Assembly (NCBI GenBank): GCA_021778845.1
Contig: JAJYBU010000008.1
Span: 1 to 64,000 of the forward strand
Direction: 5' to 3'
Length of the DNA: 64,000 bases
DNA from: Acidobacteriota bacterium
Lineage (GTDB): Bacteria; Acidobacteriota; Terriglobia; Terriglobales; Acidobacteriaceae
Both the position numbers and the translations under genes were made by a program. Below are positions 1-64,000 of this stretch, one piece after another. How positions within the stretch are numbered: position 1 is the first letter of the stretch; each line of letters starts with the position of its first letter. Under the pieces are notes generated by a model. The model was not told the origin of the DNA and did not search any database. It worked only from the letters and a program-made list of their open reading frames with translations.

Positions 1-830
1 CCACCCACTACATCGAGTTCGACAAGATGACCAGCGGCCTGCAAAACTCCGAGCTCATCATCATCGCCGCCCGCCCCTCCATGGGAAAGACCGCCTGGGC
101 CATCAACATCGCCCAGAACTGCGCCGTACAAGACGCCAAAGTCGTTGCCATCTTCTCGCTCGAAATGAGCAAGGAATCCCTCCTCCGCCGCATGCTCGCC
201 AGCGAAGCCACCGTCAGCAGCCGCAAGCTCCAGACCGGCTTCATCCCTCGCGAAGACAAGGGCAAGCTCATCGCCGCGCTCGACCGCCTCATGAACTCCA
301 AGATGTTCATCGACGACACCCCCGGCATCACCCTCGCCGAAATGCGCGCCAAAGCCCGCCGCCTGCGTCAGCAGGAGAACGGTCAACTCGACCTCATCGT
401 CATCGACTATCTCCAGCTCATGACCGGCTCCTCCGGCAGCTCCCAAAAGAAATTCGAGAACCGCACCCAGGAAGTCAGCAGCATCTCCCGCGGCCTCAAG
501 GCTCTCGCCAAAGAGCTCGGCGTCCCCGTCGTAGCTCTCTCGCAACTCTCACGCGGCTCTGAGCAGCGCACCGGCGACAAGAAGCCTCTGCTCTCTGACC
601 TCCGCGAGTCCGGCTCCATCGAGCAGGACGCCGACGTAGTCGCCTTCATCCACCGCGAGGAATACTACGATCGCGAAAACGAAGACGTCAAAGGCCAGGC
701 CGAGATCATCATCGCCAAGCAACGCAACGGCCCCACCGGAACAGTCAAGCTAGCCTACCTCGCCGACTACACCCGCTTTGAAAACCTCGACATGGCGCAC
801 GGCGGCAACTCCGGCGGCGACGCCTACTAA
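1..830 (+). CDS. dnaB: Replicative DNA helicase DnaB, C-terminal part (5' end outside window)
   Basis: Hexameric helicase that unwinds DNA at the replication fork and works with the DnaG primase (encoded at 51896-53665). The frame is already open at the window edge, so the N-terminal primase-interaction domain is missing. The RecA-like motor is visible: Walker A RPSMGKT near the start, the SLEMSKE motif, Walker B in IDYLQLM, the [10 protein letters not shown] segment and [17 protein letters not shown] near the end. The frame has no interruption and the C-terminus is short and Gly-rich. The methionine at 27-29 is internal to the motor domain and is not a real start. Identification is firm. Confidence 0.95.
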
Positions 831-857
831 CCATGACCTCACTGCCCCACCCATAAA

Positions 858-925
858 CTGTCATCTCGACCGGAGCCAATCGGCTTTATCGTTTGGCGTA
901 GTGGAGAGACCTGCAGTTTGCTCGC
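858..925. repeat. Dispersed intergenic repeat, 'TCTCGACCGGAGC' type
   Basis: The gap between dnaB and the L,D-transpeptidase gene carries TCATCTCGACCGGAGC, then GTAGTGGAGAGACCTGCAG. Both modules recur around 20747 and 50101 and, on the opposite strand, inside mnmG near 61880-61930. It looks like a short non-coding mobile or REP-like element. Confidence 0.6.
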
Positions 926-957
926 GCTGGCACACTACACACAAATGGGAAATTCAA

Positions 958-2817
958 CTACTCCGTCTCACCCGGCACCAGCGTCGGATTGACCTTCATC
1001 TCCGCGCGCTCATACGGCCTGCCCTTGGCCAGCGCCGCCTCCAGATCCTTGTCATACCCATAGAGATCATCGAAGAAGTGGGTCGTGCCATCCTCATCCG
1101 GCATCGCGGTAAAGTAGCCAACCACCACCGGCAGCGGCGTCTTCAGGTTCACGGTGCGATTATTCAGGTCGCCATTCATCGCCACGTCCACCTTGTCCGC
1201 GTCCCAGCCATTCTCCGCATCCGGATCGCTCTGGTCGCCATGCAGCACCCACAGCGCCATCTGGTCCGCATGCTGCAGCCGTATGCAGCCATGCGACTTA
1301 TCCCGCCGCGTCAACCCAAACAGCATCAGCTCCGGCGTCGAGTGCATATACACGTCATACTCGTTCGGAAACAGAAACTTCACCAGCCCCAGCGCATTCT
1401 TATCGCCCGGCATCTGCCGCACGTTGTAGCGCAGATGCTCCAGGTCATGCACCGTAAAGTTCGTCACCACCGTGCCATCCGCCTTGTACACCTGATAATC
1501 ATTGGCCGCGAGATACCCCAGCCCCTTGCGCATCACATGCGGCACAATCTCCTTCTTGATAATCGATGGCGGCAGATTCCAATACGGCCGAAACACCACA
1601 TACCGCATCAGCCGCACAAACATCGGCGTCGCATGATTCCCCTTGGCCTGCCCATCGACCACCTCCATCTTGAACGCCAGCGTATGGTCCGGCTCATACG
1701 CTCTCAGCATGAACTCCGGCAGATTCACCAGCACCCGTGGCTGGACATAGTTGTCCGGCAGCCAGCGCCATCGTTCCAGCGCATCATCCAGTTGCTGCAC
1801 GCGCACACTCATCGGCACATTCAGGCTGTCGATCGTCGCCTGTCCCAGTCGTCCATCCGGCTGCAGCCCATGCCGCGTCTGATACCGCTTCACCGCCGCA
1901 GCCACCCCCGCGTCATAGCTCACCGTAGCCTTCGCCGTGCCATCTCCCACCACCGTGGCCGGCGCATCGCCCTCAAACTGCAACCGCGCCCAAAGCTGCG
2001 GCACCGCCGCATACCATCCCCCCACTCCAACAGGCTTGGTCCCACTCGGCAGCGCTGGTAGCGCAGGCAGCGGTGCCGCACTCTGCTCCATCGCCAGCAC
2101 GCGATAGGTCGCCAACGACTGCTCCGCCGCCTTGTAGATCGGACTCTGCGGCTCGATACTCTCGATCACCGACGGCACATCCACCGCGTCCACCACCTGA
2201 TCGTTCAGCAGCGCCGGCACATCGAACGCCGCACGCTTCTCCGGCGTATCGATATCGAAGTTCAGCGACTGCGGATTGATCCGCCCCACATGCAGGTCCT
2301 CCACATACCGCATCGCCGAGATCGTCACCGCGACATCGAACCGTGCCACCGCATCCTGCGCCGCTTCCGAATCATCCTTCGTCCGCGCAATCGTATCCAG
2401 CCGCTTCAGCCGCCCTGTCCATCGTCCCACACCCGCGTCATCGGCGTCGTAGTCCTCCGGGTTCAACCCCTTCTTCGCCGCATCCTGAAATAACTGCAGC
2501 AGCGCCATCGCCGCCCCGGTTGGCCGTCCGTCCCGCGTCCACGCCAGTTCATCATCGCGGTCGTCATAGAACTTCACCACCGCCGCCCGGTCCTCGGCAT
2601 AGTTCTCCCAGCGCAACCCCGTCAGCGTCGGAGCCGCAACCAGCCGCTCCACATTCCCCGCAAAGTCCGTCGTATTCGGCGGTGACTTCGCCTTGCGAGG
2701 ATGAAACCGCGCTCTTAGCCCCCTCACACCGCCCTTGCACCCACTCATCCCCAGCAACGCGCAGGAGATCACCACAACAGACACAGCGGAGCCAACAGCG
2801 GTTGCGCGAAACTTCAT
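958..2817 (-). CDS. L,D-transpeptidase, YcbB/LdtD-like (YkuD domain), putative lipoprotein
   Basis: Predicted periplasmic enzyme forming 3-3 cross-links in peptidoglycan or attaching proteins to it. The N-terminus is a signal peptide ending in a lipobox-like MSGC (about residues 24-27). A central peptidoglycan-binding-like segment (around residue 320, RYQTRHGLQPDGRLG) precedes a C-terminal YkuD domain with the catalytic SHGCIRL motif (Cys near residue 510) and the upstream HST histidine. At about 619 aa it matches the large YcbB class rather than the small ErfK class. A TTG start six codons upstream is possible, but the ATG at 2817 begins a proper signal peptide. It is a single gene, convergent with dnaB. 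Confidence 0.85.
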   Translation of the reverse strand: MKFRATAVGSAVSVVVISCALLGMSGCKGGVRGLRARFHPRKAKSPPNTTDFAGNVERLVAAPTLTGLRWENYAEDRAAVVKFYDDRDDELAWTRDGRPTGAAMALLQLFQDAAKKGLNPEDYDADDAGVGRWTGRLKRLDTIARTKDDSEAAQDAVARFDVAVTISAMRYVEDLHVGRINPQSLNFDIDTPEKRAAFDVPALLNDQVVDAVDVPSVIESIEPQSPIYKAAEQSLATYRVLAMEQSAAPLPALPALPSGTKPVGVGGWYAAVPQLWARLQFEGDAPATVVGDGTAKATVSYDAGVAAAVKRYQTRHGLQPDGRLGQATIDSLNVPMSVRVQQLDDALERWRWLPDNYVQPRVLVNLPEFMLRAYEPDHTLAFKMEVVDGQAKGNHATPMFVRLMRYVVFRPYWNLPPSIIKKEIVPHVMRKGLGYLAANDYQVYKADGTVVTNFTVHDLEHLRYNVRQMPGDKNALGLVKFLFPNEYDVYMHSTPELMLFGLTRRDKSHGCIRLQHADQMALWVLHGDQSDPDAENGWDADKVDVAMNGDLNNRTVNLKTPLPVVVGYFTAMPDEDGTTHFFDDLYGYDKDLEAALAKGRPYERAEMKVNPTLVPGETE

Positions 2818-2912
2818 GATGCAGCGACGCCTCAAAGTACAGTTCTCTAAAGCCTATACGCAATCCCAGCCGCCCCACCCATTCCCTCGGCTCCTCACGC
2901 TCTACTTCCCCC

Positions 2913-4112
2913 TCACAACACTCCAGCCATCGACACCCAGCACAGCGCCGCCTGCGTCACCACCACACCCGCCGACAGCACCACAAACATCTTCCGCTCC
3001 CGGCTCTCCAGCGCATCGGCAAACACCCCGCCCACAAACGTAAACAGGAACGGCAGCGCCCACACCCACGGAGCGCTCACCACCTGCGTCGTATACAGCG
3101 GAAGCAGCATCAGCACCATCAGCAGCGGAGCCGTATTGCCAAAGTAACGGCTGGCCTTATTCCGTCCATACACCACCGCCGCCACCGCCGCCGCCACCAC
3201 GATCCCCGCATTGGCCGGCGTCATCACGAACCGCCGCGCAGCATTCAGCGAGAACCAGCTCCGCGCGCTGCCGCCGCTGAACACATACAAAAACGCGCTC
3301 ACCTTGAAGCTGAAGCCGGCAAACACCATCACCATCGCACCCAGCGCCGCATAAATCATGATCTGCGACACATACGCCCGCCGCCGCTCCGCCAAATAGA
3401 GGAAGAACCCGGCACCCGCAATGAAACCCACAATCGCCGCCAGCAGATGCGCCATCGCCGTCATGCCCAGCGCCACGGTCAACAGCACAATCCGCGGCTT
3501 CCACTTCCGCCGCGGCCCTTGCAGCGCATGCGCCACGCCCATGGCCGTATAGGTCAGCCCATACAGCCCCCACATGGCTAAAATCTCATTATTTGGCCGG
3601 GTCGCATATCTCACAATCGCCGGGCAAAAGCAGTACAGCGCCAGCGCCAGCGCTCCACCCTCCGGCCCAAACAGCCGCTTCGACACCCACCAAAGCCCGC
3701 CCCCCAGCCAGACCGCAAACAGCACAAACGGCAGCCGCAGCAGGTACTTCACAAACCCCAGCTCGTGCCGCGCCTCCCACGTCGTTCCATTCAGGCTGCC
3801 ATTGGCAAACACCCGATTCTCCGGCTTGCGAAAGTGGTCCACCGACAGCAGCACCACCCTCTGCGCGGTCAGCGGAAACCCTGCCAGCCGATACGCCAGC
3901 GTGCCATCGCCATTCAAATTCCCGCACGTCGTAAAGTATCCCTGCAGCACCGACGGCGCCTCCCACATCTCGCGTCCGCAATGCGCATACCGGTAGTCAT
4001 TCGCATCCAGCGGCTGATGCCCGATCGTCCACAGGCACTCGCCCAGCAGCATCAGCAGCAGCAGTCCCGCCACCCGCTGCGCCCGTCCAATAGAAAACCC
4101 ACGCAATCTCAT
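2913..4112 (-). CDS. Polytopic membrane protein, possible GT-C type glycosyltransferase
   Basis: About 399 aa with one N-terminal hydrophobic segment (LLLLMLLGECLW), a hydrophilic periplasmic-looking loop of roughly 100 residues containing a Glu/Asp-rich stretch, then eight or more hydrophobic segments. This arrangement (TM1, large first loop, many TMs) is usual for GT-C lipid-linked-sugar glycosyltransferases and their relatives. I see no diagnostic catalytic motif, so the function is inferred from topology only. The gene is separated by about 95 bp from the L,D-transpeptidase on the same strand, and the two may be co-transcribed. Confidence 0.5.
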   Translation of the reverse strand: MRLRGFSIGRAQRVAGLLLLMLLGECLWTIGHQPLDANDYRYAHCGREMWEAPSVLQGYFTTCGNLNGDGTLAYRLAGFPLTAQRVVLLSVDHFRKPENRVFANGSLNGTTWEARHELGFVKYLLRLPFVLFAVWLGGGLWWVSKRLFGPEGGALALALYCFCPAIVRYATRPNNEILAMWGLYGLTYTAMGVAHALQGPRRKWKPRIVLLTVALGMTAMAHLLAAIVGFIAGAGFFLYLAERRRAYVSQIMIYAALGAMVMVFAGFSFKVSAFLYVFSGGSARSWFSLNAARRFVMTPANAGIVVAAAVAAVVYGRNKASRYFGNTAPLLMVLMLLPLYTTQVVSAPWVWALPFLFTFVGGVFADALESRERKMFVVLSAGVVVTQAALCWVSMAGVL

Positions 4113-4217
4113 CCAAGCTCAAGTGTATCGAACAGAGAACAAAGTGTAGACGCCAGACCCCCGACGCTTCCGCGCCAGCCTCTATCCCCTACTCCCTATC
4201 CTCTACACTCTGTACTA

Positions 4218-4634
4218 ATGGACTCCCTCACCTTCACTCCCGGCCTCGCCTTCCTCTCCTCTGACTCCCCCGCCGTCCCCTGGACCGCGGTCTTCGAGGA
4301 CGAAGGTTCCGCCGGCTATTTTTACGCCTGCGACCGTTCCCAGCAGACCCACGACCACTGCATCCTCGACGCCATGCTCATCTACAACCGCACCGCCCTC
4401 GCCGACCCCGACTCCCCCCGCCTTGCCTCCATCCAGTGGTCCCGCTCCGGCCTCCAGTGCGTCCTCTACCTCGACGGCAGCCCCCAGGCCTTCCTCGACT
4501 TCGCCACCCACACCAGCTTTTGCCGCACCAACTTCCCCAACTACCTCGAATCCCCCGCCGACACCTGGCGCAAATCCTCCCACGCCTGGGACGACGCCAC
4601 CCTCCAGCAATTCGAAGCCGATCTCTGCGCCTGA
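4218..4634 (+). CDS. Small conserved protein, DUF2251-like
   Basis: 138-aa soluble protein. The segments VFEDEGSAGYFYACDR, ILDAMLIYN and the Trp/Asp-rich C-terminal part resemble the uncharacterised DUF2251 family, whose members are also about 140 aa; I recall the family from memory and could not search for it. No signal peptide or membrane segment. The ATG at 4218 was chosen because homologues begin near here; a longer upstream reading frame is antisense to the preceding gene. There is no clear Shine-Dalgarno sequence. Function unknown. Confidence 0.6.
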   Translation: MDSLTFTPGLAFLSSDSPAVPWTAVFEDEGSAGYFYACDRSQQTHDHCILDAMLIYNRTALADPDSPRLASIQWSRSGLQCVLYLDGSPQAFLDFATHTSFCRTNFPNYLESPADTWRKSSHAWDDATLQQFEADLCA

Positions 4635-4734
4635 ACCCAGTCACCGCCACAAAAATATTCTTCCTTCCTTTCACAAAACAGCTGTCAACTCTACCCACCC
4701 GGGAGTATGCTTAGGCAAACTTTCGGAGGCAGCG

Positions 4735-4914
4735 ATGACTGTATCTCCCGATACACGCTGGATCAGCCGCAAACGTCTCGCAAACATTCTGGGGGACCAG
4801 ACCGGTCCCGCCACCCCAAGGCAGCGCCGAATCGGAAATCGTGTGGCCTTCGGTCTGATGTTCGCCGCGCTTCTAACCATCCTCCTCCTCGACCACTACG
4901 GCATCCTGCATTAA
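4735..4914 (+). CDS. Small single-pass membrane protein, function unknown
   Basis: 59-aa ORF preceded by a strong Shine-Dalgarno GGAGG (4725-4729), five bases before the ATG. The first 36 residues are basic and polar; the rest is one hydrophobic helix (VAFGLMFAALLTILLL) with a short tail DHYGILH. A weak sigma-70-like pair, TGTCAA and TATGCT with 17-bp spacing (4683-4711), lies just upstream. No family is recognised. The ribosome-binding site and the clean amphitopic layout argue that it is real. Confidence 0.6.
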   Translation: MTVSPDTRWISRKRLANILGDQTGPATPRQRRIGNRVAFGLMFAALLTILLLDHYGILH

Positions 4915-5380
4915 CCTGCCGCCCTCCGGCAGCACGGCCATCACCGCTAATCGCCCCGCCACCACGCTCTCCAGCCAGCGCTTTCATTACCCCTGCACCC
5001 AACCGTCTGAACCGTCTCCACGGCGGCCAGTCCTGCGTTTTTGCCGCAATTCCATGCGTTTTCCAGTCCATCGCTCCATCCACTTCCACCGCCTCACCCT
5101 CCCGGGCGCCTACGCAGATCGCAGACCCCCTCAAAATTGCCTGTAACAATTTGTGATCCATGTCCTTTATCCCAATGGAAGATTCAGGCACACTGAAGAC
5201 GACCTCGGACAGGTAACGATTTATGCTGGAACTCAATGCACTGGACGCGGGCCGGGCATCTTCAGCTACCGCACCCGGCCTCGTCCATCCGTTCACCCTG
5301 AACGTTCGCAACGCTTGCCCTCGACCACCCCGTCGCCCGCTCCCCCGCAACACGCGGAGCGGCGCAAGCAAGGAATTCCC
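4915..5380. other. Gene-poor stretch, 466 bp
   Basis: No convincing reading frame, hairpin or repeat. Long frames on both strands here are composition-driven and have no matching start signal. It probably holds the promoter of the sigma-54 activator, but I cannot point to a convincing -35/-10 pair. Confidence 0.5.
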
Positions 5381-6823
<1,443 letters not shown>

Positions 6824-6839
6824 CACGGTTTGTTTCAGT

Positions 6840-6860
6840 GTTGCAACGCCCTGTTGCAAC
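6840..6860. promoter_or_regulatory. Twin GTTGCAAC palindromes, candidate enhancer sites for the sigma-54 activator
   Basis: Two copies of the perfect 8-bp palindrome GTTGCAAC (6840-6847 and 6853-6860) lie 13 bp centre to centre, just after the activator stop codon. They sit 60-80 bp upstream of a -24/-12 promoter, where upstream activating sequences usually lie. Confidence 0.55.
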
Positions 6861-6920
6861 ATAACGTCTCACTCCCAATCCATATTTCCAATAAAGCCTT
6901 CATTTCATTGATTGCGCATT

Positions 6921-6938
6921 TTGGAATATAACGTGCTT
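6921..6938 (+). promoter_or_regulatory. Sigma-54 (-24/-12) promoter
   Basis: TTGG at 6921-6924 and TGCTT at 6934-6938 put GG and GC exactly 10 bases apart (GG-N10-GC), the defining spacing of RpoN promoters. The -12 half fits the TTGCTT consensus at five of six positions. Predicted start near 6948, giving an untranslated leader of about 108 bases before the DUF302-like gene. Confidence 0.65.
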
Positions 6939-7055
6939 CTTACTTTCATTGAGTAGTTACACGGACCGGCAATCCATCACCCATGCCGCTCCCTGCAGCC
7001 CTCACCATGGTGCATATATACGCCATGCGGAAATGAAAGGGAGTAAGTACCGCAC

Positions 7056-8006
7056 ATGTCCAACTACACGAAACACGCCTCCACGACTGGCTGCAAACTA
7101 GGGTCACTCGCAATTGTATTAATCTCTCTTTCAATGACCGCCTCCGCTGCGGATAACCTCAAGCCTTTTGAAATGGCCTTTAATTCCACCGGCGACATCG
7201 CCCCGGTCGTAACCCAGCTGGAGCAGAAGCTTGCTGCCAACGGCTTTGAGGTAGTGGGAACCTACGCTCCCTACACCAACCTGAAGTTCTCCAACGGCGA
7301 GACCGTATCAGCCGAGGTCATCGGCGTCACCAACTCAGCGCTCAAACAGGCCGCAGCTCAAACCCCATTCGGTGGCTTCGCGGCCGTCCAGCGCGTGACC
7401 ATCACCAAGGTGAACGACCAGATCGAGGTAGCCTACACCAACCCCACCTACATGGCCAATGCCTATCGCCTGAAGAGCGATCTCGCAGCCGTGGACACGC
7501 AGTTGGGCAAAGCTATCGGAGCCCAGGCGGCCTTTGGATCGAAGAACGGCCTGAGCGCTTCCAACCTGCAAAACTACCACTACAAGATGATGATGCCGTA
7601 CTTCACTGACCTCGATACGCTCGCGCAATACCCCAGCTATCAGAAGGCTCTCGATGCAGTGAATGCTGGCCTCGCAGCCCACAAAGGCGGCACGGCCAAG
7701 GTCTATCAGGTATCCATTCCGGGCAAAGAGCAGGCGCTCTTTGGCGTCGCACTCTCCGGCACTCAGGGTCAGGAGTGCAGTGCCGATAGCCACATCATGA
7801 GCATCATCGATGGCAGTCAGCAGAAGTCCACAGGCCACCTGTCTTACGAAATCCTGGTCTCCGGCGGAACCGTCTACGCCCTGCCCGCGAAATTTCGCAT
7901 CGCCATAAACTTTCCCGACCTGAGCATGATGGGCCCCAATGGATTTATGGCCATCCGCTGTGCCCCAGGCGCAATTCAGGCTGCGCTCAAGGATGCCTCC
8001 AACTAA
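7056..8006 (+). CDS. Secreted protein with DUF302-like domain
   Basis: 316 aa with a Sec signal peptide cleaved after about residue 32 (MTASAADN). Residues about 35-150 resemble DUF302 (phrases such as QLEQKLAANGFEVVGTYAP, VQRVTITKVNDQIEVAYTNP), a small alpha/beta fold of unknown function that is seen in many bacteria. The C-terminal half has no domain I recognise and contains two cysteines (QECSADS, IRCAPG) that could form a disulfide. It is probably the first gene of a sigma-54 transcript with the FadL-type porin 130 bp downstream. Base composition is slightly lower in GC than in flanking genes. Confidence 0.65.
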   Translation: MSNYTKHASTTGCKLGSLAIVLISLSMTASAADNLKPFEMAFNSTGDIAPVVTQLEQKLAANGFEVVGTYAPYTNLKFSNGETVSAEVIGVTNSALKQAAAQTPFGGFAAVQRVTITKVNDQIEVAYTNPTYMANAYRLKSDLAAVDTQLGKAIGAQAAFGSKNGLSASNLQNYHYKMMMPYFTDLDTLAQYPSYQKALDAVNAGLAAHKGGTAKVYQVSIPGKEQALFGVALSGTQGQECSADSHIMSIIDGSQQKSTGHLSYEILVSGGTVYALPAKFRIAINFPDLSMMGPNGFMAIRCAPGAIQAALKDASN

Positions 8007-8136
8007 GGCTGCTCAAGCCACACGATGGATCCCATCATCGATCAGCCCACGCTTCCTGTAACTCCTGAACTGAATAGCCAATACACTCTTCTCCCACAAC
8101 GAAACACCATGCGAACGAAGAAAGAAAGAAAACCTC

Positions 8137-9420
8137 ATGACGACCTATGAGAAGGCCCAGGACAAACCCTCCTGGAGTACATACTTGCGAGCAACACTGA
8201 TTGCCCTTTCCCTATTGGCCTGCGCAGTTCCTTCACGGGCCACCAATGGCTATCAATTAATCGGCTTCGGCCAGTGTTCCATGGGCATGGGAGGTGCCGT
8301 CGTCGCCGCTCCCTGCGATCCCATGACCGCTCTCAGCAATCCCGCCGGCCTCGCGTGGATCCCCGCGCAAACCGCCTTCTCCGGCGAGATCTTCAACCCC
8401 GTCCGCAGCACGAACTTCGGCTTCGGCGACACCGGCAGCCACACCAATGTTTACGCCATCCCGGCTCTCGGCTGGTCAGCCCCTGCCGGATCCAACGTCT
8501 ACTTCGGCGGCGGCATCTTCGGTACCTCCGGTCTGGGCGTGAACTACATGCAGTCGAATACTCCCATGGGAGCCATTCAGGCCTATAGCAGTATCAACTT
8601 CATGCAGATGGCCCCAGCCATTGCCCTCAAGCTGACCAACAGACTCAGCGTCGGACTCGCCGTCAATGTCGCCGCAGAACAGGTCTCCTTCGACGAAACC
8701 TTCGGCGAGCAGGGCCTCGACCTCACCTCTCCCACCTGGGCCTACGGCGTCGGTGCCACCATCGGCGGCCTCTATAAGGTGAACAATAAAGTAACTCTCG
8801 GCGGCTCCTACAAAACCGTCATGAAGTTCACCCATCTCTACTGGCAGGAAGATGAGGAGTTTGTCCCCACAGGCGTCGGCGAGTCCGGCCCGGTCGGCAT
8901 CTCCGGTGGAGCAGGCACTTATGAGGCCCGCCTCAACTATCCCCAGCAACTAGCCCTCGGTGCCGCCTTCTATCCCGTATCCAAGTGGCTGGTCAGCGTC
9001 GAAGGCCAGTGGATCAACTGGCATAGCACCATGAATCAGTTCAAAGTCTTCGGCCCCTGGGTCGGAACCAACCAGGTGGCCCTTCCCATGAACTGGCAGA
9101 ACCAATGGGTGGGCAGCATCGGAACCCAGTACGACCTAAGCAAGAGCTGGCAGGTGCGTGCGGGCTTCAACTATGGCAATAACCCCATCAAGACGCAGGA
9201 TCTGCAAGCCAACCTGATTATGCCCGCAGTCGTAACCACGGCCGTGACCTTTGGCGCTACTCAGAAGCTGCCCATGCGCTGGAGTGTTACCGAAGCCTTC
9301 ATGCACACCTTCAAAAATACAGTCACCGACGGGACATTATTCGGAATTACCGGCCTGGCTCCATTACAGTCCGCTATGTCAGAAAACTCCGCCGGCTTCC
9401 AGATCGGATATTACTTCTAG
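8137..9420 (+). CDS. Outer-membrane porin, OmpP1/FadL/TodX family
   Basis: 427-aa outer-membrane beta-barrel of the family that admits hydrophobic compounds (long-chain fatty acids, aromatics). There is a signal peptide (ALSLLACAVPSRA), then the family-typical N-terminus with NGYQLIGFGQCSMGMGGA and the NPAG signature in ALSNPAGLAW. Alternating aromatic strands follow, and the protein ends in a terminal aromatic (IGYYF), as expected for BAM recognition. It lies downstream of the DUF302-like gene and is followed by a terminator hairpin, so the two form one unit under the adjacent sigma-54 activator. Substrate not determinable; hydrophobic sulfur or aromatic compounds would fit the context. Confidence 0.85.
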   Translation: MTTYEKAQDKPSWSTYLRATLIALSLLACAVPSRATNGYQLIGFGQCSMGMGGAVVAAPCDPMTALSNPAGLAWIPAQTAFSGEIFNPVRSTNFGFGDTGSHTNVYAIPALGWSAPAGSNVYFGGGIFGTSGLGVNYMQSNTPMGAIQAYSSINFMQMAPAIALKLTNRLSVGLAVNVAAEQVSFDETFGEQGLDLTSPTWAYGVGATIGGLYKVNNKVTLGGSYKTVMKFTHLYWQEDEEFVPTGVGESGPVGISGGAGTYEARLNYPQQLALGAAFYPVSKWLVSVEGQWINWHSTMNQFKVFGPWVGTNQVALPMNWQNQWVGSIGTQYDLSKSWQVRAGFNYGNNPIKTQDLQANLIMPAVVTTAVTFGATQKLPMRWSVTEAFMHTFKNTVTDGTLFGITGLAPLQSAMSENSAGFQIGYYF

Positions 9421-9429
9421 CCATCGTCT

Positions 9430-9458
9430 CCAGCCATCCTTCCTCGAAGGATGGCTGG
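9430..9458 (+). terminator. Terminator-like hairpin after the porin gene
   Basis: Perfect 12-bp stem (CCAGCCATCCTT at 9430-9441, complement at 9447-9458) with a 5-base loop, starting 10 bases after the FadL stop. The following tract is AT-rich (ATATATCC) but not a clean T-run. Confidence 0.7.
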
Positions 9459-9563
9459 ATATATCCTTACACAACTAACAAAATGCTTCGACAACTTACA
9501 ACATTTTCACCTCATGTAACTACAACAAATATCTCTACAACACTGATTAATTTGCAACTTATA

Positions 9564-9613
9564 CGTGATGGAAATCACGGAAAAATATAGCAATATTTCT
9601 TACATTTATTGTT
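9564..9613 (+). promoter_or_regulatory. CRP/FNR-family site and putative class II promoter of the sulfur operon
   Basis: CGTGAT-GGAA-ATCACG (9564-9579) contains GTGA-N6-TCAC, the half-sites of CRP/FNR-type regulators. Its centre is 41.5 bases upstream of a start predicted 7 bases after the -10-like TACATT (9601-9606), the classical activating position. The stretch AAATATAGCAATATTT (9583-9598) is also partly palindromic and could be the ArsR operator. Inference from spacing only. Confidence 0.5.
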
Positions 9614-9675
9614 AGTAGTTCAGTAAGTACGCAACTAAGTAATCAGGCAAGCAGCTACAGCCACGAGGAGGCCAG

Positions 9676-10095
9676 ATGTCCACGAAAACTACGCATCAGG
9701 ACCGGCATCTGGACTGCATACGCATGGGCGACTTCTTCATGATCCTCGCCCACTCCACAAGGATGCGCATCTTCTGTGCCCTTCAGAACGGACCCAGGAG
9801 CGTGACCCGGATCGCCGAAGAAGCCGAGATCTCGGTCTCCAACGCCTCACAGCATCTGCGCCTCATGCGCGACCGTGGCGCAGTTATCTCCGAACGGCAA
9901 GGTCAGACCGTCTCCTATGGCATAGCCGATCAACGGTTTTTCCAGGCAGCCAATCTGATTCGCGAGGCGCTCGATGACCGCAACAGCGTCACCGAATGCA
10001 GCCGATTCGCAGTATGCACGCAAGCACTTACTGAAGCAGATCAAACAGATGAAGCTCATTCCATTGAAAGCATCCACCAGCCCATAACCCACTAG
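9676..10095 (+). CDS. ArsR-family transcriptional regulator, candidate sulfur-responsive repressor
   Basis: 139-aa winged-helix protein. The HTH (ISVSNASQHLRLMRDRGAV) and beta-hairpin (SERQGQTVSYGI) are standard for ArsR/SmtB proteins. The metal-binding CxC of true ArsR is absent. Cysteines are at residues 14, 34, 108 and 114; two near the C-terminus (ECSRFAVC) resemble the redox/persulfide-sensing arrangement of BigR/SqrR and of the regulators of sHdr clusters. The start is fixed by GAGGAGG just upstream. It heads the TusA-Hdr-DsrE2 genes, so it probably controls them in response to reactive sulfur; that ligand is an inference. Confidence 0.8.
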   Translation: MSTKTTHQDRHLDCIRMGDFFMILAHSTRMRIFCALQNGPRSVTRIAEEAEISVSNASQHLRLMRDRGAVISERQGQTVSYGIADQRFFQAANLIREALDDRNSVTECSRFAVCTQALTEADQTDEAHSIESIHQPITH

Positions 10096-10107
10096 AAGGA
10101 GACGTTT

Positions 10108-10362
10108 ATGAACACACAGGACCTTACAACTCTCACCGCCGACAAAGTAATCGATGCCCGTGGCACAGCCTGCCCCGGCCCACTGCTCGAAGCCAAAAAA
10201 GGCATCGGCGCCGTCAAGGTAGGCCAGGTCATCGAAGTAAAGTCCAACGACAAAGGTTCCCGCAAGGATCTATCCACATGGGCAACCAAGGTCGGCCATG
10301 AGTATCTCGGCCTCATCGAAGCCGATGGCCACGACCGTCTGTTTGTGTTGAGGAAGAAGTAA
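10108..10362 (+). CDS. tusA: TusA-family sulfur carrier protein
   Basis: 84-aa sulfurtransferase of the TusA/SirA/YeeD family that passes a persulfide on a single cysteine. The CPGP motif (Cys22 in ARGTACPGPLLEAKK) is intact, and the following hydrophobic strands fit the IF3-like fold. A strong ribosome site (AGAAGGAGA) precedes the ATG; the gene begins 12 bases after the arsR stop. Beside DsrE2, a rhodanese fusion and Hdr-like subunits, it most likely delivers sulfane sulfur to or from the complex and does not serve tRNA thiolation. Confidence 0.9.
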   Translation: MNTQDLTTLTADKVIDARGTACPGPLLEAKKGIGAVKVGQVIEVKSNDKGSRKDLSTWATKVGHEYLGLIEADGHDRLFVLRKK

Positions 10363-10467
10363 CCACCTACAGGGTCCCGGCACGGATCATCCATCCTGCC
10401 GGCCCCTGTAGTCCAGAGCAACGATCAAGACCGCGAGCCGAAGCCCGTGGTCAGTAAGAGGTGCGGT

Positions 10468-10974
10468 ATGGCTGACGTTTTCGTTCCTAAGATACTTGTG
10501 CTGGCCACTGAAAAGTGCGCCTATCCCGGTGCCGATGCGGTAGGCAAGGCCCACCTGGAATATCCCTCCAGCGTCTACATTTTGCGCGTGCTCTCTCCAG
10601 TGCTCTTCCCTGAAGACTTCTTTCTGCGCACCTACAGCAAGGGCATCGACGGCATCATCATCGCCGCCTGCGGTTCGGACTGCCCCTACCACGGTGCCTA
10701 TGAACGTCTCGCCGCGCGCATCGACACGCTCACTACCGTCATGAAGGACGGCGGCCTGGACATCGAGCGCATTCGCCTCACAGCCATCTGCACGGTCTGC
10801 ATCAAGGCCTTTCTCAAGGAGATCGCGCAGATGACCGACAACCTCATCCGTCTCGGACCGGTGGACCGCGCGCGCGCCGGCAAGCTCTACGAGGAATCGC
10901 TGCAGCGCCTGCAATCCTCCGTCAACCCCGCGCTGCTTGGCAACCACTCCACGTCAGAAAGGGTCTCGCTATGA
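10468..10974 (+). CDS. Hydrogenase iron-sulfur subunit, MvhD/FrhD family
   Basis: 168-aa protein of the MvhD family, which carries electrons between a partner and HdrA through a [2Fe-2S] centre. Matching family segments are KCAYPGADAVG, YPSSVYILRV, the GIDGIIIAACGSDCPYHGAYERL block and MTDNLIRLGPVD. The first CxxC of classical MvhD (CNWC) is reduced here to EKC, but further cysteines occur at AICTVC. The ATG at 10468 has AGAGG six bases upstream and is preferred over a GTG at 10447. The stop overlaps the next gene's start (ATGA). In canonical QmoB this domain is fused to HdrA; here it is a separate gene. Confidence 0.8.
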   Translation: MADVFVPKILVLATEKCAYPGADAVGKAHLEYPSSVYILRVLSPVLFPEDFFLRTYSKGIDGIIIAACGSDCPYHGAYERLAARIDTLTTVMKDGGLDIERIRLTAICTVCIKAFLKEIAQMTDNLIRLGPVDRARAGKLYEESLQRLQSSVNPALLGNHSTSERVSL

Positions 10975-12314
10975 CACCGGCCACGGAACAAAGCAACGCA
11001 TATCGCCCCGACGCACTCGTCGTTGGAGGAGGCATCGCCGGCATGCAATCAGCCCTCGATCTCGCCGAACAGGGGCTCAAGGTGATGCTCGTCGAGCGTG
11101 GCCCCAGCATCGGTGGCCACATGATCTCCCTCGCCAAAGTCTTTCCCACGCTGGACTGCGCCAGTTGCATCACCGCTCCCAAGATGTCCGCGTCCTCGCA
11201 CCACGACAACATCAAGATCCTCGTCAACACCGAGGTGCAAGGCATCCAGACTATCGGCGGCGTGCACCACGTGAAGCTGCTCAAGAAAGCAACCTACGTC
11301 AACTTCGACAAGTGCATCGGCTGCCGTCTCTGCGAGTACGCCTGCGACGCCGAGTACCCCGATCCTCTCGAAGAGGGCCTCGGTGCCAGGCGAGCCATCG
11401 GCGTCGCCTTCACCAACGCCATCCCGCAGAAGGCTGTGCTCAATCCCGAACTCTGCGCCACCTGCGGAACCTGCGCTCGCGTCTGCCCCACCGACGCCAT
11501 CGAGTTCGATCAGCAGTCCGAAACAGTGATCGTCCAGACCGACGCCGTCATCGTTGCCTCCGGCTTCGCGCTCAACTCGCTCAACGTCAAGCCACAGTAC
11601 AACGCAGCGCGCAGCAGGAACATCGTCTCCGCGCTCACGATGGAACGTCTGCTCGCTCCGCACGGCCCCTATGGCCGCGTGCTCCGTCCCTCCGACGGCA
11701 AAATTCCATCGTCCGTCGCCTTCGTTCAGTGCGCAGGCTCGCGCGACGCATCCATCGGTGTCTCCTACTGCTCGCGCGTCTGCTGCATGTACGCCATCAA
11801 GCAGGCCATGCTGCTCTCCGGCGCCCTTCCCATCGCCGACATCACCATCTACTACATGGACATCCGCGCCTTCGGCAAAGGCTACGAGCAGTTCTACCAG
11901 AACGCCAAAGCCATGGGCGTCAACTTCGTGCGCGGCAAGGTCGCGCGCATCGATCCCGTCGACGACGGCGATCTCTCCCTGCACGTCGAGACCACCGAAG
12001 ACCCGGAGAACTTCCTGCAGGAGCGTCGTCACGATCTCGTCGTGCTTGCCCAGGGCATGCTGCCCGAGTGGGACATGTCCGGAACCACGCCCGTGCAGCG
12101 CGCAGCCGATGGCTTCGTCGCCACCCCGATGCTCACCTCACCAACCGTCACCACCGCGCCCGGCATCTTCGTCGCCGGCGTCGCAGCCGGCCCCAAGGAC
12201 ATCGTCGACACCATCGCCGAAGCAGGTGCAGCCGCCATGCAGGTCAGCCAATACCTCTATCAGAAGCGGTCTGCCAACGTAACCGAATCGCAGTCAGCCG
12301 TCCTGGTCGGATAA
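10971..12314 (+). CDS. HdrA/QmoA-like FAD and iron-sulfur protein
   Basis: 447-aa flavoprotein related to heterodisulfide reductase subunit A and QmoA. An FAD-binding Rossmann motif (VVGGGIAGMQSALDLAEQG) is followed by the HdrA-specific cysteine segment FPTLDCASCITAPKM. Two ferredoxin-type clusters come next (CIGCRLCEYAC and CATCGTCARVCP), then CAGSRD and YCSRVCCMYAIKQAML. It lacks the N-terminal HdrA domain, and its length fits QmoA (about 410-450 aa). It is translationally coupled to the MvhD gene by an ATGA overlap. Predicted role: cytoplasmic electron transfer in a membrane-linked Hdr/Qmo-like complex. The partner substrate is unknown. Confidence 0.85.
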   Translation: MTPATEQSNAYRPDALVVGGGIAGMQSALDLAEQGLKVMLVERGPSIGGHMISLAKVFPTLDCASCITAPKMSASSHHDNIKILVNTEVQGIQTIGGVHHVKLLKKATYVNFDKCIGCRLCEYACDAEYPDPLEEGLGARRAIGVAFTNAIPQKAVLNPELCATCGTCARVCPTDAIEFDQQSETVIVQTDAVIVASGFALNSLNVKPQYNAARSRNIVSALTMERLLAPHGPYGRVLRPSDGKIPSSVAFVQCAGSRDASIGVSYCSRVCCMYAIKQAMLLSGALPIADITIYYMDIRAFGKGYEQFYQNAKAMGVNFVRGKVARIDPVDDGDLSLHVETTEDPENFLQERRHDLVVLAQGMLPEWDMSGTTPVQRAADGFVATPMLTSPTVTTAPGIFVAGVAAGPKDIVDTIAEAGAAAMQVSQYLYQKRSANVTESQSAVLVG

Positions 12315-12352
12315 GGAACGAAGGACACCAGTAGAACCTCGAGGACAAAAGT

Positions 12353-14371
12353 ATGAGCGACAAGAACGATTCCACCAAGCAGCCGGGCACCGAAGACCTC
12401 GATCTCGCATGCGCGACTCCTGAAGAAGAAGAGGCGCTGCTCGAAGCCGATCCAACCTATCTAAAACAGCGCGCGGCCGTGCAGCAGCACTTGGAGCAAG
12501 TCCGCCTGCAGCGCTCTGATCTGCCTCCCGAGGTGCGCGTCGGCGTCTACATCTGCCGCTGCGGCGGCAACATCTCCGACGTCGTCGACGTCGAGCGCGT
12601 AGCGAAAGTCGTCGGCCTGATTCCCGGAGTCGTCACCGCGAAGGTCAACACCTTCTGCTGTTCGGACCCCGGTCAACAGACCATCACCTCCGACATCCTC
12701 GAGCAGAATCTCGATCGCGTTGTGGTCGCCTCGTGCTCGCCCTCCCTGCACGAGCAGACCTTCCGCGGCGCTGTCTCCCGCGCCAACATGAACCCGTATC
12801 TCTATGAGCAGGTGAACATCCGCGAGCAGGGTTCCTGGGCGCATCGTCACGATCCCGAAGGGGCCACGCATCTGGCCATCCAGATGATCACCGCTGCCGT
12901 CGGCAAGTTGCGCTACTCCACGCCTCTCGACCAGATCAAGCTCCCCAACCATCGCAAAGCTCTCGTCATTGGCGGCGGCATCGGCGGCATGAAAGCAGCC
13001 GTCGACATGGCAGGCCGCGGCATTCTCGTCATGCTCGTCGAACAGTCCGATCGCCTCGGCGGCCGCCTCAACGAGCGTGGCCGCGTCTATCCCTCCGAGA
13101 AGATGGCCAGTGAGTTTGTGACCGAACTGATCCAGAACGTGCGCGCGAACAAGAACATCGAAGTCCTGCTCAACAGCAACGTCACCTCCGTCAACGGCTT
13201 CATCGGAAACTTCCGCACCGTCATCACCGGCCCCTTCGGACCCGCTGGTGCGACAGCATCCACCGACCAACTCGTAGGCGCGATCGTCATGGCCACCGGC
13301 TACCGCCCGTACGTTCCGCGCGACGGCGAGTTCCTCTATCGCGAAGATCCCTGCGTTCTCACCACGCCGGAGTTCATCCAGTTTTCCCAGAGCATCGATG
13401 ACCGCACCCGGGACATGGTCTATCGCGGTCGCACCATCCGCAGCATCGCGTTTCTGCACTGCGTCGGCAGCCGCCAACTCGACGGCGTCCACGAGCCGCA
13501 ACCCGACGGCACCCTCAACACCTACTGCTCGCGCGTCTGTTGCAGCACCATTCTTCAGCAGGCCCTCGCCGTCCGCGAGCGCTTCCCCAAAGTCCGCGTC
13601 TACGACTTCCATCGTGACATCCGCACCTACGGCCGCGGCGAAGAGGACTACTACATCAACGCCTCCAAAGCCGGCGTCGTCTTCTTCCGCTTCAACGGCG
13701 AAGACCCCATCAAGGTCGAGCGCAACACCAAATCCAATGGCAAGAAATCCGCGCCACTCACCGTCACCGTCAAGGACGCGCTCACCTGGGGTGAAGAGTT
13801 GGAAGTCCCCGTCGACATGGTCGTCCTCGGCGTCGGCATGATGCCCAGCCACATCGAGGATCTGGTCGAGAGCATCAAGCTCTCCACCGGCGAAGACCAC
13901 TTTCTGCAGGAGGTTCACCCCAAGCTGCGCCCGGTCGAAGTTGCCGTCAACGGCGTTCTCCTCGCAGGCACAGCGCAGGGCCCCATGAACATTCAGGAGA
14001 CGCTCAACGCCGCCGCAGCCGCAGCCGTCAAAGCCGCCTCCATGTTCGCCAAGGACGTCGTCGAACTCAATCCCTTCGTCGCTGTCGTCGACGCATCACG
14101 TTGCACCGGCGAGGCCATCTGCGTCACGCAATGCGACTACGAAGGCGCACTCAAGATGGTCGAGGTGGAAGTCGACGGACGCATGGTGCAACGCGCCGAG
14201 GTCAACGCCGGTCTCTGTTCCGGCTGTGGAGCCTGCGTCCCCGTCTGCCCCACCCGCGCCCTCGACGTCGATGGCTGGCGCCTCGACCAATACAACGCGA
14301 TGGTGGACGGCCTCGTCACCGAAGCCCCCAGCGCACAATGCGGCGTACCAGAACTGGTGCACCTGGGCTGA
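12353..14371 (+). CDS. HdrA/QmoB-like FAD and iron-sulfur protein
   Basis: 672-aa second HdrA homologue. A leader of about 65 acidic residues is followed by the N-terminal HdrA domain (GVYICRCGGNISDVVDVERV, FCCSDPGQQTI, ASCSPSLHEQTFRG, NIREQGSWAH). Then come the FAD motif VIGGGIGGMKAAVDMAGRG, CVGSRQ with YCSRVCC, and a C-terminal pair of cluster motifs (CTGEAICVTQC, CSGCGACVPVCP). It lacks the FPTLDC segment and central ferredoxin found in the preceding protein. The MvhD domain normally fused to QmoB is the separate gene at 10468. GAGGA precedes the ATG. It is probably the partner of the 10971 product in a heteromeric Qmo-like complex. Confidence 0.85.
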   Translation: MSDKNDSTKQPGTEDLDLACATPEEEEALLEADPTYLKQRAAVQQHLEQVRLQRSDLPPEVRVGVYICRCGGNISDVVDVERVAKVVGLIPGVVTAKVNTFCCSDPGQQTITSDILEQNLDRVVVASCSPSLHEQTFRGAVSRANMNPYLYEQVNIREQGSWAHRHDPEGATHLAIQMITAAVGKLRYSTPLDQIKLPNHRKALVIGGGIGGMKAAVDMAGRGILVMLVEQSDRLGGRLNERGRVYPSEKMASEFVTELIQNVRANKNIEVLLNSNVTSVNGFIGNFRTVITGPFGPAGATASTDQLVGAIVMATGYRPYVPRDGEFLYREDPCVLTTPEFIQFSQSIDDRTRDMVYRGRTIRSIAFLHCVGSRQLDGVHEPQPDGTLNTYCSRVCCSTILQQALAVRERFPKVRVYDFHRDIRTYGRGEEDYYINASKAGVVFFRFNGEDPIKVERNTKSNGKKSAPLTVTVKDALTWGEELEVPVDMVVLGVGMMPSHIEDLVESIKLSTGEDHFLQEVHPKLRPVEVAVNGVLLAGTAQGPMNIQETLNAAAAAAVKAASMFAKDVVELNPFVAVVDASRCTGEAICVTQCDYEGALKMVEVEVDGRMVQRAEVNAGLCSGCGACVPVCPTRALDVDGWRLDQYNAMVDGLVTEAPSAQCGVPELVHLG

Positions 14372-14400
14372 CCCAGAGCACCTGAAGGGAGAGATCGACA

Positions 14401-14718
14401 ATGGCAATGAAGACACTAACGGCCCAGCAGAAACAGGCTCTCGCCACCATGCGCGAACGCATAGGCGGGGTCAGCGAAGAAAAGAAGCAGCACGCCAAAC
14501 AACTAAAGGCTGCGCGCAAGGCGATCGTCCAACTGCTCACCCAGAAGCCGGCCACGGCTCCCGAGATCGCCGCAGCCCTCAACATGCCCAGCGACGAGGC
14601 CCTCTGGCACCTCACCGGCATGCGCAAATACGGACATGTCACCGAAGCCGGCGAAGAGGGCGAGTACCTCCTCTATGCGCTCGTCGCCACCGAAGAAGCG
14701 GCCGCAACAGCTCACTAA
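14401..14718 (+). CDS. Small winged-helix-like protein inside the Qmo-like operon
   Basis: 105 aa. The N-terminal 40 residues are a charged helix (QQKQALATMRERIGGVSEEKKQHAKQLKAARK), followed by a winged-helix fold (KPATAPEIAAALNMPSDEALWHLTGMRKYGHVTEAGEEGEYLLYAL). It may bind DNA, but its position between two structural subunit genes suggests that it may be a scaffold or accessory of the complex. The ribosome site GGAGA lies eight bases before the ATG. A second ATG two codons later is possible. No named family is recognised beyond the fold. Confidence 0.7.
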   Translation: MAMKTLTAQQKQALATMRERIGGVSEEKKQHAKQLKAARKAIVQLLTQKPATAPEIAAALNMPSDEALWHLTGMRKYGHVTEAGEEGEYLLYALVATEEAAATAH

Positions 14719-14739
14719 TACGTAGTACGAGGGATCGCA

Positions 14740-15951
14740 ATGGCACACGCAATCGATGTTGCACTGATGGACAAGATCAAGAAGCACGGCCCCGGCGGCA
14801 CGCTGGATGTGAGTGCCTGTTTCAACTGCGGAAACTGCACCGCTGTCTGCCCGCTGGCAGAGGACTCCTCCGGATTTCCCCGCCGCGTCATCCGCATGGC
14901 GCAAGTCGGCATGGAGAAGGAACTCCTCGCCGACGAAGACATCTGGCGCTGCTACGCCTGCGGCGAGTGCACCAAGACCTGCCCACGCCAGGCCGACCCC
15001 ATGCAGTTCATGGCAGCGGCGCGCAGCTACGCCATCTCCCGCTACGACGCCACCGGATTGTCCGGCCTCATGTACCGCTCCGTGACCGTCAACATTCTGG
15101 TCTTCCTTCTGCTCTCCGCATTCTTCGTTCTCCTTCTGCTCTCGCACAAAGGAGGCCTCGAAATGGGCAGTAACGGCGCGCTCTTCAGCGGCATCGGCTC
15201 CACGCGCCTCTTCCAGTTCATCCCCGGCGAGTGGGTCCACGGCATCGGCATCGCACTCTTTACCGTGATCGGCGTCAGCCTCGCCTTCGGCATCTTCTCC
15301 ATGATCTACAAAGTCATGAGCAAGAAGAATCTCTCCGGTGAGCGGCCAGCGTTTCCGATCTCCGCGCTCATTCCCTCCATCGTGTCCGCCGTCATGGACG
15401 CACTCAATCATCGCCGCTTCCGCAACTGCGACGCGACCGAGCAACCCACCAACGAGCCCATCTATCTGCGCGCCTGGTTCGTCCACGCCTCCATCATGTG
15501 GGGCTTCATCGCCATGCTCATCGCCACCACGGTGGACTATCTCTTCAAGCCCATCGGCTCGCCCGTTCCTCCCTGGTATTCCATGCGTCTGCTCGGCCTG
15601 GTCGGCGGCCTCGTCTGCCTCTACGGCCTGGCCATCGCCATCTCGCGCAGGATCAGCGCAAAGGAAACGCCCTACGACAAGAGCGCCTTCTCTGATTGGT
15701 TCTTCCTCCTGTTGCTCACCGGCACCGTCCTCACCGGCCTGCTCACCGAGGTCGTCGTCTACCTCCCGCACCCGACCCTCTTCGGCTACGCAATCTTCCT
15801 CACGCACATCGTTCTGGCCATGGACATTCTCATCCTCATGCCGCTCACCAAATTCGCGCACGTCGTCTACCGGACCCTCGCCCTCGCCCTGCACGAGTGG
15901 GCGCTGGCCCCGGCACCGCAAAAAGCCACGGCTGCAGCCAGCAACGCCTAA
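14740..15951 (+). CDS. QmoC-like membrane subunit: HdrC ferredoxin fused to b-type cytochrome domain
   Basis: 403 aa. Residues about 1-100 are an HdrC-like domain with two [4Fe-4S] motifs (CFNCGNCTAVCPL and CYACGECTKTCPRQADPMQF). The rest has about six membrane helices of the nitrate-reductase-gamma/QmoC type, with His residues in or near helices (VHASIMWGF, LTHIVLAMD, FAHVVYR) that could ligate b haems. This is the architecture of QmoC, which links cytoplasmic Hdr-like subunits to the quinone pool. GAGGG precedes the ATG. It anchors the HdrA-like pair to the membrane. Confidence 0.87.
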   Translation: MAHAIDVALMDKIKKHGPGGTLDVSACFNCGNCTAVCPLAEDSSGFPRRVIRMAQVGMEKELLADEDIWRCYACGECTKTCPRQADPMQFMAAARSYAISRYDATGLSGLMYRSVTVNILVFLLLSAFFVLLLLSHKGGLEMGSNGALFSGIGSTRLFQFIPGEWVHGIGIALFTVIGVSLAFGIFSMIYKVMSKKNLSGERPAFPISALIPSIVSAVMDALNHRRFRNCDATEQPTNEPIYLRAWFVHASIMWGFIAMLIATTVDYLFKPIGSPVPPWYSMRLLGLVGGLVCLYGLAIAISRRISAKETPYDKSAFSDWFFLLLLTGTVLTGLLTEVVVYLPHPTLFGYAIFLTHIVLAMDILILMPLTKFAHVVYRTLALALHEWALAPAPQKATAAASNA

Positions 15952-15978
15952 CCTCATACCCGCAAAGGAGCGCCCGTC

Positions 15979-16566
15979 ATGCCCACAGCCACCGAAGTCG
16001 ATCTCACGCAAGTCAATCTCAATCAAGCCAATTTCAAAGACGCGCTGGAAGCACTCACCGCCCGCGTCGAGGCCATCGAGCAAACCGCCGGCAACGACCA
16101 CCTCTCCATTGGAGTGATGACCGGAAATCTCGACACCACCATCGCCGCCTTCATCATCGCCCTCGCGGCCACCGCTTATGACATCAAGGTCGATATGTTC
16201 TTCACCTTCTGGGCCGTGGCCGCCTTGCGCGATCCAAAGAAGGCCCCACCCAAAAAGTTCATGGAGAAGATGTTCGGCTGGATGCTGCCCCGCGGCTCCC
16301 AGGCTCTTCCCCTCTCCAAGATGCAGATGGCCGGCATCGGCCCCAAAATGATCCGCTCGATCATGCAGCAGCACGGCGTCAAGTCTCTCGAGCAGCTTAT
16401 GAAAGAGGCCGGCGAGTACGGCGTCGAGATCCACATCTGCGAGATGTCGATGGACCTCATGGGCTTCAAGGCCGAAGAGATGATCGACTACCCGCACCTC
16501 GATTACGTCGGCGCCGGCACCTTCATCCAGCTCATCGGCGAATCCAAGCAGGCATTCTTCTTATAA
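15979..16566 (+). CDS. DsrE2-family (DsrE/DsrF/DrsH-like) sulfurtransferase
   Basis: 195-aa protein with a predicted coiled N-terminus (residues 1-40) and a DsrE-like domain. The signature ICEMSMDLMGF with its conserved cysteine (about residue 154) is the DsrE2 active-site region; a second family hallmark is the hydrophobic helix near residues 50-70 (GNLDTTIAAFIIALAATAYDIKVDMFFTFW). DsrE2 proteins exchange persulfide sulfur with TusA and rhodanese in sulfur-oxidising organisms. AAGGAG precedes the ATG. It sits 27 bases after the QmoC-like gene in the same operon. Confidence 0.88.
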   Translation: MPTATEVDLTQVNLNQANFKDALEALTARVEAIEQTAGNDHLSIGVMTGNLDTTIAAFIIALAATAYDIKVDMFFTFWAVAALRDPKKAPPKKFMEKMFGWMLPRGSQALPLSKMQMAGIGPKMIRSIMQQHGVKSLEQLMKEAGEYGVEIHICEMSMDLMGFKAEEMIDYPHLDYVGAGTFIQLIGESKQAFFL

Positions 16567-16634
16567 ATAACTGCCAAACCAGCGCTGGTGAAATAATCAA
16601 AGAGACGCATCAGCCGATGAAACCCAATCCTGGG

Positions 16635-16657
16635 ATGGGCAGTGAGTCACTGCCCAT
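16635..16657. terminator. Hairpin between DsrE2 and the CoADR-rhodanese gene
   Basis: ATGGGCAG and CTGCCCAT flank a 7-base centre (TGAGTCA), itself palindromic around one base, so the whole element reads as a 23-bp near-perfect palindrome. No T-tract follows. It may be an attenuator, an RNA-processing site or an operator for the next gene. Confidence 0.45.
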
Positions 16658-16702
16658 TCGTCGTCTCTCGACCATCGCTGAGGAAAGCCGTATCACATCA
16701 CT

Positions 16703-18385
16703 ATGAACAATCTTGCTGGGAAACGCATCGTCATCGTCGGCGGAGTCGCCGGAGGAGCAGGTGCGGCCACCCGCGCACGGCGTCTCTGTGAAGACTGCGA
16801 AATCATCGTGCTGGAGCGCGGGCCCTACGTCTCCTTCGCCAACTGCGGCCTGCCATATTTCATCGGCGGCGAAATCATCCAGCGCAACGCCCTGCTCCTG
16901 CAAACCCCCGCGACGCTGCGTGCGCAGTTCAATCTCGACGTCCGCGTCAACTCCGAAGTCCTCTCCATCGACGCGAAACAGCAGGTCCTCACCGTCCGCG
17001 AAGTAGCCACCGGCCGTGAGTACGAGTTACCCTACGACGCGCTCGTTCTCTCTCCCGGCGCCTCGCCGCTGCGTCCGCCCATCCCCGGCATCGAGCGCCC
17101 CGGCCACTTCAGCGTCCGCAACATTCCCGACGTCGAGTACATCGCAAGCTGGCTCAACGACTGCGACGAGTGCCGCGCCGTCGTCGTCGGTGGCGGCTAC
17201 ATCGGCCTCGAGATGGCCGAGCAACTCAAGGAGCGCGGCCTCTCCGTCACCTTGCTTGAGGCCATGCCCCAGGTCATGACCCCGCTCGATCCCGAGATGG
17301 CCGCATGGCTCCATCTCGAACTCGTCGCCAACGGCATCGAGCTCCACCTCAACGATCCCGTCGCAGCCTTTGAGGCCCCCGCAGCCGGCGAGACCGCGCG
17401 CGCCTCCGTCGTAGTCCTCAAGAGCGGCAAGCGCGTCGAGGCCGACCTCGTCATCCTCGGGCTCGGCGTCCGTCCCGAAACATTGCTCGCGAAAACTGCC
17501 GGCCTCGAACTCGGCGCCCTCGGCGGCATCCGCGTCAACGACCACATGCAGACCAGCGACCCACACATCTGGGCCGTCGGCGACGCCATCGAAGTCAAAG
17601 ACGCCGTCACCGGCGCATGGAGCCACATCCCGCTCGCCGGCCCCGCCAACCGCCAGGGCCGCATCGCCGCCGACAACATCTGCGGCCGCTCATCACGCTA
17701 CGATGGCACCTGGGGCACCGCGATCCTGCGTCTCTTCACGCTCTCCGCCGGCTGCACCGGCGCCAACGAGAAGTCGCTCCGCAAAGCTGGCATCCCCTTC
17801 CAAACCGTCTACCTTCATCCCGGCTCGCACGCCGGCTACTATCCCGGCGCGCAGTTAATCGCGATGAAGATCCTCTTCGCGCCCGACACCGGCAAGCTCC
17901 TCGGAGCCCAGGCCGTCGGCCAGGACGGCATCGACAAGCGCATCGACGTCCTCGCCACCGCGCTCCAGGCCGGCAGAACCATGGACGATATCGCAGAACT
18001 CGAGCTCGCCTACGCCCCTCCCTTCGGTTCGGCCAAGGACCCCATCAACATGGCCGGCATGATCGCGCAGGACGTCCTGCACGGCGATGTGCAGCTTGCG
18101 CAGTGGAGTGAGATCGCCACCCTCGACCCCGCGCAGACCTTCCTGCTCGATGTCCGCCGCCCCGACGAACGCGCCAAGGGCTTCATCCCCGGCTCCACGC
18201 ACATTCCCCTCGACCAGATCCGTTCCCGCATGCACGAACTTCCGAGCGACCGCGAGATCATTGCCTACTGCCAGTCCGGCCAGCGCTCCTACTTCACCTC
18301 CAGAATCCTCCTCCAGCACGGCTTCCGCGTTCGCAACCTCACCGGCTCCTATCGCACCTGGAAGGCCGCCCAGGACGGGAAATAG
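16703..18385 (+). CDS. CoA-disulfide reductase / NAD(P)H:polysulfide oxidoreductase fused to rhodanese
   Basis: 560 aa. Residues 1-450 form a pyridine-nucleotide disulfide oxidoreductase: FAD motif IVGGVAGGAGAATRARR, the single-cysteine active site FANCGLPYFI (no CxxC), NAD motif VVVGGGYIGLEMAEQL and the dimer domain. Residues about 465-560 are a rhodanese with active loop YCQSGQRS. This two-domain layout is known from CoADR-RHD and Npsr enzymes, which reduce CoA persulfide, CoA disulfide or polysulfide. It is separated from dsrE2 by 136 bp with a hairpin, so it may have its own control. It probably supplies or drains persulfide for the relay. Confidence 0.88.
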   Translation: MNNLAGKRIVIVGGVAGGAGAATRARRLCEDCEIIVLERGPYVSFANCGLPYFIGGEIIQRNALLLQTPATLRAQFNLDVRVNSEVLSIDAKQQVLTVREVATGREYELPYDALVLSPGASPLRPPIPGIERPGHFSVRNIPDVEYIASWLNDCDECRAVVVGGGYIGLEMAEQLKERGLSVTLLEAMPQVMTPLDPEMAAWLHLELVANGIELHLNDPVAAFEAPAAGETARASVVVLKSGKRVEADLVILGLGVRPETLLAKTAGLELGALGGIRVNDHMQTSDPHIWAVGDAIEVKDAVTGAWSHIPLAGPANRQGRIAADNICGRSSRYDGTWGTAILRLFTLSAGCTGANEKSLRKAGIPFQTVYLHPGSHAGYYPGAQLIAMKILFAPDTGKLLGAQAVGQDGIDKRIDVLATALQAGRTMDDIAELELAYAPPFGSAKDPINMAGMIAQDVLHGDVQLAQWSEIATLDPAQTFLLDVRRPDERAKGFIPGSTHIPLDQIRSRMHELPSDREIIAYCQSGQRSYFTSRILLQHGFRVRNLTGSYRTWKAAQDGK

Positions 18386-18569
18386 CGCAACTCGCATCCC
18401 CTCCACCCCCACCCTGCAAATTCTCACTGCGACGATCCACATTGCGGTCTAGAATGGCGTCGTTGAAGACAGGCCTTCTGTCGCTGTCGGCAGCAGAGTC
18501 CCTGCTGCGCGATTCGCTTCATCGGGAAGCAGCCGAAGCGCCATCGAGATCACTGAGCAGGAGACGCAC

Positions 18570-20720
18570 ATGAAGACCTACGCGAACACCGAACTTCGCA
18601 ACATTGCCATCCTTGGCCACTCGCACAGCGGCAAAACCTCCCTCATCTCGGCGATGCTCAGCACCGCAAAGATGCCCGCCGTCACCGACAACGGCTCCCC
18701 CGTCACCGCCTACGACGAAGAAGAGATCGCCCGCGGCATGACCATGTCCAACGCCGTCGCCTTCGCCGAGTGGAGCGGCATCAAGATCAACTTCATCGAC
18801 ACTCCCGGCTTCCACATGTTCGTCCACGAAGCCCGCTCCGCCATGCTCCCCGCCGAAGCCGCCGTCGTCCTCATCAACGCCCAGACCGGCATCGAATCCG
18901 TCACCCAGACCGTCTGGAACTTCGCCGCCGAGCTCAATCTCCCGCGCATCCTCGTCATCAACCAGGCCGACCATCCCAAGGCCGACTCCGCCACCAGCCG
19001 CCTTGAAATGATCGAGGCCATGCGCGACCGCTGGGGCCGCCATGTCATCCCCGTCCAGCTCCCCATCATCGACGCCAACGGCTTCCACGGCGTCATCGAT
19101 CTCGTCACCATGGAGGCCTTCCTCTACACCCCGCACGGCGACGGCACCGGCACCCGCGGCCCCATCCCCGCCGCCCTCGAAGCCGAAGCCAGGGCCGCGC
19201 ACGAGGCCCTCGTCGAACTCGTCGCCGAAGGCAAGGACGAGCTCATGGAAGAGTTCTTCAACGTCGGCACCATCCCCCTCGACCACCTCATCCAGGCCAT
19301 CCACGAAGCCATCCGCGAAGACAAAATCTTCCCCGTCCTCTACACCAACAGCCTCGGCAACGTCGGCACCGATCACCTCCTCGACTTCATCAAGGACTAC
19401 ATCCCCTCCCCGCACGAGCGCCCGCCGGTCCCCGCCCACAGCCCGCTCCGCGCCCCCAAATCCACCGGCAACGGCAACGGCTGCATCACCACCGACGCTC
19501 CCGCCGACGACACCATCCTCCGCCCCGTCACCGACACCGAGCCCGCCACCATCTACGTCTACAAAACCCTCGTTGACCCCTTCGCCGGCCGCATCTCTTT
19601 CTTCAAAGTCATCAGCGGCTGCATCCGCAACGACGCCACGCTCGAAAACTACGCCCGCGGCGAATCCGAGCGCCTCAGCCACATCGGCATCATGCAGGGC
19701 CGCAAGCTCGTCGAGGTCCCCGAGCTTCACGCCGGCGACCTCGGCGTCGTCGCCAAGCTCCGCGTCACGCAAACCGGCGACACCCTCGGCGCGCGCGGCC
19801 AGGACCTCCGCATCGACCCCCTCCCCACCCCCGAGCCCGCCATGACCTACGCCATCGAGCCCAAATCCCGCGCCGACGAAGACAAGCTCGCCCCCGCCCT
19901 CCACAAGCTCATGGAAGAGGATCTCCTCCTCCGCTTCTACCGCGACCCCCAGACCAACGACTTCCTCCTCGCCGGTGCCGGCCAGCTCCACATCGAGTCC
20001 ATCGTCTCCAAACTCCGCCGCCGCTACCACACCGAAGTCACCCTCAAATCTCCCAAAGTCCCCTACCGCGAGACCGTCCGCACCACCGCCACCGGCCACG
20101 GCCGTCACAAGAAGCAGAGCGGAGGCCACGGCCAGTTCGGCGACTGCAAGATCCGCATCGAACCTCTCCCGCGCGGCGGCGGCTTCCAGTTCGTCAACGA
20201 CATCTTCGGCGGCGCCATCCCCCGCGGCTTCGTCCCCGCCATCGAAAAGGGCATCCTCGAAACCGCCATCCGCGGCCACCTCGCCGGCTACCCCATGGTC
20301 GACTTCCGCGCCACCGTCTTCGATGGCAGCTACCACGACGTCGACTCCAGCGAAATGGCCTTCAAGATCGCCGGCCGCCTCGCCTTCCGCGCCTGCATGG
20401 AGACCGCGAAGCCCGCTCTCCTCGAACCCATCATGCGCGTAGAAATCGACATCCCCGACGACGCCGCCGGCGCCGTAGTCGGCGATCTCAACAGCCGCCG
20501 CGGCCGCATCCAGGGCATGGAAACCCAGGGCCGCCAGGCCATCGTCAGCGCCCAGGTCCCCCTCGCCGAGATGCTCACCTACGGCACCATCTTAACCTCC
20601 ATGACCCACGGCCAGGGCAGCTACCACATGGAGATGGACCACTACGACTTCGTCCCCGCCGCCCTTGCCGAAAAGATCATCTCCAGCAGCAAACGTCCCG
20701 TAGAGGTCGAAGAAGACTAG
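18570..20720 (+). CDS. Elongation factor G-like protein (EF-G2-type paralogue)
   Basis: 716-aa translational GTPase with all five EF-G domains. The P-loop is GHSHSGKTS, where housekeeping EF-G has AHIDAGKTT; switch I has EEEIARGMTM and switch II DTPGF. The G4 guanine-specificity motif is NQAD, not NKxD, an unusual change. Domain IV keeps the GGHGQFGD loop region. The pattern fits the EF-G-like group exemplified by Thermus EF-G2, whose ribosomal role is unclear. GGAG precedes the ATG. The following intergenic region carries a hexamer repeat; the gene appears monocistronic. Confidence 0.85.
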   Translation: MKTYANTELRNIAILGHSHSGKTSLISAMLSTAKMPAVTDNGSPVTAYDEEEIARGMTMSNAVAFAEWSGIKINFIDTPGFHMFVHEARSAMLPAEAAVVLINAQTGIESVTQTVWNFAAELNLPRILVINQADHPKADSATSRLEMIEAMRDRWGRHVIPVQLPIIDANGFHGVIDLVTMEAFLYTPHGDGTGTRGPIPAALEAEARAAHEALVELVAEGKDELMEEFFNVGTIPLDHLIQAIHEAIREDKIFPVLYTNSLGNVGTDHLLDFIKDYIPSPHERPPVPAHSPLRAPKSTGNGNGCITTDAPADDTILRPVTDTEPATIYVYKTLVDPFAGRISFFKVISGCIRNDATLENYARGESERLSHIGIMQGRKLVEVPELHAGDLGVVAKLRVTQTGDTLGARGQDLRIDPLPTPEPAMTYAIEPKSRADEDKLAPALHKLMEEDLLLRFYRDPQTNDFLLAGAGQLHIESIVSKLRRRYHTEVTLKSPKVPYRETVRTTATGHGRHKKQSGGHGQFGDCKIRIEPLPRGGGFQFVNDIFGGAIPRGFVPAIEKGILETAIRGHLAGYPMVDFRATVFDGSYHDVDSSEMAFKIAGRLAFRACMETAKPALLEPIMRVEIDIPDDAAGAVVGDLNSRRGRIQGMETQGRQAIVSAQVPLAEMLTYGTILTSMTHGQGSYHMEMDHYDFVPAALAEKIISSSKRPVEVEED

Positions 20721-20746
20721 CGCACCCGGCCCTCCCCAACCCCGTC

Positions 20747-20945
<199 letters not shown>

Positions 20946-21022
20946 CATCGCCACTCATGACAGCATCGCCGTCACGAGTGGTAGTGATGCTCCCACACCC
21001 ATCCCCTCGCTACAATCTTCCT

Positions 21023-21265
21023 ATGCACGAAGTCATCGTCTACTCCCGGGTCGGCTGCCACCTCTGCGACGTCGTCAAGGACACCCTCGCGCAGCTCGAA
21101 ACCGAGGCTGCCTTCCACTGGCGCGTGGTCGACATCGACGCCGACCCCGACCTCCGCCAGCTCTACAACGACCAGGTCCCTGTCGTCTTCATCGACGGCC
21201 GCAAGGCCTTCAAGTACCACATGGACAGCGCCCAATTCCTCCGCGCCCTGGCCGCCCGGCATTAG
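21023..21265 (+). CDS. Glutaredoxin family protein
   Basis: 80-aa thioredoxin-fold protein, with redox-active CHLC (residues 12-15) in YSRVGCHLCDVV and the cis-proline region QVPVVFIDGRKAF. It belongs to the DUF836/glutaredoxin-like group that is common in Acidobacteria and Deinococcus-Thermus. The start at 21023 places the first beta strand correctly; an upstream ATG at 20957 would add an unlikely Pro/Ser-rich tail. No Shine-Dalgarno sequence is obvious. Likely a cytoplasmic thiol-disulfide exchanger. Confidence 0.8.
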   Translation: MHEVIVYSRVGCHLCDVVKDTLAQLETEAAFHWRVVDIDADPDLRQLYNDQVPVVFIDGRKAFKYHMDSAQFLRALAARH

Positions 21266-21426
21266 TTCGGGGCCTGCATCCCTCCTCGGCGTCCACCGAA
21301 CGGTTGCAGAGCCTCTCGCCTCTGCCTCCCACCGCAAGACAGAGGTTCACCGGGACCCTCAGCCCGGGCCGTTCAGCGCGCTCACCCTTGCCGCCTTCCG
21401 GCAACGAAGGCGAGCGCACCAGCCGT

Positions 21427-21642
21427 TTAGTGCGAATCCCCATCGTGATCCACGTCGACACTCGCTGGTGGCGCCGTCGCCGCATGGCTTAGCGAAACCG
21501 TATCCGTGGGCATTTGCGACGAGGATGAAGACGATGCGGCCGTTGCAGAGGACGAAGACGATGCCACGGCTGCCGGAGCAGCCTTCTGCGTCTCGGCCAG
21601 CATGGCGGTTTGGGCGGCGGAACTGATAGCTTGCAAATTCAT
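21427..21642 (-). CDS. Small Ala/Ser-rich protein, function unknown
   Basis: 71 aa read from an ATG with a very good Shine-Dalgarno sequence (GGAGG, about 8 bases upstream on the minus strand). The first 20 residues (MNLQAISSAAQTAMLAETQK) could form a helix. The middle is a run of Ser/Ala, and the C-terminus is acidic (VDVDHDGDSH), possibly metal-binding. No family is recognised and there is no clear signal peptide. It lies between glutaredoxin and HAD genes on the opposite strand. The strong ribosome site is the main evidence. Confidence 0.5.
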   Translation of the reverse strand: MNLQAISSAAQTAMLAETQKAAPAAVASSSSSATAASSSSSSQMPTDTVSLSHAATAPPASVDVDHDGDSH

Positions 21643-21802
21643 AGGAATTACCTCCACAAGGGTTATCGGCCTGCAGCCTGATCTGTTCAGCCCTGGCGAG
21701 ATGAAGTTATCGTCATCTCGCCGTGCGCCGGGCACGCCACTCAGCACACTCCCACCGTCATGAATGGCGTGGGGTTCCCGTCCCACCAAGTAAACTGGAC
21801 CC

Positions 21803-22417
21803 ATGACCCTCACCCTCCCCGAAGGCGACTTCAAGGCCTACCTCTTCGACTGCGACGGCACCATCGCCGACTCCATGCCTCTCCACTACATCGCCTGGGA
21901 CCGCGCCCTCCGCGAGTACGGCTGCACCTCCTTCACCGAGCAGCTCTTCTACGCCTGGGGTGGCCGGCCCGTCGACGACGTCGTCGCCGAGCTCAACCGC
22001 CGCGACCATCTCTCCATCCCCATCGCCGAGTTCGCCCACCGCAAGGAGAGCCTCTACTACGAGCGCCTCCACGAGATTCAGCCCGTCCCCGAGGTCCTTG
22101 AGCAGATCCGCCTCCAGCACGGCAAAATCCCCCTTGCCGTCGTCTCCGGCAGCACCCGCGAGTCCGTCGTCAAATCCCTCGAAGCCCTCAGCCTCCTCCC
22201 CCTCTTCGATACCCTCGTCTGCGCGGGCGATTATCAGCGCTCCAAACCCGCCCCCGACCCCTACCTCCTCGCCGCCTCCCGCCTCGGCGTCGCCCCCCAC
22301 CAATGCCTCGTCTTCGAGGACGCCGACATCGGCATCCAGTCCGCCACCGCCGCCGGCATGGCCTCCATCCGTATCGCACAGCCCCATGAACGCCCCGCAG
22401 CCGCAATTTCGCGCTAG
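21803..22417 (+). CDS. HAD-superfamily phosphatase, beta-phosphoglucomutase-like
   Basis: 204-aa haloacid-dehalogenase hydrolase. Motif I is FDCDGTIADS (nucleophile Asp in residues 16-18), motif II VVSGST, the motif III lysine is in RSKPAPDPYL and motif IV is VFEDADIGI. A helical C1 cap lies between motifs I and II, as in sugar-phosphate phosphatases and beta-phosphoglucomutase (YqaB type). Substrate cannot be deduced. It sits where infC would usually precede rpmI in many bacteria. Its stop is 8 bases before a 48-bp repeat. Confidence 0.85.
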   Translation: MTLTLPEGDFKAYLFDCDGTIADSMPLHYIAWDRALREYGCTSFTEQLFYAWGGRPVDDVVAELNRRDHLSIPIAEFAHRKESLYYERLHEIQPVPEVLEQIRLQHGKIPLAVVSGSTRESVVKSLEALSLLPLFDTLVCAGDYQRSKPAPDPYLLAASRLGVAPHQCLVFEDADIGIQSATAAGMASIRIAQPHERPAAAISR

Positions 22418-22424
22418 TGCAGCC

Positions 22425-22472
22425 CAAAACCATGCTGAAAGTGTCGAATTGCAGCCCAACATTGCGCTGAGA
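22425..22472 (+). repeat. 48-bp dispersed repeat, left copy of an inverted pair
   Basis: Begins CAAAACCATGCTGA, contains GTGTCGAATTGCAGCCCA and ends GCGCTGAGA. The reverse complement, 44 of 48 bases identical, lies at 23378-23425, so the two copies flank rpmI-rplT in inverted orientation. Confidence 0.8.
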
Positions 22473-22555
22473 TAGACATCAAAATCACGCATTTCCCCGA
22501 AAACATGCTATTCTGGATGAAGTTGTCCAATAGTACGTTTCCGTCAGGAATCACC

Positions 22556-22753
22556 ATGCCAAAGTTAAAAACCCACTCGGGCGCAGCCAAGCGCTTCAAA
22601 AAGACCGCCTCCGGCAAGTTCAAGCGCGGTCAGACGAAGATGCGCCACATCCTCACCTCGAAATCCAACCAGACCAAGTCCAAACTGGGCCGGATCGTGA
22701 TGGTTTCGAAGCAGGATACCCCGAAGGTCGCACGCATGTTGCCGTACGCCTAA
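22556..22753 (+). CDS. rpmI: 50S ribosomal protein L35
   Basis: 65-aa basic protein with the L35 signature [21 protein letters not shown] and the C-terminal [13 protein letters not shown]. The start at 22556 gives the universal N-terminus; an ATG at 22505 in the same frame is too long. AGGA lies just upstream. Part of the large subunit; followed by rplT after 175 bp. infC is not present upstream in the window. Confidence 0.97.
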
Positions 22754-22825
22754 AGCGTTGCGAAAGCAAGAGTTATTCGAGTCAAGCCGCTGAAAAGCAA
22801 CGGGCCGTCCAAGCGTAAAGGCCCC

Positions 22826-22846
22826 TGGATTTACACAGTAAATCCA
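22826..22846 (+). promoter_or_regulatory. Hairpin in the rpmI-rplT spacer, possible L20 leader element
   Basis: Perfect 9-bp stem TGGATTTAC (22826-22834) and its complement (22838-22846) around ACA, in the 175-bp rpmI-rplT spacer. L20 is known to repress its own operon by binding leader RNA in other bacteria, so an RNA control element is plausible. No homology to a known leader was checked. Confidence 0.35.
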
Positions 22847-22928
22847 CTGAGATTCGAAGCAGCAAGCGAGTGAAGAGGCCTACCTTACCTCCAACCGCTA
22901 ACCGAAACACGCAAAAGGAGTTAGAGCC

Positions 22929-23312
22929 ATGCCCCGTGTCAAACGGAGTACCAAACGCAACGACCGCCGCAAGAAGATCCTCAAGCGCGCCAGCGGTTAT
23001 TTCCTCACAAAATCAAAGCTTTACCAGGCAGCCCAGGAAGCCGTCGAGCGCGGACTCAAGTTCGCCTACATCGGCCGCAAGCAGAAGAAGCGCCAGTTCC
23101 GCTCGCTCTGGATTGTGCGCATCAACGCCGCCTGTAAGCTCAATGGAATGAGCTACTCCACCTTCATCAACGGCCTCAAGAAGGCAGGCATCGGCCTCGA
23201 TCGCAAGGTCCTTTCCGACATCGCCTCCAACGACGCCGCCGGTTTCACCGCTCTCACCGTCTCGGCCAAGAGCGCCCTCGAAGCCGCCAAGAAGGCCCGC
23301 GCCACCGCGTAA
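22929..23312 (+). CDS. rplT: 50S ribosomal protein L20
   Basis: 127-aa protein with the L20 N-terminus [19 protein letters not shown], the [24 protein letters not shown] helix and [20 protein letters not shown]. It binds 23S rRNA early in large-subunit assembly. AAAAGGAG precedes the ATG. About 10 residues of Ala/Lys-rich extension at the C-terminus are normal for high-GC bacteria. A strong terminator follows. Confidence 0.97.
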
Positions 23313-23326
23313 AAACCATCCGCACG

Positions 23327-23369
23327 AAACACGAAAGACGCGGCAAATGCCCGCGTCTTTCGTGTTTTT
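23327..23369 (+). terminator. Rho-independent terminator of rpmI-rplT
   Basis: Perfect 17-bp stem AAACACGAAAGACGCGG (23327-23343) with its complement at 23351-23367, 7-base loop, and a T-run formed by GTTTTT at the end of the stem. Confidence 0.88.
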
Positions 23370-23377
23370 CGCGTACC

Positions 23378-23425
23378 TCTCAGCGCAATTCTGGGCTGCA
23401 ATTCGACACTCTCAGCACGGTTTTG
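23378..23425 (-). repeat. 48-bp dispersed repeat, right copy of an inverted pair
   Basis: Reverse complement of 22425-22472 with four mismatches. It begins TCTCAGCGCAATTCTGGG and ends CAGCACGGTTTTG, starting 8 bases after the rplT terminator. Confidence 0.8.
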
Positions 23426-23466
23426 CTACGCACCCCCTCCCCTCCGCCGGACGCTACACTAGCGAC

Positions 23467-24432
23467 ATGAATTTTTCCCGCTTCCCGGCGCTCGCTACGC
23501 TGATCTTCTGCGGCCTTCCCCCACTCGCCGCGCAGGTCTCCCCGCCAGCCTCCCAGCCCGCGACCCAGCAGGCTCCCCTGCAGGCTCCCCTGCAAATCGC
23601 CATCACCTTTGACGACCTCCCGGCGCACGGGCCGCTGCCGCCCGGCGAGTTCCGCCCCGAGCCCATCCGCTCCATCCTCAAGACGCTGAAGGCCGAGCGA
23701 CTGCCGCCGGTCTACGGCTTCGTCAACGGCTTTCGCGTGGCCGAGTATCCCTACCAGATCGAACTTCTCCGCGAGTGGATCGCCTCGGGCAACGCGCTGG
23801 GCAGCCACACCTGGTCACACCCGGCGCTCGATAAGATGTCGGCGAAGAAGTACATTGCCAACATCGCCGAGAACGAGCCGCTGCTCAAGAAAGTCGATCC
23901 GCACGGCGACTGGCACTGGTTCCGCTACCCTTACCTCGAAGAGGGCAACACGCTCGAAAAGCGCGACGCCGTGCGCGGTTATCTCTTCGACCATCAGTAC
24001 AAGATTGCCGACGTCACGCTGGACTTCGGCGACTACCTGTGGAACGACACGTACGCGCGCTGTGCCGTCCGCCATGATGAGACCTCCATCGCCTCCCTCC
24101 ACGACAGTTATCTGGCCACCGCCGACGAGTACATCACTTACTCGCGCACCCTATCGCAGCGTCTCTACGGCCGCGACATTCCTTACGTTCTGCTGTTGCA
24201 CGTCGGCGCGTTCGACGCCAGAATGCTGCCCGACCTCATCGCGCTCTTTCGCCGGCGCGGTTTCCAGTTCGTCACGCTTCCGCAGGCTGAGTCCGACGCG
24301 GCGTACAGCGTCGATCCGAAGGTCGCGTATCCCGGCGGCGGGCTGCTGATCGAACTCACCGCGAGCGCACGCAACGTAAACACACCCGACGCAAGCGAGC
24401 CCGAGGCGCAGCTTAACCGCATGTGCCGTTGA
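23467..24432 (+). CDS. Polysaccharide deacetylase family protein (NodB domain), secreted
   Basis: 321 aa with a short signal peptide (ALATLIFCGLPPLAAQ). The NodB domain has motif 1 TFDDLP (catalytic/metal Asp), motif 2 GSHTWSHP (two His ligands), a motif 3-like FRYPYLEEGN and a C-terminal LLLHVGAFDA. Family members remove N-acetyl or O-acetyl groups from chitin, peptidoglycan or xylan. The spacing between motifs is typical. The start at 23467 is chosen because it begins the signal sequence. The substrate is not predictable from sequence alone. Confidence 0.85.
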   Translation: MNFSRFPALATLIFCGLPPLAAQVSPPASQPATQQAPLQAPLQIAITFDDLPAHGPLPPGEFRPEPIRSILKTLKAERLPPVYGFVNGFRVAEYPYQIELLREWIASGNALGSHTWSHPALDKMSAKKYIANIAENEPLLKKVDPHGDWHWFRYPYLEEGNTLEKRDAVRGYLFDHQYKIADVTLDFGDYLWNDTYARCAVRHDETSIASLHDSYLATADEYITYSRTLSQRLYGRDIPYVLLLHVGAFDARMLPDLIALFRRRGFQFVTLPQAESDAAYSVDPKVAYPGGGLLIELTASARNVNTPDASEPEAQLNRMCR

Positions 24433-24503
24433 AGCCGTGCGGTGTTCGGATTCTACCTGCAAAAAGTCAGAACCTTGCGTGGTGCGCTGCACGTCCAATC
24501 TCC

Positions 24504-25265
24504 ATGAACATCACGGGTAACACCATTCTCATCACTGGCGGAGGCTCGGGCATTGGCCGCGGCCTAGCCGAAGCACTTCAAGCATTGGGCAACCAGGTCG
24601 TCATCGCTGGTCGCCGCAAGGCCGCATTGGAGGAGACTGTTGCCGCGAACCCCGGCATGAAGTTCCTCACGCTGGACATCGAAGACCGCATGGCCATTCG
24701 CTCCTTCGCCACTCGCGTGGCCTCGGAGTTTCCAACGCTCAACGTCCTGATCAATAACGCAGGGATCATGCGGCCTGAAGACCTGCTGGCGCAGCAGCAC
24801 GACCTGGCCGACGCCGAGGCGATCATCGCGACCAACCTGCTCGGGCCCATCCGGCTCACGGCTGCGCTGTTGCCCCTGCTACGCAAGCAGGCGCACTCGA
24901 CGATCATCAACGTGACATCGGGACTGGCCTTTGTTCCGCTGGCGCATACGCCCACGTACAATGCGACGAAGGCGGCCATCCACTCCTACACGCTCTCGCT
25001 GCGCTATCAACTGCGAAAGAGCACCACCGAAGTACTCGAGATCATCCCGCCCTATGTGCAGACCGACCTGATGGATGGTGCGGAAGATCCGCGTGCGATG
25101 CCGTTGAAGGATTACCTCGCAGAGACAATAGAGTTGCTGAAGACGCAGCCCACTCCGCAGGAGATTTGTGTGGAGAGAGTGCGCGGCCTTCGGTTCGCTG
25201 CGGAGAACGGAAACTTCGACGCCGTCTTCCAGGGGCTGAATACCGCTCGACCTGACGGTCACTAA
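24504..25265 (+). CDS. Short-chain dehydrogenase/reductase, DltE-like
   Basis: 253-aa NAD(P)-dependent oxidoreductase. The cofactor motif is TGGGSGIG (residues 10-17), the NNAG motif is intact and the catalytic Ser-Tyr-Lys is seen in TSGLAFVPLAHTPTYNATKAA. The sequence resembles the 'SDR family oxidoreductase, DltE' group. The Arg in AGRRK after strand 2 suggests NADPH preference. ATG at 24504 gives the canonical N-terminus. The substrate is unknown; the next two genes encode another oxidase/reductase pair. Confidence 0.85.
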   Translation: MNITGNTILITGGGSGIGRGLAEALQALGNQVVIAGRRKAALEETVAANPGMKFLTLDIEDRMAIRSFATRVASEFPTLNVLINNAGIMRPEDLLAQQHDLADAEAIIATNLLGPIRLTAALLPLLRKQAHSTIINVTSGLAFVPLAHTPTYNATKAAIHSYTLSLRYQLRKSTTEVLEIIPPYVQTDLMDGAEDPRAMPLKDYLAETIELLKTQPTPQEICVERVRGLRFAAENGNFDAVFQGLNTARPDGH

Positions 25266-25312
25266 TCGATGTCTCTGCGGAGCGAGGGCGGCGTATCGGC
25301 TATCCTGTAGGT

Positions 25313-26716
25313 ATGTCTTCCTCCGCAGAGCTTGATTTCCATACGCCGCAGCCAGACGCGGCCAGCAACAAGCCGGACGGCCCGCCGCCCTTCGAATCGT
25401 GGGGCCGCTATCCCGCATACCAGGCAGAGCTGAAACACCTGCACTGGCAGGGAGATTTTCCGCGCGCCATCGACGGCGTGCATCACGGTGCGCTGGCCGT
25501 GGGCATGGGCCGCAGCTATGGCGACGTCTGCCTGCTGAAGGACGGCACACTGCTGGAGACGACGTCGATGAACCGGCTGCTGGGCTTCGATCCGGCCACT
25601 GGCCTGCTCACCGCAGAGTCCGGCATTACGCTGGCGCAGATCCTCGACTTCGCCGTGCCACGCGGCTACTTCCTTCCCGTCACGCCGGGCACCAAGTACG
25701 TCACGCTGGGCGGCGCCATCGCCAACGACATCCACGGCAAGAACCACCACCACGCCGGAACCTTTGGCTGCCACGTGACGCAGTTCGAACTGGTGCGCTC
25801 CGATGGCCGCCGCCTCTTCTGCACGCCCACGGAGAACTCCGATTATTACTCTGCGACCATCGGCGGGCTGGGCCTCACGGGCGTCATCACGTGGGCACAG
25901 TTGCGGCTCAAGCCCATCGTCAGCCGCAAGATCGACTACCAGGGAATCCAGTTCCACGGCATCGATGAGTTCCTCGAACTCACGCGCCAGGCTGAGCACA
26001 ACGAGTACACCGTGAGCTGGGTCGATGTGACGTCAACGGGGAAGAATTTCTGCCGCGGCATCTTTATGCAGGGCGATCACTCGCAGGTGCCGGCACCGCT
26101 GAGACCATCGCCGAAGCCGAAGCTCGTGTTTCCGATGGAGCTTCCCGGCTTCGCGCTCAACGGGTTTACTGTCGGCACATTCAACGCGCTGTTCTTCAAC
26201 AAGCAGATCAAGAAGCGCGTCACCACGCAGCCGGACTACGAGCCGTTTTTCTATCCGCTCGACGCCGTGCTGAAGTGGAACAAGATGTATGGCAAGCGCG
26301 GCCTGCTGCAGTTTCAGTATGCGATTCCGTGGGAGCATGCGCGCGAGGGTACCGTGGCGATTCTGCAAGCCGTGGCGAAGTCTGGACTGGCGAGCTTTCT
26401 CGCGGTGCTGAAGGCGTTTGGCGACGTTCCTTCGCCTGGCATGATGAGCTTTCCGAAGCCCGGCATTACGCTCGCACTCGACTTTCCGATCAAGCCCGAG
26501 AAGAGCTTTGCGCTCTTCGACCGTCTGGCGCAGATGACCAATGAGTTTGGTGGCCGGCTGTATCCTGCGAAGGACGCGCGCATGACCAGCGCACAGTTTC
26601 AGACCTTCTATCCGCAGTGGGAGCGGTTCGCGCGCTACAAGGATCCGGCGCTGACGTCGGGTTTATGGGAGCGCGTCGTTGGCGGCCAACTGGGTGTTCG
26701 CGGAGGTGGCCGATGA
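25313..26716 (+). CDS. FAD-linked oxidase, DprE1-like (decaprenylphosphoryl-ribose 2-epimerase oxidase)
   Basis: 467 aa. The N-terminal PCMH-type FAD domain shows GMGRSYGDVCL, TPGTKYVTLGGAIANDIHGKNHHHAGTFG and GGLGLTGVITWAQL, all hallmarks of DprE1. The substrate domain lies beyond residue 200. DprE1 oxidises polyprenylphosphoryl-ribose at C2' as the first step of epimerisation to arabinose. The gene overlaps the next by ATGA, and that gene encodes a DprE2-like reductase, so the pair is probably a functional epimerase. Whether the substrate is ribose-linked in this organism is unknown. Confidence 0.85.
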   Translation: MSSSAELDFHTPQPDAASNKPDGPPPFESWGRYPAYQAELKHLHWQGDFPRAIDGVHHGALAVGMGRSYGDVCLLKDGTLLETTSMNRLLGFDPATGLLTAESGITLAQILDFAVPRGYFLPVTPGTKYVTLGGAIANDIHGKNHHHAGTFGCHVTQFELVRSDGRRLFCTPTENSDYYSATIGGLGLTGVITWAQLRLKPIVSRKIDYQGIQFHGIDEFLELTRQAEHNEYTVSWVDVTSTGKNFCRGIFMQGDHSQVPAPLRPSPKPKLVFPMELPGFALNGFTVGTFNALFFNKQIKKRVTTQPDYEPFFYPLDAVLKWNKMYGKRGLLQFQYAIPWEHAREGTVAILQAVAKSGLASFLAVLKAFGDVPSPGMMSFPKPGITLALDFPIKPEKSFALFDRLAQMTNEFGGRLYPAKDARMTSAQFQTFYPQWERFARYKDPALTSGLWERVVGGQLGVRGGGR

Positions 26717-27525
26717 GCACTGCGCCCACCCCTGAGCAGCCTCTCGCTCTGCGTACGGAGCGCTCGTCCGGCAACGGGCCACACGCGCCGAAACGCATCC
26801 TCGTGCTCGGTGCAACGTCGGGGATTGCGGAGGCCTGCGTTCGTCTCTGGGCCGCGCGCGGCGACAGCCTCTACCTCGTTGCGCGCAATGCCGACCGGCT
26901 CGCCGCGGTCGCCGCCGACGCGCGTACCCGCGGTGCTGCGTTGGTGGATACGGCAGTGGTGAACCTCGACGACACCGCCGCGCATCCGGAGATGCTGGCC
27001 CACGCGATCAACTCAATGGGCGGGCTCGACATCGCTTTCCTCGCGCTAGGCGTGCTGGGCGACCAACAGCAGGCGGAGCGCAACTTCGCTACCGCCAGCC
27101 AGATTCTGCACACCAACTTCAATGCTCCGGTGAGCCTGCTCACGTGGCTTGCGAACTACGCGGCGCAGCGCCACGCGGGAACGCTGGCCGTGCTGTCGTC
27201 GGTGGCTGGCGAGCGTGGGCGCAAATCGAACTACGTGTACGGGAGCTCGAAGGCTGGGCTTACCGCGTTTGTGGATGGCCTGCGCAATCGCATCGACCGC
27301 GAGGGCGTGCGCGTGATCACGATCAAGCCTGGCCCGGTGCGCACGGCGATGACCGAGAACATGAAGGGCAGTGCGAAGTTCGCGGACGTCGAAGCCGTCG
27401 CGGCAACGCTCGTCAAGGTCATCGACAAGGGCTCGGATGTGGTGTACGTGCCGGGCATCTGGCGCATCATCATGGCGGTGATCCGGGCCATTCCGGAGCG
27501 CATCTTTAAGAAGCTCAGCCTGTAA
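26713..27525 (+). CDS. SDR-family reductase, DprE2-like
   Basis: 270-aa short-chain reductase with cofactor motif VLGATSGIAEA and the catalytic Ser-Tyr-Lys (SSVAGERGRKSNYVYGSSKAG). A C-terminal amphipathic tail (RIIMAVIRAIPERIFKKLSL) resembles the membrane-associated end of DprE2. The start codon overlaps the preceding stop (ATGA), indicating translational coupling. In mycobacteria DprE2 reduces the 2'-keto intermediate made by DprE1. The first about 30 residues are Pro/Ser-rich and poorly conserved. Confidence 0.85.
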   Translation: MSTAPTPEQPLALRTERSSGNGPHAPKRILVLGATSGIAEACVRLWAARGDSLYLVARNADRLAAVAADARTRGAALVDTAVVNLDDTAAHPEMLAHAINSMGGLDIAFLALGVLGDQQQAERNFATASQILHTNFNAPVSLLTWLANYAAQRHAGTLAVLSSVAGERGRKSNYVYGSSKAGLTAFVDGLRNRIDREGVRVITIKPGPVRTAMTENMKGSAKFADVEAVAATLVKVIDKGSDVVYVPGIWRIIMAVIRAIPERIFKKLSL

Positions 27526-27527
27526 GC

Positions 27528-28520
27528 TCAGCGGCTCTGCTGCTGTTGCGCCTGTTGCTGATGACGCGTCATAGGTGGCGGCTGCTCGGGCATGGCCTGC
27601 GCCTTCTCCACCAGCATGGACCAGTCTTCGGGCACGGGGAGCTCGCGGTCCAGCGGCGGCGTTCCCTCGCTCGGCTCCACGCGGACGGCCACGGCAAGCT
27701 CGCTCTTGGTGCGGCCGCGGTACACACCATGCGTTGGCGGAACATCTGAGTAGTCGCGGCCGATGGCGGTGCGAATGTGCCGGTCGCCAGCCACGAGATC
27801 GTTGGTCGGATCGAAGCCCACCCAGCCTAACTCGGGCAGAAACGCCTCCACCCAGGCATGCGTCGCCGAGCTCTCCGAGCGGTCCTTGTCGGCATCGCCG
27901 TGGTAGAGGTAGCCGCTGACATAGCGACAAGGAAGCTGTAACTGCGAGCGCACCAGCGAGATCATGATGTGCGAAAAATCCTGACAGACGCCGGCCTTGC
28001 TGGTGAGCGCGAGCTCGATCGGCGAGTCCACGCTGGTGGACTTCGGCTTGTAGTCGAAGTATTCGTAGAGCTGCGTATTCAGCTTGTGCAGCGCGCTCAG
28101 TGGATCGTCGCTTCGGCGCACTCCCAGGTGCCTGCCCAGAGCTTCGAGCTCTGGCGTAAAGCGCGCAAACTCGCTGGGCAACAGCATCTCCCAGAAGTCG
28201 CCCTCATGCACCAGCCGGTCGAGTTCGTCCCACGCTCCCGGCGGCAGCGACTCCGGCACCTGCGCATGCGAGGCCATCTCCACCAGCGACTCGGCCACGA
28301 TCACCAACTGCCCATGCTGCCCCGGAATATCGAAGTGGTGCACATGATTCGCAAGGTGGTCGCGATGGCTGAAGACGCGGCAGCGCGGACTCACCGACAG
28401 ATGAAACGTCAGGCAGCGCTGCTGCGCATCCGAGCGCGGGTGCATACGCGTCTCCATCATGCTTTCGCTGACCGGCGTCTTGTAGAGAAACTTCGTCAGA
28501 TGGCGGATCGAATAATACAT
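27528..28520 (-). CDS. Transglutaminase-like protein of the ATP-grasp/alpha-E cluster
   Basis: 330 aa. N-terminal bacterial transglutaminase-associated beta domain (YYSIRHLTKFLYKTPVSESMMETRMHPR), then the papain-like core with catalytic Cys in AGVCQDFSH, His in SATHAWVEAFLPELGWVGFDPTND and the Asp a few residues on. The C-terminus is Gln-rich. The start at 28520 has GGAG six bases upstream and is preferred over one ten codons earlier. In related clusters this protein probably acts as a peptidase or amide ligase in peptide modification. It is last in a five-gene minus-strand operon. Confidence 0.85.
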   Translation of the reverse strand: MYYSIRHLTKFLYKTPVSESMMETRMHPRSDAQQRCLTFHLSVSPRCRVFSHRDHLANHVHHFDIPGQHGQLVIVAESLVEMASHAQVPESLPPGAWDELDRLVHEGDFWEMLLPSEFARFTPELEALGRHLGVRRSDDPLSALHKLNTQLYEYFDYKPKSTSVDSPIELALTSKAGVCQDFSHIMISLVRSQLQLPCRYVSGYLYHGDADKDRSESSATHAWVEAFLPELGWVGFDPTNDLVAGDRHIRTAIGRDYSDVPPTHGVYRGRTKSELAVAVRVEPSEGTPPLDRELPVPEDWSMLVEKAQAMPEQPPPMTRHQQQAQQQQSR

Positions 28521-28559
28521 CGGGTTCTCCAAGGAACTATATGCTGCCAAACGGCCCGC

Positions 28560-29588
28560 TTAGCTGAATGGCCAACGGAAGAGCCATCCAATCCGCCAGC
28601 GCCGCTGTTGATGCCAGACGACTGCCGGCAGAAGGACTGAGGCGATGGTGGGCAGAATCAATTGCAGCCAGAACTCATGCGTATGCACGAGGCGAAGCAG
28701 AACCTCGCGCGTTGCTCCCTGTGCAAACTGCGCCATAAGAAAGATACCGAGCGAGGCTCTGCCGATCCATGCCCAGGCATCGCCGAAGCGTGTGTTCTCG
28801 ATAGTGCGGGCGATGAGAAACAGCCCTGCAGTGCCGGTGATGCCCAGCAAAACAGCGAGCCATGCCGACGACGAGCCGAAGCTTGCAGCATAGCGGTAGT
28901 GCAGGATGGCGGCAGCCTGAAGCGCAAAGATCGCCACGGCACCCAAGGCTGCAACCCACCGGCTAAGATTGCCCAGCTTGAAGATCGATCGACCCACTAA
29001 CATGCCCGTGGCCAGAAAGGAGAAGAACCACACCGTTTTATAAATGGTCTCGAAGCCGACCGTCGGCATGAGCGCAGCGGCGACGGCAGCCAGAGCGAAA
29101 CGCAACCATGCGGGCATTCTGCGGGTGAGCAATGCGAGCATCTGCGTGCAGAAGAGCACAGCAAGAAACCATCCTCCAGAGCCACTAATGAGCGAGGCCA
29201 CAAGATTGCTCCAATGGACAGGAGACGCGCTTGCTTGGAAGCGGTGGATCCATGGCTCGATTGCCATCAGCAAAACTATCCAACCCACGTAGGGGTAGAG
29301 GATGGTCTTCATCTTCTCCAGGGTGAAGTCCAAGGGGCCGCGGCGCTGGATGCTGCCGACAATGAAGAGGCCTGCCACGAAAAAAAAGAGAGGCATGTGA
29401 AAGCTGTAGACGTAGAGGTCGGAAAAAAGGCGCGAAGCCCCAGTCCACCAGCCGCGCGCATACATGCCCTGCCCGGTGTGTTCGTAGACAACCAGAAAGA
29501 TTGCAAGACCCTTTACGATATCCACGGAATTTGACCGTATTGGAGCCGTGATCGGGTCAACAGGAGATGTCAGGATTCGTTCGGTCAC
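28560..29588 (-). CDS. Acyltransferase family 3 membrane protein (OafA/YrhL-like)
   Basis: 342-aa integral membrane protein with about ten helices. The N-terminal VDIVKGLAIFLVVYEHTGQGM carries the His (YEHTG) typical of acyltransferase 3, followed by SFHMPLFFFVAGLF and the RR segment. Family members transfer acetyl or succinyl groups to sugars or lipids. The GTG start follows the alpha-E stop immediately (TAAGTGA), so it is translationally coupled. Its base composition looks lower in GC than that of neighbours, and it does not belong to the usual ATP-grasp/alpha-E set, so it may be a later insertion. Confidence 0.8.
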   Translation of the reverse strand: MTERILTSPVDPITAPIRSNSVDIVKGLAIFLVVYEHTGQGMYARGWWTGASRLFSDLYVYSFHMPLFFFVAGLFIVGSIQRRGPLDFTLEKMKTILYPYVGWIVLLMAIEPWIHRFQASASPVHWSNLVASLISGSGGWFLAVLFCTQMLALLTRRMPAWLRFALAAVAAALMPTVGFETIYKTVWFFSFLATGMLVGRSIFKLGNLSRWVAALGAVAIFALQAAAILHYRYAASFGSSSAWLAVLLGITGTAGLFLIARTIENTRFGDAWAWIGRASLGIFLMAQFAQGATREVLLRLVHTHEFWLQLILPTIASVLLPAVVWHQQRRWRIGWLFRWPFS

Positions 29589-30575
29589 TTAGCCCGCCAG
29601 TGCTGCTTGAATCGGATAGTTAACGTACAGGTGAACCATGGTCTCATGAATTGCCTGGCACTGACGTTGAATGCCGCGCAGATAGGCTACGAGATCGCCC
29701 ATGAGAATCTCATCGACGCTGGCGAATCCCAGCGATGCGCTCAGCCTGCCCGAAATGCGGTTCAGTTCGTCGGCTCGCGTCTTGCCCGACTTCTCCTGAA
29801 TCGCCTGCAGAGCGCACTTCAGGCTGTCAATCGAGAAGCGCAGCGAGTGCGGAAACTCCGCGTCGAGCAGCAGGAACTCCAGAATTCTCTCCGGCGTCAG
29901 GTCCGCCGTGTACACCTTGCAGTAGGCTTCAAACGCCGTTGCCGAGCGCAGCAGCCCCATCCAATCCAGGTACTCATTGCCCTCGGGCACGCGGTCGGGA
30001 TGCGCCCACACATCCGGGTGATACGCCTCCAGCAGCGAGCGCATTGCGGATGCGCGCTCCAGGTAGCGCCCCACCTGAATAAACTGCCAGCCCTCGCCAT
30101 GTGACATGGTCGAATCGGTGACACCCTGAAACTGGTGCACCGCCTCCATCACGTCCTGCAGAAACGCCGTTGGCTCCGCAGTCGAGTCCACGGCCGCGTC
30201 CACATGCATCGCCTGCTTCACCTCCGGATGCGTCACCTCGAGGTACAGCGAGTTCAGTTTCTGCCACTGCTCGGTCGAGATCTGTTCGCGCACCTGCCGT
30301 GCATTCTCGCGTGCGGCAATAATGCACGACACCACCGAGGACTTGTTTGACGTATCGAAGGTCAGCGTGCGCGCCAGTTCATACGGATTGCCGTTCCACT
30401 TCAGTCGCTTCGGATTGCCCATCGCGTGCAGCATGCGCAGCCATCGATGTTCGGAGGTCATCGCGCTCTCATCCAGCATCAGGTTCAGGTTCACGTCCAG
30501 CAGGCGCGTCGCGTGTTCGGCGCGCTCCAGATAGCGGCTCATCCAGTACAGTGAATCGGCGACGCGTGAGAGCAT
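29589..30575 (-). CDS. Alpha-E domain-containing protein (DUF403)
   Basis: 328-aa all-helical protein beginning MLSRVADSLYWMSRYLERAEH, the diagnostic alpha-E N-terminus, with LEFLLLDAEFPHSLRFSI and FLQDVMEAVHQFQGVTDSTMSHGEGW further on. Alpha-E proteins always travel with circularly permuted ATP-grasp and transglutaminase genes and are thought to be part of a peptide-ligating system; their biochemistry is not settled. The start at 30575 is supported by AAAGGA eight bases upstream, rather than the ATG 15 codons earlier. Confidence 0.9.
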   Translation of the reverse strand: MLSRVADSLYWMSRYLERAEHATRLLDVNLNLMLDESAMTSEHRWLRMLHAMGNPKRLKWNGNPYELARTLTFDTSNKSSVVSCIIAARENARQVREQISTEQWQKLNSLYLEVTHPEVKQAMHVDAAVDSTAEPTAFLQDVMEAVHQFQGVTDSTMSHGEGWQFIQVGRYLERASAMRSLLEAYHPDVWAHPDRVPEGNEYLDWMGLLRSATAFEAYCKVYTADLTPERILEFLLLDAEFPHSLRFSIDSLKCALQAIQEKSGKTRADELNRISGRLSASLGFASVDEILMGDLVAYLRGIQRQCQAIHETMVHLYVNYPIQAALAG

Positions 30576-30644
30576 TCGGTCGGTTCCTTTGCTGAATTTA
30601 TCTTGCTGTGTGATCTTCACTCTACACTGCCTTTTTCTTTCCGT

Positions 30645-31769
30645 TCATTGCGCTACGGGCCCGGCCTTCATCAGGTCAACAAACATACGGTCAAACCGCT
30701 CGACGTCGAGATCCTCCTGCACGTGCACCGGCTGCAACTGGCCTTCCGGCCCGCTGAGCGCAGGCTTGTTCGCCGAAGTCCACGTGAGCGTATCGCCGTA
30801 GTCCGGCCCACGCGTTGTATCGACGTCCACGTACAACACCTGCTCTTTGGTGATGATCTTCGGATCGATCCACGCTGCAGCGGCGAGCTCATCCCACAGG
30901 TAATAAAAATCGTGCGTGTACTTCGCAAGATACTGCGCGGCCGGCGAATTCGACTGCGCAATCTCGCGCAACATCTGCGGCGTGAAGTACGTCTTCACGG
31001 AGATATCCACGTCGGTCAACGTGATGCGCGGCCACTTCGCCCAGAACGTAATGTGCGCCGCCTCGGGATCGAACCAGAAGTTGAACTCGTGACGCGGATG
31101 CGTCGCAAACTCCGGATCGCCAGTGCGCGGGTTCAGGCTTCCGCCCATGATCACGATGCCCTGCGTGAGTGATGCAAACTCTGGATCGATTGAAATCGCC
31201 AGCGCGATATTGGTCAGCGGCCCCGCTGCGTAGATCGTCACCTGATGCGGATGCGCACGCACTTCACGAACGAGAAAATGTGCAGCGTCTTCCGCGAGTG
31301 GCTTCGTAGTGGGCTCACCTTCGGCCAGCGGCGGAATCACGAACGGCCCATGATACGGCTGTGCGCTGGTGTGCGCGGCAAGATCACCCCAGGCTCCGTA
31401 CCAAGGGAAGCTGCCCTCGGCTGCGCGAGCATGCATTGCTTCCGCCTCGGTATGCAGCAGAGGAAAGACAGCTCCGGGCACCACCGGAACATCGGCGCGA
31501 TGAATCAACTCCAGCATGCGCAGCGTGTGCGCTACTTCTTCCGGCTCCCACGCGTTGCCGCTGACCATCGTGATGCCGAGCACCTTCACCTGCGGCGACT
31601 GCAGCAGCACCATCATCGCCATCTGATTGGACCCGCCCGGGCCTGAGCCGTCCTGGTCGATCAACACGAGGCGTTGCGCGTCGGCAGCCACCACCATCGC
31701 CACCGCCAGCGAGCAGCAAAGCAGCCACCGCAACATCGCATGTCTACAACGTGTGCTGATCCGTGTCAT
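30645..31769 (-). CDS. Secreted nucleoside-hydrolase-like protein with altered active site
   Basis: 374 aa with a signal peptide (LLCCSLAVAMVVAADA). The fold is recognisable as inosine-uridine nucleoside hydrolase: LGITMVSGNAWEPEEVAHTLRMLEL, ITIYAAGPLTNIALAI, GGSLNPRTGDPEFA and the C-terminal DELAAAAWIDP with its Asp. The calcium-binding N-terminal motif DxDxxxDD is replaced by DQDGSGPGGSN, losing the paired Asp. It may have lost ordinary N-ribohydrolase activity or bind another ligand. It lies in the middle of the ATP-grasp/alpha-E operon, 12 bases after the ATP-grasp stop. Confidence 0.8.
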   Translation of the reverse strand: MTRISTRCRHAMLRWLLCCSLAVAMVVAADAQRLVLIDQDGSGPGGSNQMAMMVLLQSPQVKVLGITMVSGNAWEPEEVAHTLRMLELIHRADVPVVPGAVFPLLHTEAEAMHARAAEGSFPWYGAWGDLAAHTSAQPYHGPFVIPPLAEGEPTTKPLAEDAAHFLVREVRAHPHQVTIYAAGPLTNIALAISIDPEFASLTQGIVIMGGSLNPRTGDPEFATHPRHEFNFWFDPEAAHITFWAKWPRITLTDVDISVKTYFTPQMLREIAQSNSPAAQYLAKYTHDFYYLWDELAAAAWIDPKIITKEQVLYVDVDTTRGPDYGDTLTWTSANKPALSGPEGQLQPVHVQEDLDVERFDRMFVDLMKAGPVAQ

Positions 31770-31781
31770 CTTCGCACCCTG

Positions 31782-33254
31782 CTAACTCAACACCCACGTA
31801 TCTTTCGAGCCGCCGCCCTGCGAACTGTTCACGACCAGCGAGCCGCGCTTGAGCGCAACCCGCGTAAGTCCGCCCGGCACGATCGTCACCTTGTCGCCAT
31901 AGAGGACGTAGGGGCGCAGATCGACGTGGCGAGGTTCGAGTTCATCACCGATCAGGCAGGGCGCACGCGAGAAGCTGATCGTCGGCTGCGCGATGTAGTT
32001 GCGCGGGTTCGCCTTGATCTTCTCGGCGAAGACTTCGCGCTCCCTGGGCGTGGACTGTGTACCGATCAACATGCCGTAGCCGCCCGACTCGCCGACAGCC
32101 TTCACCACCAGCTTGTCCAGATTCGCGAGCACGTAGTTGCGCTCTTTTTCGCGCGTACACAGGAACGTCTCGACGTTGTTCAGCACGGGCTCTTCGCTGA
32201 GGTAGTAGCGGATAATATCCGGCACATACGCATACAGCGCCTTGTCGTCGGCAACGCCCGTGCCGAAGGCGTTGGCCAGCGTCACGTTGCCCGCACGATA
32301 CGCGTTGAACAGCCCCGCGGCGCCGAGAATCGAGTCCGGCCGAAACGATAGCGGATCGATGAAGTCGTCGTCGACGCGTCGATAGATCACGTCCACGCGC
32401 CGCAGCCCGCAGGTCGTGCGCATGTAGCAGACGTTGTCGTGCACGACGAGGTCGCGTCCCTCCACCAGCTCAATGCCCATCTGCCGCGCAAGGTACGCGT
32501 GCTCGAAGTATGCGGAGTTGAAGACGCCCGGCGAGAGCAGCACGATGTTCGGCTCCGGCCTTCCCTCTGGCGCCAGCGAGCGCAGTGTCCCCAGCAGCAG
32601 TTGCGTGTACTGCTCGATGGGCTTCACGTTGTAGTTGCGGAACAGTTGCGGGAAGATGCGCTTCATCACGCGCCGGTTAGTGAGCATGTAACTCACGCCG
32701 GAGGGAACGCGCAGGTTGTCTTCCAGCACCACGAACTCGCCATTCTCCATACGGATCAGGTCCGTCCCGCAGACGGCGATGTACACATTGCGCGGCACCT
32801 GTAGCCCACTCATCTGGCGGCGGAAGTGCTGGCAGGAGTAGACGATCTCGCGCGGCACGATGCCGTCCTTCAGGATGCGGCCCTCGTTATAGATGTCGCG
32901 CAGAAAAAGATTCAACGCCGTGATGCGCTGCGTCAGCCCGCGCTCCACCTTGGCCCACTCGGCGCTGGTGATGATGCGCGGCAGCAGGTCATACGGGAAG
33001 ATCTTCTCCGTTCCCTCTTCGCGGCCATAAACGGTAAACGTGATCCCCTGGTTCAGGAAGCTCAAGTCGGCGGCCTGCTTGCGGCGCTGGACTTCATCCT
33101 GGGGCAGAGCGGCGAAGTGCTCCAGCAGCGGAGCATAGTGATCGCGCAGATCATTCTCCCCGGCGAACATCTCGTCGAACGCATGATCCAACGTATAGTT
33201 CCACGGCATCGCACCCTTGGGGGTACGCGTGGATTCTGGCAAGATGTCATCCAT
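31782..33254 (-). CDS. Circularly permuted type 2 ATP-grasp protein
   Basis: 490-aa amide ligase-like protein, first gene of the operon. Family motifs include the N-terminal [32 protein letters not shown], the [12 protein letters not shown] segment, [19 protein letters not shown] and the C-terminal [16 protein letters not shown] (glycine-rich ATP-binding loop). In the Iyer/Aravind scheme such proteins join amino acids or modify peptides together with alpha-E and transglutaminase partners. The conserved '[13 protein letters not shown]' C-terminus is intact. A weak GAAAG precedes the ATG. Confidence 0.9.
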
Positions 33255-33378
33255 GGGCTTTCAGTATAGGGGATGTCTCCATCTCCCGCTCCTGCATCTA
33301 ATAAAGTACCCTTCGTCATGCTTCGGTATTATCTTCGCAGCATCCGTCGGCCTTATCTGAAAAGCAACCTCCCGCCCA

Positions 33379-34713
33379 GTGACCAAATATCGCATCGCAC
33401 GACCCGCAATCCGTCTCCTGCTGGCCGCCAGCTTTCTACTCGCGGCGCTCGCTCCGGCCCACGCCTACTCGCTGCTCTCGCACGAGGAGGTGGTGGACAT
33501 GGCGTGGCCGCAGTACCTTCTTCCTTTGTTACAGAAACGTTATCCCGGCCTCACCCCGGACCAGATCACCGAGTGCCACGCCTACGCCTATGGCGGCTCC
33601 GTCATCCAGGACATGGGCTACTATCCGTTCGGCTCCCACGAGTTCTCCAATCTCATGCACTACGTCCGCTCCGGCGACTTCGTCGACGCGCTGCTGCGCG
33701 ACTCCACCACGCCCGATGAGTACGCCTTTGCGCTCGGAGCCCTGGCTCACTACTACGGCGACACCATCGGCCATATCACCGTCAACATCATCACCGGCGA
33801 GGAGTACCCCAACCTGCGCAGCCGCTTTGGCAGCCGCGTCACCTACTTTGACAACGAGACCGCGCACCTCCGCAACGAGTTCGGCTTCGACGTCGTCGAG
33901 GTTGCGCATGGGGCGTACTCGCAGGACAACTACCGTAACTTCATCGGCTTCCAGGTCGCCGAACACCTCATGAACCGCGCCTTTGAGGAGACCTACGGCC
34001 TGCCCGTCGACGACATCCTCAAGGACGAAGACCTCTCCATCACCTCCTACCGCTACTCCGTCTCCAAGCTGATTCCGAAGATGACCCGGGTGGCTCTTGC
34101 CGGTTATGGCAAGCAGATCAAACACGCCAATCCCAGCTTCGCCAAACGCGAGTTTCTCTACCGCCTTCGTCGCACCGACTTCGAAAAGCAATACGGCAAG
34201 ACCCACCGGCATCCATCCTTTGGTGATCGCGTGGTGGCTTTTTTTCTGGCCATCATACCCAAGGTTGGCCCCTTCAGGGCGCTCAAGCTGCACCTGCCCA
34301 ACAGCGATCAGCAGACCCGCTATCTGGCTAGCTTCAACGCCGTGGAGGACGCCTATCGTGCCGAACTTCTGCTCGTCACCGCGGCGCCAGCCACCGATCC
34401 GCCGGCCCTGCCTCAGATCGACTTCGACACCGGCGCACCGACCAGTCAGGGCGAGTACCCGCTCGCCGACCAGACCTATGCTCAGTTGATCGAGCAACTT
34501 GCCAGCGATAAAAATGCCCAGCTCAATCCCGCACTGCTCGCCCACATCAACCGGTTCTACCTTGACCCCAGAGCCAAGGACGCCCTTCGCGACCGGCCAG
34601 CGGAGTGGCAAAAGCTCCAGGCGGCGCTCGCCGTCGTACGGCACATGCCCTTCGTGTCTCCGCCAAAAGTCGTCCCTCCGCCCACCAACTCCATCGCCGA
34701 TGCGGTAAACTAA
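33379..34713 (+). CDS. Secreted zinc-dependent phospholipase C-like protein
   Basis: 444 aa, GTG start. Signal peptide [19 protein letters not shown], then a helical Zn_dep_PLPC-like domain ([66 protein letters not shown]) in which His and Asp residues are in positions to bind zinc. Such domains hydrolyse phospholipids or serve structural roles. The C-terminal 150 residues have no recognised domain. It stands alone between the ATP-grasp operon and typA. The GTG was taken because a long signal peptide begins there. Confidence 0.75.
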
Positions 34714-34849
34714 CAGAGACGCGTTTTCTCCGCTTTCTCGAGTCATCGAAGGTTCGCGCGCGTCCAGTCATCCTTCACGACGCGCGTGGTCGATTCCCCT
34801 TCTCCCGCGCTCCTTAACAATTTGTTCCAGAACAGGAAGCCCTTACGCA

Positions 34850-36688
<1,839 letters not shown>

Positions 36689-36703
36689 ATCCAATCACTA
36701 CCA

Positions 36704-36743
36704 GTAACGCAAAAGCCCTCCGTGCGGAGGGCTTTTGCGTTAC
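36704..36743. terminator. Terminator hairpin between typA and higA (bidirectional)
   Basis: Perfect 18-bp stem GTAACGCAAAAGCCCTCC (36704-36721) with its complement at 36726-36743 and loop GTGC. The stem carries its own A-run and T-run, so it can stop transcription in both directions; higA converges on it from the other side. Confidence 0.88.
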
Positions 36744-36752
36744 TGCTTGCGT

Positions 36753-37046
36753 TCAAGCAGCGCTTTCAAATCGAAAGCGTTCGACCCTCGGCTGCTTACG
36801 CTTGCTGGCGTGGCGGATGTCGTAGGCAGCCTGCATCGCAAGCCATAAGCGCGCCGTGCTGAGCCCCGCGCGTTCGAGGCGAACCGCAAGATCCGGACTG
36901 ATCGCAGCGCGTCCGTTCACCACGCGGGACAACGTGACGCGCGAGATTCCAAGATGCCGGGCCGCCTCGGCAATTGAAATATCAAGACCCTCCGGCCCAA
37001 AACTGCTGGCCAGAATTTCACCGGGATGGCACGGATTCTTCATCAT
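36753..37046 (-). CDS. higA: HigA-family antitoxin
   Basis: 97-aa antitoxin with the HigA start MKNPCHPGEIL and a Cro/CI-type HTH (ISIAEAARHLGISRVTLSRVVNGRAAISPDLAVRLE). It neutralises the upstream HigB toxin and represses the operon. AAAGG precedes the two adjacent ATG codons (37046 and 37043). Its gene starts 13 bases after the higB stop. Confidence 0.9.
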   Translation of the reverse strand: MMKNPCHPGEILASSFGPEGLDISIAEAARHLGISRVTLSRVVNGRAAISPDLAVRLERAGLSTARLWLAMQAAYDIRHASKRKQPRVERFRFESAA

Positions 37047-37059
37047 GGCAGTTCGCCTT

Positions 37060-37338
37060 TCAGTGATAGTCCTCATAATCAACCAGCTCAACATCCGCTC
37101 CAACAAAGCGGAAGGTCACTCGCCAATTTCCGTTGACCCACACCGACCAGAAGCCTTGCCGCACGCCCTTGAGTGGATGCGTGCGCAGATCAGGTTGCGA
37201 AAGTTCGGTGGGACTTGAAGCCTGGTCGAGTACGGTGAGGATGCGCTTCAGCTTGGCAGCATGGACAGCCTGCACACCTCGTATGGATCCCGTCTCGTAC
37301 AGCAGCCTCAATCCCTTATGACGGAAGCTGACGATCAC
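37060..37338 (-). CDS. higB: HigB-family toxin (RelE superfamily mRNA interferase)
   Basis: 92-aa protein. MIVSFRHKGLRLLYETGSIRGV matches the HigB N-terminus; the C-terminal core (GVRQGFWSVWVNGNWRVTFRF) carries the conserved basic and aromatic residues for ribosome-dependent mRNA cleavage. The GTG at 37338 gives the canonical N-terminus; a TTG two codons upstream is an alternative. No Shine-Dalgarno site is present, and a palindrome begins seven bases upstream of the start. Toxin-first order is normal for higBA. Confidence 0.85.
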   Translation of the reverse strand: MIVSFRHKGLRLLYETGSIRGVQAVHAAKLKRILTVLDQASSPTELSQPDLRTHPLKGVRQGFWSVWVNGNWRVTFRFVGADVELVDYEDYH

Positions 37339-37344
37339 AATCAA

Positions 37345-37365
37345 GCGTATCGCTTAGCGATACGC
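37345..37365. promoter_or_regulatory. higBA operator palindrome
   Basis: GCGTATCGC (37345-37353) and GCGATACGC (37357-37365) around TTA form a perfect 9-bp inverted repeat directly in front of higB. The position fits an operator for HigA or the HigBA complex, overlapping the core promoter of a short-leader or leaderless transcript. Confidence 0.65.
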
Positions 37366-37475
37366 AGTGCAAGCGGCGACTCCCTCCAGCGCAGCCGTTC
37401 ATCCTGGAAAGCTGGACGAGCCGCAGCACGAAGGGCCACCCGCGGGCAGCCCTTCGTCCCAGCCAAAATTACAAG

Positions 37476-38087
37476 TTACTTCTTCGCGTGGGCGAAGCGC
37501 TTGTTGACCTCATCCCAGTTCACGACGCTCCACCATGCGCCGAGGTACTCCGCGCGGCGATTGTTGTACTTCAGGTAGTACGCGTGCTCCCAGACATCGT
37601 TGCCCAGAATCGGATACAGCCCGTCCGAAATCGGCGAGTCCTGGTTGGGCTTGGTCACAATCTCCAGCTTGCCGCCCTTGAAGACGAGAAAGCCCCAGCC
37701 GGAGCCAAACTGCTTGGTCGCAGCCTCATCGAACAGCTTTTTGAAGTCCGCAAAGCTGCCAAAGTCCTTGGCAATCTGCGTGGCGATTTCGCCGGTGGGA
37801 TCGCCGCCGCCCTGGGGCTTCATGATCTGCCAGAACATGGTGTGATTCACATGGCCGCCGCCGTTGTTGCGCACGGTGGCGCGCACGTCATCCGGCACGC
37901 TCGCCAGGTCCGCGAGCAACTCCTCGGGCGTCTTCTTGCCGAGCTCGGGATGCTTCTCCACCGCGCCATTCAGGTTGGTCACATAGGCCTGGTGATGCTT
38001 GTCGTGATGCAGCTTCATGGTCGCTTCGTCGATGGTTGGCTCGAGAGCGGCATAGTCGTAGGGAAGGGGGGGAAGTTCGAAGGCCAC
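37476..38087 (-). CDS. Superoxide dismutase, Fe/Mn family
   Basis: 203-aa cytoplasmic SOD. The metal ligands are seen in [21 protein letters not shown] and [11 protein letters not shown]; the GSGWGFLV and NWDEVNKRF motifs complete the fold. The residue pattern (GGGDPTG, GSGW) does not decide between iron and manganese. The frame runs open far upstream, but the GTG at 38087 has AGGAG eight bases before it and gives the true N-terminus ([16 protein letters not shown]). It detoxifies superoxide. Confidence 0.93.
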
Positions 38088-38213
38088 GGGAGTTACTCCT
38101 TTATCGTTCATCAGTTTAGCCACAGGTTTCGCGGAGCTCCGGCCCCGCGCTTGAATCACTATTCTTGGATGCAGGCATTGAGCCGCACGGTGCTGCCCTG
38201 TTGAGAATAGCGC

Positions 38214-40736
38214 ATGAAGATCACGACCATGCGTACCCGCAGCCGGAATTTCCCGTCTAATACCTTCATGAGCGCTTCGAACGGAAACTACCACTGGCTG
38301 GACGACGATGGCCCGGCTTTCGGCTCCCCCGGCCTCCCACCCCGTTGGACATCCAGCAAAAAAGATGCCGTTGGCACCGCCTATGCAGCCTCCACGCGCA
38401 TCTGGTTCACGGCCTCGCATGGCACGCTCAACGAGATCTACTACCCCACTATCGACCATCCCCAGACCCGCGACATGGAACTCCTCTTCACCGACGAGGA
38501 GACCTTCTTTCACGAAGAGAAGCGCGACATTGCGTACGACTTCAACTACATCGACGACAACGCGCTGGCCATTCGCGTCTCCGGCCACGACACCAGCGGC
38601 CGCTACAAGGTCACCAAGGAGTTCATCACCGACCCGCATCACGCCGTCGTCCTGATGAACGTCAAGATCACCGGCGACGAGGAGATCCTCTCGCGCCTGA
38701 AGTGCTACGCTCTGCTTGCTCCGCATCTCGATGGCGGCGGCGCCGGCAACTCCGCCCGCTCCATCGACATCGCCGGCGACCGCTGCGTCCTGGCCTGGAA
38801 GAACGAATTCTCTCTCGCGCTCGGTGCGGACTGTGGTTTTACCCGCTCCAGTTGCGGCTTCGTGGGCTCCAGCGACGGCTACTCCGACCTCTCCGAGCAC
38901 CTACGCATGACCTGGAACTTTGGCCAGGCGCTCAACGGCAACATCGCCATGATGGGCGAGATCGATGTCTCCCGGCAGCGCGAGTTCACCATCGCCATCG
39001 CTCTCGGCCGCGGCCACCACTCCGCCATCTCCAGCATGATGCAGTCGCTCTCCGTGCCGTACCTCAAGCACCGCGCGCGCTTCATCAACGAGTGGCACCG
39101 CGCCCTTCCGCCCACCGCTCTGGCGCAGTTCTCCACCGATGAGGGCAAGCTGATGCGCGCGTCCCACGCCGTCATCCTCGCCCACGAGGACAAGACCTAC
39201 CCCGGCGCCTTCATCGCCTCAGCGTCCATCCCCTGGGGCGCCTCCAAGTCCGACGACGACCTGGGCGGCTACCATCTCGTCTGGACCCGCGACATGGTCC
39301 AGTCCGCCACCGCTCTGCTTGCCTGCGGACGCATCGAGGCCGCCCGCGGAGCACTCGTCTACCTCGCCTGCACGCAGCATCCCGACGGCGGCTTCGCGCA
39401 GAACTTCTGGATCAACGGCGTTCCCTACTGGTCCGGCATTCAGCTTGACGAAGTGGCCTTCCCCATCATGCTCGCCTGGCGTCTGTGGAAGATCGAAGGC
39501 CTGGGCAACTTCGACGTCGTCCCGTTCGTCACCTCCGCCGCTGCCTTTCTGGTCCGCTACGCTCCCATCACGCAGCAGGAGCGCTGGGAGGAGAACGCGG
39601 GCTACAGCCCTTCCACCCTGGCCGCCGTCATCTCAGCTCTCATCTGCGCAGCGGACATCCTTCGCCACCACGGCTCCGAGGAGGTCGGCCTCTTCCTCGA
39701 AGAGTTCGCAGACTGGATCGAGATCCGCCTGGAGCGTTGGACCACGACCACCCGCGGTACGCTTCACCCCGACATCCCGCACCACTTCATCCGCGTCCGC
39801 CCGCCAGCCGTCGGCGAGTCCTTCCACAACGATCAGATCCCTCCGGGGATGATCAACATCCCCAACCGCGGTCCCGGCGAGCAGTGCGCCTACGAGGCCT
39901 GCGATATCGTCGACGCCGGCTTCCTCGAACTCGTCCGCTATGGCATCCGCAGAGTCGACGACCCGCTCATCGTCGACTCGCTCAAGGTCGTCGATCACGT
40001 CCTCAAGATCGACACGCCCTTCGGCCCCTGCTGGCGGCGCTACAACCACGATGGCTACGGCCAGCGCAAGGACGGCGGCCCGTACATGGGCTGGGGACAG
40101 GGCCGCGCCTGGCCCATTCTCACCGGCGAGCGCGCACACTACGAACTCGCCGCCGGCCGCGACATCAACACCCACATCACCGCCATGGAGCAGTTCAGCT
40201 CCGTCGGAGGCATGCTCCCCGAGCAGATCTGGGACCGGGAGGACCTGCCCTCAGAAGAGATGTACTTCGGCCGCTCCGCCGGCTCCGCCCAGCCCCTCGT
40301 CTGGGCTCACGCCGAGTACCTCAAACTCCTCCGCTCCGTAGGCGACGGCAAGGTCTTCGACCGCATCTCCGTCGTCCACGCACGCTATGTCTCAGACCGC
40401 GCGAAACACACCTTCCACCGTCATCTTGGCATCTACAAGATCGGCCGTCCCATCGTGGCCGTCGTGCAGGGCGGCACGCTGCGCATCGTGGACTCCAACC
40501 TCTTCAGCATCGTCTACTCCACCGACAACTGGGCCACCAAGATCGACCGCGAAGCCCACTCCCTCGGCCGCGTCGGCTGCTTCATCGATATTCCCATCGC
40601 CGCCGACCAGACCGGCAGCATCGTCTTCACCCTGCACTGGACCGAGCAGAACCGCTGGCTGGGGCACAACTGCGAAGTCGCCATCGCCGCCGAATCTCCC
40701 TCCCAGGGCACCGAGGCCGACCGCCCAAGAAGCTAA
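38214..40736 (+). CDS. Glycoside hydrolase family 15 protein (glucoamylase or glucodextranase)
   Basis: 840 aa. N-terminal beta-sandwich (residues about 30-290), then an (alpha/alpha)6 barrel. The general acid is probably the Glu of [10 protein letters not shown] (about residue 459), and the general base the Glu of MLPEQIWD (about 669); HLVWTRDM lies at the start of the barrel. The last about 130 residues resemble the Ig-like C-terminal domain of glucodextranases. No signal peptide is evident, so it may act inside the cell on glycogen or malto-oligosaccharides. The start could also be the second or third ATG (38229 or 38268). A long hairpin follows. Confidence 0.87.
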
Positions 40737-40743
40737 ATCTACA

Positions 40744-40789
40744 AAAGTTATCGAGATATAGGGAAAACGTCCTATATCTCGATAACTTT
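40744..40789. terminator. AT-rich perfect hairpin after the GH15 gene
   Basis: AAAGTTATCGAGATATAGG (40744-40762) pairs with 40771-40789 over 19 bp, loop of 8. The element is much more AT-rich than its surroundings and lacks a T-tail outside the stem; it is probably a terminator but could also be an operator for the ABC-F gene. Confidence 0.65.
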
Positions 40790-40899
40790 CTATAGCTCCA
40801 TTGTTTGACGGCTTTCTCCGTCGCCACCACGGTCCGAGGCAAGCACGAACGCACGCCTTTGCCTCTTCTGTTCGACATCTCCGTGAGAAAATAGTAACA

Positions 40900-42537
40900 A
40901 TGATCTCTGTCTCTAATGTCACGATGCGCTATGGCGCGAAGCTGCTCTTTGAAGACGTCTCGGTGACGTTCACGGCTGGCCGCCGCTACGGCCTCACCGG
41001 CCCCAACGGCGCCGGCAAGTCCACCTTTATGAAGGTTTTAACCGGCGAGATCGACGCCCAGAAGGGCACCGTCGTCCGCCCCCGCAAGATCGGCGTCCTC
41101 AAGCAGGACCAGTACGAGTTCGACGCCTACCGCGTGGTCGACACCGTCATCATGGGCAACAAGGCCCTGTGGGCGGCCATGGAGGAGCGCGAACTCATCT
41201 ACGCCAAGCCCGAGATGACCGACGCCGACGGCTCCCGGCTGGGCGAGCTCGAAGGCATCGTCGGCGACGAGGACGGCTACGAGGCCGAGGCCAACGCCGC
41301 CGTCCTGCTCCAGGGCCTCGACATCCCCGACGAGCTCCACGAGCGCAAGATGTCCGAGATCCAGGGCGGCCAGAAGGTCCGCGTCCTGCTCGCGCAGGCG
41401 CTCTTCGGCAACCCCCAGGCCCTGCTCCTCGACGAGCCCACCAACTACCTCGATCTCGAATCGATCCACTGGCTGCAGGACTTCCTGAACCGCTACAACG
41501 GCACCGTCATCACCATCTCGCACGATCGCCACTTCCTCAACAACGTCTGCACTCACACCGCCGACATCGACTACGAGACGATCATCACCTACAACGGCGG
41601 CTACGACGACATGGTTCTGCAGAAGACCAGCGTCCGTACCCGCATTGAGAGCCAGAACGAGCAGCGCGAGAAGAAGATTGCGCAGCTCAACGACTTCATC
41701 GCCCGCTTCTCCGCCGGCACGCGGAGCTCGCAGGTGAACTCGCGCAAGAAGGAAGTCGAGCGCCTCGCGACCAGCGAACTCGCCCGCTCCAACATTGCGC
41801 GCCCTTACATCGCCTTCAAGATGGAGCGCCCCTCCGGCAAGACCGTCCTCGAGTTCGAGGGCGTCAACAAGAGCTACACACAGCTCGACGGCAAGACCGA
41901 GCACGTCATCAACAACTTCTCCGCCATAGTCAACCGCGGCGAGAAGGTTGTCCTGATCGGCCGCAACGGCCAGGGCAAGACGACCCTGCTCAAGGCGCTG
42001 CTGGCCAACGCCCCCGGCATCGAGGAGAAGGACGTCTCCATCGACTCAGGTGTTGTGAAATGGGGTCACGAGGTTTCCATCGGCTACTTCGCGCAGGACC
42101 ACAAGGGCTCCATCCAGCTCGGTATGACCGCGCAGGACTGGCTGCACCAGTACGATCCGAAGGCCGTCAAGGAAGACATTCGCGGCATCCTCGGCCAGAT
42201 GCTCTTCAAGGGCGAAGAGGGCCTCAAGAAGACTGACGCGCTCTCCGGCGGCGAGGCAGCGCGCCTGCTCTTCTGCAAGATCATGCTGCTCAAGCCCAAC
42301 GTCCTGGTGCTCGACGAACCCACCAACCACCTCGACCTCGAGAGCATCAACGCGCTCAACCAGGCCATCCAGAAGTACGAAGGAACGGTCTTCCTCGTCA
42401 CCCATGATCAGGACCTCATCGAAGAGGCGGGTACGCGCATCTGGCACTTCGAAGGCGGCCCCAACGACTTCCACATCACCGACCACAAGGGCCCCTACGA
42501 GGAATATCAGCAGCAACTGGCCATGACGGCAAAGTAG
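40900..42537 (+). CDS. ABC-F family ATPase, YbiT/EttA-like
   Basis: 545 aa with two ABC nucleotide-binding domains and no membrane part. Walker A motifs are GPNGAGKST and GRNGQGKTT; signature segments are IQGGQKVRV and LSGGEAARL, each followed by LLDEPTNYLDLESI or VLDEPTNHLDLESI. The linker between domains (REKKIAQLNDFIARFSAGTRSSQVNSRKK) contacts tRNA and ribosome in known ABC-F proteins. It probably rescues stalled ribosomes; some members confer antibiotic tolerance. The start at 40900 begins the first strand properly. No good Shine-Dalgarno site. Confidence 0.9.
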   Translation: MISVSNVTMRYGAKLLFEDVSVTFTAGRRYGLTGPNGAGKSTFMKVLTGEIDAQKGTVVRPRKIGVLKQDQYEFDAYRVVDTVIMGNKALWAAMEERELIYAKPEMTDADGSRLGELEGIVGDEDGYEAEANAAVLLQGLDIPDELHERKMSEIQGGQKVRVLLAQALFGNPQALLLDEPTNYLDLESIHWLQDFLNRYNGTVITISHDRHFLNNVCTHTADIDYETIITYNGGYDDMVLQKTSVRTRIESQNEQREKKIAQLNDFIARFSAGTRSSQVNSRKKEVERLATSELARSNIARPYIAFKMERPSGKTVLEFEGVNKSYTQLDGKTEHVINNFSAIVNRGEKVVLIGRNGQGKTTLLKALLANAPGIEEKDVSIDSGVVKWGHEVSIGYFAQDHKGSIQLGMTAQDWLHQYDPKAVKEDIRGILGQMLFKGEEGLKKTDALSGGEAARLLFCKIMLLKPNVLVLDEPTNHLDLESINALNQAIQKYEGTVFLVTHDQDLIEEAGTRIWHFEGGPNDFHITDHKGPYEEYQQQLAMTAK

Positions 42538-42561
42538 CCACGCGAAGATTACAATCGTCGC

Positions 42562-42960
42562 ATGGACACTGGCCCGAAGCTCGCAGCACAGAAGAACGTT
42601 CTTGGTCAGCCGCTGGAGACCTGCGGCAGCGACCCCGTCACTGGCTTCTACCGCGACGGCTGCTGCAACACCGGCCCAGACGATCTGGGCACGCACACCG
42701 TCTGCTGCATCGTCACAGCGGATTTTCTCGCCGCCTCCGCGGAGCTTGGCAACGACCTCTCCACACCGCTGCCGCAGTATGGCTTTCCCGGCCTCCGGCC
42801 CGGCGACCGCTGGTGCGTCTGCGCCGCGCGCTGGCTACAGGTGCAGCGCGCCGGCCACGCCTGCCCGGTCGTCCTTGAGGCCACCCACGAGGCCACGCTC
42901 GACATCATTCCCTTCGAGATCCTGCTCCAGTTCGCCGTCATCCCCAAGACGCTGCACTAG
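42562..42960 (+). CDS. DUF2237 family protein
   Basis: 132-aa conserved protein with the family pattern NVLGQPLETCGSDPVTGFYR, DGCCNTGPDDLGTHTVC, FPGLRPGDRWCVCAARW and LEATHEATLDIIP. Many conserved cysteines (GCC, TVCC, WCVC) suggest a metal site or a structural role. The function is unknown. It begins 24 bases after the ABC-F stop and is probably co-transcribed. Confidence 0.85.
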   Translation: MDTGPKLAAQKNVLGQPLETCGSDPVTGFYRDGCCNTGPDDLGTHTVCCIVTADFLAASAELGNDLSTPLPQYGFPGLRPGDRWCVCAARWLQVQRAGHACPVVLEATHEATLDIIPFEILLQFAVIPKTLH

Positions 42961-43029
42961 CCGTTTTCGACTTCGCTAGCCGTTTTTGCGTAGAGGCATA
43001 GGAACCGCGCACCTCGCAGCATTCGCTTC

Positions 43030-43080
43030 TTGGATAGGCAGGGCTTTAGCTCCCGGGACTTTCTCCTTCCGGCGTCGGCC
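43030..43080. repeat. Short dispersed-repeat remnant
   Basis: GGCAGGGCTTTAGCTCCCGG in this gap resembles the GCTAAAGCC type motif also seen at about 51870. Weak evidence; only partial similarity. Confidence 0.35.
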
Positions 43081-44298
43081 CTATGCCTGCTGGCCGTTGA
43101 GGACCTGCTTGGCGTCCGACAGCGTGACCTTCACATTCATCCGCTGCTGTCCGCGATAGATCGTGAGCACCACCGTATCGCCCGCATGGTGCGCATTCAG
43201 CGCGTTCGACAGATCCTGCGGCGTCGTAATCTCCTGCCCATCGCAACCCACAATCAGGTCGCCGCCGAGCATCACCTGGGTGTTGCCCTTGTAGGCCAGT
43301 TGGTTGCCGCCGAGCAGCCCCGCACGCGCCGCAGCGCCGCCCGGCAGCACGCGCTCAATCAGGATGCCGTAGTCGGCAGGCAGGCCGATCTGCGCCGCCT
43401 CATCCGGCCCAATCGGCAGCGTCACGATGTCCAGCGACGGCCGCCGCGTGTGCCCATAGCGCATGAAGTCTTCCAGCACCGCCTTCGCCGTCGAGATGGG
43501 AATCGCAAACCCAATGCCCGCCGACTGGTCCGCTCCTCCGTTCGGGTTCGACGCAATCACCGTCGTAATCCCAATCACGTTTCCGTGCGAGTCCAGCAGC
43601 GGACCGCCGGAGTTGCCCGGGTTCACCGACGCGTCCGTCTGGATCGCGTCCTCAATGCGATTGCCCGACGGCAACTGCACCGATCGAATGGCCGAGATGA
43701 TGCCCCGCGTCATCGTCCCTGAAAATCCAAACGGGTTGCCGATGGCATACACCAGTTGCCCCACCATAAGGTGGGTTGAGTCCGCCAGCGTCGCCGGCTG
43801 CAGGTCCTGCGCCCCATGAATCTGCAGCAGCGCCAGGTCATGAATATGATCCACGCCCAACACCGTGGCCTTGAATTTCTTCTTGTTCCACAGCGTCACT
43901 TCAACGGTCTGCGCATTGTCGACGACATGGTTGTTGGTCAGGATATGCCCCTGGTTATCGACGATGAAGCCCGAGCCCTGGCCCTGCTGCGGCACCGGCT
44001 GCAGGAAGAAATCGCAGCACACCACCTCGGTGCTCGTAATGTTCACCACCGACGGCAGCGCCTTCTTGTAGACCGCAATATTCTGCTGCTCTTCGGCGTC
44101 GAACTCGGGCGCGGCGTGCGCTTCGGTCAACGAGAAATTGCCCAGCGGGCCGCTGCTGTTTGAGGTCGTGCCGCCGTCCATGCTGGCTGGTGAGCGGTGC
44201 ACCAGCCCGGCCAGCGCGCCGGAGGGAACCCAGCGCGTAGAGAGGAAATAAAACCCGCACAGGATCACGAGAACCAGAATCACGGGACGCAGTTTCAT
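43081..44298 (-). CDS. Periplasmic trypsin-like serine protease with PDZ domain (HtrA/DegS-like)
   Basis: 405 aa. An N-terminal membrane anchor (LVILVLVILCGFYFLS) is followed by an S1C protease: His in LTNNHVVDNA, Asp in HDLALLQI and Ser in NPGNSGGPL. A single PDZ domain (about residues 300-400; LGGDLIVGCDGQEITTPQDL) completes it. One PDZ domain and an N-terminal anchor resemble DegS/HtrA stress proteases. Roles include degrading misfolded envelope proteins or regulating stress signalling. Starts at an ATG; the first 65 residues before the protease are low-complexity. Confidence 0.9.
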   Translation of the reverse strand: MKLRPVILVLVILCGFYFLSTRWVPSGALAGLVHRSPASMDGGTTSNSSGPLGNFSLTEAHAAPEFDAEEQQNIAVYKKALPSVVNITSTEVVCCDFFLQPVPQQGQGSGFIVDNQGHILTNNHVVDNAQTVEVTLWNKKKFKATVLGVDHIHDLALLQIHGAQDLQPATLADSTHLMVGQLVYAIGNPFGFSGTMTRGIISAIRSVQLPSGNRIEDAIQTDASVNPGNSGGPLLDSHGNVIGITTVIASNPNGGADQSAGIGFAIPISTAKAVLEDFMRYGHTRRPSLDIVTLPIGPDEAAQIGLPADYGILIERVLPGGAAARAGLLGGNQLAYKGNTQVMLGGDLIVGCDGQEITTPQDLSNALNAHHAGDTVVLTIYRGQQRMNVKVTLSDAKQVLNGQQA

Positions 44299-44385
44299 CG
44301 ATCAGCAACCTTCGTAGCGCAGAAGCGCCTCAATCATTATTTTAGACGCGCCCACCCTCGCACTTCGATGCACAAACCCGCTTGT

Positions 44386-45519
44386 TCAACCCTGTGTCCG
44401 GCTCTCCATCTCCAGGAGCTGGCGTTTGCGCTCGAGTCCCCAGCGATAGCCGGCCAGCCGCCCCTCCGATCCCACCACACGGTGGCATGGAACCACGACC
44501 GCCAGCAGATTCGACCCACAGGCAGTCCCCACCGCGCGCACAGCCTTCGGCGAACCCACAGCCTCAGCGATCTGCGCATAGGTTCGCGTCTCGCCGCGAG
44601 GAATCTCCAGCAGAGCCCGCCACACGCGCTGCTGAAACGCCGTAGCACGGACCTGGAACGGAAGCGTTGCGGCAGTGGGATGCTCTGTGAGCCGCGAGAG
44701 CACGAAGCGCACAGCCTCCGTTAACTCCGCATCAGGTCCAGAGGCGTCTGCGTTGGCAGCGCGCAGCACAGCCTGCGGAAAGCGCTCGCGCAACTCGATC
44801 GCAGCCTCCGCATCGGAGTCCGCAAACAGCACGGCGCACAGTCCGCGCGCGGTCGTGGCGACCAGCAGCCGCCCCAGCGGCGAGCCGGCCATCGCATAGT
44901 GGATCGTCTCCCCCGCGCCGCCCGCCTTCATCGCCGTCGGCGTCATCCCCAGCGTCTGGTCGACGCCCTCATACAGCCGCGACGAAGACCCGAATCCGGC
45001 CTCATACACCGCGTCCGTGATCGAGAGCTTCGGCCTGCGCACCTTCTCGCGGAAGCGGTCCTTGCGTTGCTCGCGGGCAAAATCTCCGGGAGTCACGCCG
45101 AGCACGCGCTTGAACCCGCGTTGCAGCGCGAACTTGCCCAGCCCGGACGCAGTTGCAAGGTCGTCCAGCTTCGTCCGCTCGCCCGCATGCGCGGTCAGAA
45201 ATTCGGCAGCTCGTCCGATGGCCTCGGCCTGCGGATCAGCCCGTGGTGCAACGCGGTCGGGTTCGCAGCGCAGGCACGCGCGGAAGCCCGCCGCCTCGGC
45301 CAGCGCAGGCGTCGGGAAGAAGCTGACGTTCTTGCGCTCGGGCCGTCGGCTCGGACAGCCCGGCCGGCAATACACACCGGTAGACTTCACCGCATACACA
45401 AACTGCCCGTCCGCCGACGCGTCACGCGCCAGCACCTGCTGCCAGGCCCGCCCTGCAAACACCGACGGAGTGGTCCTGCTGTCTGTCGTGCCACCAGAAG
45501 TGTGCTTTGGTTTCGCCAT
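44386..45519 (-). CDS. ada: Bifunctional transcriptional regulator / O6-methylguanine-DNA methyltransferase Ada
   Basis: 377 aa. The N-terminal Ada zinc domain has its cysteines in VYCRPGCPSRRPERKNV and RACLRCEPD, where Cys accepts methyl from phosphotriesters and converts Ada into an activator. An AraC-type HTH follows (TKLDDLATASGLGKFALQRGFKRVLG), then the methyltransferase with active site VPCHRVVGSEG. The ATG at 45519 has AGGAA upstream and begins the zinc domain; the open frame extends further without signals. It repairs alkylation damage and induces its own expression. Confidence 0.93.
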   Translation of the reverse strand: MAKPKHTSGGTTDSRTTPSVFAGRAWQQVLARDASADGQFVYAVKSTGVYCRPGCPSRRPERKNVSFFPTPALAEAAGFRACLRCEPDRVAPRADPQAEAIGRAAEFLTAHAGERTKLDDLATASGLGKFALQRGFKRVLGVTPGDFAREQRKDRFREKVRRPKLSITDAVYEAGFGSSSRLYEGVDQTLGMTPTAMKAGGAGETIHYAMAGSPLGRLLVATTARGLCAVLFADSDAEAAIELRERFPQAVLRAANADASGPDAELTEAVRFVLSRLTEHPTAATLPFQVRATAFQQRVWRALLEIPRGETRTYAQIAEAVGSPKAVRAVGTACGSNLLAVVVPCHRVVGSEGRLAGYRWGLERKRQLLEMESRTQG

Positions 45520-45703
45520 GCGCTCGGTTCCTGCGAGGTTAAGACTTGTAATCGCCATAACCAGTATCCTGCATCCCGCCAGCGCGTGCCGCACTCCGCC
45601 GATTGCGCCCGAAGTCGGCCCCGCACCCACCCCCGTTAAATCAAACGCGCGCTCGACGAGTACCACCATCGAGCGCGCGCCTTCACTGGCCGAAGCCTGC
45701 TTG

Positions 45704-47104
45704 CTACATGTTCTCAATCATCCGAGTCGCAAACTCACTCGTCTTCACCTTCGTCGCACCCGGCATCTGGCGCTCGAAGTCATACGTCACATACTTCTGT
45801 GCAATGGTCTTCTCCATCGACGACTCAATCATCCGCGCAACTTCCTTCCATCCCAGGAAGTCGAACAGCATCACGCCCGACAGAATCACCGAGCCCGGAT
45901 TGATCACATCCAGGTCCGCATACTTCGGAGCCGTGCCATGCGTCGCTTCGAACACCGCATACCCGTCGCCGACGTTCGCTCCCGGAGCAATCCCGAGTCC
46001 GCCCACCTGCGCAGCCGCTGCATCCGAGATGTAGTCGCCGTTCAGGTTCGTCGTCGCCAGCACGCTGTAGTCCGCCGGACGCGTCACAATCTGCTGGAAG
46101 ATCGAATCCGCAATGCGGTCGTTCACCAGCACCTTCTTCTTCCACTGCCCGTTGCCATGCGACGTACCGATGTTGGCAATCGTGTCCTTCACCTCTTTCA
46201 CCACAGAGTCCTGGAACGCCTGCGATCCGAAGCTCAGGCCCGGCTCAATCATCTCTGCGTTCTGCTCGGCGGTCAGGTTCGGGTTGGCCTCCAGGTTGCC
46301 CAGAATCCAGCTCTCGCGCTCGGTCACCGTCTCATTGCGGAACTCCTGCACCGCAACCTCGTAGCCCCACTCGCGGAACGCTCCCTCGGTGAACTTCTGG
46401 ATGTTCCCCTTGTGCACGAGCGTCACCGTCTTGCGGCCTACCTCCAGCGCAAACTTGATCGCCGCGCGCACCAGCCGCTTCGAGCACGTCACCGAGATCG
46501 GCTTGATCCCAATGCCCGAGTCCTGACGGATCTTCTTCTTCGTTCCCTTCAGCATCTCGTCATTCAGGAACGTGATGATCTTCGCCGCCTCCGGCGTTCC
46601 CTCCTGGAACTCGATGCCGGCATAGATGTCCTCCGTGTTCTCGCGGAAGAGCACAATGTTCATCAGCTCCGGATGCTTCACCGGGCTCGGCACGCCGGCA
46701 TAGTACTTCACCGGGCGGATGCACTGATACAGGTCCATCAACTGCCGCAACGCCACGTTCAGCGAGCGGATGCCGCCGCCAATCGGCGTCGTCAGCGGCC
46801 CCTTGATCGACACGCGGAAGTCCACCGTCGCCTTCACGGTATCGTCCGGCAGCCAGTTCTTGGTCTGCGCAAACGCCTTCTCGCCCGCCAGCACCTCATA
46901 CCACTTCACCGAGCGCTTGCCGCCATAGGCCTTCGCCACCGCCGCGTCAAACACCCGCTGCGATGCCTTCCAGATGTCGCGCCCTGTTCCGTCGCCTTCA
47001 ATGAAGGGAATGATCGGGTGGTCTGGCACCGTGTACGTGCCGTTGCTGTATTCAATGGGCTGGCCGTCTGCCGGCACTGGAATTCCGTTGTAACTCGTCT
47101 GCAT
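45704..47104 (-). CDS. icd: NADP-dependent isocitrate dehydrogenase
   Basis: 466-aa TCA-cycle enzyme converting isocitrate to 2-oxoglutarate. Substrate loop [13 protein letters not shown] contains the regulatory serine; [17 protein letters not shown] and [14 protein letters not shown]-type segments fit the family. The length and the insertion around residues 250-320 are those of longer bacterial NADP enzymes (about 440-470 aa). Start ATG with M-Q-T-S. The gene runs towards ada and is separated from it by 184 bp. Good identification. Confidence 0.95.
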
Positions 47105-47417
47105 AATAAGTATTGACTCCAGAGATTAACGATCGAGATCAGTGGCCCGCAGCTCGATGTCTCCTTCGGCGCGTTCCAACATCCGCAACTATCCTACTAC
47201 TGCCACACTTCAGTTATCGAACATCCTGTGCGATAAGCGGGCCTCCAGATGTCGCTTACCATCGCACCGCCAAACTCCTCATCCGTCCCGCCCCATCCCC
47301 TCCCGCCTCATCCACCCGCTTTCTGCTCCGCCCCCTTGCCGATCAGACAAACGATTGTCTACAATGATCCGCACTCGCACTTCGCCGTTCCTCTCGCCCC
47401 GCCAGGAGATCTCGCCC
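47105..47417. other. Divergent intergenic region between icd and the GH30 gene
   Basis: 313 bp without a convincing gene. It holds a promoter for the GH30 gene at 47336-47365 and presumably that of icd; no repeat or terminator seen. Confidence 0.6.
47336..47365 (+). promoter_or_regulatory. Promoter with embedded operator for the GH30 gene
   Basis: TTGCCG (47336-47341) and TACAAT (47360-47365) are separated by 18 bp. The spacer ends in the inverted repeat AGACAA-ACGA-TTGTCT (47345-47360), whose last base is the first base of the -10 box. A repressor binding here would block the polymerase, as expected for a carbohydrate gene. Confidence 0.5.
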
Positions 47418-48824
47418 ATGAACGTTCGCTTCATCCTTCCTCTGATCCTTGCCTCCAGCGCCTTCTCCGCTCCAGCCCAGACTCCCGCCCCGCACAACGT
47501 CTCTCTCTACCTCACCACCGCCGACCGCTCCGCCCTCCTCCAGCTCCAGGCGCCCATCCCCTTCGCCGCCTCGCCCTCCACGGCCACACAGACCATCGAC
47601 GTCAACGCCGCCAAAACCTACCAGACCATCGACGGCTTCGGCTTTGCGCTCACCGGCGGCAGCGCCCAGCTCCTCATGCACATGGACCCCGACCGGCGCG
47701 ACGCCCTGCTCCACGAGCTCTTCACCCGCACCGGCGACGGCATCGGCGTCAGCTACCTCCGCCTCACCATCGGCTCCTCGGACATGAACGCCAGCGTCTA
47801 CTCCTACGACGACCTCGCCCCCGGCCAGACCGACGTCCCCATGGCCCACTTCTCGCTCGCACCCGACCAGGCCAACGTCATCCCCGTCATGAAGCAGATC
47901 CTCGCCATCGACCCCACAATCAAAACCCTCGCTTCCCCCTGGTCCGCGCCGCTCTGGATGAAGACCAACGATGCAGCCCAGGGCGGCGTCCTTCTGCCCA
48001 GGTACTTCCCCGCCTACGCCACCTACCTCACCAAATACGTGCAGGGAATGAAGGCCGAAGGCATCCCCATCGACACCCTCACCATTCAGAACGAGCCGCT
48101 CAACGAAAAGAACACCCCCAGCATGCTCATGCTGGCCGAAGAGCAGGACGTCTTCATCAAGCACGACCTCGGCCCCGACTTCCGCAAGGCCGGCATCCAC
48201 ACCGGCATCGTCCTCTACGACCACAACCTCGACCACCCCCTCTATCCGCTCTCCATCCTCCGCGACCCCGCTGCCGCCCAATACGTCGCCGGCTCCGGCT
48301 TCCACCTCTACGGCGGCACTGTCGACGCCATGACCGAAGTCCACAACGCCTTCCCCAGCAAAAACATCTACTTCACCGAGCAGTCCATCACGCAGTCCGA
48401 CAACGACGCTCCGCTCCACATCACCCAGGCCGTCGCCGACGTCATTGTCGGCGTCAGCCGCAACTGGAGCAAAAACATTCTCCTCTGGAACCTCGCCGCC
48501 GACCCCAACAACGGACCTCACACCAACAACGGCGGCTGCGGCAGTTGCTCCGGAGCAATCACCATCGACGGCAACCACGTCCGCCGCAACGTCGCCTATT
48601 ACACCCTCGCCGTCGTCTCCAAATTCGTTCCGCCCAACTCCGTCCGCATCGACTCCAACGACCTCGACACCCTCCCCAACGTAGCCTTCCGCACTCCCAC
48701 CGGCCAGCACGTCCTCGTCGTATCCAACGTCACCGCCACCGCCCAATCCTTCGACGTCCGCGCCGGCGCCCGGCACTTCTCCACCTCTCTCAACGCAGGC
48801 AGCGTAGGCACCTACGTCTGGTAG
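47418..48824 (+). CDS. Glycoside hydrolase family 30 protein (glucosylceramidase-like), secreted
   Basis: 468 aa. Signal peptide (LPLILASSAFSAPAQ). A (beta/alpha)8 barrel starts at QTIDGFGFALTGGSAQLLMHM. The acid/base Glu is in LTIQNEPLNE and the nucleophile Glu in IYFTEQSITQ; SPWSAPLWMK is also typical. A C-terminal beta domain (residues about 400-468) completes the GH30 fold. Family activities include glucosylceramidase, beta-1,6-glucanase and xylanase, and cannot be separated here. AGGAG precedes the ATG; an operator-bearing promoter lies upstream. Confidence 0.85.
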   Translation: MNVRFILPLILASSAFSAPAQTPAPHNVSLYLTTADRSALLQLQAPIPFAASPSTATQTIDVNAAKTYQTIDGFGFALTGGSAQLLMHMDPDRRDALLHELFTRTGDGIGVSYLRLTIGSSDMNASVYSYDDLAPGQTDVPMAHFSLAPDQANVIPVMKQILAIDPTIKTLASPWSAPLWMKTNDAAQGGVLLPRYFPAYATYLTKYVQGMKAEGIPIDTLTIQNEPLNEKNTPSMLMLAEEQDVFIKHDLGPDFRKAGIHTGIVLYDHNLDHPLYPLSILRDPAAAQYVAGSGFHLYGGTVDAMTEVHNAFPSKNIYFTEQSITQSDNDAPLHITQAVADVIVGVSRNWSKNILLWNLAADPNNGPHTNNGGCGSCSGAITIDGNHVRRNVAYYTLAVVSKFVPPNSVRIDSNDLDTLPNVAFRTPTGQHVLVVSNVTATAQSFDVRAGARHFSTSLNAGSVGTYVW

Positions 48825-48887
48825 CCGCCTACGCTGTCTGGTAATCGCACACAACCCATTGGCTCCGTCATCTAAACTAATTCGGCT

Positions 48888-50084
48888 ATGGCATTCAAGT
48901 ATCAAGGCGTTGATTTCATCGAGTTCGATTCCCTTCTCTCCGAAGACGAGATCCTGGTCCGCACCAACACCCGAGCGTTCATCGAAGACAAACTCATCCC
49001 CATCATCGAGCAGTGCAACCGCGACGCCCGCTACCCCACAGAGCTGATCCGTCCCATGGGCGAGCTCGGATTCTTCGGCGCCACCCTCCCCGACTACGGC
49101 TGCGCCGGCATGAACAACGTCGAAGCCGGTCTCCTCTATCAGGAGCTCGAGCGCGGCGACTCCGGCATTCGCAGCTTCGCCAGCGTCCAGTCCGCGCTGG
49201 TCATGTATCCCATCCACGCCTTCGGCTCCGACGAGCAGAAGGCCCACTGGCTGCCCAGGCTCGCCACCGGTGAGAAGGTCGGCTGCTTCGGCCTCACCGA
49301 GCCCGACTTCGGCTCCAACCCCAGCGGCATGCGCACCCGCGCCCGCAAGGACGGCGACGACTACATCCTCAACGGCGAAAAGATGTGGATCACCTCCGGC
49401 ACCCTCGCCCACGTCGCCGTCATCTGGGCCAAGCTCGAAGACCCCTCCGCCGAGCCCGGCAAAGAGCCCCGCATCCGCGGATTCCTCGTCGAAACCGACC
49501 GCCCCGGCTTCTCCGCCCACGACGTTCATGGCAAGTGGTCGCTGCGCGCCTCGGTCACCTCCGGGCTGTCTCTCCAAAACGTCCGCGTTCCCGCCTCCAA
49601 CATCCTGCCCGGCTCCGACGGCCTCAAGTCTCCACTCGAATGCCTCAGTCAGGCCCGCTACGGCATCGCCTGGGGAGCCATCGGCGCGGCCATGGCCTGC
49701 TACGACACCGCGCTCCAGTACGCCAAACAGCGCAAGCAGTTCCGCAACCAGCCCATCGCCAGCCACCAGCTCGTCCAGGAGAAGCTCGCCTGGATGATCA
49801 CCGAGATCACCAAGGCGCAGCTCCTCGCGCTACAGGTTGGCCGCCTCAAGGACAAGGGCAAAGCCGGCTTCCAGCACATCTCCATGGCCAAGCGCAACAA
49901 CGTCTGGATGGCCCTTGAATGTGCCCGCATCTCCCGCGACATCCTCGGCGCCAACGGCATCGCTGACGACTACCCGATCATGCGCCACATGATGAACCTC
50001 GAGTCCGTCAAAACCTACGAAGGCACACAGGACATCCACACCCTCATCGTCGGCCAAAGCGTCACCGGCATCGCCGCCTACTAA
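48888..50084 (+). CDS. gcdH: Acyl-CoA dehydrogenase, glutaryl-CoA dehydrogenase type
   Basis: 398-aa FAD enzyme. The catalytic base Glu is in SVKTYEGTQDIHTLIVGQ, the pattern characteristic of glutaryl-CoA dehydrogenase; FAD-contact segments CFGLTEPDFGSNPSGMRT and KMWITSGTLAH are intact. GcdH oxidises and decarboxylates glutaryl-CoA to crotonyl-CoA in lysine, tryptophan and aromatic degradation. It is a single gene between GH30 and the flippase. A related acyl-CoA specificity cannot be excluded. Confidence 0.85.
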   Translation: MAFKYQGVDFIEFDSLLSEDEILVRTNTRAFIEDKLIPIIEQCNRDARYPTELIRPMGELGFFGATLPDYGCAGMNNVEAGLLYQELERGDSGIRSFASVQSALVMYPIHAFGSDEQKAHWLPRLATGEKVGCFGLTEPDFGSNPSGMRTRARKDGDDYILNGEKMWITSGTLAHVAVIWAKLEDPSAEPGKEPRIRGFLVETDRPGFSAHDVHGKWSLRASVTSGLSLQNVRVPASNILPGSDGLKSPLECLSQARYGIAWGAIGAAMACYDTALQYAKQRKQFRNQPIASHQLVQEKLAWMITEITKAQLLALQVGRLKDKGKAGFQHISMAKRNNVWMALECARISRDILGANGIADDYPIMRHMMNLESVKTYEGTQDIHTLIVGQSVTGIAAY

Positions 50085-50100
50085 CCCACACCATCCCACA

Positions 50101-50211
50101 TCTCGACCGAAGCGAAGCGGAGAGGCCGCTGTCGTTGCCTTTGCCTTTGCCTTTGCCTTTGCCTTTTTGGTTGTCATCCCGCAGGGATCTGCTTCTGCTC
50201 TTGCCTTTGTC
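50101..50211 (+). repeat. Dispersed hexamer repeat element, copy 2 (CTTTGC array)
   Basis: Begins TCTCGACCGAAGCGAAGCGG, then TCGTTGCC, five CTTTGC-type hexamers (about 50136-50165), then TTTTTGGTTGTCATCCCG and AGGGATCTGCTTCT. It matches copies at 20747 and 51719, and ends near the stop codon of the flippase gene. Confidence 0.75.
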
Positions 50212-51624
50212 CTATCCCCTATCTTCCAGCTCCGCCTCGACCTCGCGCGTCCTCTTCCGCAGCCGTTTCCGCAGCTCCTTCGGCCGCAGCGAGTGCGGAT
50301 AGTGCACCATCGCGCGCAGAAACCCTCCCCACGAATCATGCGCAATCCTCAGCGACGCGGGCAGCACATACGCATCCATGATCATCTCGCTCAGCAGCAG
50401 CGATCCCGCGGCCCCGAACAGTCCAAACCTCCGCGCGGCAAAGTACGTCACCACCACCGTCACGCCGGTCGCCATCGCATACACCTGCGCCAGCCGCTCA
50501 TGCAGATTGATCGCCGCCACCAGCGTCGAGCTCGTTGACCACAGCGAATAAAACACCACCACCACCAGCAGCAGCCCCACCAGCCCCGGGCTCGACGGCA
50601 CCTTCCCCAGCGTCCACTTATGCAGGAACGTCGGCCCAAACAGCGCCACAATCGCCACCACGCTCAGGCTCATCAACAGCGCAATCTGGCACGCCCGCCG
50701 GTGCAGCGTCCGCACCACGTCCATGTTCCCCGCGCCAAACGCAATCGACAACTCCGGCCACACCGTATTCTTCACCATCTCGACGGACTGCAGCGCCAGC
50801 CGCGACACCGTCCTTGCCGTCCCAAAGACCGCCACCGCCTGCGGACCCAGCGCATAGTTCACCGCCATCTGAGACCCCTGGATGTTGAACGCATTGCCCA
50901 GCGGAAACCCCATGAACGCCAGCGACGGCCGCGTCAGCCGTTTGATCTCCTTGAACGAAGCGCGCCCCCATCCATAGCTGATCCACGGAATATCCCGCTT
51001 CACCATCACGCACAGAATCAGCGTCACCGTAATGTTGGCCAGCGCAAACACCATCGCCGTGGTGCGCGGCCCATAGCCCAGCACCACCGGCACCAACTGC
51101 GCCCCAAACGCCGCCAGCGAAAGGCAGCTCTTCAAAAAATTCCCATACGAGTACCGCGCGATGCACCGGTACGCCGACTGCAACAACTGCTCCAACTGCC
51201 CGAACAGCACCGCCAGCCCCAGCCAGAACAGCGCCCAGCTCACATCCCGCTCACTGATCGTCGTGATATTCAGCAGCCGCCCCATCGGCAGCAGCCACAG
51301 CGCCACCGACATCGCCGCACCCGTCACCCCCATCACCAGCGCGATCCACCACCAGCAACTCTGAAACACGCCCAGCGCCGCATCCTGCTCCTTGCGCGCC
51401 ATCAGCATGGTCATCTCGTTGCCCGCGACGGACCCAAACCCGATATTCGAAAAACTCAAATACGTCGGAATGCCCGTCAGCACCAGCCACACACCAAAAG
51501 TCGTCTCGCCCCAGAAGTGCATCAGCACGGGCACCTGTACCAACTGGATCACGGTCGACGCGGCCTTGCTCACCAGCGTCGTGGCAAACCCCACCAACAG
51601 CCGCCGTTTCGTCCGATCATCCAT
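50212..51624 (-). CDS. Polysaccharide flippase / Wzx-like membrane protein (MOP superfamily)
   Basis: 470-aa membrane protein with about 12-14 helices and Arg/Lys-rich cytoplasmic ends. The start FATTLVSKAASTVIQLVQVPVLMHFWGETTFGVWL is typical of MOP-superfamily lipid-linked-oligosaccharide flippases. Further segments (SLAFMGFPLGNAFNIQGSQMAVNYALGPQAVAVFGTA) fit. It would flip a lipid-linked sugar unit for capsule, O-antigen or exopolysaccharide. No polymerase or glycosyltransferase genes adjoin it. The charged tail is long (about 30 residues). Confidence 0.8.
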   Translation of the reverse strand: MDDRTKRRLLVGFATTLVSKAASTVIQLVQVPVLMHFWGETTFGVWLVLTGIPTYLSFSNIGFGSVAGNEMTMLMARKEQDAALGVFQSCWWWIALVMGVTGAAMSVALWLLPMGRLLNITTISERDVSWALFWLGLAVLFGQLEQLLQSAYRCIARYSYGNFLKSCLSLAAFGAQLVPVVLGYGPRTTAMVFALANITVTLILCVMVKRDIPWISYGWGRASFKEIKRLTRPSLAFMGFPLGNAFNIQGSQMAVNYALGPQAVAVFGTARTVSRLALQSVEMVKNTVWPELSIAFGAGNMDVVRTLHRRACQIALLMSLSVVAIVALFGPTFLHKWTLGKVPSSPGLVGLLLVVVVFYSLWSTSSTLVAAINLHERLAQVYAMATGVTVVVTYFAARRFGLFGAAGSLLLSEMIMDAYVLPASLRIAHDSWGGFLRAMVHYPHSLRPKELRKRLRKRTREVEAELEDRG

Positions 51625-51707
51625 TAGCGACCACCCGCCCTGAGCAAAGTCATTTCCCTCATCCTACCAACCCCAGCCGCACCCATCTGCCCCCAAACCC
51701 GCACCAC

Positions 51708-51892
51708 AACGAAGGGCTTTCGCCCCGTGCCTTTGCCTTTGCCTTTCTGGTTGTCATCCCGCAGGGATCTGCTTCTTCTTTTGCTCTTGCCTTTGTCTTT
51801 CTGTCTGTCATTCCGAGGCGAAGCCGAGCACCCTGCTTCCAGCTTGCAAAGCAAGCGCCCGTTCCTGTCTTAGCTAGCAGCTAAAGCCGGCA
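51708..51892. repeat. Dispersed hexamer repeat element, copy 3 plus related modules
   Basis: GCCTTTGCC hexamers (51719-51745), CTGGTTGTCATCCCGCAGGG and ATCTGCTTCTTCTT, then CTTGCCTTTGTCTTTCTGTC and TGTCATTCCGAGGCGAAGCC, followed by a GCTAAAGCC-type fragment near 51885. It fills the 271-bp gap between flippase and dnaG. Confidence 0.75.
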
Positions 51893-51895
51893 GTC

Positions 51896-53665
51896 CTACC
51901 GCTTCAACTCTTTATCCACCCTCAGCTTCTCCTGCGCCAGCCGCAGCAGCATCGCCTCATCTCCACGCCGCTGCGCCTCGGCCATCTGTACCCGCAGCTC
52001 GCGCAGCCGCCGGTCGAGATACCGGTCATGCAGCGAATCCAGCGCTCCCTGCACCTTCGCCGCCGAAACCTCCTCCTCGCTCGCACTCTGCAGCGCACTG
52101 GCCAGCAGCGCCCGCGATGCCTCATCCGGCGCCGCATCGAAAGGATGATCCGGCGCCGGTGCATTCACCAGCACCTCCATCACCGCCGCGCTGCCCAGCT
52201 CCGCAAACCACTCCGGGTTCTCGCCCAGCCGCTCCGCCGCCAGCGCCCGCGCCGAGTCCGCCTCGGGCAGCACCAGCGCGCACAACAAAATCCTCTCCAC
52301 CTCGGTCACCGCGCGCGGCTGCGCAGCCTTCACGCTCTCCAGCCGCTGCTGCGCCGCCTGCCTTAGCTCCTGCCGCATCAGCGAGCTTTCAATCCCCAGC
52401 TTCTGCGCAGCATTATTCGCAAACTCATCCCGCAGCAGCGCATTCGGCACCCGCCGAATATGCGGCAGCAGCATATTCAGCGCCTTCACCTTGCTCTCCG
52501 GAGTCCTACCCGGAAACAGCGTCCGCGCCCGCTCAATCAAATAATCCGCGTACCGCACCGCCCCCCGCACCGCATCCGAGTACGCCGCAATCCCCCGATC
52601 CTTGATGTACCTATCCGGATCGAGCCCACCCTCCAGCGTCACCACGCGCACTTCAAATCCCTCCTCCACCAGCAGCGCCACCGTCTTCTCCGCCGCATTC
52701 GCTCCCGCCTGGTCCGGATCGAAGTTCAACACCACGCGTTTGGTAAACCGGCTCAGCAACCGCACCTGATGCTCCGTGAACGCAGTCCCGCTCGTCGCAA
52801 TCACATTCGCAATCCCGCCCATGAACACGCTGATGCAATCCATCTGCCCCTCGACCAGCAGCGCAATATCCAGCTCCCGCATCGAGCCCTTCGCCTTATC
52901 GAGATTGAACAGCACCTGCCCCTTCGTATACAACGCCGTCTCGGGCGAGTTCAGATACTTCGGCCCAGCCTTCGCGTCCTGCTCCGCGCTGTCCAGCGCC
53001 CGCGCCGTAAACGCAATCGTCTTTCCCTGCTCATTGGCAATCGGAAACGTAATCCGCTTGCGAAACCGTGCATACATCGGCCCCGGCGACCCATCCTCCT
53101 GCTCCTTCGCACTGAACAACCCGCTGGCGCGCAGCACCTCTTCGCTGAAGAACTTCCCCAGCCGGTCGCGCATGTCATTGAAGCTCTCCGGCGCATAGCC
53201 AATGCGAAACTTCGCAATCGTCTCCGGCGACACGCCGCGCAGCGTCAGATACTCCCGCGCCCGCGCTGCCTCCGGAGACTTCAAACTCTGCTCAAAGTAC
53301 TGCGTCGCTGCCTCATGAGCATCCATCAACTGCCGCCGCATCCCGGCCTCGCGCGCCTCCTCCGGCGAATTGAACTCCCGCTTTGGCAGCGCAATCCCCA
53401 TCTTGGTCGCGACGGCCCGCACCGCCTCCGGAAAGCTCAGCGTCTCCATCTTCATCACGAAGCTGAACACGTCCCCATGCTCATGGCAGCCAAAGCAGTA
53501 ATAGCTCGATGTCGCAGGATAGAGATAAAACGACCCCGACTTCTCCTTATGAAACGGGCACAGCGCGCTCCAGTTCGCGCCGCTCTTGCGCAGCTTCACA
53601 TACTCGCCCACAATCCGGACGATATCGGCCTGCTGCTTCACGGTCTGAGAAAAACTGTCGGCCAT
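51896..53665 (-). CDS. dnaG: DNA primase DnaG
   Basis: 589-aa primase. N-terminal zinc ribbon CPFHKEKSGSFYLYP with CFGCH; the TOPRIM domain shows the LLVEGQMDCIS and FDPDQAGANAA acidic motifs. The C-terminal third (from about 430) is the DnaB-interacting helical region. The ATG at 53665 gives the usual MADSFSQTVKQQADIVRIVGEYVKL start; 13 additional codons upstream lack family similarity. It makes RNA primers for the fork together with DnaB (1-830). Confidence 0.95.
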   Translation of the reverse strand: MADSFSQTVKQQADIVRIVGEYVKLRKSGANWSALCPFHKEKSGSFYLYPATSSYYCFGCHEHGDVFSFVMKMETLSFPEAVRAVATKMGIALPKREFNSPEEAREAGMRRQLMDAHEAATQYFEQSLKSPEAARAREYLTLRGVSPETIAKFRIGYAPESFNDMRDRLGKFFSEEVLRASGLFSAKEQEDGSPGPMYARFRKRITFPIANEQGKTIAFTARALDSAEQDAKAGPKYLNSPETALYTKGQVLFNLDKAKGSMRELDIALLVEGQMDCISVFMGGIANVIATSGTAFTEHQVRLLSRFTKRVVLNFDPDQAGANAAEKTVALLVEEGFEVRVVTLEGGLDPDRYIKDRGIAAYSDAVRGAVRYADYLIERARTLFPGRTPESKVKALNMLLPHIRRVPNALLRDEFANNAAQKLGIESSLMRQELRQAAQQRLESVKAAQPRAVTEVERILLCALVLPEADSARALAAERLGENPEWFAELGSAAVMEVLVNAPAPDHPFDAAPDEASRALLASALQSASEEEVSAAKVQGALDSLHDRYLDRRLRELRVQMAEAQRRGDEAMLLRLAQEKLRVDKELKR

Positions 53666-53707
53666 AGCGCTCCCTACAGTGTAGGGCGTCCCGCCCCCTT
53701 TCACTCA

Positions 53708-53850
53708 TCCCCTCGACCGAAGCGCAACACGCACAGCGAAGATCCCCTGTATTTGCCGTTGCTCTTGCCTTTGCCTTTCTGTCTGTCATTCCGAGCGCAA
53801 CGAGGAACCTGCTTCCCACCCGCACCGCGAGCGCCCGCTCTTGCCTTCAT
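53708..53850 (+). repeat. Dispersed hexamer repeat element, copy 4 (partial)
   Basis: CCTCGACCGAAGCGCAAC, then TTTGCCGTTGCTCTTGCC and TTTCTGTCTGTCATTCCGAG, AACGAGGAACCTGCTTCC. It shares the hexamers and the TCATTCCGAG module with copy 3, and lies on the other side of dnaG. Confidence 0.65.
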
Positions 53851-53865
53851 CCAGAAGCCAAAGCC

Positions 53866-53904
53866 TCTTGCGCATTTGTATTTTGTATGCATACAATGTA
53901 CAAA
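53866..53904 (+). promoter_or_regulatory. Promoter and operator of the GntR/DUF1648 operon
   Basis: TTGTATGCATACAA (53883-53896) is a perfect 14-bp palindrome of the YtrA-operator type. A -10-like TACAAT (53892-53897) overlaps it, with TTGCGC (about 53868-53873) as possible -35 at 18-bp spacing. The predicted start (about 53904) is only two bases before the ATG, so the mRNA may be nearly leaderless. Confidence 0.6.
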
Positions 53905-53905
53905 C

Positions 53906-54301
53906 ATGGCGCCCACCCTCCAGATCCGCGTCGTCCTCGACAGCCCCGCCCCGGTCTACCGCCAGATCGTCGACGCTCTCCGTTCCCTCTGCGTCGACGG
54001 CCGTCTCACCCCCGGCACCAAACTCCCCACCGTCCGCTCGCTCGCCGCCTCTCTCGGCATCCACTTCAACACCGTCGCCGAAGCCTACCGCGTCCTCTCC
54101 GACGAGGGCTGGCTGCTCATCGAAGGCCGTCGCGGCGCCACCATCCTCGACCGCAAGCTCCCCCGCAAGCCCAACGCCACCGCCCAGGCCGCCGCCAGCA
54201 GCCGCCTCCGCCACCTCATCGCCGAACTGCAGGCCAAGGGCCTCTCCCCCGATTGGATCCGCCACGAAGCCGAAGCCGCACTGGAGATTAAACTGCCATG
54301 A
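53906..54301 (+). CDS. GntR-family regulator, YtrA subfamily
   Basis: 131-aa short GntR protein: winged HTH at residues 15-80 (VYRQIVDALRSLCVDGRLTPGTKLPTVRSLAASLGIHFNTVAEAYRVLSDEGW) and a short C-terminal helical tail (residues 80-131) without the usual large effector domain. This size is typical of the YtrA subfamily, which commonly represses adjacent membrane-protein genes. A perfect palindrome overlaps its promoter, suggesting autoregulation. The stop overlaps the next start (ATGA). Confidence 0.88.
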   Translation: MAPTLQIRVVLDSPAPVYRQIVDALRSLCVDGRLTPGTKLPTVRSLAASLGIHFNTVAEAYRVLSDEGWLLIEGRRGATILDRKLPRKPNATAQAAASSRLRHLIAELQAKGLSPDWIRHEAEAALEIKLP

Positions 54302-55326
54302 ACCCCTCCACCGCCGCACATCTCCTCGCTCTTCTGCCTCTCGCCTTCGTCAGCCTCCTCCTGCCCTGGTTCGGCCAATCGCGCCGCGGCGTCCTCTTCG
54401 GCGTCACCGTCTCACTGGACTTCGCAAGCGCCCCCGAAGCCCAGTCCGCACTGCGCAGCTATCGTCGCAGCGTCTTCGCTGTCGTTCTCGCCACCCTCGC
54501 CATCGTGGTCAGCATGCTGTGGATCGCGCCCGCGGGCAGCCGCGCCAACTCATTCGCACCCGTGTTCGCCATTCTGCTGGAGCTCGTCGTCACGTACCTG
54601 CTCTGGCGTCGCGGAGCCGCGGCCATCCGGCCCCACGCCGCCACCATCCCGCTGGAGCGCCACACCGACCTCGTTCCCGTCTCCACCACGCTTCCCTTCC
54701 TCGCCACCGCCGCCAGCCTGCTCCCTCTCGCCGCCACCGCCCTCCTGCTGCACCTCCACTGGAACCAGATCCCGCTCCGCTTCGTGGTCCACTGGAACGC
54801 CGCCGGCGAAGCCAACCGATGGGGCACGCGGTCCTTCGGCAGCGTCTTCGGCCCTATCCTTGCCGGCACCATGACGGTCCTGCTGCTCACCGCCAGTTCC
54901 ATCTTCATCTCCCACGCCAACGGCCCGCAGATGTCGCAACGCCGCCGCGCTTTGGTTCCTCTGGCCGCTCTCGCCTGGGCCATCGTCGGACTCTTCTGCA
55001 CCCTCGCTCTGCGCCCGCTCCTGCACTTCACGCCTTCGACCATGCTCCTCAGCAGCGCGGGCTATATCGCGGTGGTCCTGGCCCTCAGCCTCTGGCTTGT
55101 CCCCCGCAGCGGTCTCGCTCCCTACTCCAAATCCACCGAACCCTACGACAGCACTCCTGACTTCGGCTGGTACGCCGGCATCTTCTACTACAACCCCTCC
55201 GACGCCGCCGTCATCGTGCCCAAGCGCTTCGGCTGGGGCTGGACCTTCAACTTCGCCCGCCCCGCCGCCTGGATCGTTCTCGGCGCCATCCTCCTCTTCA
55301 CCCTCTCCCTCAAAGTGCTCATCTAA
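54298..55326 (+). CDS. Membrane protein with DUF1648 and DUF5808 domains
   Basis: 342 aa with about six membrane helices. PLRFVVHWNAAGEANRWGTR matches DUF1648, and the C-terminal FYYNPSDAAVIVPKRFGWGWT matches DUF5808, a pairing that is common downstream of YtrA-type GntR regulators (SdpI-like immunity/stress proteins are relatives). Translation is coupled to gntR (ATGA). The function is not established; involvement in envelope stress or antimicrobial peptide response is inferred from the SdpI-related fold. Confidence 0.75.
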   Translation: MNPSTAAHLLALLPLAFVSLLLPWFGQSRRGVLFGVTVSLDFASAPEAQSALRSYRRSVFAVVLATLAIVVSMLWIAPAGSRANSFAPVFAILLELVVTYLLWRRGAAAIRPHAATIPLERHTDLVPVSTTLPFLATAASLLPLAATALLLHLHWNQIPLRFVVHWNAAGEANRWGTRSFGSVFGPILAGTMTVLLLTASSIFISHANGPQMSQRRRALVPLAALAWAIVGLFCTLALRPLLHFTPSTMLLSSAGYIAVVLALSLWLVPRSGLAPYSKSTEPYDSTPDFGWYAGIFYYNPSDAAVIVPKRFGWGWTFNFARPAAWIVLGAILLFTLSLKVLI

Positions 55327-55471
55327 TCTCCCATCCACCACTTCTCCCGTCGTTTTGCACATACGACACATTCCGCCGCAACAAGCCGCGCGCCCTCGTG
55401 TTTTACCCAAACGAGCCCGTTCCATCGGGATTCCGGCAGTCCCTTTGCGGCCGCCCCAAGGAGAAGCATTC

Positions 55472-56764
55472 ATGACCTTCCGCACCAGATTCCGCAGCCT
55501 GTTGCTCGCCGCTGCCATCGCCGTGCCGCTGCTCACCGTCCCCGTCGCCCAGGCGCACGCCGGCATCTTCGTCTCCGTCGCCATCGCTCCCCCGGCGCTG
55601 CCCGTCTACGCCCAGCCGCCGCTCCCCGCGCCCGGCTACCTCTGGACCCCCGGCTACTGGGCCTACGGTGATGCAGGCTACTACTGGGTTCCCGGCGTCT
55701 GGGTCCATCCGCCCGCCGTCGGCCTTCTCTGGACGCCCGGCTACTGGGGCTTTGCCGGCGGCCTCTACGGCTGGCACGCCGGTTACTGGGGCCCGCACAT
55801 CGGCTTCTACGGCGGCGTTAACTACGGCTTCGGCTACGGCGGCATCGGCTTCTGCGGAGGCATGTGGCGCGGCGGCGTCTTCGCCTACAACGGCGCCGTC
55901 GCCAACTTCGGCGGCGTCCACGTCACCAACGTCTACGTCGACCGCAACGTCGTCGTCCACAACACCATCTACAACTCCAACCACGTCGCCTTCAACGGCG
56001 CCGGCGGCATCGACCGCCAGCCCAGCGCCGAGGAGGCCCGCTTCGCCAGCGAGCAGCACATCCAGCCCACCGCCAACCAGATGCAGCACCAGACCATGGC
56101 CTCCCAGGACCGCTCGCAGCTCGCCAGCGTCAACAACGGCCGTCCCGGCACCACGGCCATCGCCAACAACACGGCCTATCGCCAGGTCGCCCAGCAGCAC
56201 GCCCAGTCCCAGCCCATCTCCGCCGCTGACCGCCAGGCCGGCCGCGCCTACAACCCCAACAACCGCGCGGCCAACCAGAACCAGCGCATCTCCAACGGCC
56301 TGCGCTCCGGCCAGATGACCTCCGGCGAAGCCGCCCGCGCCACCGCCACGCAGTCCCGCATCGACAGCCAGGTCGCCGCCGACCGCGCAGCCAACGGCGG
56401 CCAGCTCACCAGCCAGCAGCGCCAGCAGATCAACGGCGAGCAGAACGCCGCCAGCCGTCAGATCTACAACGCAAACCACAACGCCAACACCGTCGCTCCC
56501 AACGCCGTCAACAACCGCGCAGCCAACCAGCAGGCGCGCACCGCCCAGGGCCTGCGCAGCGGCCAGATGACCGCCGCCGAAGCCGCCCGCACCAACGCCA
56601 ACCAGGCCGGCCTCGACCAGCAGGTCCACGCCGACCGCACCGCCAACGGAGGAGCTCTCACCGGCCAGCAGCGCCAGCAGGCCAACCGCCAACAGAACCG
56701 CAACAGCCGCCAAATCTACAACCAGAAGCACAACAACCGCAGAGCCCCGCGAGCCAGAGGCTAG
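55472..56764 (+). CDS. Secreted YXWGXW-repeat protein with two C-terminal tandem repeats
   Basis: 430 aa. Signal peptide (LLLAAAIAVPLLTVPVAQAHA). Residues 45-110 hold YXWGXW-like repeats (YLWTPGYW, YYWVPGVW, LLWTPGYWGF, GYWGP). The C-terminal half consists of two about 75-residue repeats starting NRAANQ and containing GLRSGQMT and AARTNANQ-like helices, ending RQIYN. The whole is low-complexity, Asn/Gln/Ala-rich. AAGGAG precedes the ATG at 55472. Such proteins are common in Acidobacteria and are of unknown function, perhaps envelope or matrix associated. Confidence 0.8.
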   Translation: MTFRTRFRSLLLAAAIAVPLLTVPVAQAHAGIFVSVAIAPPALPVYAQPPLPAPGYLWTPGYWAYGDAGYYWVPGVWVHPPAVGLLWTPGYWGFAGGLYGWHAGYWGPHIGFYGGVNYGFGYGGIGFCGGMWRGGVFAYNGAVANFGGVHVTNVYVDRNVVVHNTIYNSNHVAFNGAGGIDRQPSAEEARFASEQHIQPTANQMQHQTMASQDRSQLASVNNGRPGTTAIANNTAYRQVAQQHAQSQPISAADRQAGRAYNPNNRAANQNQRISNGLRSGQMTSGEAARATATQSRIDSQVAADRAANGGQLTSQQRQQINGEQNAASRQIYNANHNANTVAPNAVNNRAANQQARTAQGLRSGQMTAAEAARTNANQAGLDQQVHADRTANGGALTGQQRQQANRQQNRNSRQIYNQKHNNRRAPRARG

Positions 56765-56852
56765 CGGCGTTTCCCTACCCGGTAACTCACTCCGGATTCG
56801 TTGCAAAGAGCCTGCTCAATGGGCCCGCGCTGACTCCCCGATCACTCGGCGG

Positions 56853-57190
56853 TCAGGGCCTGTTTTGCGGACGCTCCGCCGAGCGCCACATCATGGATCG
56901 CACGACTACGTTGGTGGAGGGCTCACCTATCGTCCAGCCCTCCACCAACAGATCCGCGCCAATAACCGCTGCAAGCCAGACCGCGCCCACACAGTACCCT
57001 GCCGCCACATCGCTGGGATAATGCACTCCCTACACCCTGCTTACTCCAATCCCGTCCACCATCAGGAACGCCCCCACCATCAACGCCGCACAGCGCGCCC
57101 AGCGCCGCCGCGACCACCAGCACGGCGTCGTTCTTCATCCGGCGCCACCACAGCAACCCCGCAGCCAGCGCGCGAGGGTTGGCGGAGTTG
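56853..57190 (-). pseudogene. PAP2-superfamily phosphatase, degraded C-terminal fragment
   Basis: Reading the minus strand gives GVHYPSDVAAGYCVGAVWLAAV, the C-terminal catalytic part of type 2 phosphatidic acid phosphatases, ending at a TGA at 56853-56855. A TAG stands directly before GVHYP where intact proteins have Tyr-Leu; deletion of CCT from TACCTGGGA would create it. Upstream, the fragment WWRRMKN lies in another frame from ALMVGAFLMVDGIGVSRV, implying at least one frameshift. The SGH motif and N-terminus are gone. It abuts the SPFH gene, which is read in the same direction. Confidence 0.75.
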
Positions 57191-57199
57191 TTGCGGTTG

Positions 57200-58201
57200 C
57201 TATTGACCGGTAAAGGGGTTGGGGGTGCCGGGGGTGCCGGCGGGGGGTGGGGGTGGATTGTAGGGCCGCTCAGGTTCGATGGGGCGCGCGGGGTCGGGGC
57301 CGGGGATGGGAATCTGGCCGCCGCGGAGGCCGGCGAGGATCTGGGTCTGGAAGTCGTTGGAGGCTCCCGGATTGTTGGGCAGGAAGAGGGTGTTGGTGCC
57401 GCCGCGGGTGCCGATGTCGCGGAGGGTGTCGAAGTACTGGGTGAGCAGGACGAGGGCCATGACTTCGCCAGCGGAGGAACCGGGGACGCCGTGCTGGAAG
57501 TGCTCGATGGAGGCGGAGAGGCCGTCGATGATGGCCTGACGCTCGCGTGCGATGCCGTTGCCCTGGAGGGCCTTGGATTCGGCTTCGGCCTCGGCTTGCT
57601 TGACCTTGAGAATTTTTTCGGCTTCGCCGCGGGCCTGGGCGGCGACCTGGGCGCGCTGCGCGGCGTTGATGTCGTTCATGGCGGCTTTGACTTTGATGTC
57701 GGGAATGATGTCGGTAACGAGCGCAGTGAGGATGTTGAAGCCGAAGCCGGACATGATGTTGTCGAGCTCGTTTTTGACCGCAACGGAGATGCCGGATTGC
57801 TGCTCGAAGGTCTCGTCGAGGGTGAGCTTGGGGACGTGGCCGAGGATGCTGTTGAAGACGAAGGACTCAATCTGCTTTTGCGGCGCAGAGAGACGGTAGA
57901 AGGCGTCGTAGATCTTGTCGTCGAGGACTTGATACTGAACGCTGACGGGGATCTGGACGAAGACGTTGTCGTGGGTCTTGGTCTCGACGGAGAACTGGGC
58001 TTGCTTGACCTGGAGATCGACGAAGAAGACGCGCTCGGCGAAGGGGATGAGGATGTGGGGGCCGGGGCGGGTGATGCGGTCGAACTTGCCGAAGCGCTCG
58101 ACGACGCCCGCGGTGAAGGTGCGCACTTGATAGTAGGTTTTGGCGATGAGGACCAGGACGAAGAGACCGATGAGGAAGATCAGGATGAAGATGAATGGCA
58201 T
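57200..58201 (-). CDS. SPFH/Band 7 domain membrane protein (stomatin-like)
   Basis: 333 aa. An N-terminal membrane helix (FIFILIFLIGLFVLVLIA), then the SPFH domain (VRTFTAGVVERFGKFDRITRPGPHILIPFAERV), a charged helix AEKILKVKQAEAEAESKAL that mediates oligomerisation, and a Pro-rich tail. Such proteins organise membrane microdomains. Ends shortly before the PAP2 pseudogene. The start fits, since the TM segment begins at once. Confidence 0.88.
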   Translation of the reverse strand: MPFIFILIFLIGLFVLVLIAKTYYQVRTFTAGVVERFGKFDRITRPGPHILIPFAERVFFVDLQVKQAQFSVETKTHDNVFVQIPVSVQYQVLDDKIYDAFYRLSAPQKQIESFVFNSILGHVPKLTLDETFEQQSGISVAVKNELDNIMSGFGFNILTALVTDIIPDIKVKAAMNDINAAQRAQVAAQARGEAEKILKVKQAEAEAESKALQGNGIARERQAIIDGLSASIEHFQHGVPGSSAGEVMALVLLTQYFDTLRDIGTRGGTNTLFLPNNPGASNDFQTQILAGLRGGQIPIPGPDPARPIEPERPYNPPPPPAGTPGTPNPFTGQ

Positions 58202-58334
58202 ACGTGCGCCCTTTCGCGGTACATGGCGAGGATATACCCGGTGCGGAGAGTGGATAGGCTCAAAGCTGTGTGGGCTCGTGATGGCCGGTGGAACTACAGC
58301 TCTCTCCGCTGCGCTTCGGCCCGGATGGCAGAGC

Positions 58335-58401
58335 TTGGGTGCGGTGATGGGTGCGCTACCCCACCCATCACGTAAATGCGCGTGATGAATGGGGCACCCG
58401 A
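58335..58401. repeat. Dispersed 'GGGTGCCCCAT' type repeat
   Basis: Read on the minus strand the gap contains CGGGTGCCCCATTCATCACG, then a second block TGATGGGTGGGGTAGC and ACCCATCACC. The half-palindromic GATGGGT/ACCCATC words suggest a foldable REP-like element just after the GH29 stop codon on that strand. Confidence 0.5.
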
Positions 58402-58414
58402 AGTTGCAGGTCGG

Positions 58415-60037
58415 TCAGGCGAAGTTGATGCGGAGAGCGATGCCGAGATCGGAGGCAGCGGTGGGCGTGGAGGGGAGGGTGACGCGGAGGCCGGTGGTGT
58501 CCTGGGTGAAGCGAAGGGCGTCGGCTTCGCGGCCAAGGAGGCGGACGTCGACGGCCTTTTCGGGTTGCTGCGGGCTGTTGGTGGCGAGGGATTGGATGAT
58601 GAGCTCGCTGCTGGCGGGCCAGCCCTGGACGAGGGCGTAGAGGGTTTTGCCTTTGGTGGTGAAGCGGATGTCCTGGGCGGTGAGGTCGGGCTGCTTGCCT
58701 TCGTTGGGGTCGAACTCCTTGCCGTTGGGCTTGATGACGACCTTGGTGGAGGGGCCTTCGCCGTGGATCTTCCAGGGGCGGGTGGAGTAGATGGCCTCGC
58801 CGTTGATTCCGGTCCACTGGGTGATGGCGGCGAGGATGCGGAGCTCTTCGGAGTCGGGCTCGCCGGAGGCGGGGAGTGGGACGTTGAGCAGCAGGTTGCC
58901 GTTCTTGCTGACGATGTCGACGAGCATGTCGACGACTTTCTTGGGGGTCTTGTAGGTGATGCCGAGCTTGTAGTGCCACTCGCCGATGCAGGTGTCGGTC
59001 TGCCAGGGGTGGGGATCGATCGCGTTGAGGACGCTGCGTTCGTGGTCGAGGACGCAGGAGGCGCCGTCGAGGCAGTCGGTGAGGGTCTTGCTGAAATAGA
59101 CGGCTTCACTGCGGCCTTCGTAGGAGACGGGGCCTACGTTGTAGAGTTCGGCGACGGTGCCGAGGCCGTACTCGCCGAACTCGATGCCGCCGTCGGTGTA
59201 GAGGAGGTCGGGCTGGTGCTGGTCTAGGAGGTCTTTGACGCGGTTGAAGTACTGGAGCTTCCACCAGTCGGGTGCGACGCGGCCCATGTCCTGGGCGGTG
59301 TGGGCGAAGTTGGCGGGCATGCCGGCGTAAGAGTGGTAGAGGTCGGCGAAGGCGGGGTTCTGGCCGTCGTAGGGGATGTTGGCGTAGGGGCCTTTGGTGT
59401 CGGCGAGGTGGGAGGGAGCGAACCAGTCGAAGGAGTTGGAGAGATGCTCGGAGACGCCGAAGCGGAGGCCGCGCTTGCGGGCGGCGGCGGCCCAGAGGCC
59501 GACGACGTCCTTGCGCGGGCCGGAGGCGACGGAGTTCCAGCGGGGCTGATATTTAGAGTTCCAGAGGTCGTAGTTGTCGTGGTGGACGCCCATGGAGAAG
59601 AAGTATTTTGCGCCGGCCTTCTGGTAGAGATCCATAAGATGCTCGGGGTCCCATCGGTCGGCGGTGAAGAGGTGGATGAGGTCCTTGTAGCCGACCTTGG
59701 ATTGCGGGCCAAAGCGCTTGAGGTGGTACTCATATTGCGCGGTGCCCTCGACGTACATGTTGCGGGCGTACCAGTCGCCGTCGCCGATGGCGGACTGCGG
59801 GCCCCAGTGAGACCAGATGCCGAACTTGGCGTCAGCGAACCAGTCGGGCGTGGTGTAGGCGCGGAGAGAGGCGCGGGTGTTGGTGAAGGGGCCGGGCGTG
59901 ATGCTGAGCGGCGGCGTGGCGGGTGATTGGCCGGGAGCTTGGGCGAAGGCTTCGGGCTGTGAGAATGCACGGCGCAGGGCGAAGGCGGGAGCGGCGCTGG
60001 CGAGGAGTTGCAGGGTCTTGCGGCGGGAGAGCTTCAT
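58415..60037 (-). CDS. Alpha-L-fucosidase, glycoside hydrolase family 29
   Basis: 540 aa. Twin-arginine signal (SRRKTLQLLASAAPAFALRRAF). The GH29 barrel shows WFADAKFGIWSHWGPQSAIG, MGVHHDNYDLWNSKYQ and QPDLLYTDGGIEFGEY, where the Asp is the nucleophile. A C-terminal beta domain follows (residues about 430-540). It releases fucose from glycans. The ATG at 60037 carries AAGGA upstream and begins the Tat signal; 23 residues further upstream lack similarity. Single gene on the minus strand. Confidence 0.9.
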   Translation of the reverse strand: MKLSRRKTLQLLASAAPAFALRRAFSQPEAFAQAPGQSPATPPLSITPGPFTNTRASLRAYTTPDWFADAKFGIWSHWGPQSAIGDGDWYARNMYVEGTAQYEYHLKRFGPQSKVGYKDLIHLFTADRWDPEHLMDLYQKAGAKYFFSMGVHHDNYDLWNSKYQPRWNSVASGPRKDVVGLWAAAARKRGLRFGVSEHLSNSFDWFAPSHLADTKGPYANIPYDGQNPAFADLYHSYAGMPANFAHTAQDMGRVAPDWWKLQYFNRVKDLLDQHQPDLLYTDGGIEFGEYGLGTVAELYNVGPVSYEGRSEAVYFSKTLTDCLDGASCVLDHERSVLNAIDPHPWQTDTCIGEWHYKLGITYKTPKKVVDMLVDIVSKNGNLLLNVPLPASGEPDSEELRILAAITQWTGINGEAIYSTRPWKIHGEGPSTKVVIKPNGKEFDPNEGKQPDLTAQDIRFTTKGKTLYALVQGWPASSELIIQSLATNSPQQPEKAVDVRLLGREADALRFTQDTTGLRVTLPSTPTAASDLGIALRINFA

Positions 60038-60151
60038 GGGGCGTTCCTTCGCGGAGGGGATGGCGCTGCGAGTAGAACTATATTGGTTTAGTGAACGTTT
60101 TCTCAAGCAGGGAGGGAGCCGCCGAGGGACTTGGAGCCTGCGAGCGTGGGA

Positions 60152-62362
<2,211 letters not shown>

Positions 62363-62515
62363 AGAGTTCTATTTTAGAGGGTCAGTGCGGCAGGCGCGCG
62401 CCAAAGGCCCAGAGCTGAAGCCCTTTTCGCCGGGAGCATGATTCAGCGGGCTGAAGACCGCTGTTCATCCGGCACCCGGTTCGATTGCGACACCGGGGTT
62501 CGGTAGGATGGAGGG

Positions 62516-63217
62516 ATGGTTGAGTTGAATGCGGTTGAGGCGCGGGTTTTGGGGGTGTTGATCGAGAAAGAGATCAATACGCCGGAGTACTATCCGCTGA
62601 GTTTGAATGCAGCGGTGAATGCGTGTAACCAGAAGAGCAGCCGTGAGCCGGTGATGGAGTTGAGCGAGGCCGAGGTGCGGACGGCGCTGTTTGAATTGGA
62701 CCAACTGGGGCTGGTGCGGACAATTGCCGAGACGCGGGCAACGAAGTTTGAGCATCGGGTGCGGGATGTGCTGAATCTGCGGCGGGATGAGGTGGCGGTG
62801 ATGTGTCTGCTGCTGCTGCGCGGGCCGCAGACCTCGGCGGAGTTGCGGGCGCGGACGGAGCGGATGTATGCGTTCGATGACAATGCGGCGGTGATGGCGA
62901 CGCTGGAGCGACTGGCGGCGCGGGAGGTTTCAGGTCAGGCTGAGCCGCTGACGCAGTTGATGCCGCGGCAGCCGGGAAGCCGCGAGGCGCGGTGGGTGCA
63001 TCTGCTGAGCGGGCCGGTGAGCGAGGTGGCGGTGGCTGCAGCCTCTGGAAGCGCGCGCCCTAAAGGCGAGACGCGGGGTGCGCGAGAGGATGAGGGTGAC
63101 GGTGGGGTGGGGTTGGCGCAGCGGGTGGAGGCGCTGGAGGAGATGGTATTCACCCTGGAGCAGCGGCTGTTTGCGCTGGAGCAGGCTGCGGAGGCTAAGA
63201 AGCCGGAGACAGACTGA
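62516..63217 (+). CDS. YceH/DUF480 family protein (UPF0502)
   Basis: 233-aa protein of two tandem winged-helix domains. Family pattern: LNAVEARVLGVLIEKEINTPEYYPLSLNAAVNACNQKSSREPVM, then LNLRRDEVAVMCLLLLRGPQTSAELRAR. A C-terminal linker of about 35 residues (SGSARPKGETRGAREDEGDGG) is longer than usual and may be repeat-derived; a coiled coil (LAQRVEALEEMVFTLEQRLFALE) ends the protein. The function is not established. The 3' end overlaps the convergent fabD end by 23 bp. Confidence 0.85.
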   Translation: MVELNAVEARVLGVLIEKEINTPEYYPLSLNAAVNACNQKSSREPVMELSEAEVRTALFELDQLGLVRTIAETRATKFEHRVRDVLNLRRDEVAVMCLLLLRGPQTSAELRARTERMYAFDDNAAVMATLERLAAREVSGQAEPLTQLMPRQPGSREARWVHLLSGPVSEVAVAAASGSARPKGETRGAREDEGDGGVGLAQRVEALEEMVFTLEQRLFALEQAAEAKKPETD

Positions 63218-64000
63218 GCAGCGTTTTTTCAAGGCTGGCGGGATCTTCGACGTTGGTGGTGGCGAGGGCTCGGTCGATCTGGCGGTTGAGGCCGGTGAGG
63301 ACTTTGCCGGGGCCGACTTCGATGTAATGGGTGACGCCGGATTGATGCAGAAGCCCGATGCACTCAACCCAGCGGACGGCGCCGGTGACCTGGCGGATGA
63401 GGGCGTCGCGGACGGCGTCGGCGGTGGTGAGGAGGCGGGCGTCGACGTTGGAGGCGACGGGGAAGGCGGGGTCGTGGAAGGGGATGGAGGCGAGGTGGGT
63501 GGCGAGCTGGAGCTGCGCGGGCATCATGAGCGGGCAGTGGAAGGGAGCGCTGACGGGGAGCATGACGGCGCGCTTGGCTCCGAGTTCCTTGCAGCGTTCG
63601 GCAGCGCGCTCGACGGCGGCTTTTGAGCCCGAGATGACGGTCTGGTCGGGGGAGTTGAGGTTGGCAGTGGCGACGACTTCGGGAGCGAGTTCGGCGGTGG
63701 CTGCGGCGCAGGCGGCTTCGATGTCCGCGATGGGGAGGCCGAGGATGGCGGCCATGGCGCCCTGACCGGCGGGGACCGCGGACTGCATGAACTGGCCGCG
63801 GGCGCGGACGGTGCGGACGGCGTCGGCGAAGGAGAGGGTGCGGGCGGCGACGTGGGCGGAGTACTCGCCGAGGGAGTGGCCGGCGGCGTAGTGGATGAAG
63901 AGGTGGCGCGCGTGGAGTTCGTGCTCGAGGACGCGGAGGGCGGCTATGGAGACGGTGAGGATCGCGGGCTGGGTGTGCTCGGTGAGCTTGAGGGTGTCGT
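63195..64000 (-). CDS. fabD: Malonyl-CoA:ACP transacylase FabD (3' part; 5' end beyond the window)
   Basis: Loads malonyl onto ACP for fatty-acid elongation. The frame continues to the window edge and includes the nucleophile motif GHSLGEYSAH, followed by RARGQFMQSAVPAGQGAMAAI, the SAPFHCPLM catalytic His segment and GPGKVLTGLNRQI. The N-terminal roughly 85 residues are outside the window. Its last 23 bp overlap the convergent yceH-like gene. The identification is safe. Confidence 0.95.
   Translation of the reverse strand, partial: DTLKLTEHTQPAILTVSIAALRVLEHELHARHLFIHYAAGHSLGEYSAHVAARTLSFADAVRTVRARGQFMQSAVPAGQGAMAAILGLPIADIEAACAAATAELAPEVVATANLNSPDQTVISGSKAAVERAAERCKELGAKRAVMLPVSAPFHCPLMMPAQLQLATHLASIPFHDPAFPVASNVDARLLTTADAVRDALIRQVTGAVRWVECIGLLHQSGVTHYIEVGPGKVLTGLNRQIDRALATTNVEDPASLEKTLLSLSPAS

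Follow-up and report, generated by a model that had tools for sequence, protein, structure and literature searches.

Gene content and organization of the locus

What does a Qmo-like, quinone-linked complex do when its genes stand together with those of a sulfur relay, and with no DsrAB, AprAB or HdrB encoded beside them? The question is raised by an acidobacterial stretch of DNA of 64,000 nucleotides (hereafter the window), in which a nine-gene operon on the forward strand extends from ArsR through CoADR-rhodanese (positions 9676–18385, Table 1). The original prediction had described such a complex tied to a sulfur relay and named eight of the genes; the description holds, all eight lie on that one strand, and Pfam and NCBIfam profiles match the names at the family level. 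It had overlooked the ninth gene, which encodes a winged-helix protein, and its short intergenic gaps apply to most neighbors (−4 to 38 bases) but not to TusA–MvhD (105 bases) or DsrE–CoADR (136 bases). The MvhD gene has an alternative GTG start at 10447, and its product is the counterpart of the C-terminal part of QmoB; the QmoB-like subunit itself comprises the HdrA N-terminal, FAD, and C-terminal ferredoxin domains. Eight hydrophobic stretches, two of them overlapping, make up the membrane part of the QmoC-like protein, and in the CoADR-rhodanese the flavoprotein precedes the rhodanese, with a score below the TIGR03385 cut-off (479.6 against 578.8 bits). A promoter and terminator scan gave signals in the window that were not above those of shuffled sequence, and visible likeness in the region upstream of ArsR was limited to the window and one other locus (L025).

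Table 1. Positions in the window of the operon genes and of the two genes that precede them
Feature	Position	Strand	Support or remark
316-aa protein, no Pfam family; N-terminus signal-like by eye	7056–8006	+	Syntenic adjunct in genus
OMPP1/FadL/TodX outer-membrane transporter	8137–9420	+	PF03349, 91.8 bits; syntenic adjunct
ArsR-family repressor	9676–10095	+	ArsR/HTH_20, 46.5 bits
TusA sulfur carrier, CPGP, single Cys22	10108–10362	+	TusA, 66.4 bits
MvhD/FlpD-like electron-transfer subunit	10468–10974	+	PF02662, 73.8 bits
QmoA-like HdrA, 447 aa, FAD and Fe–S motifs	10971–12314	+	Profile matches
QmoB-like HdrA, 672 aa, no MvhD part	12353–14371	+	Profile matches
Winged-helix protein, 105 aa	14401–14718	+	Profiles, fusions, structure model
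QmoC-like, two [4Fe-4S] motifs and membrane cytochrome-b-like part	14740–15951	+	NF038018, 214.3 bits
DsrE-family (PF13686) sulfurtransferase-like, single Cys154	15979–16566	+	PF13686, 156 bits
CoADR-like flavoprotein with C-terminal rhodanese	16703–18385	+	TIGR03385, 479.6 bits

Two further genes precede the operon. The 316-aa protein was 70–82% identical in seven fetched loci, three of which repeat a genome under another record, and its structure model was unusable (pLDDT 37.5). The FadL-type gene also lies upstream of the operon in L025–L029, and a distant FadL lies 3′ of the DsrE gene in L066, L067, L069, and L070; a role for FadL as a sulfur importer was considered and not adopted.

Distribution of the gene set

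Loci were gathered by a scan with QmoC only, and those used here are the best 80 of 552 confirmed relatives by likeness to the window QmoC. Among these best 80 of 552, every one of the 56 loci with more than 6.7 kb of upstream sequence carried TusA, MvhD, and both HdrAs beside QmoC, as expected from the original prediction, for which a lack of co-conservation in relatives would have been fatal. The 56 loci span eight named phyla (taken from record titles and assigned by hand, with “Deltaproteobacteria” records placed in Myxococcota by the tree tool), a spread over at least eight phyla among the best 80 of 552 that contradicts the earlier description of the set as uncommon. In five further genomes of the genus (L025–L029) all nine genes recur in an unchanged order, which together with the 56 QmoC-selected loci argues that the association is not due to chance. 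Because loci were chosen by likeness to the window QmoC, members without TusA may be underrepresented. A related TusA-less layout was found in seven loci, and one locus (L079) held QmoC, the winged helix, and the HdrAs with no TusA match in 19.9 kb.

Clustering of open reading frames over the best 80 of 552 loci returned the core genes, DsrE types, and ArsR as recurrent, and no other steadily recurring enzyme, all other sense-strand clusters occurring in at most 9 of the 80. The earlier placement of CoADR-rhodanese and DsrE2 in the core does not survive this comparison, with CoADR-rhodanese confined to the local group (this genus) and DsrE2-like genes near the operon in 38 of the 56 loci (among the best 80 of 552). 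A plasmid search with QmoC gave two records with partial, ferredoxin-like matches. One carrier locus, L108, belongs to a record named Actinotalea sp. M2MS4P-6, a candidate for study in culture. Record pairs from the same genomes are L083/G004, L084/G008, L086/G023, L098/G442, and L100/G171.

The winged-helix protein

Across the phylum, the winged helix was found in 27 of 396 genomes, once in each, by a census that scored at most 12 candidates per genome and could miss weak extra copies. Directly upstream of QmoC lie 24 of these copies, and two of the other three are within the same kind of operon. Seven loci encode it as a fusion with the QmoB-like HdrA, and among the 56 loci (from the best 80 of 552) it was absent as its own gene in three, two of which have it fused (L130 and L158), leaving L144. 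Its AlphaFold model (pLDDT 86.4) has an ArsR/SmtB-like fold, with CzrA/SmtB as the best Foldseek match (E 3e-4). Such a fold would suit a second ordinary regulator, but the fusion to HdrA and the confinement to these operons speak against this role and suggest that the protein is more likely a subunit of the complex than a free regulator. Judging by the modeled fold, it could still bind DNA. We know of no Hdr or Qmo complex that has a winged-helix subunit.

Electron-transfer, sulfur-handling, and regulatory proteins

The QmoA-like and QmoB-like subunits scored 446 and 463 bits against the HdrA2 model (1100 being required of a full-length HdrA2), and 366 and 385 bits against methanogen HdrA with phmmer; against QmoA and QmoB of L031 they reached 196 and 177 bits with tblastn, a different program from that of the HdrA comparison. 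An extra catalytic cysteine in the QmoA-like subunit was considered and dropped, as all 14 of its cysteines align with those of methanogen HdrA and none lies beyond the ordinary HdrA set. Many relatives, and not the window copy, have a GltD-type NAD(P)H-binding domain inserted between the two ferredoxin motifs of this subunit, most like GltD/NADPH-glutamate synthase (496 bits to NF009410, cut-off 516). This insert was present in 29–30 of the 56 loci (among the best 80 of 552), the differing one being an Acidobacteriota match not seen at the operon. No CCG (HdrB/DsrK-type) protein is encoded among the nine genes. Elsewhere in the window genome there were 10 CCG matches. When three frames were scanned, GlcF/TfrB-like models were the best match for two and no model fit the third, a fragment; none of the three came near the HdrB cut-off.

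The protein predicted as DsrE2 does belong to the DsrE family, but it reached 60.1 of the 210 bits required by the curated DsrE2 model (NF047629) and had no hydrophobic stretch in a simple hydropathy scan that could mark a transmembrane segment, whereas curated DsrE2 has two transmembrane helices, so “DsrE family” is the safer name. The window ArsR has cysteines at positions 14, 34, 108, and 114. In an alignment of 23 ArsRs that included no real SqrR, 14 sequences, each from the near clade, retain Cys14 and Cys34. Its match to the BigR model was 36.2 of 155 bits. In the available part of its description, sHdrR has conserved Cys50 and Cys116, 66 residues apart (PMC12423496), and on its cysteine spacing the window ArsR was rejected as a sulfane-sulfur sensor of the SqrR/BigR/sHdrR type.

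QmoC lineages and the Dsr and Apr pathways

The eight cluster cysteines of QmoC and His249, His356, and His374 are kept in all 49 rows of the TusA set, all 7 TusA-less rows, and all 8 AprA-linked rows, and the window QmoC falls below the NF038018 cut-off of 300 bits. In a quick tree that carries SH-aLRT support only and includes no type II sequence from Ammonifex or Vulcanisaeta, the 8 AprA-linked rows, with 5 unassigned rows, split on a long branch (support 100) from the 49 TusA-set and 7 TusA-less rows. QmoC of the TusA set did not form one clade, with four label changes and with the TusA-less layout (seven loci) and unassigned rows falling inside it.

The locus might instead belong to an incomplete or variant Dsr/Apr pathway, in which the complex works in the metabolism of sulfite or sulfate, with partner enzymes that are encoded elsewhere or were lost in binning. 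Some carriers fit this: among 52 carrier genomes (leaving out the type I control G035 and including G026 with a broken copy), DsrA exceeded its cut-off in 10 and AprA in 7, with neither in 40, the window genome included. In the genus, both genomes with dsrA are carriers (2 of 7 carriers vs 0 of 21 others), so a tie to Dsr is possible in part of the group. The window genome (G000) is 89% complete, which leaves room for lost genes; its DsrA search gave nothing over cut-off, and its AprA search nothing at E ≤ 0.001. The AprA search works, since 8 of 53 genomes exceeded the cut-off; a PF12139 search of G000 likewise gave no match, but neither did its controls. NIR_SIR matches in this genome were two proteins of ~600 aa, and the one scanned fit NirA/assimilatory-type models best, below their cut-offs. 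On these results a standard sulfate-reduction locus, a possibility the original prediction had raised against itself, was rejected for the window, though it may apply to some relatives. Against the wider Dsr/Apr reading stand three carriers of 97–100% completeness (G004, G008, and G442) without DsrA over cut-off or AprA, and the separate lineage of AprA-linked QmoC, both kinds of QmoC being present in one genome (G400). We consider it improbable.

Proposed function and alternatives

With a confidence that is evenly balanced, we favor a membrane complex that passes electrons between TusA-bound sulfane sulfur and quinone, probably in the oxidative direction. The complex would consist of the QmoA-like HdrA, the QmoB-like HdrA split from MvhD, the dedicated winged helix, and QmoC, and its cytosolic partner would be TusA, loaded by the DsrE-family protein and, locally, by CoADR-rhodanese. 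Sulfane sulfur (persulfide, polysulfide, or S0) would be transferred to Cys22 of TusA, and a thiol or persulfide step at or through TusA would yield two electrons. These could travel through the HdrA flavins, the HdrA iron–sulfur clusters, and MvhD, then through the clusters and haems of QmoC to quinone and, in the window genome, onward to oxygen. In relatives with the GltD-type insert, NAD(P) may take up or supply part of the electrons, and the insert would fit flavin-based bifurcation. From the gene content we infer TusA as the redox substrate, as well as where the sulfur chemistry occurs, which acceptors serve, and which way the electrons flow; the lack of a CCG subunit in the operon and of an extra cysteine in the QmoA-like subunit weakens this explanation.

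That no catalytic sulfur site was recognized would also agree with a complex that moves electrons among quinone, NAD(P)H, and ferredoxin and has no sulfur substrate, with TusA, DsrE, and ArsR serving supply or sensing (sulfur for iron–sulfur clusters or cofactors, or persulfide). TusA has housekeeping roles as a sulfur donor, and a related layout does without it. However, the presence of TusA alongside the complex in all 56 loci from eight named phyla (among the best 80 of 552) goes beyond what a housekeeping donor needs, and the nearby DsrE2-like genes also argue against this reading, which we regard as quite unlikely.

The direction proposed for a TusA-linked complex is favored by a COX1-family protein in 43 of 52 carriers, a count based on PF00115, a family that includes nitric oxide reductases as well; in G490 the only such match was weaker and 744 aa long. 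The nine carriers without a COX1 match, among them five Chloroflexi records and one Planctomycetota record, fit better with the same complex running reductively. In this mode it would be a cytoplasmic sulfur reductase or detoxifier that draws on quinol and/or NAD(P)H to turn sulfane sulfur on TusA, or polysulfide supplied through CoADR-rhodanese and DsrE, into sulfide. CoADR-rhodanese enzymes can reduce polysulfide or CoA-persulfide, and one adjoins the operon in this genus; the NAD(P)H domain in many relatives would likewise provide a reductant. Under standard conditions, electron transfer from menaquinol to persulfide is uphill, so this step would have to be driven by NAD(P)H or by the proton motive force, and the window version is without the NAD(P)H domain. 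With the oxidases also against it, we hold reduction to be rather unlikely, though the likeliest of the three alternatives.

Put more specifically, and more tentatively than the oxidative proposal itself, the locus may encode an undescribed and widespread TusA-persulfide (or thiol):quinone oxidoreductase. Roughly half of the members observed would couple it to NAD(P)H as well, possibly with bifurcation, and the enzyme, organized around the winged helix, would add a third cytoplasmic pathway for sulfane sulfur to those of Dsr and sHdr. If so, sulfur-dependent electron transfer would be missed by dsrAB, aprAB, sox, and shdr markers in many bacteria, including Acidobacteriota, Chloroflexota, Actinomycetota, Bacteroidota, and others, and TusA, the winged helix, and QmoC together are a candidate marker set for metagenomes. 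The gene set may be overlooked wiring of sulfur chemistry to respiration.

Comparison with known systems

A literature search over accessible main texts found no published description of TusA beside QmoC and two HdrAs. To our knowledge, sHdr systems have pairs of HdrB and HdrC, lipoate-binding proteins, and no QmoC; identity with sHdr was rejected, as the operon has no HdrB. What the window shares with sHdr is a TusA/DsrE/rhodanese relay, HdrA, and an ArsR-type repressor (in part, PMC6776052 and PMC12423496), and the sHdr arrangement is outlined elsewhere as HdrCBA-Hyp-HdrCB (PMC6397845). TusA also stands beside DsrE-type proteins in the YTD cluster and DsrEFH type II (PMC12998232, PMC13293266, as far as available), and archaeal dsrEFH type II is described as adjoining dsrMK or qmoAB (PMC13293266, in part). 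The window operon is without YedE/YeeE, whereas the bacterial YTD cluster, so far as described there, is without Hdr/Qmo subunits.

DsrL is an iron–sulfur flavoprotein type that carries an extra NAD(P)H/FAD-binding domain. The long relatives of the QmoA-like subunit resemble it and HdrL of Desulfobacterium, presented in the accessible text as an HdrA or iron–sulfur flavoprotein with such a domain (PMC12142623). In contrast to both, the GltD-type domain of these relatives lies inside a subunit of a membrane complex.

The window complex is of the Qmo type in the wide sense, with two HdrA-like flavoproteins and an HdrC/HdrE-like membrane subunit. It shares these and the MvhD module with type I QmoABC of sulfate reducers and Chlorobi, which differs in its adjoining AprA, not found in the window operon or genome, in a distant QmoC lineage, and in the fusion of MvhD into QmoB (a 761-aa frame in L031 and L199), MvhD being its own gene in the window. 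No TusA match was found in eight fetched AprA-linked loci. The closest published system is type II QmoABC (PMC10504309, ISME J 2023), the available part of whose description leaves its role open and mentions no TusA, DsrE, or winged-helix subunit. As in type II, the QmoA-like and QmoB-like proteins of the window resemble HdrA more closely than they do type I QmoA and QmoB, and the two sets are likely identical. If our reading is correct, the type II Qmo question gains a concrete partner in TusA, a list of subunits, and a possible test organism.

TusA-linked Qmo-type operon

The window, which is the start of one contig in a genome of 3.77 Mb (79 contigs, 89% complete), carries nine consecutive genes encoding a TusA-linked Qmo-type complex. 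The original prediction had listed eight genes for a Qmo-like sulfur complex; all eight are present, and the gene for a winged-helix protein had been overlooked. The 447-aa, QmoA-like HdrA carries an FAD domain plus an inserted ferredoxin domain, with 14 of its 14 cysteines aligning with cysteines of methanogen HdrA, and the 672-aa, QmoB-like HdrA combines HdrA N-terminal and FAD domains with a ferredoxin domain at its C-terminus. The QmoC-like protein contains two CxxCxxCxxxC motifs; it also shows eight hydrophobic stretches, of which two overlap. Its eight cluster cysteines, together with His249, His356, and His374, were invariant in all rows of three groups: this set (TusA, MvhD, two HdrAs, winged helix, and QmoC), a TusA-less layout, and AprA-linked type I QmoABC. 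His167 occurred in 45/49, 7/7, and 0/8 rows of these groups, respectively, counts that depend on the alignment. No HdrB/DsrK-type subunit was found among the operon's genes. Given the HdrA domains and the motifs and histidines of QmoC, the operon thus has components for moving electrons between the cytosol and quinone.

Features of the window discussed here
Feature	Position	Strand	Remark
316-aa protein	7056-8006		No Pfam family; directly upstream of the operon with FadL
FadL-type transporter	8137-9420		Directly upstream of the operon
Operon	9676-18385	+	ArsR, TusA, MvhD/FlpD, 447-aa HdrA, 672-aa HdrA, 105-aa winged helix, QmoC-like, DsrE-family, CoADR-rhodanese
ArsR	9676-10095		
Winged-helix gene	14401-14718	+	105 aa
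Gene run	27528-33254	-	Transglutaminase-like, acyltransferase, Alpha-E, nucleoside hydrolase, circularly permuted ATP-grasp

Conservation and distribution

QmoC matches at 71-100% identity were detected in 7/28 genomes of the genus, and six of these (the window's and loci L025-L029) hold all nine genes, collinear and with no visible break. In the seventh (G026, locus L030), the FadL sequence passes directly into the long HdrA midway, adjoining the later part of that gene, and QmoC is broken; this copy is either decaying or misassembled. An eighth genome (G015) had an unrelated-looking match at 27% identity. FadL lies upstream in all six genomes with an intact copy, as does the 316-aa protein in the genus copies except L027, where the contig ends, and these neighbors could possibly form an importer of hydrophobic sulfur or organosulfur. 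In another family, four loci (L066, L067, L069, and L070) also have a distant FadL 3' of the DsrE gene.

Across the phylum, 56/396 genomes had a QmoC-like match (E <= 1e-20), and 42 QmoC loci from the genus and phylum searches were compared for layout. The window's layout was present in 16/42; TusA was visible in 12 of these, and in four the sequence stopped before the TusA position, at the end of the contig or stretch. AprA-QmoA-QmoB-QmoC was found in eight loci, and HdrA-QmoC-HdrA plus MvhD without a TusA hit in seven, MvhD lying behind in six and upstream in L081; these seven Acidobacteriota loci (L078, L080, L081, L183, L189, L194, and L198) form one clade in the QmoC tree. One locus (L079, genome G089) had the winged helix and HdrAs with no TusA hit in 19.9 kb, and 10 were incomplete or unassigned. 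The HdrA genes of L079 are several kb apart, and the winged helix adjoins QmoC in G089, G075, and G102, which belong to one family. HdrA-like matches near QmoC are ~6 kb apart in L186 and L195, suggesting a large insertion or extra genes. One genome (G400) has an AprA-linked Qmo operon and dsrA on the same contig (L199), as well as a TusA-linked operon preceded by a CoADR gene (L082).

A GTDB genome scan with an 18-row QmoC alignment yielded at least 552 confirmed relatives, of which the best 80 were analyzed; among these 80, the closest named record was from Granulicella sp. (QmoC, 78%), which makes the window's host an Acidobacteriaceae-type acidobacterium. Sequence reached >6.7 kb upstream of QmoC in 56 of the 80 loci, and all 56 had TusA, MvhD, and both HdrAs. 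By its design this sample favors relatives close to the window's QmoC, but TusA played no part in the selection. The winged helix occurred in 53 of the 56 (fused in two of the remaining three) and ArsR in 20, and 38 had a DsrE2-like gene no more than 8 kb away. When ORFs of the 80 loci were clustered, wide recurrence, antisense frames aside, was limited to the core genes, DsrE types, and ArsR; CoADR, FadL, a PAS-type regulator, an ABC ATPase, thioredoxin, and some unknowns, all named by eye, were each in 6 to 9 loci. The gene set is real and conserved, its order kept in six genomes of the genus and TusA, MvhD, and both HdrAs accompanying QmoC in those 56 loci. It is also more widespread than the rarity originally claimed, since record titles place all but one of the 56 loci in Acidobacteriota, Planctomycetota, Chloroflexota, Actinomycetota, Bacillota, Bacteroidota, Deltaproteobacteria, and Verrucomicrobiota.

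Subunits and QmoC phylogeny

The winged-helix structure model (pLDDT 86.4) resembles ArsR/SmtB regulators, a fold that by itself would suggest a regulator. In seven loci (L121, L124, L130, L138, L153, L158, and L159), however, it is fused to the QmoB-like HdrA as its C-terminal domain (hmmsearch E 2e-15 to 4e-20, with a model built without these loci). Within the phylum, 27/396 genomes were found to have it, always as a single copy: immediately upstream of QmoC in 24, following a QmoC of weak match in this type of operon in two, and at a contig end in one. Because it is confined to the Qmo operon and fused to HdrA, a general regulator hardly fits, and judging from these sequence patterns the protein is more likely a subunit of the complex.

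A long QmoA-like form (~900 aa), with a GltD/NADPH-glutamate-synthase-like domain inserted between the two ferredoxin motifs, is encoded in 29 of the 56 loci, about half, and also in several Acidobacteriota; the 902-aa protein of L066 scored 496 bits against NF009410 (cut-off 516). The window's protein is the short form, without the inserted domain. In a 73-row QmoC tree made by a quick method, the window's QmoC groups with other Acidobacteriaceae, and Planctomycetota are the next neighbors. This set's 49 rows do not form a single clade: the TusA-less layout falls among them, as do a few unassigned rows, and the eight AprA-linked rows plus five unassigned lie beyond a long branch (support 100).

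Proposed role of TusA

DsrA exceeded the curated cut-off in 10/52 genomes carrying such an operon and AprA in 7/52, and neither did so in 40/52, including three carriers that are 97-100% complete (G004, G008, and G442). Genome G457, counted through AprA, has a DsrA-like match that falls short of the cut-off (343 of 393 bits) and is flanked by another such match. Within the genus, DsrA was found in 2/28 genomes, both carriers, a weak sign that it is associated with the operon. A COX1-family protein exceeded the cut-off in 43/52 carriers; three occur in the window's genome, including one of a longer and weaker-matching kind.

Qmo complexes link cytosolic redox partners to quinone, and sulfane sulfur is passed on by TusA, DsrE-type proteins, and rhodaneses. 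As TusA is the constant neighbor of this Qmo lineage, as AprA is of type I, the simplest reading by analogy is that TusA replaces AprAB as redox partner. Sulfide or a thiol would then be oxidized to TusA persulfide, with quinone accepting the electrons, a step that would be downhill by known potentials; the main rival reading is the reverse, with TusA persulfide reduced to sulfide. No persulfide site was recognized. If TusA does take the place of AprAB, bifurcation between quinone and NAD(P) may be possible in the form with the NAD(P)H domain.

Comparison with known systems

A limited search, with supplements and most subscription journals outside it, found no publication naming the set, and no cluster like the window's was found in the available portions of PMC12142623 and PMC6397845. 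In the accessible parts of the respective papers, tusA and dsrE2 are reported absent from peatland acidobacterial genomes (PMC6018796), an Hdr cluster with tusA and dsrE2 is described in Thermomicrobium (PMC6776052), the YTD cluster is the subject of PMC8528874, PMC12998232, and PMC13293266, and the last of these places dsrEFH type II near qmoAB in archaea. Cys14 and Cys34 of ArsR are kept in 14/14 ArsRs of the near clade, with a spacing unlike that of sHdrR; a two-cysteine rule for sulfane-sulfur repressors appears in the available text of PMC12423496. In the AprA-linked operons L031 and L199, QmoB and the MvhD part share one 761-aa frame, whereas MvhD is a separate gene in the window. The type II QmoABC lineage of PMC10504309, whose role was left open there, probably includes the TusA-linked complex as one of its forms.
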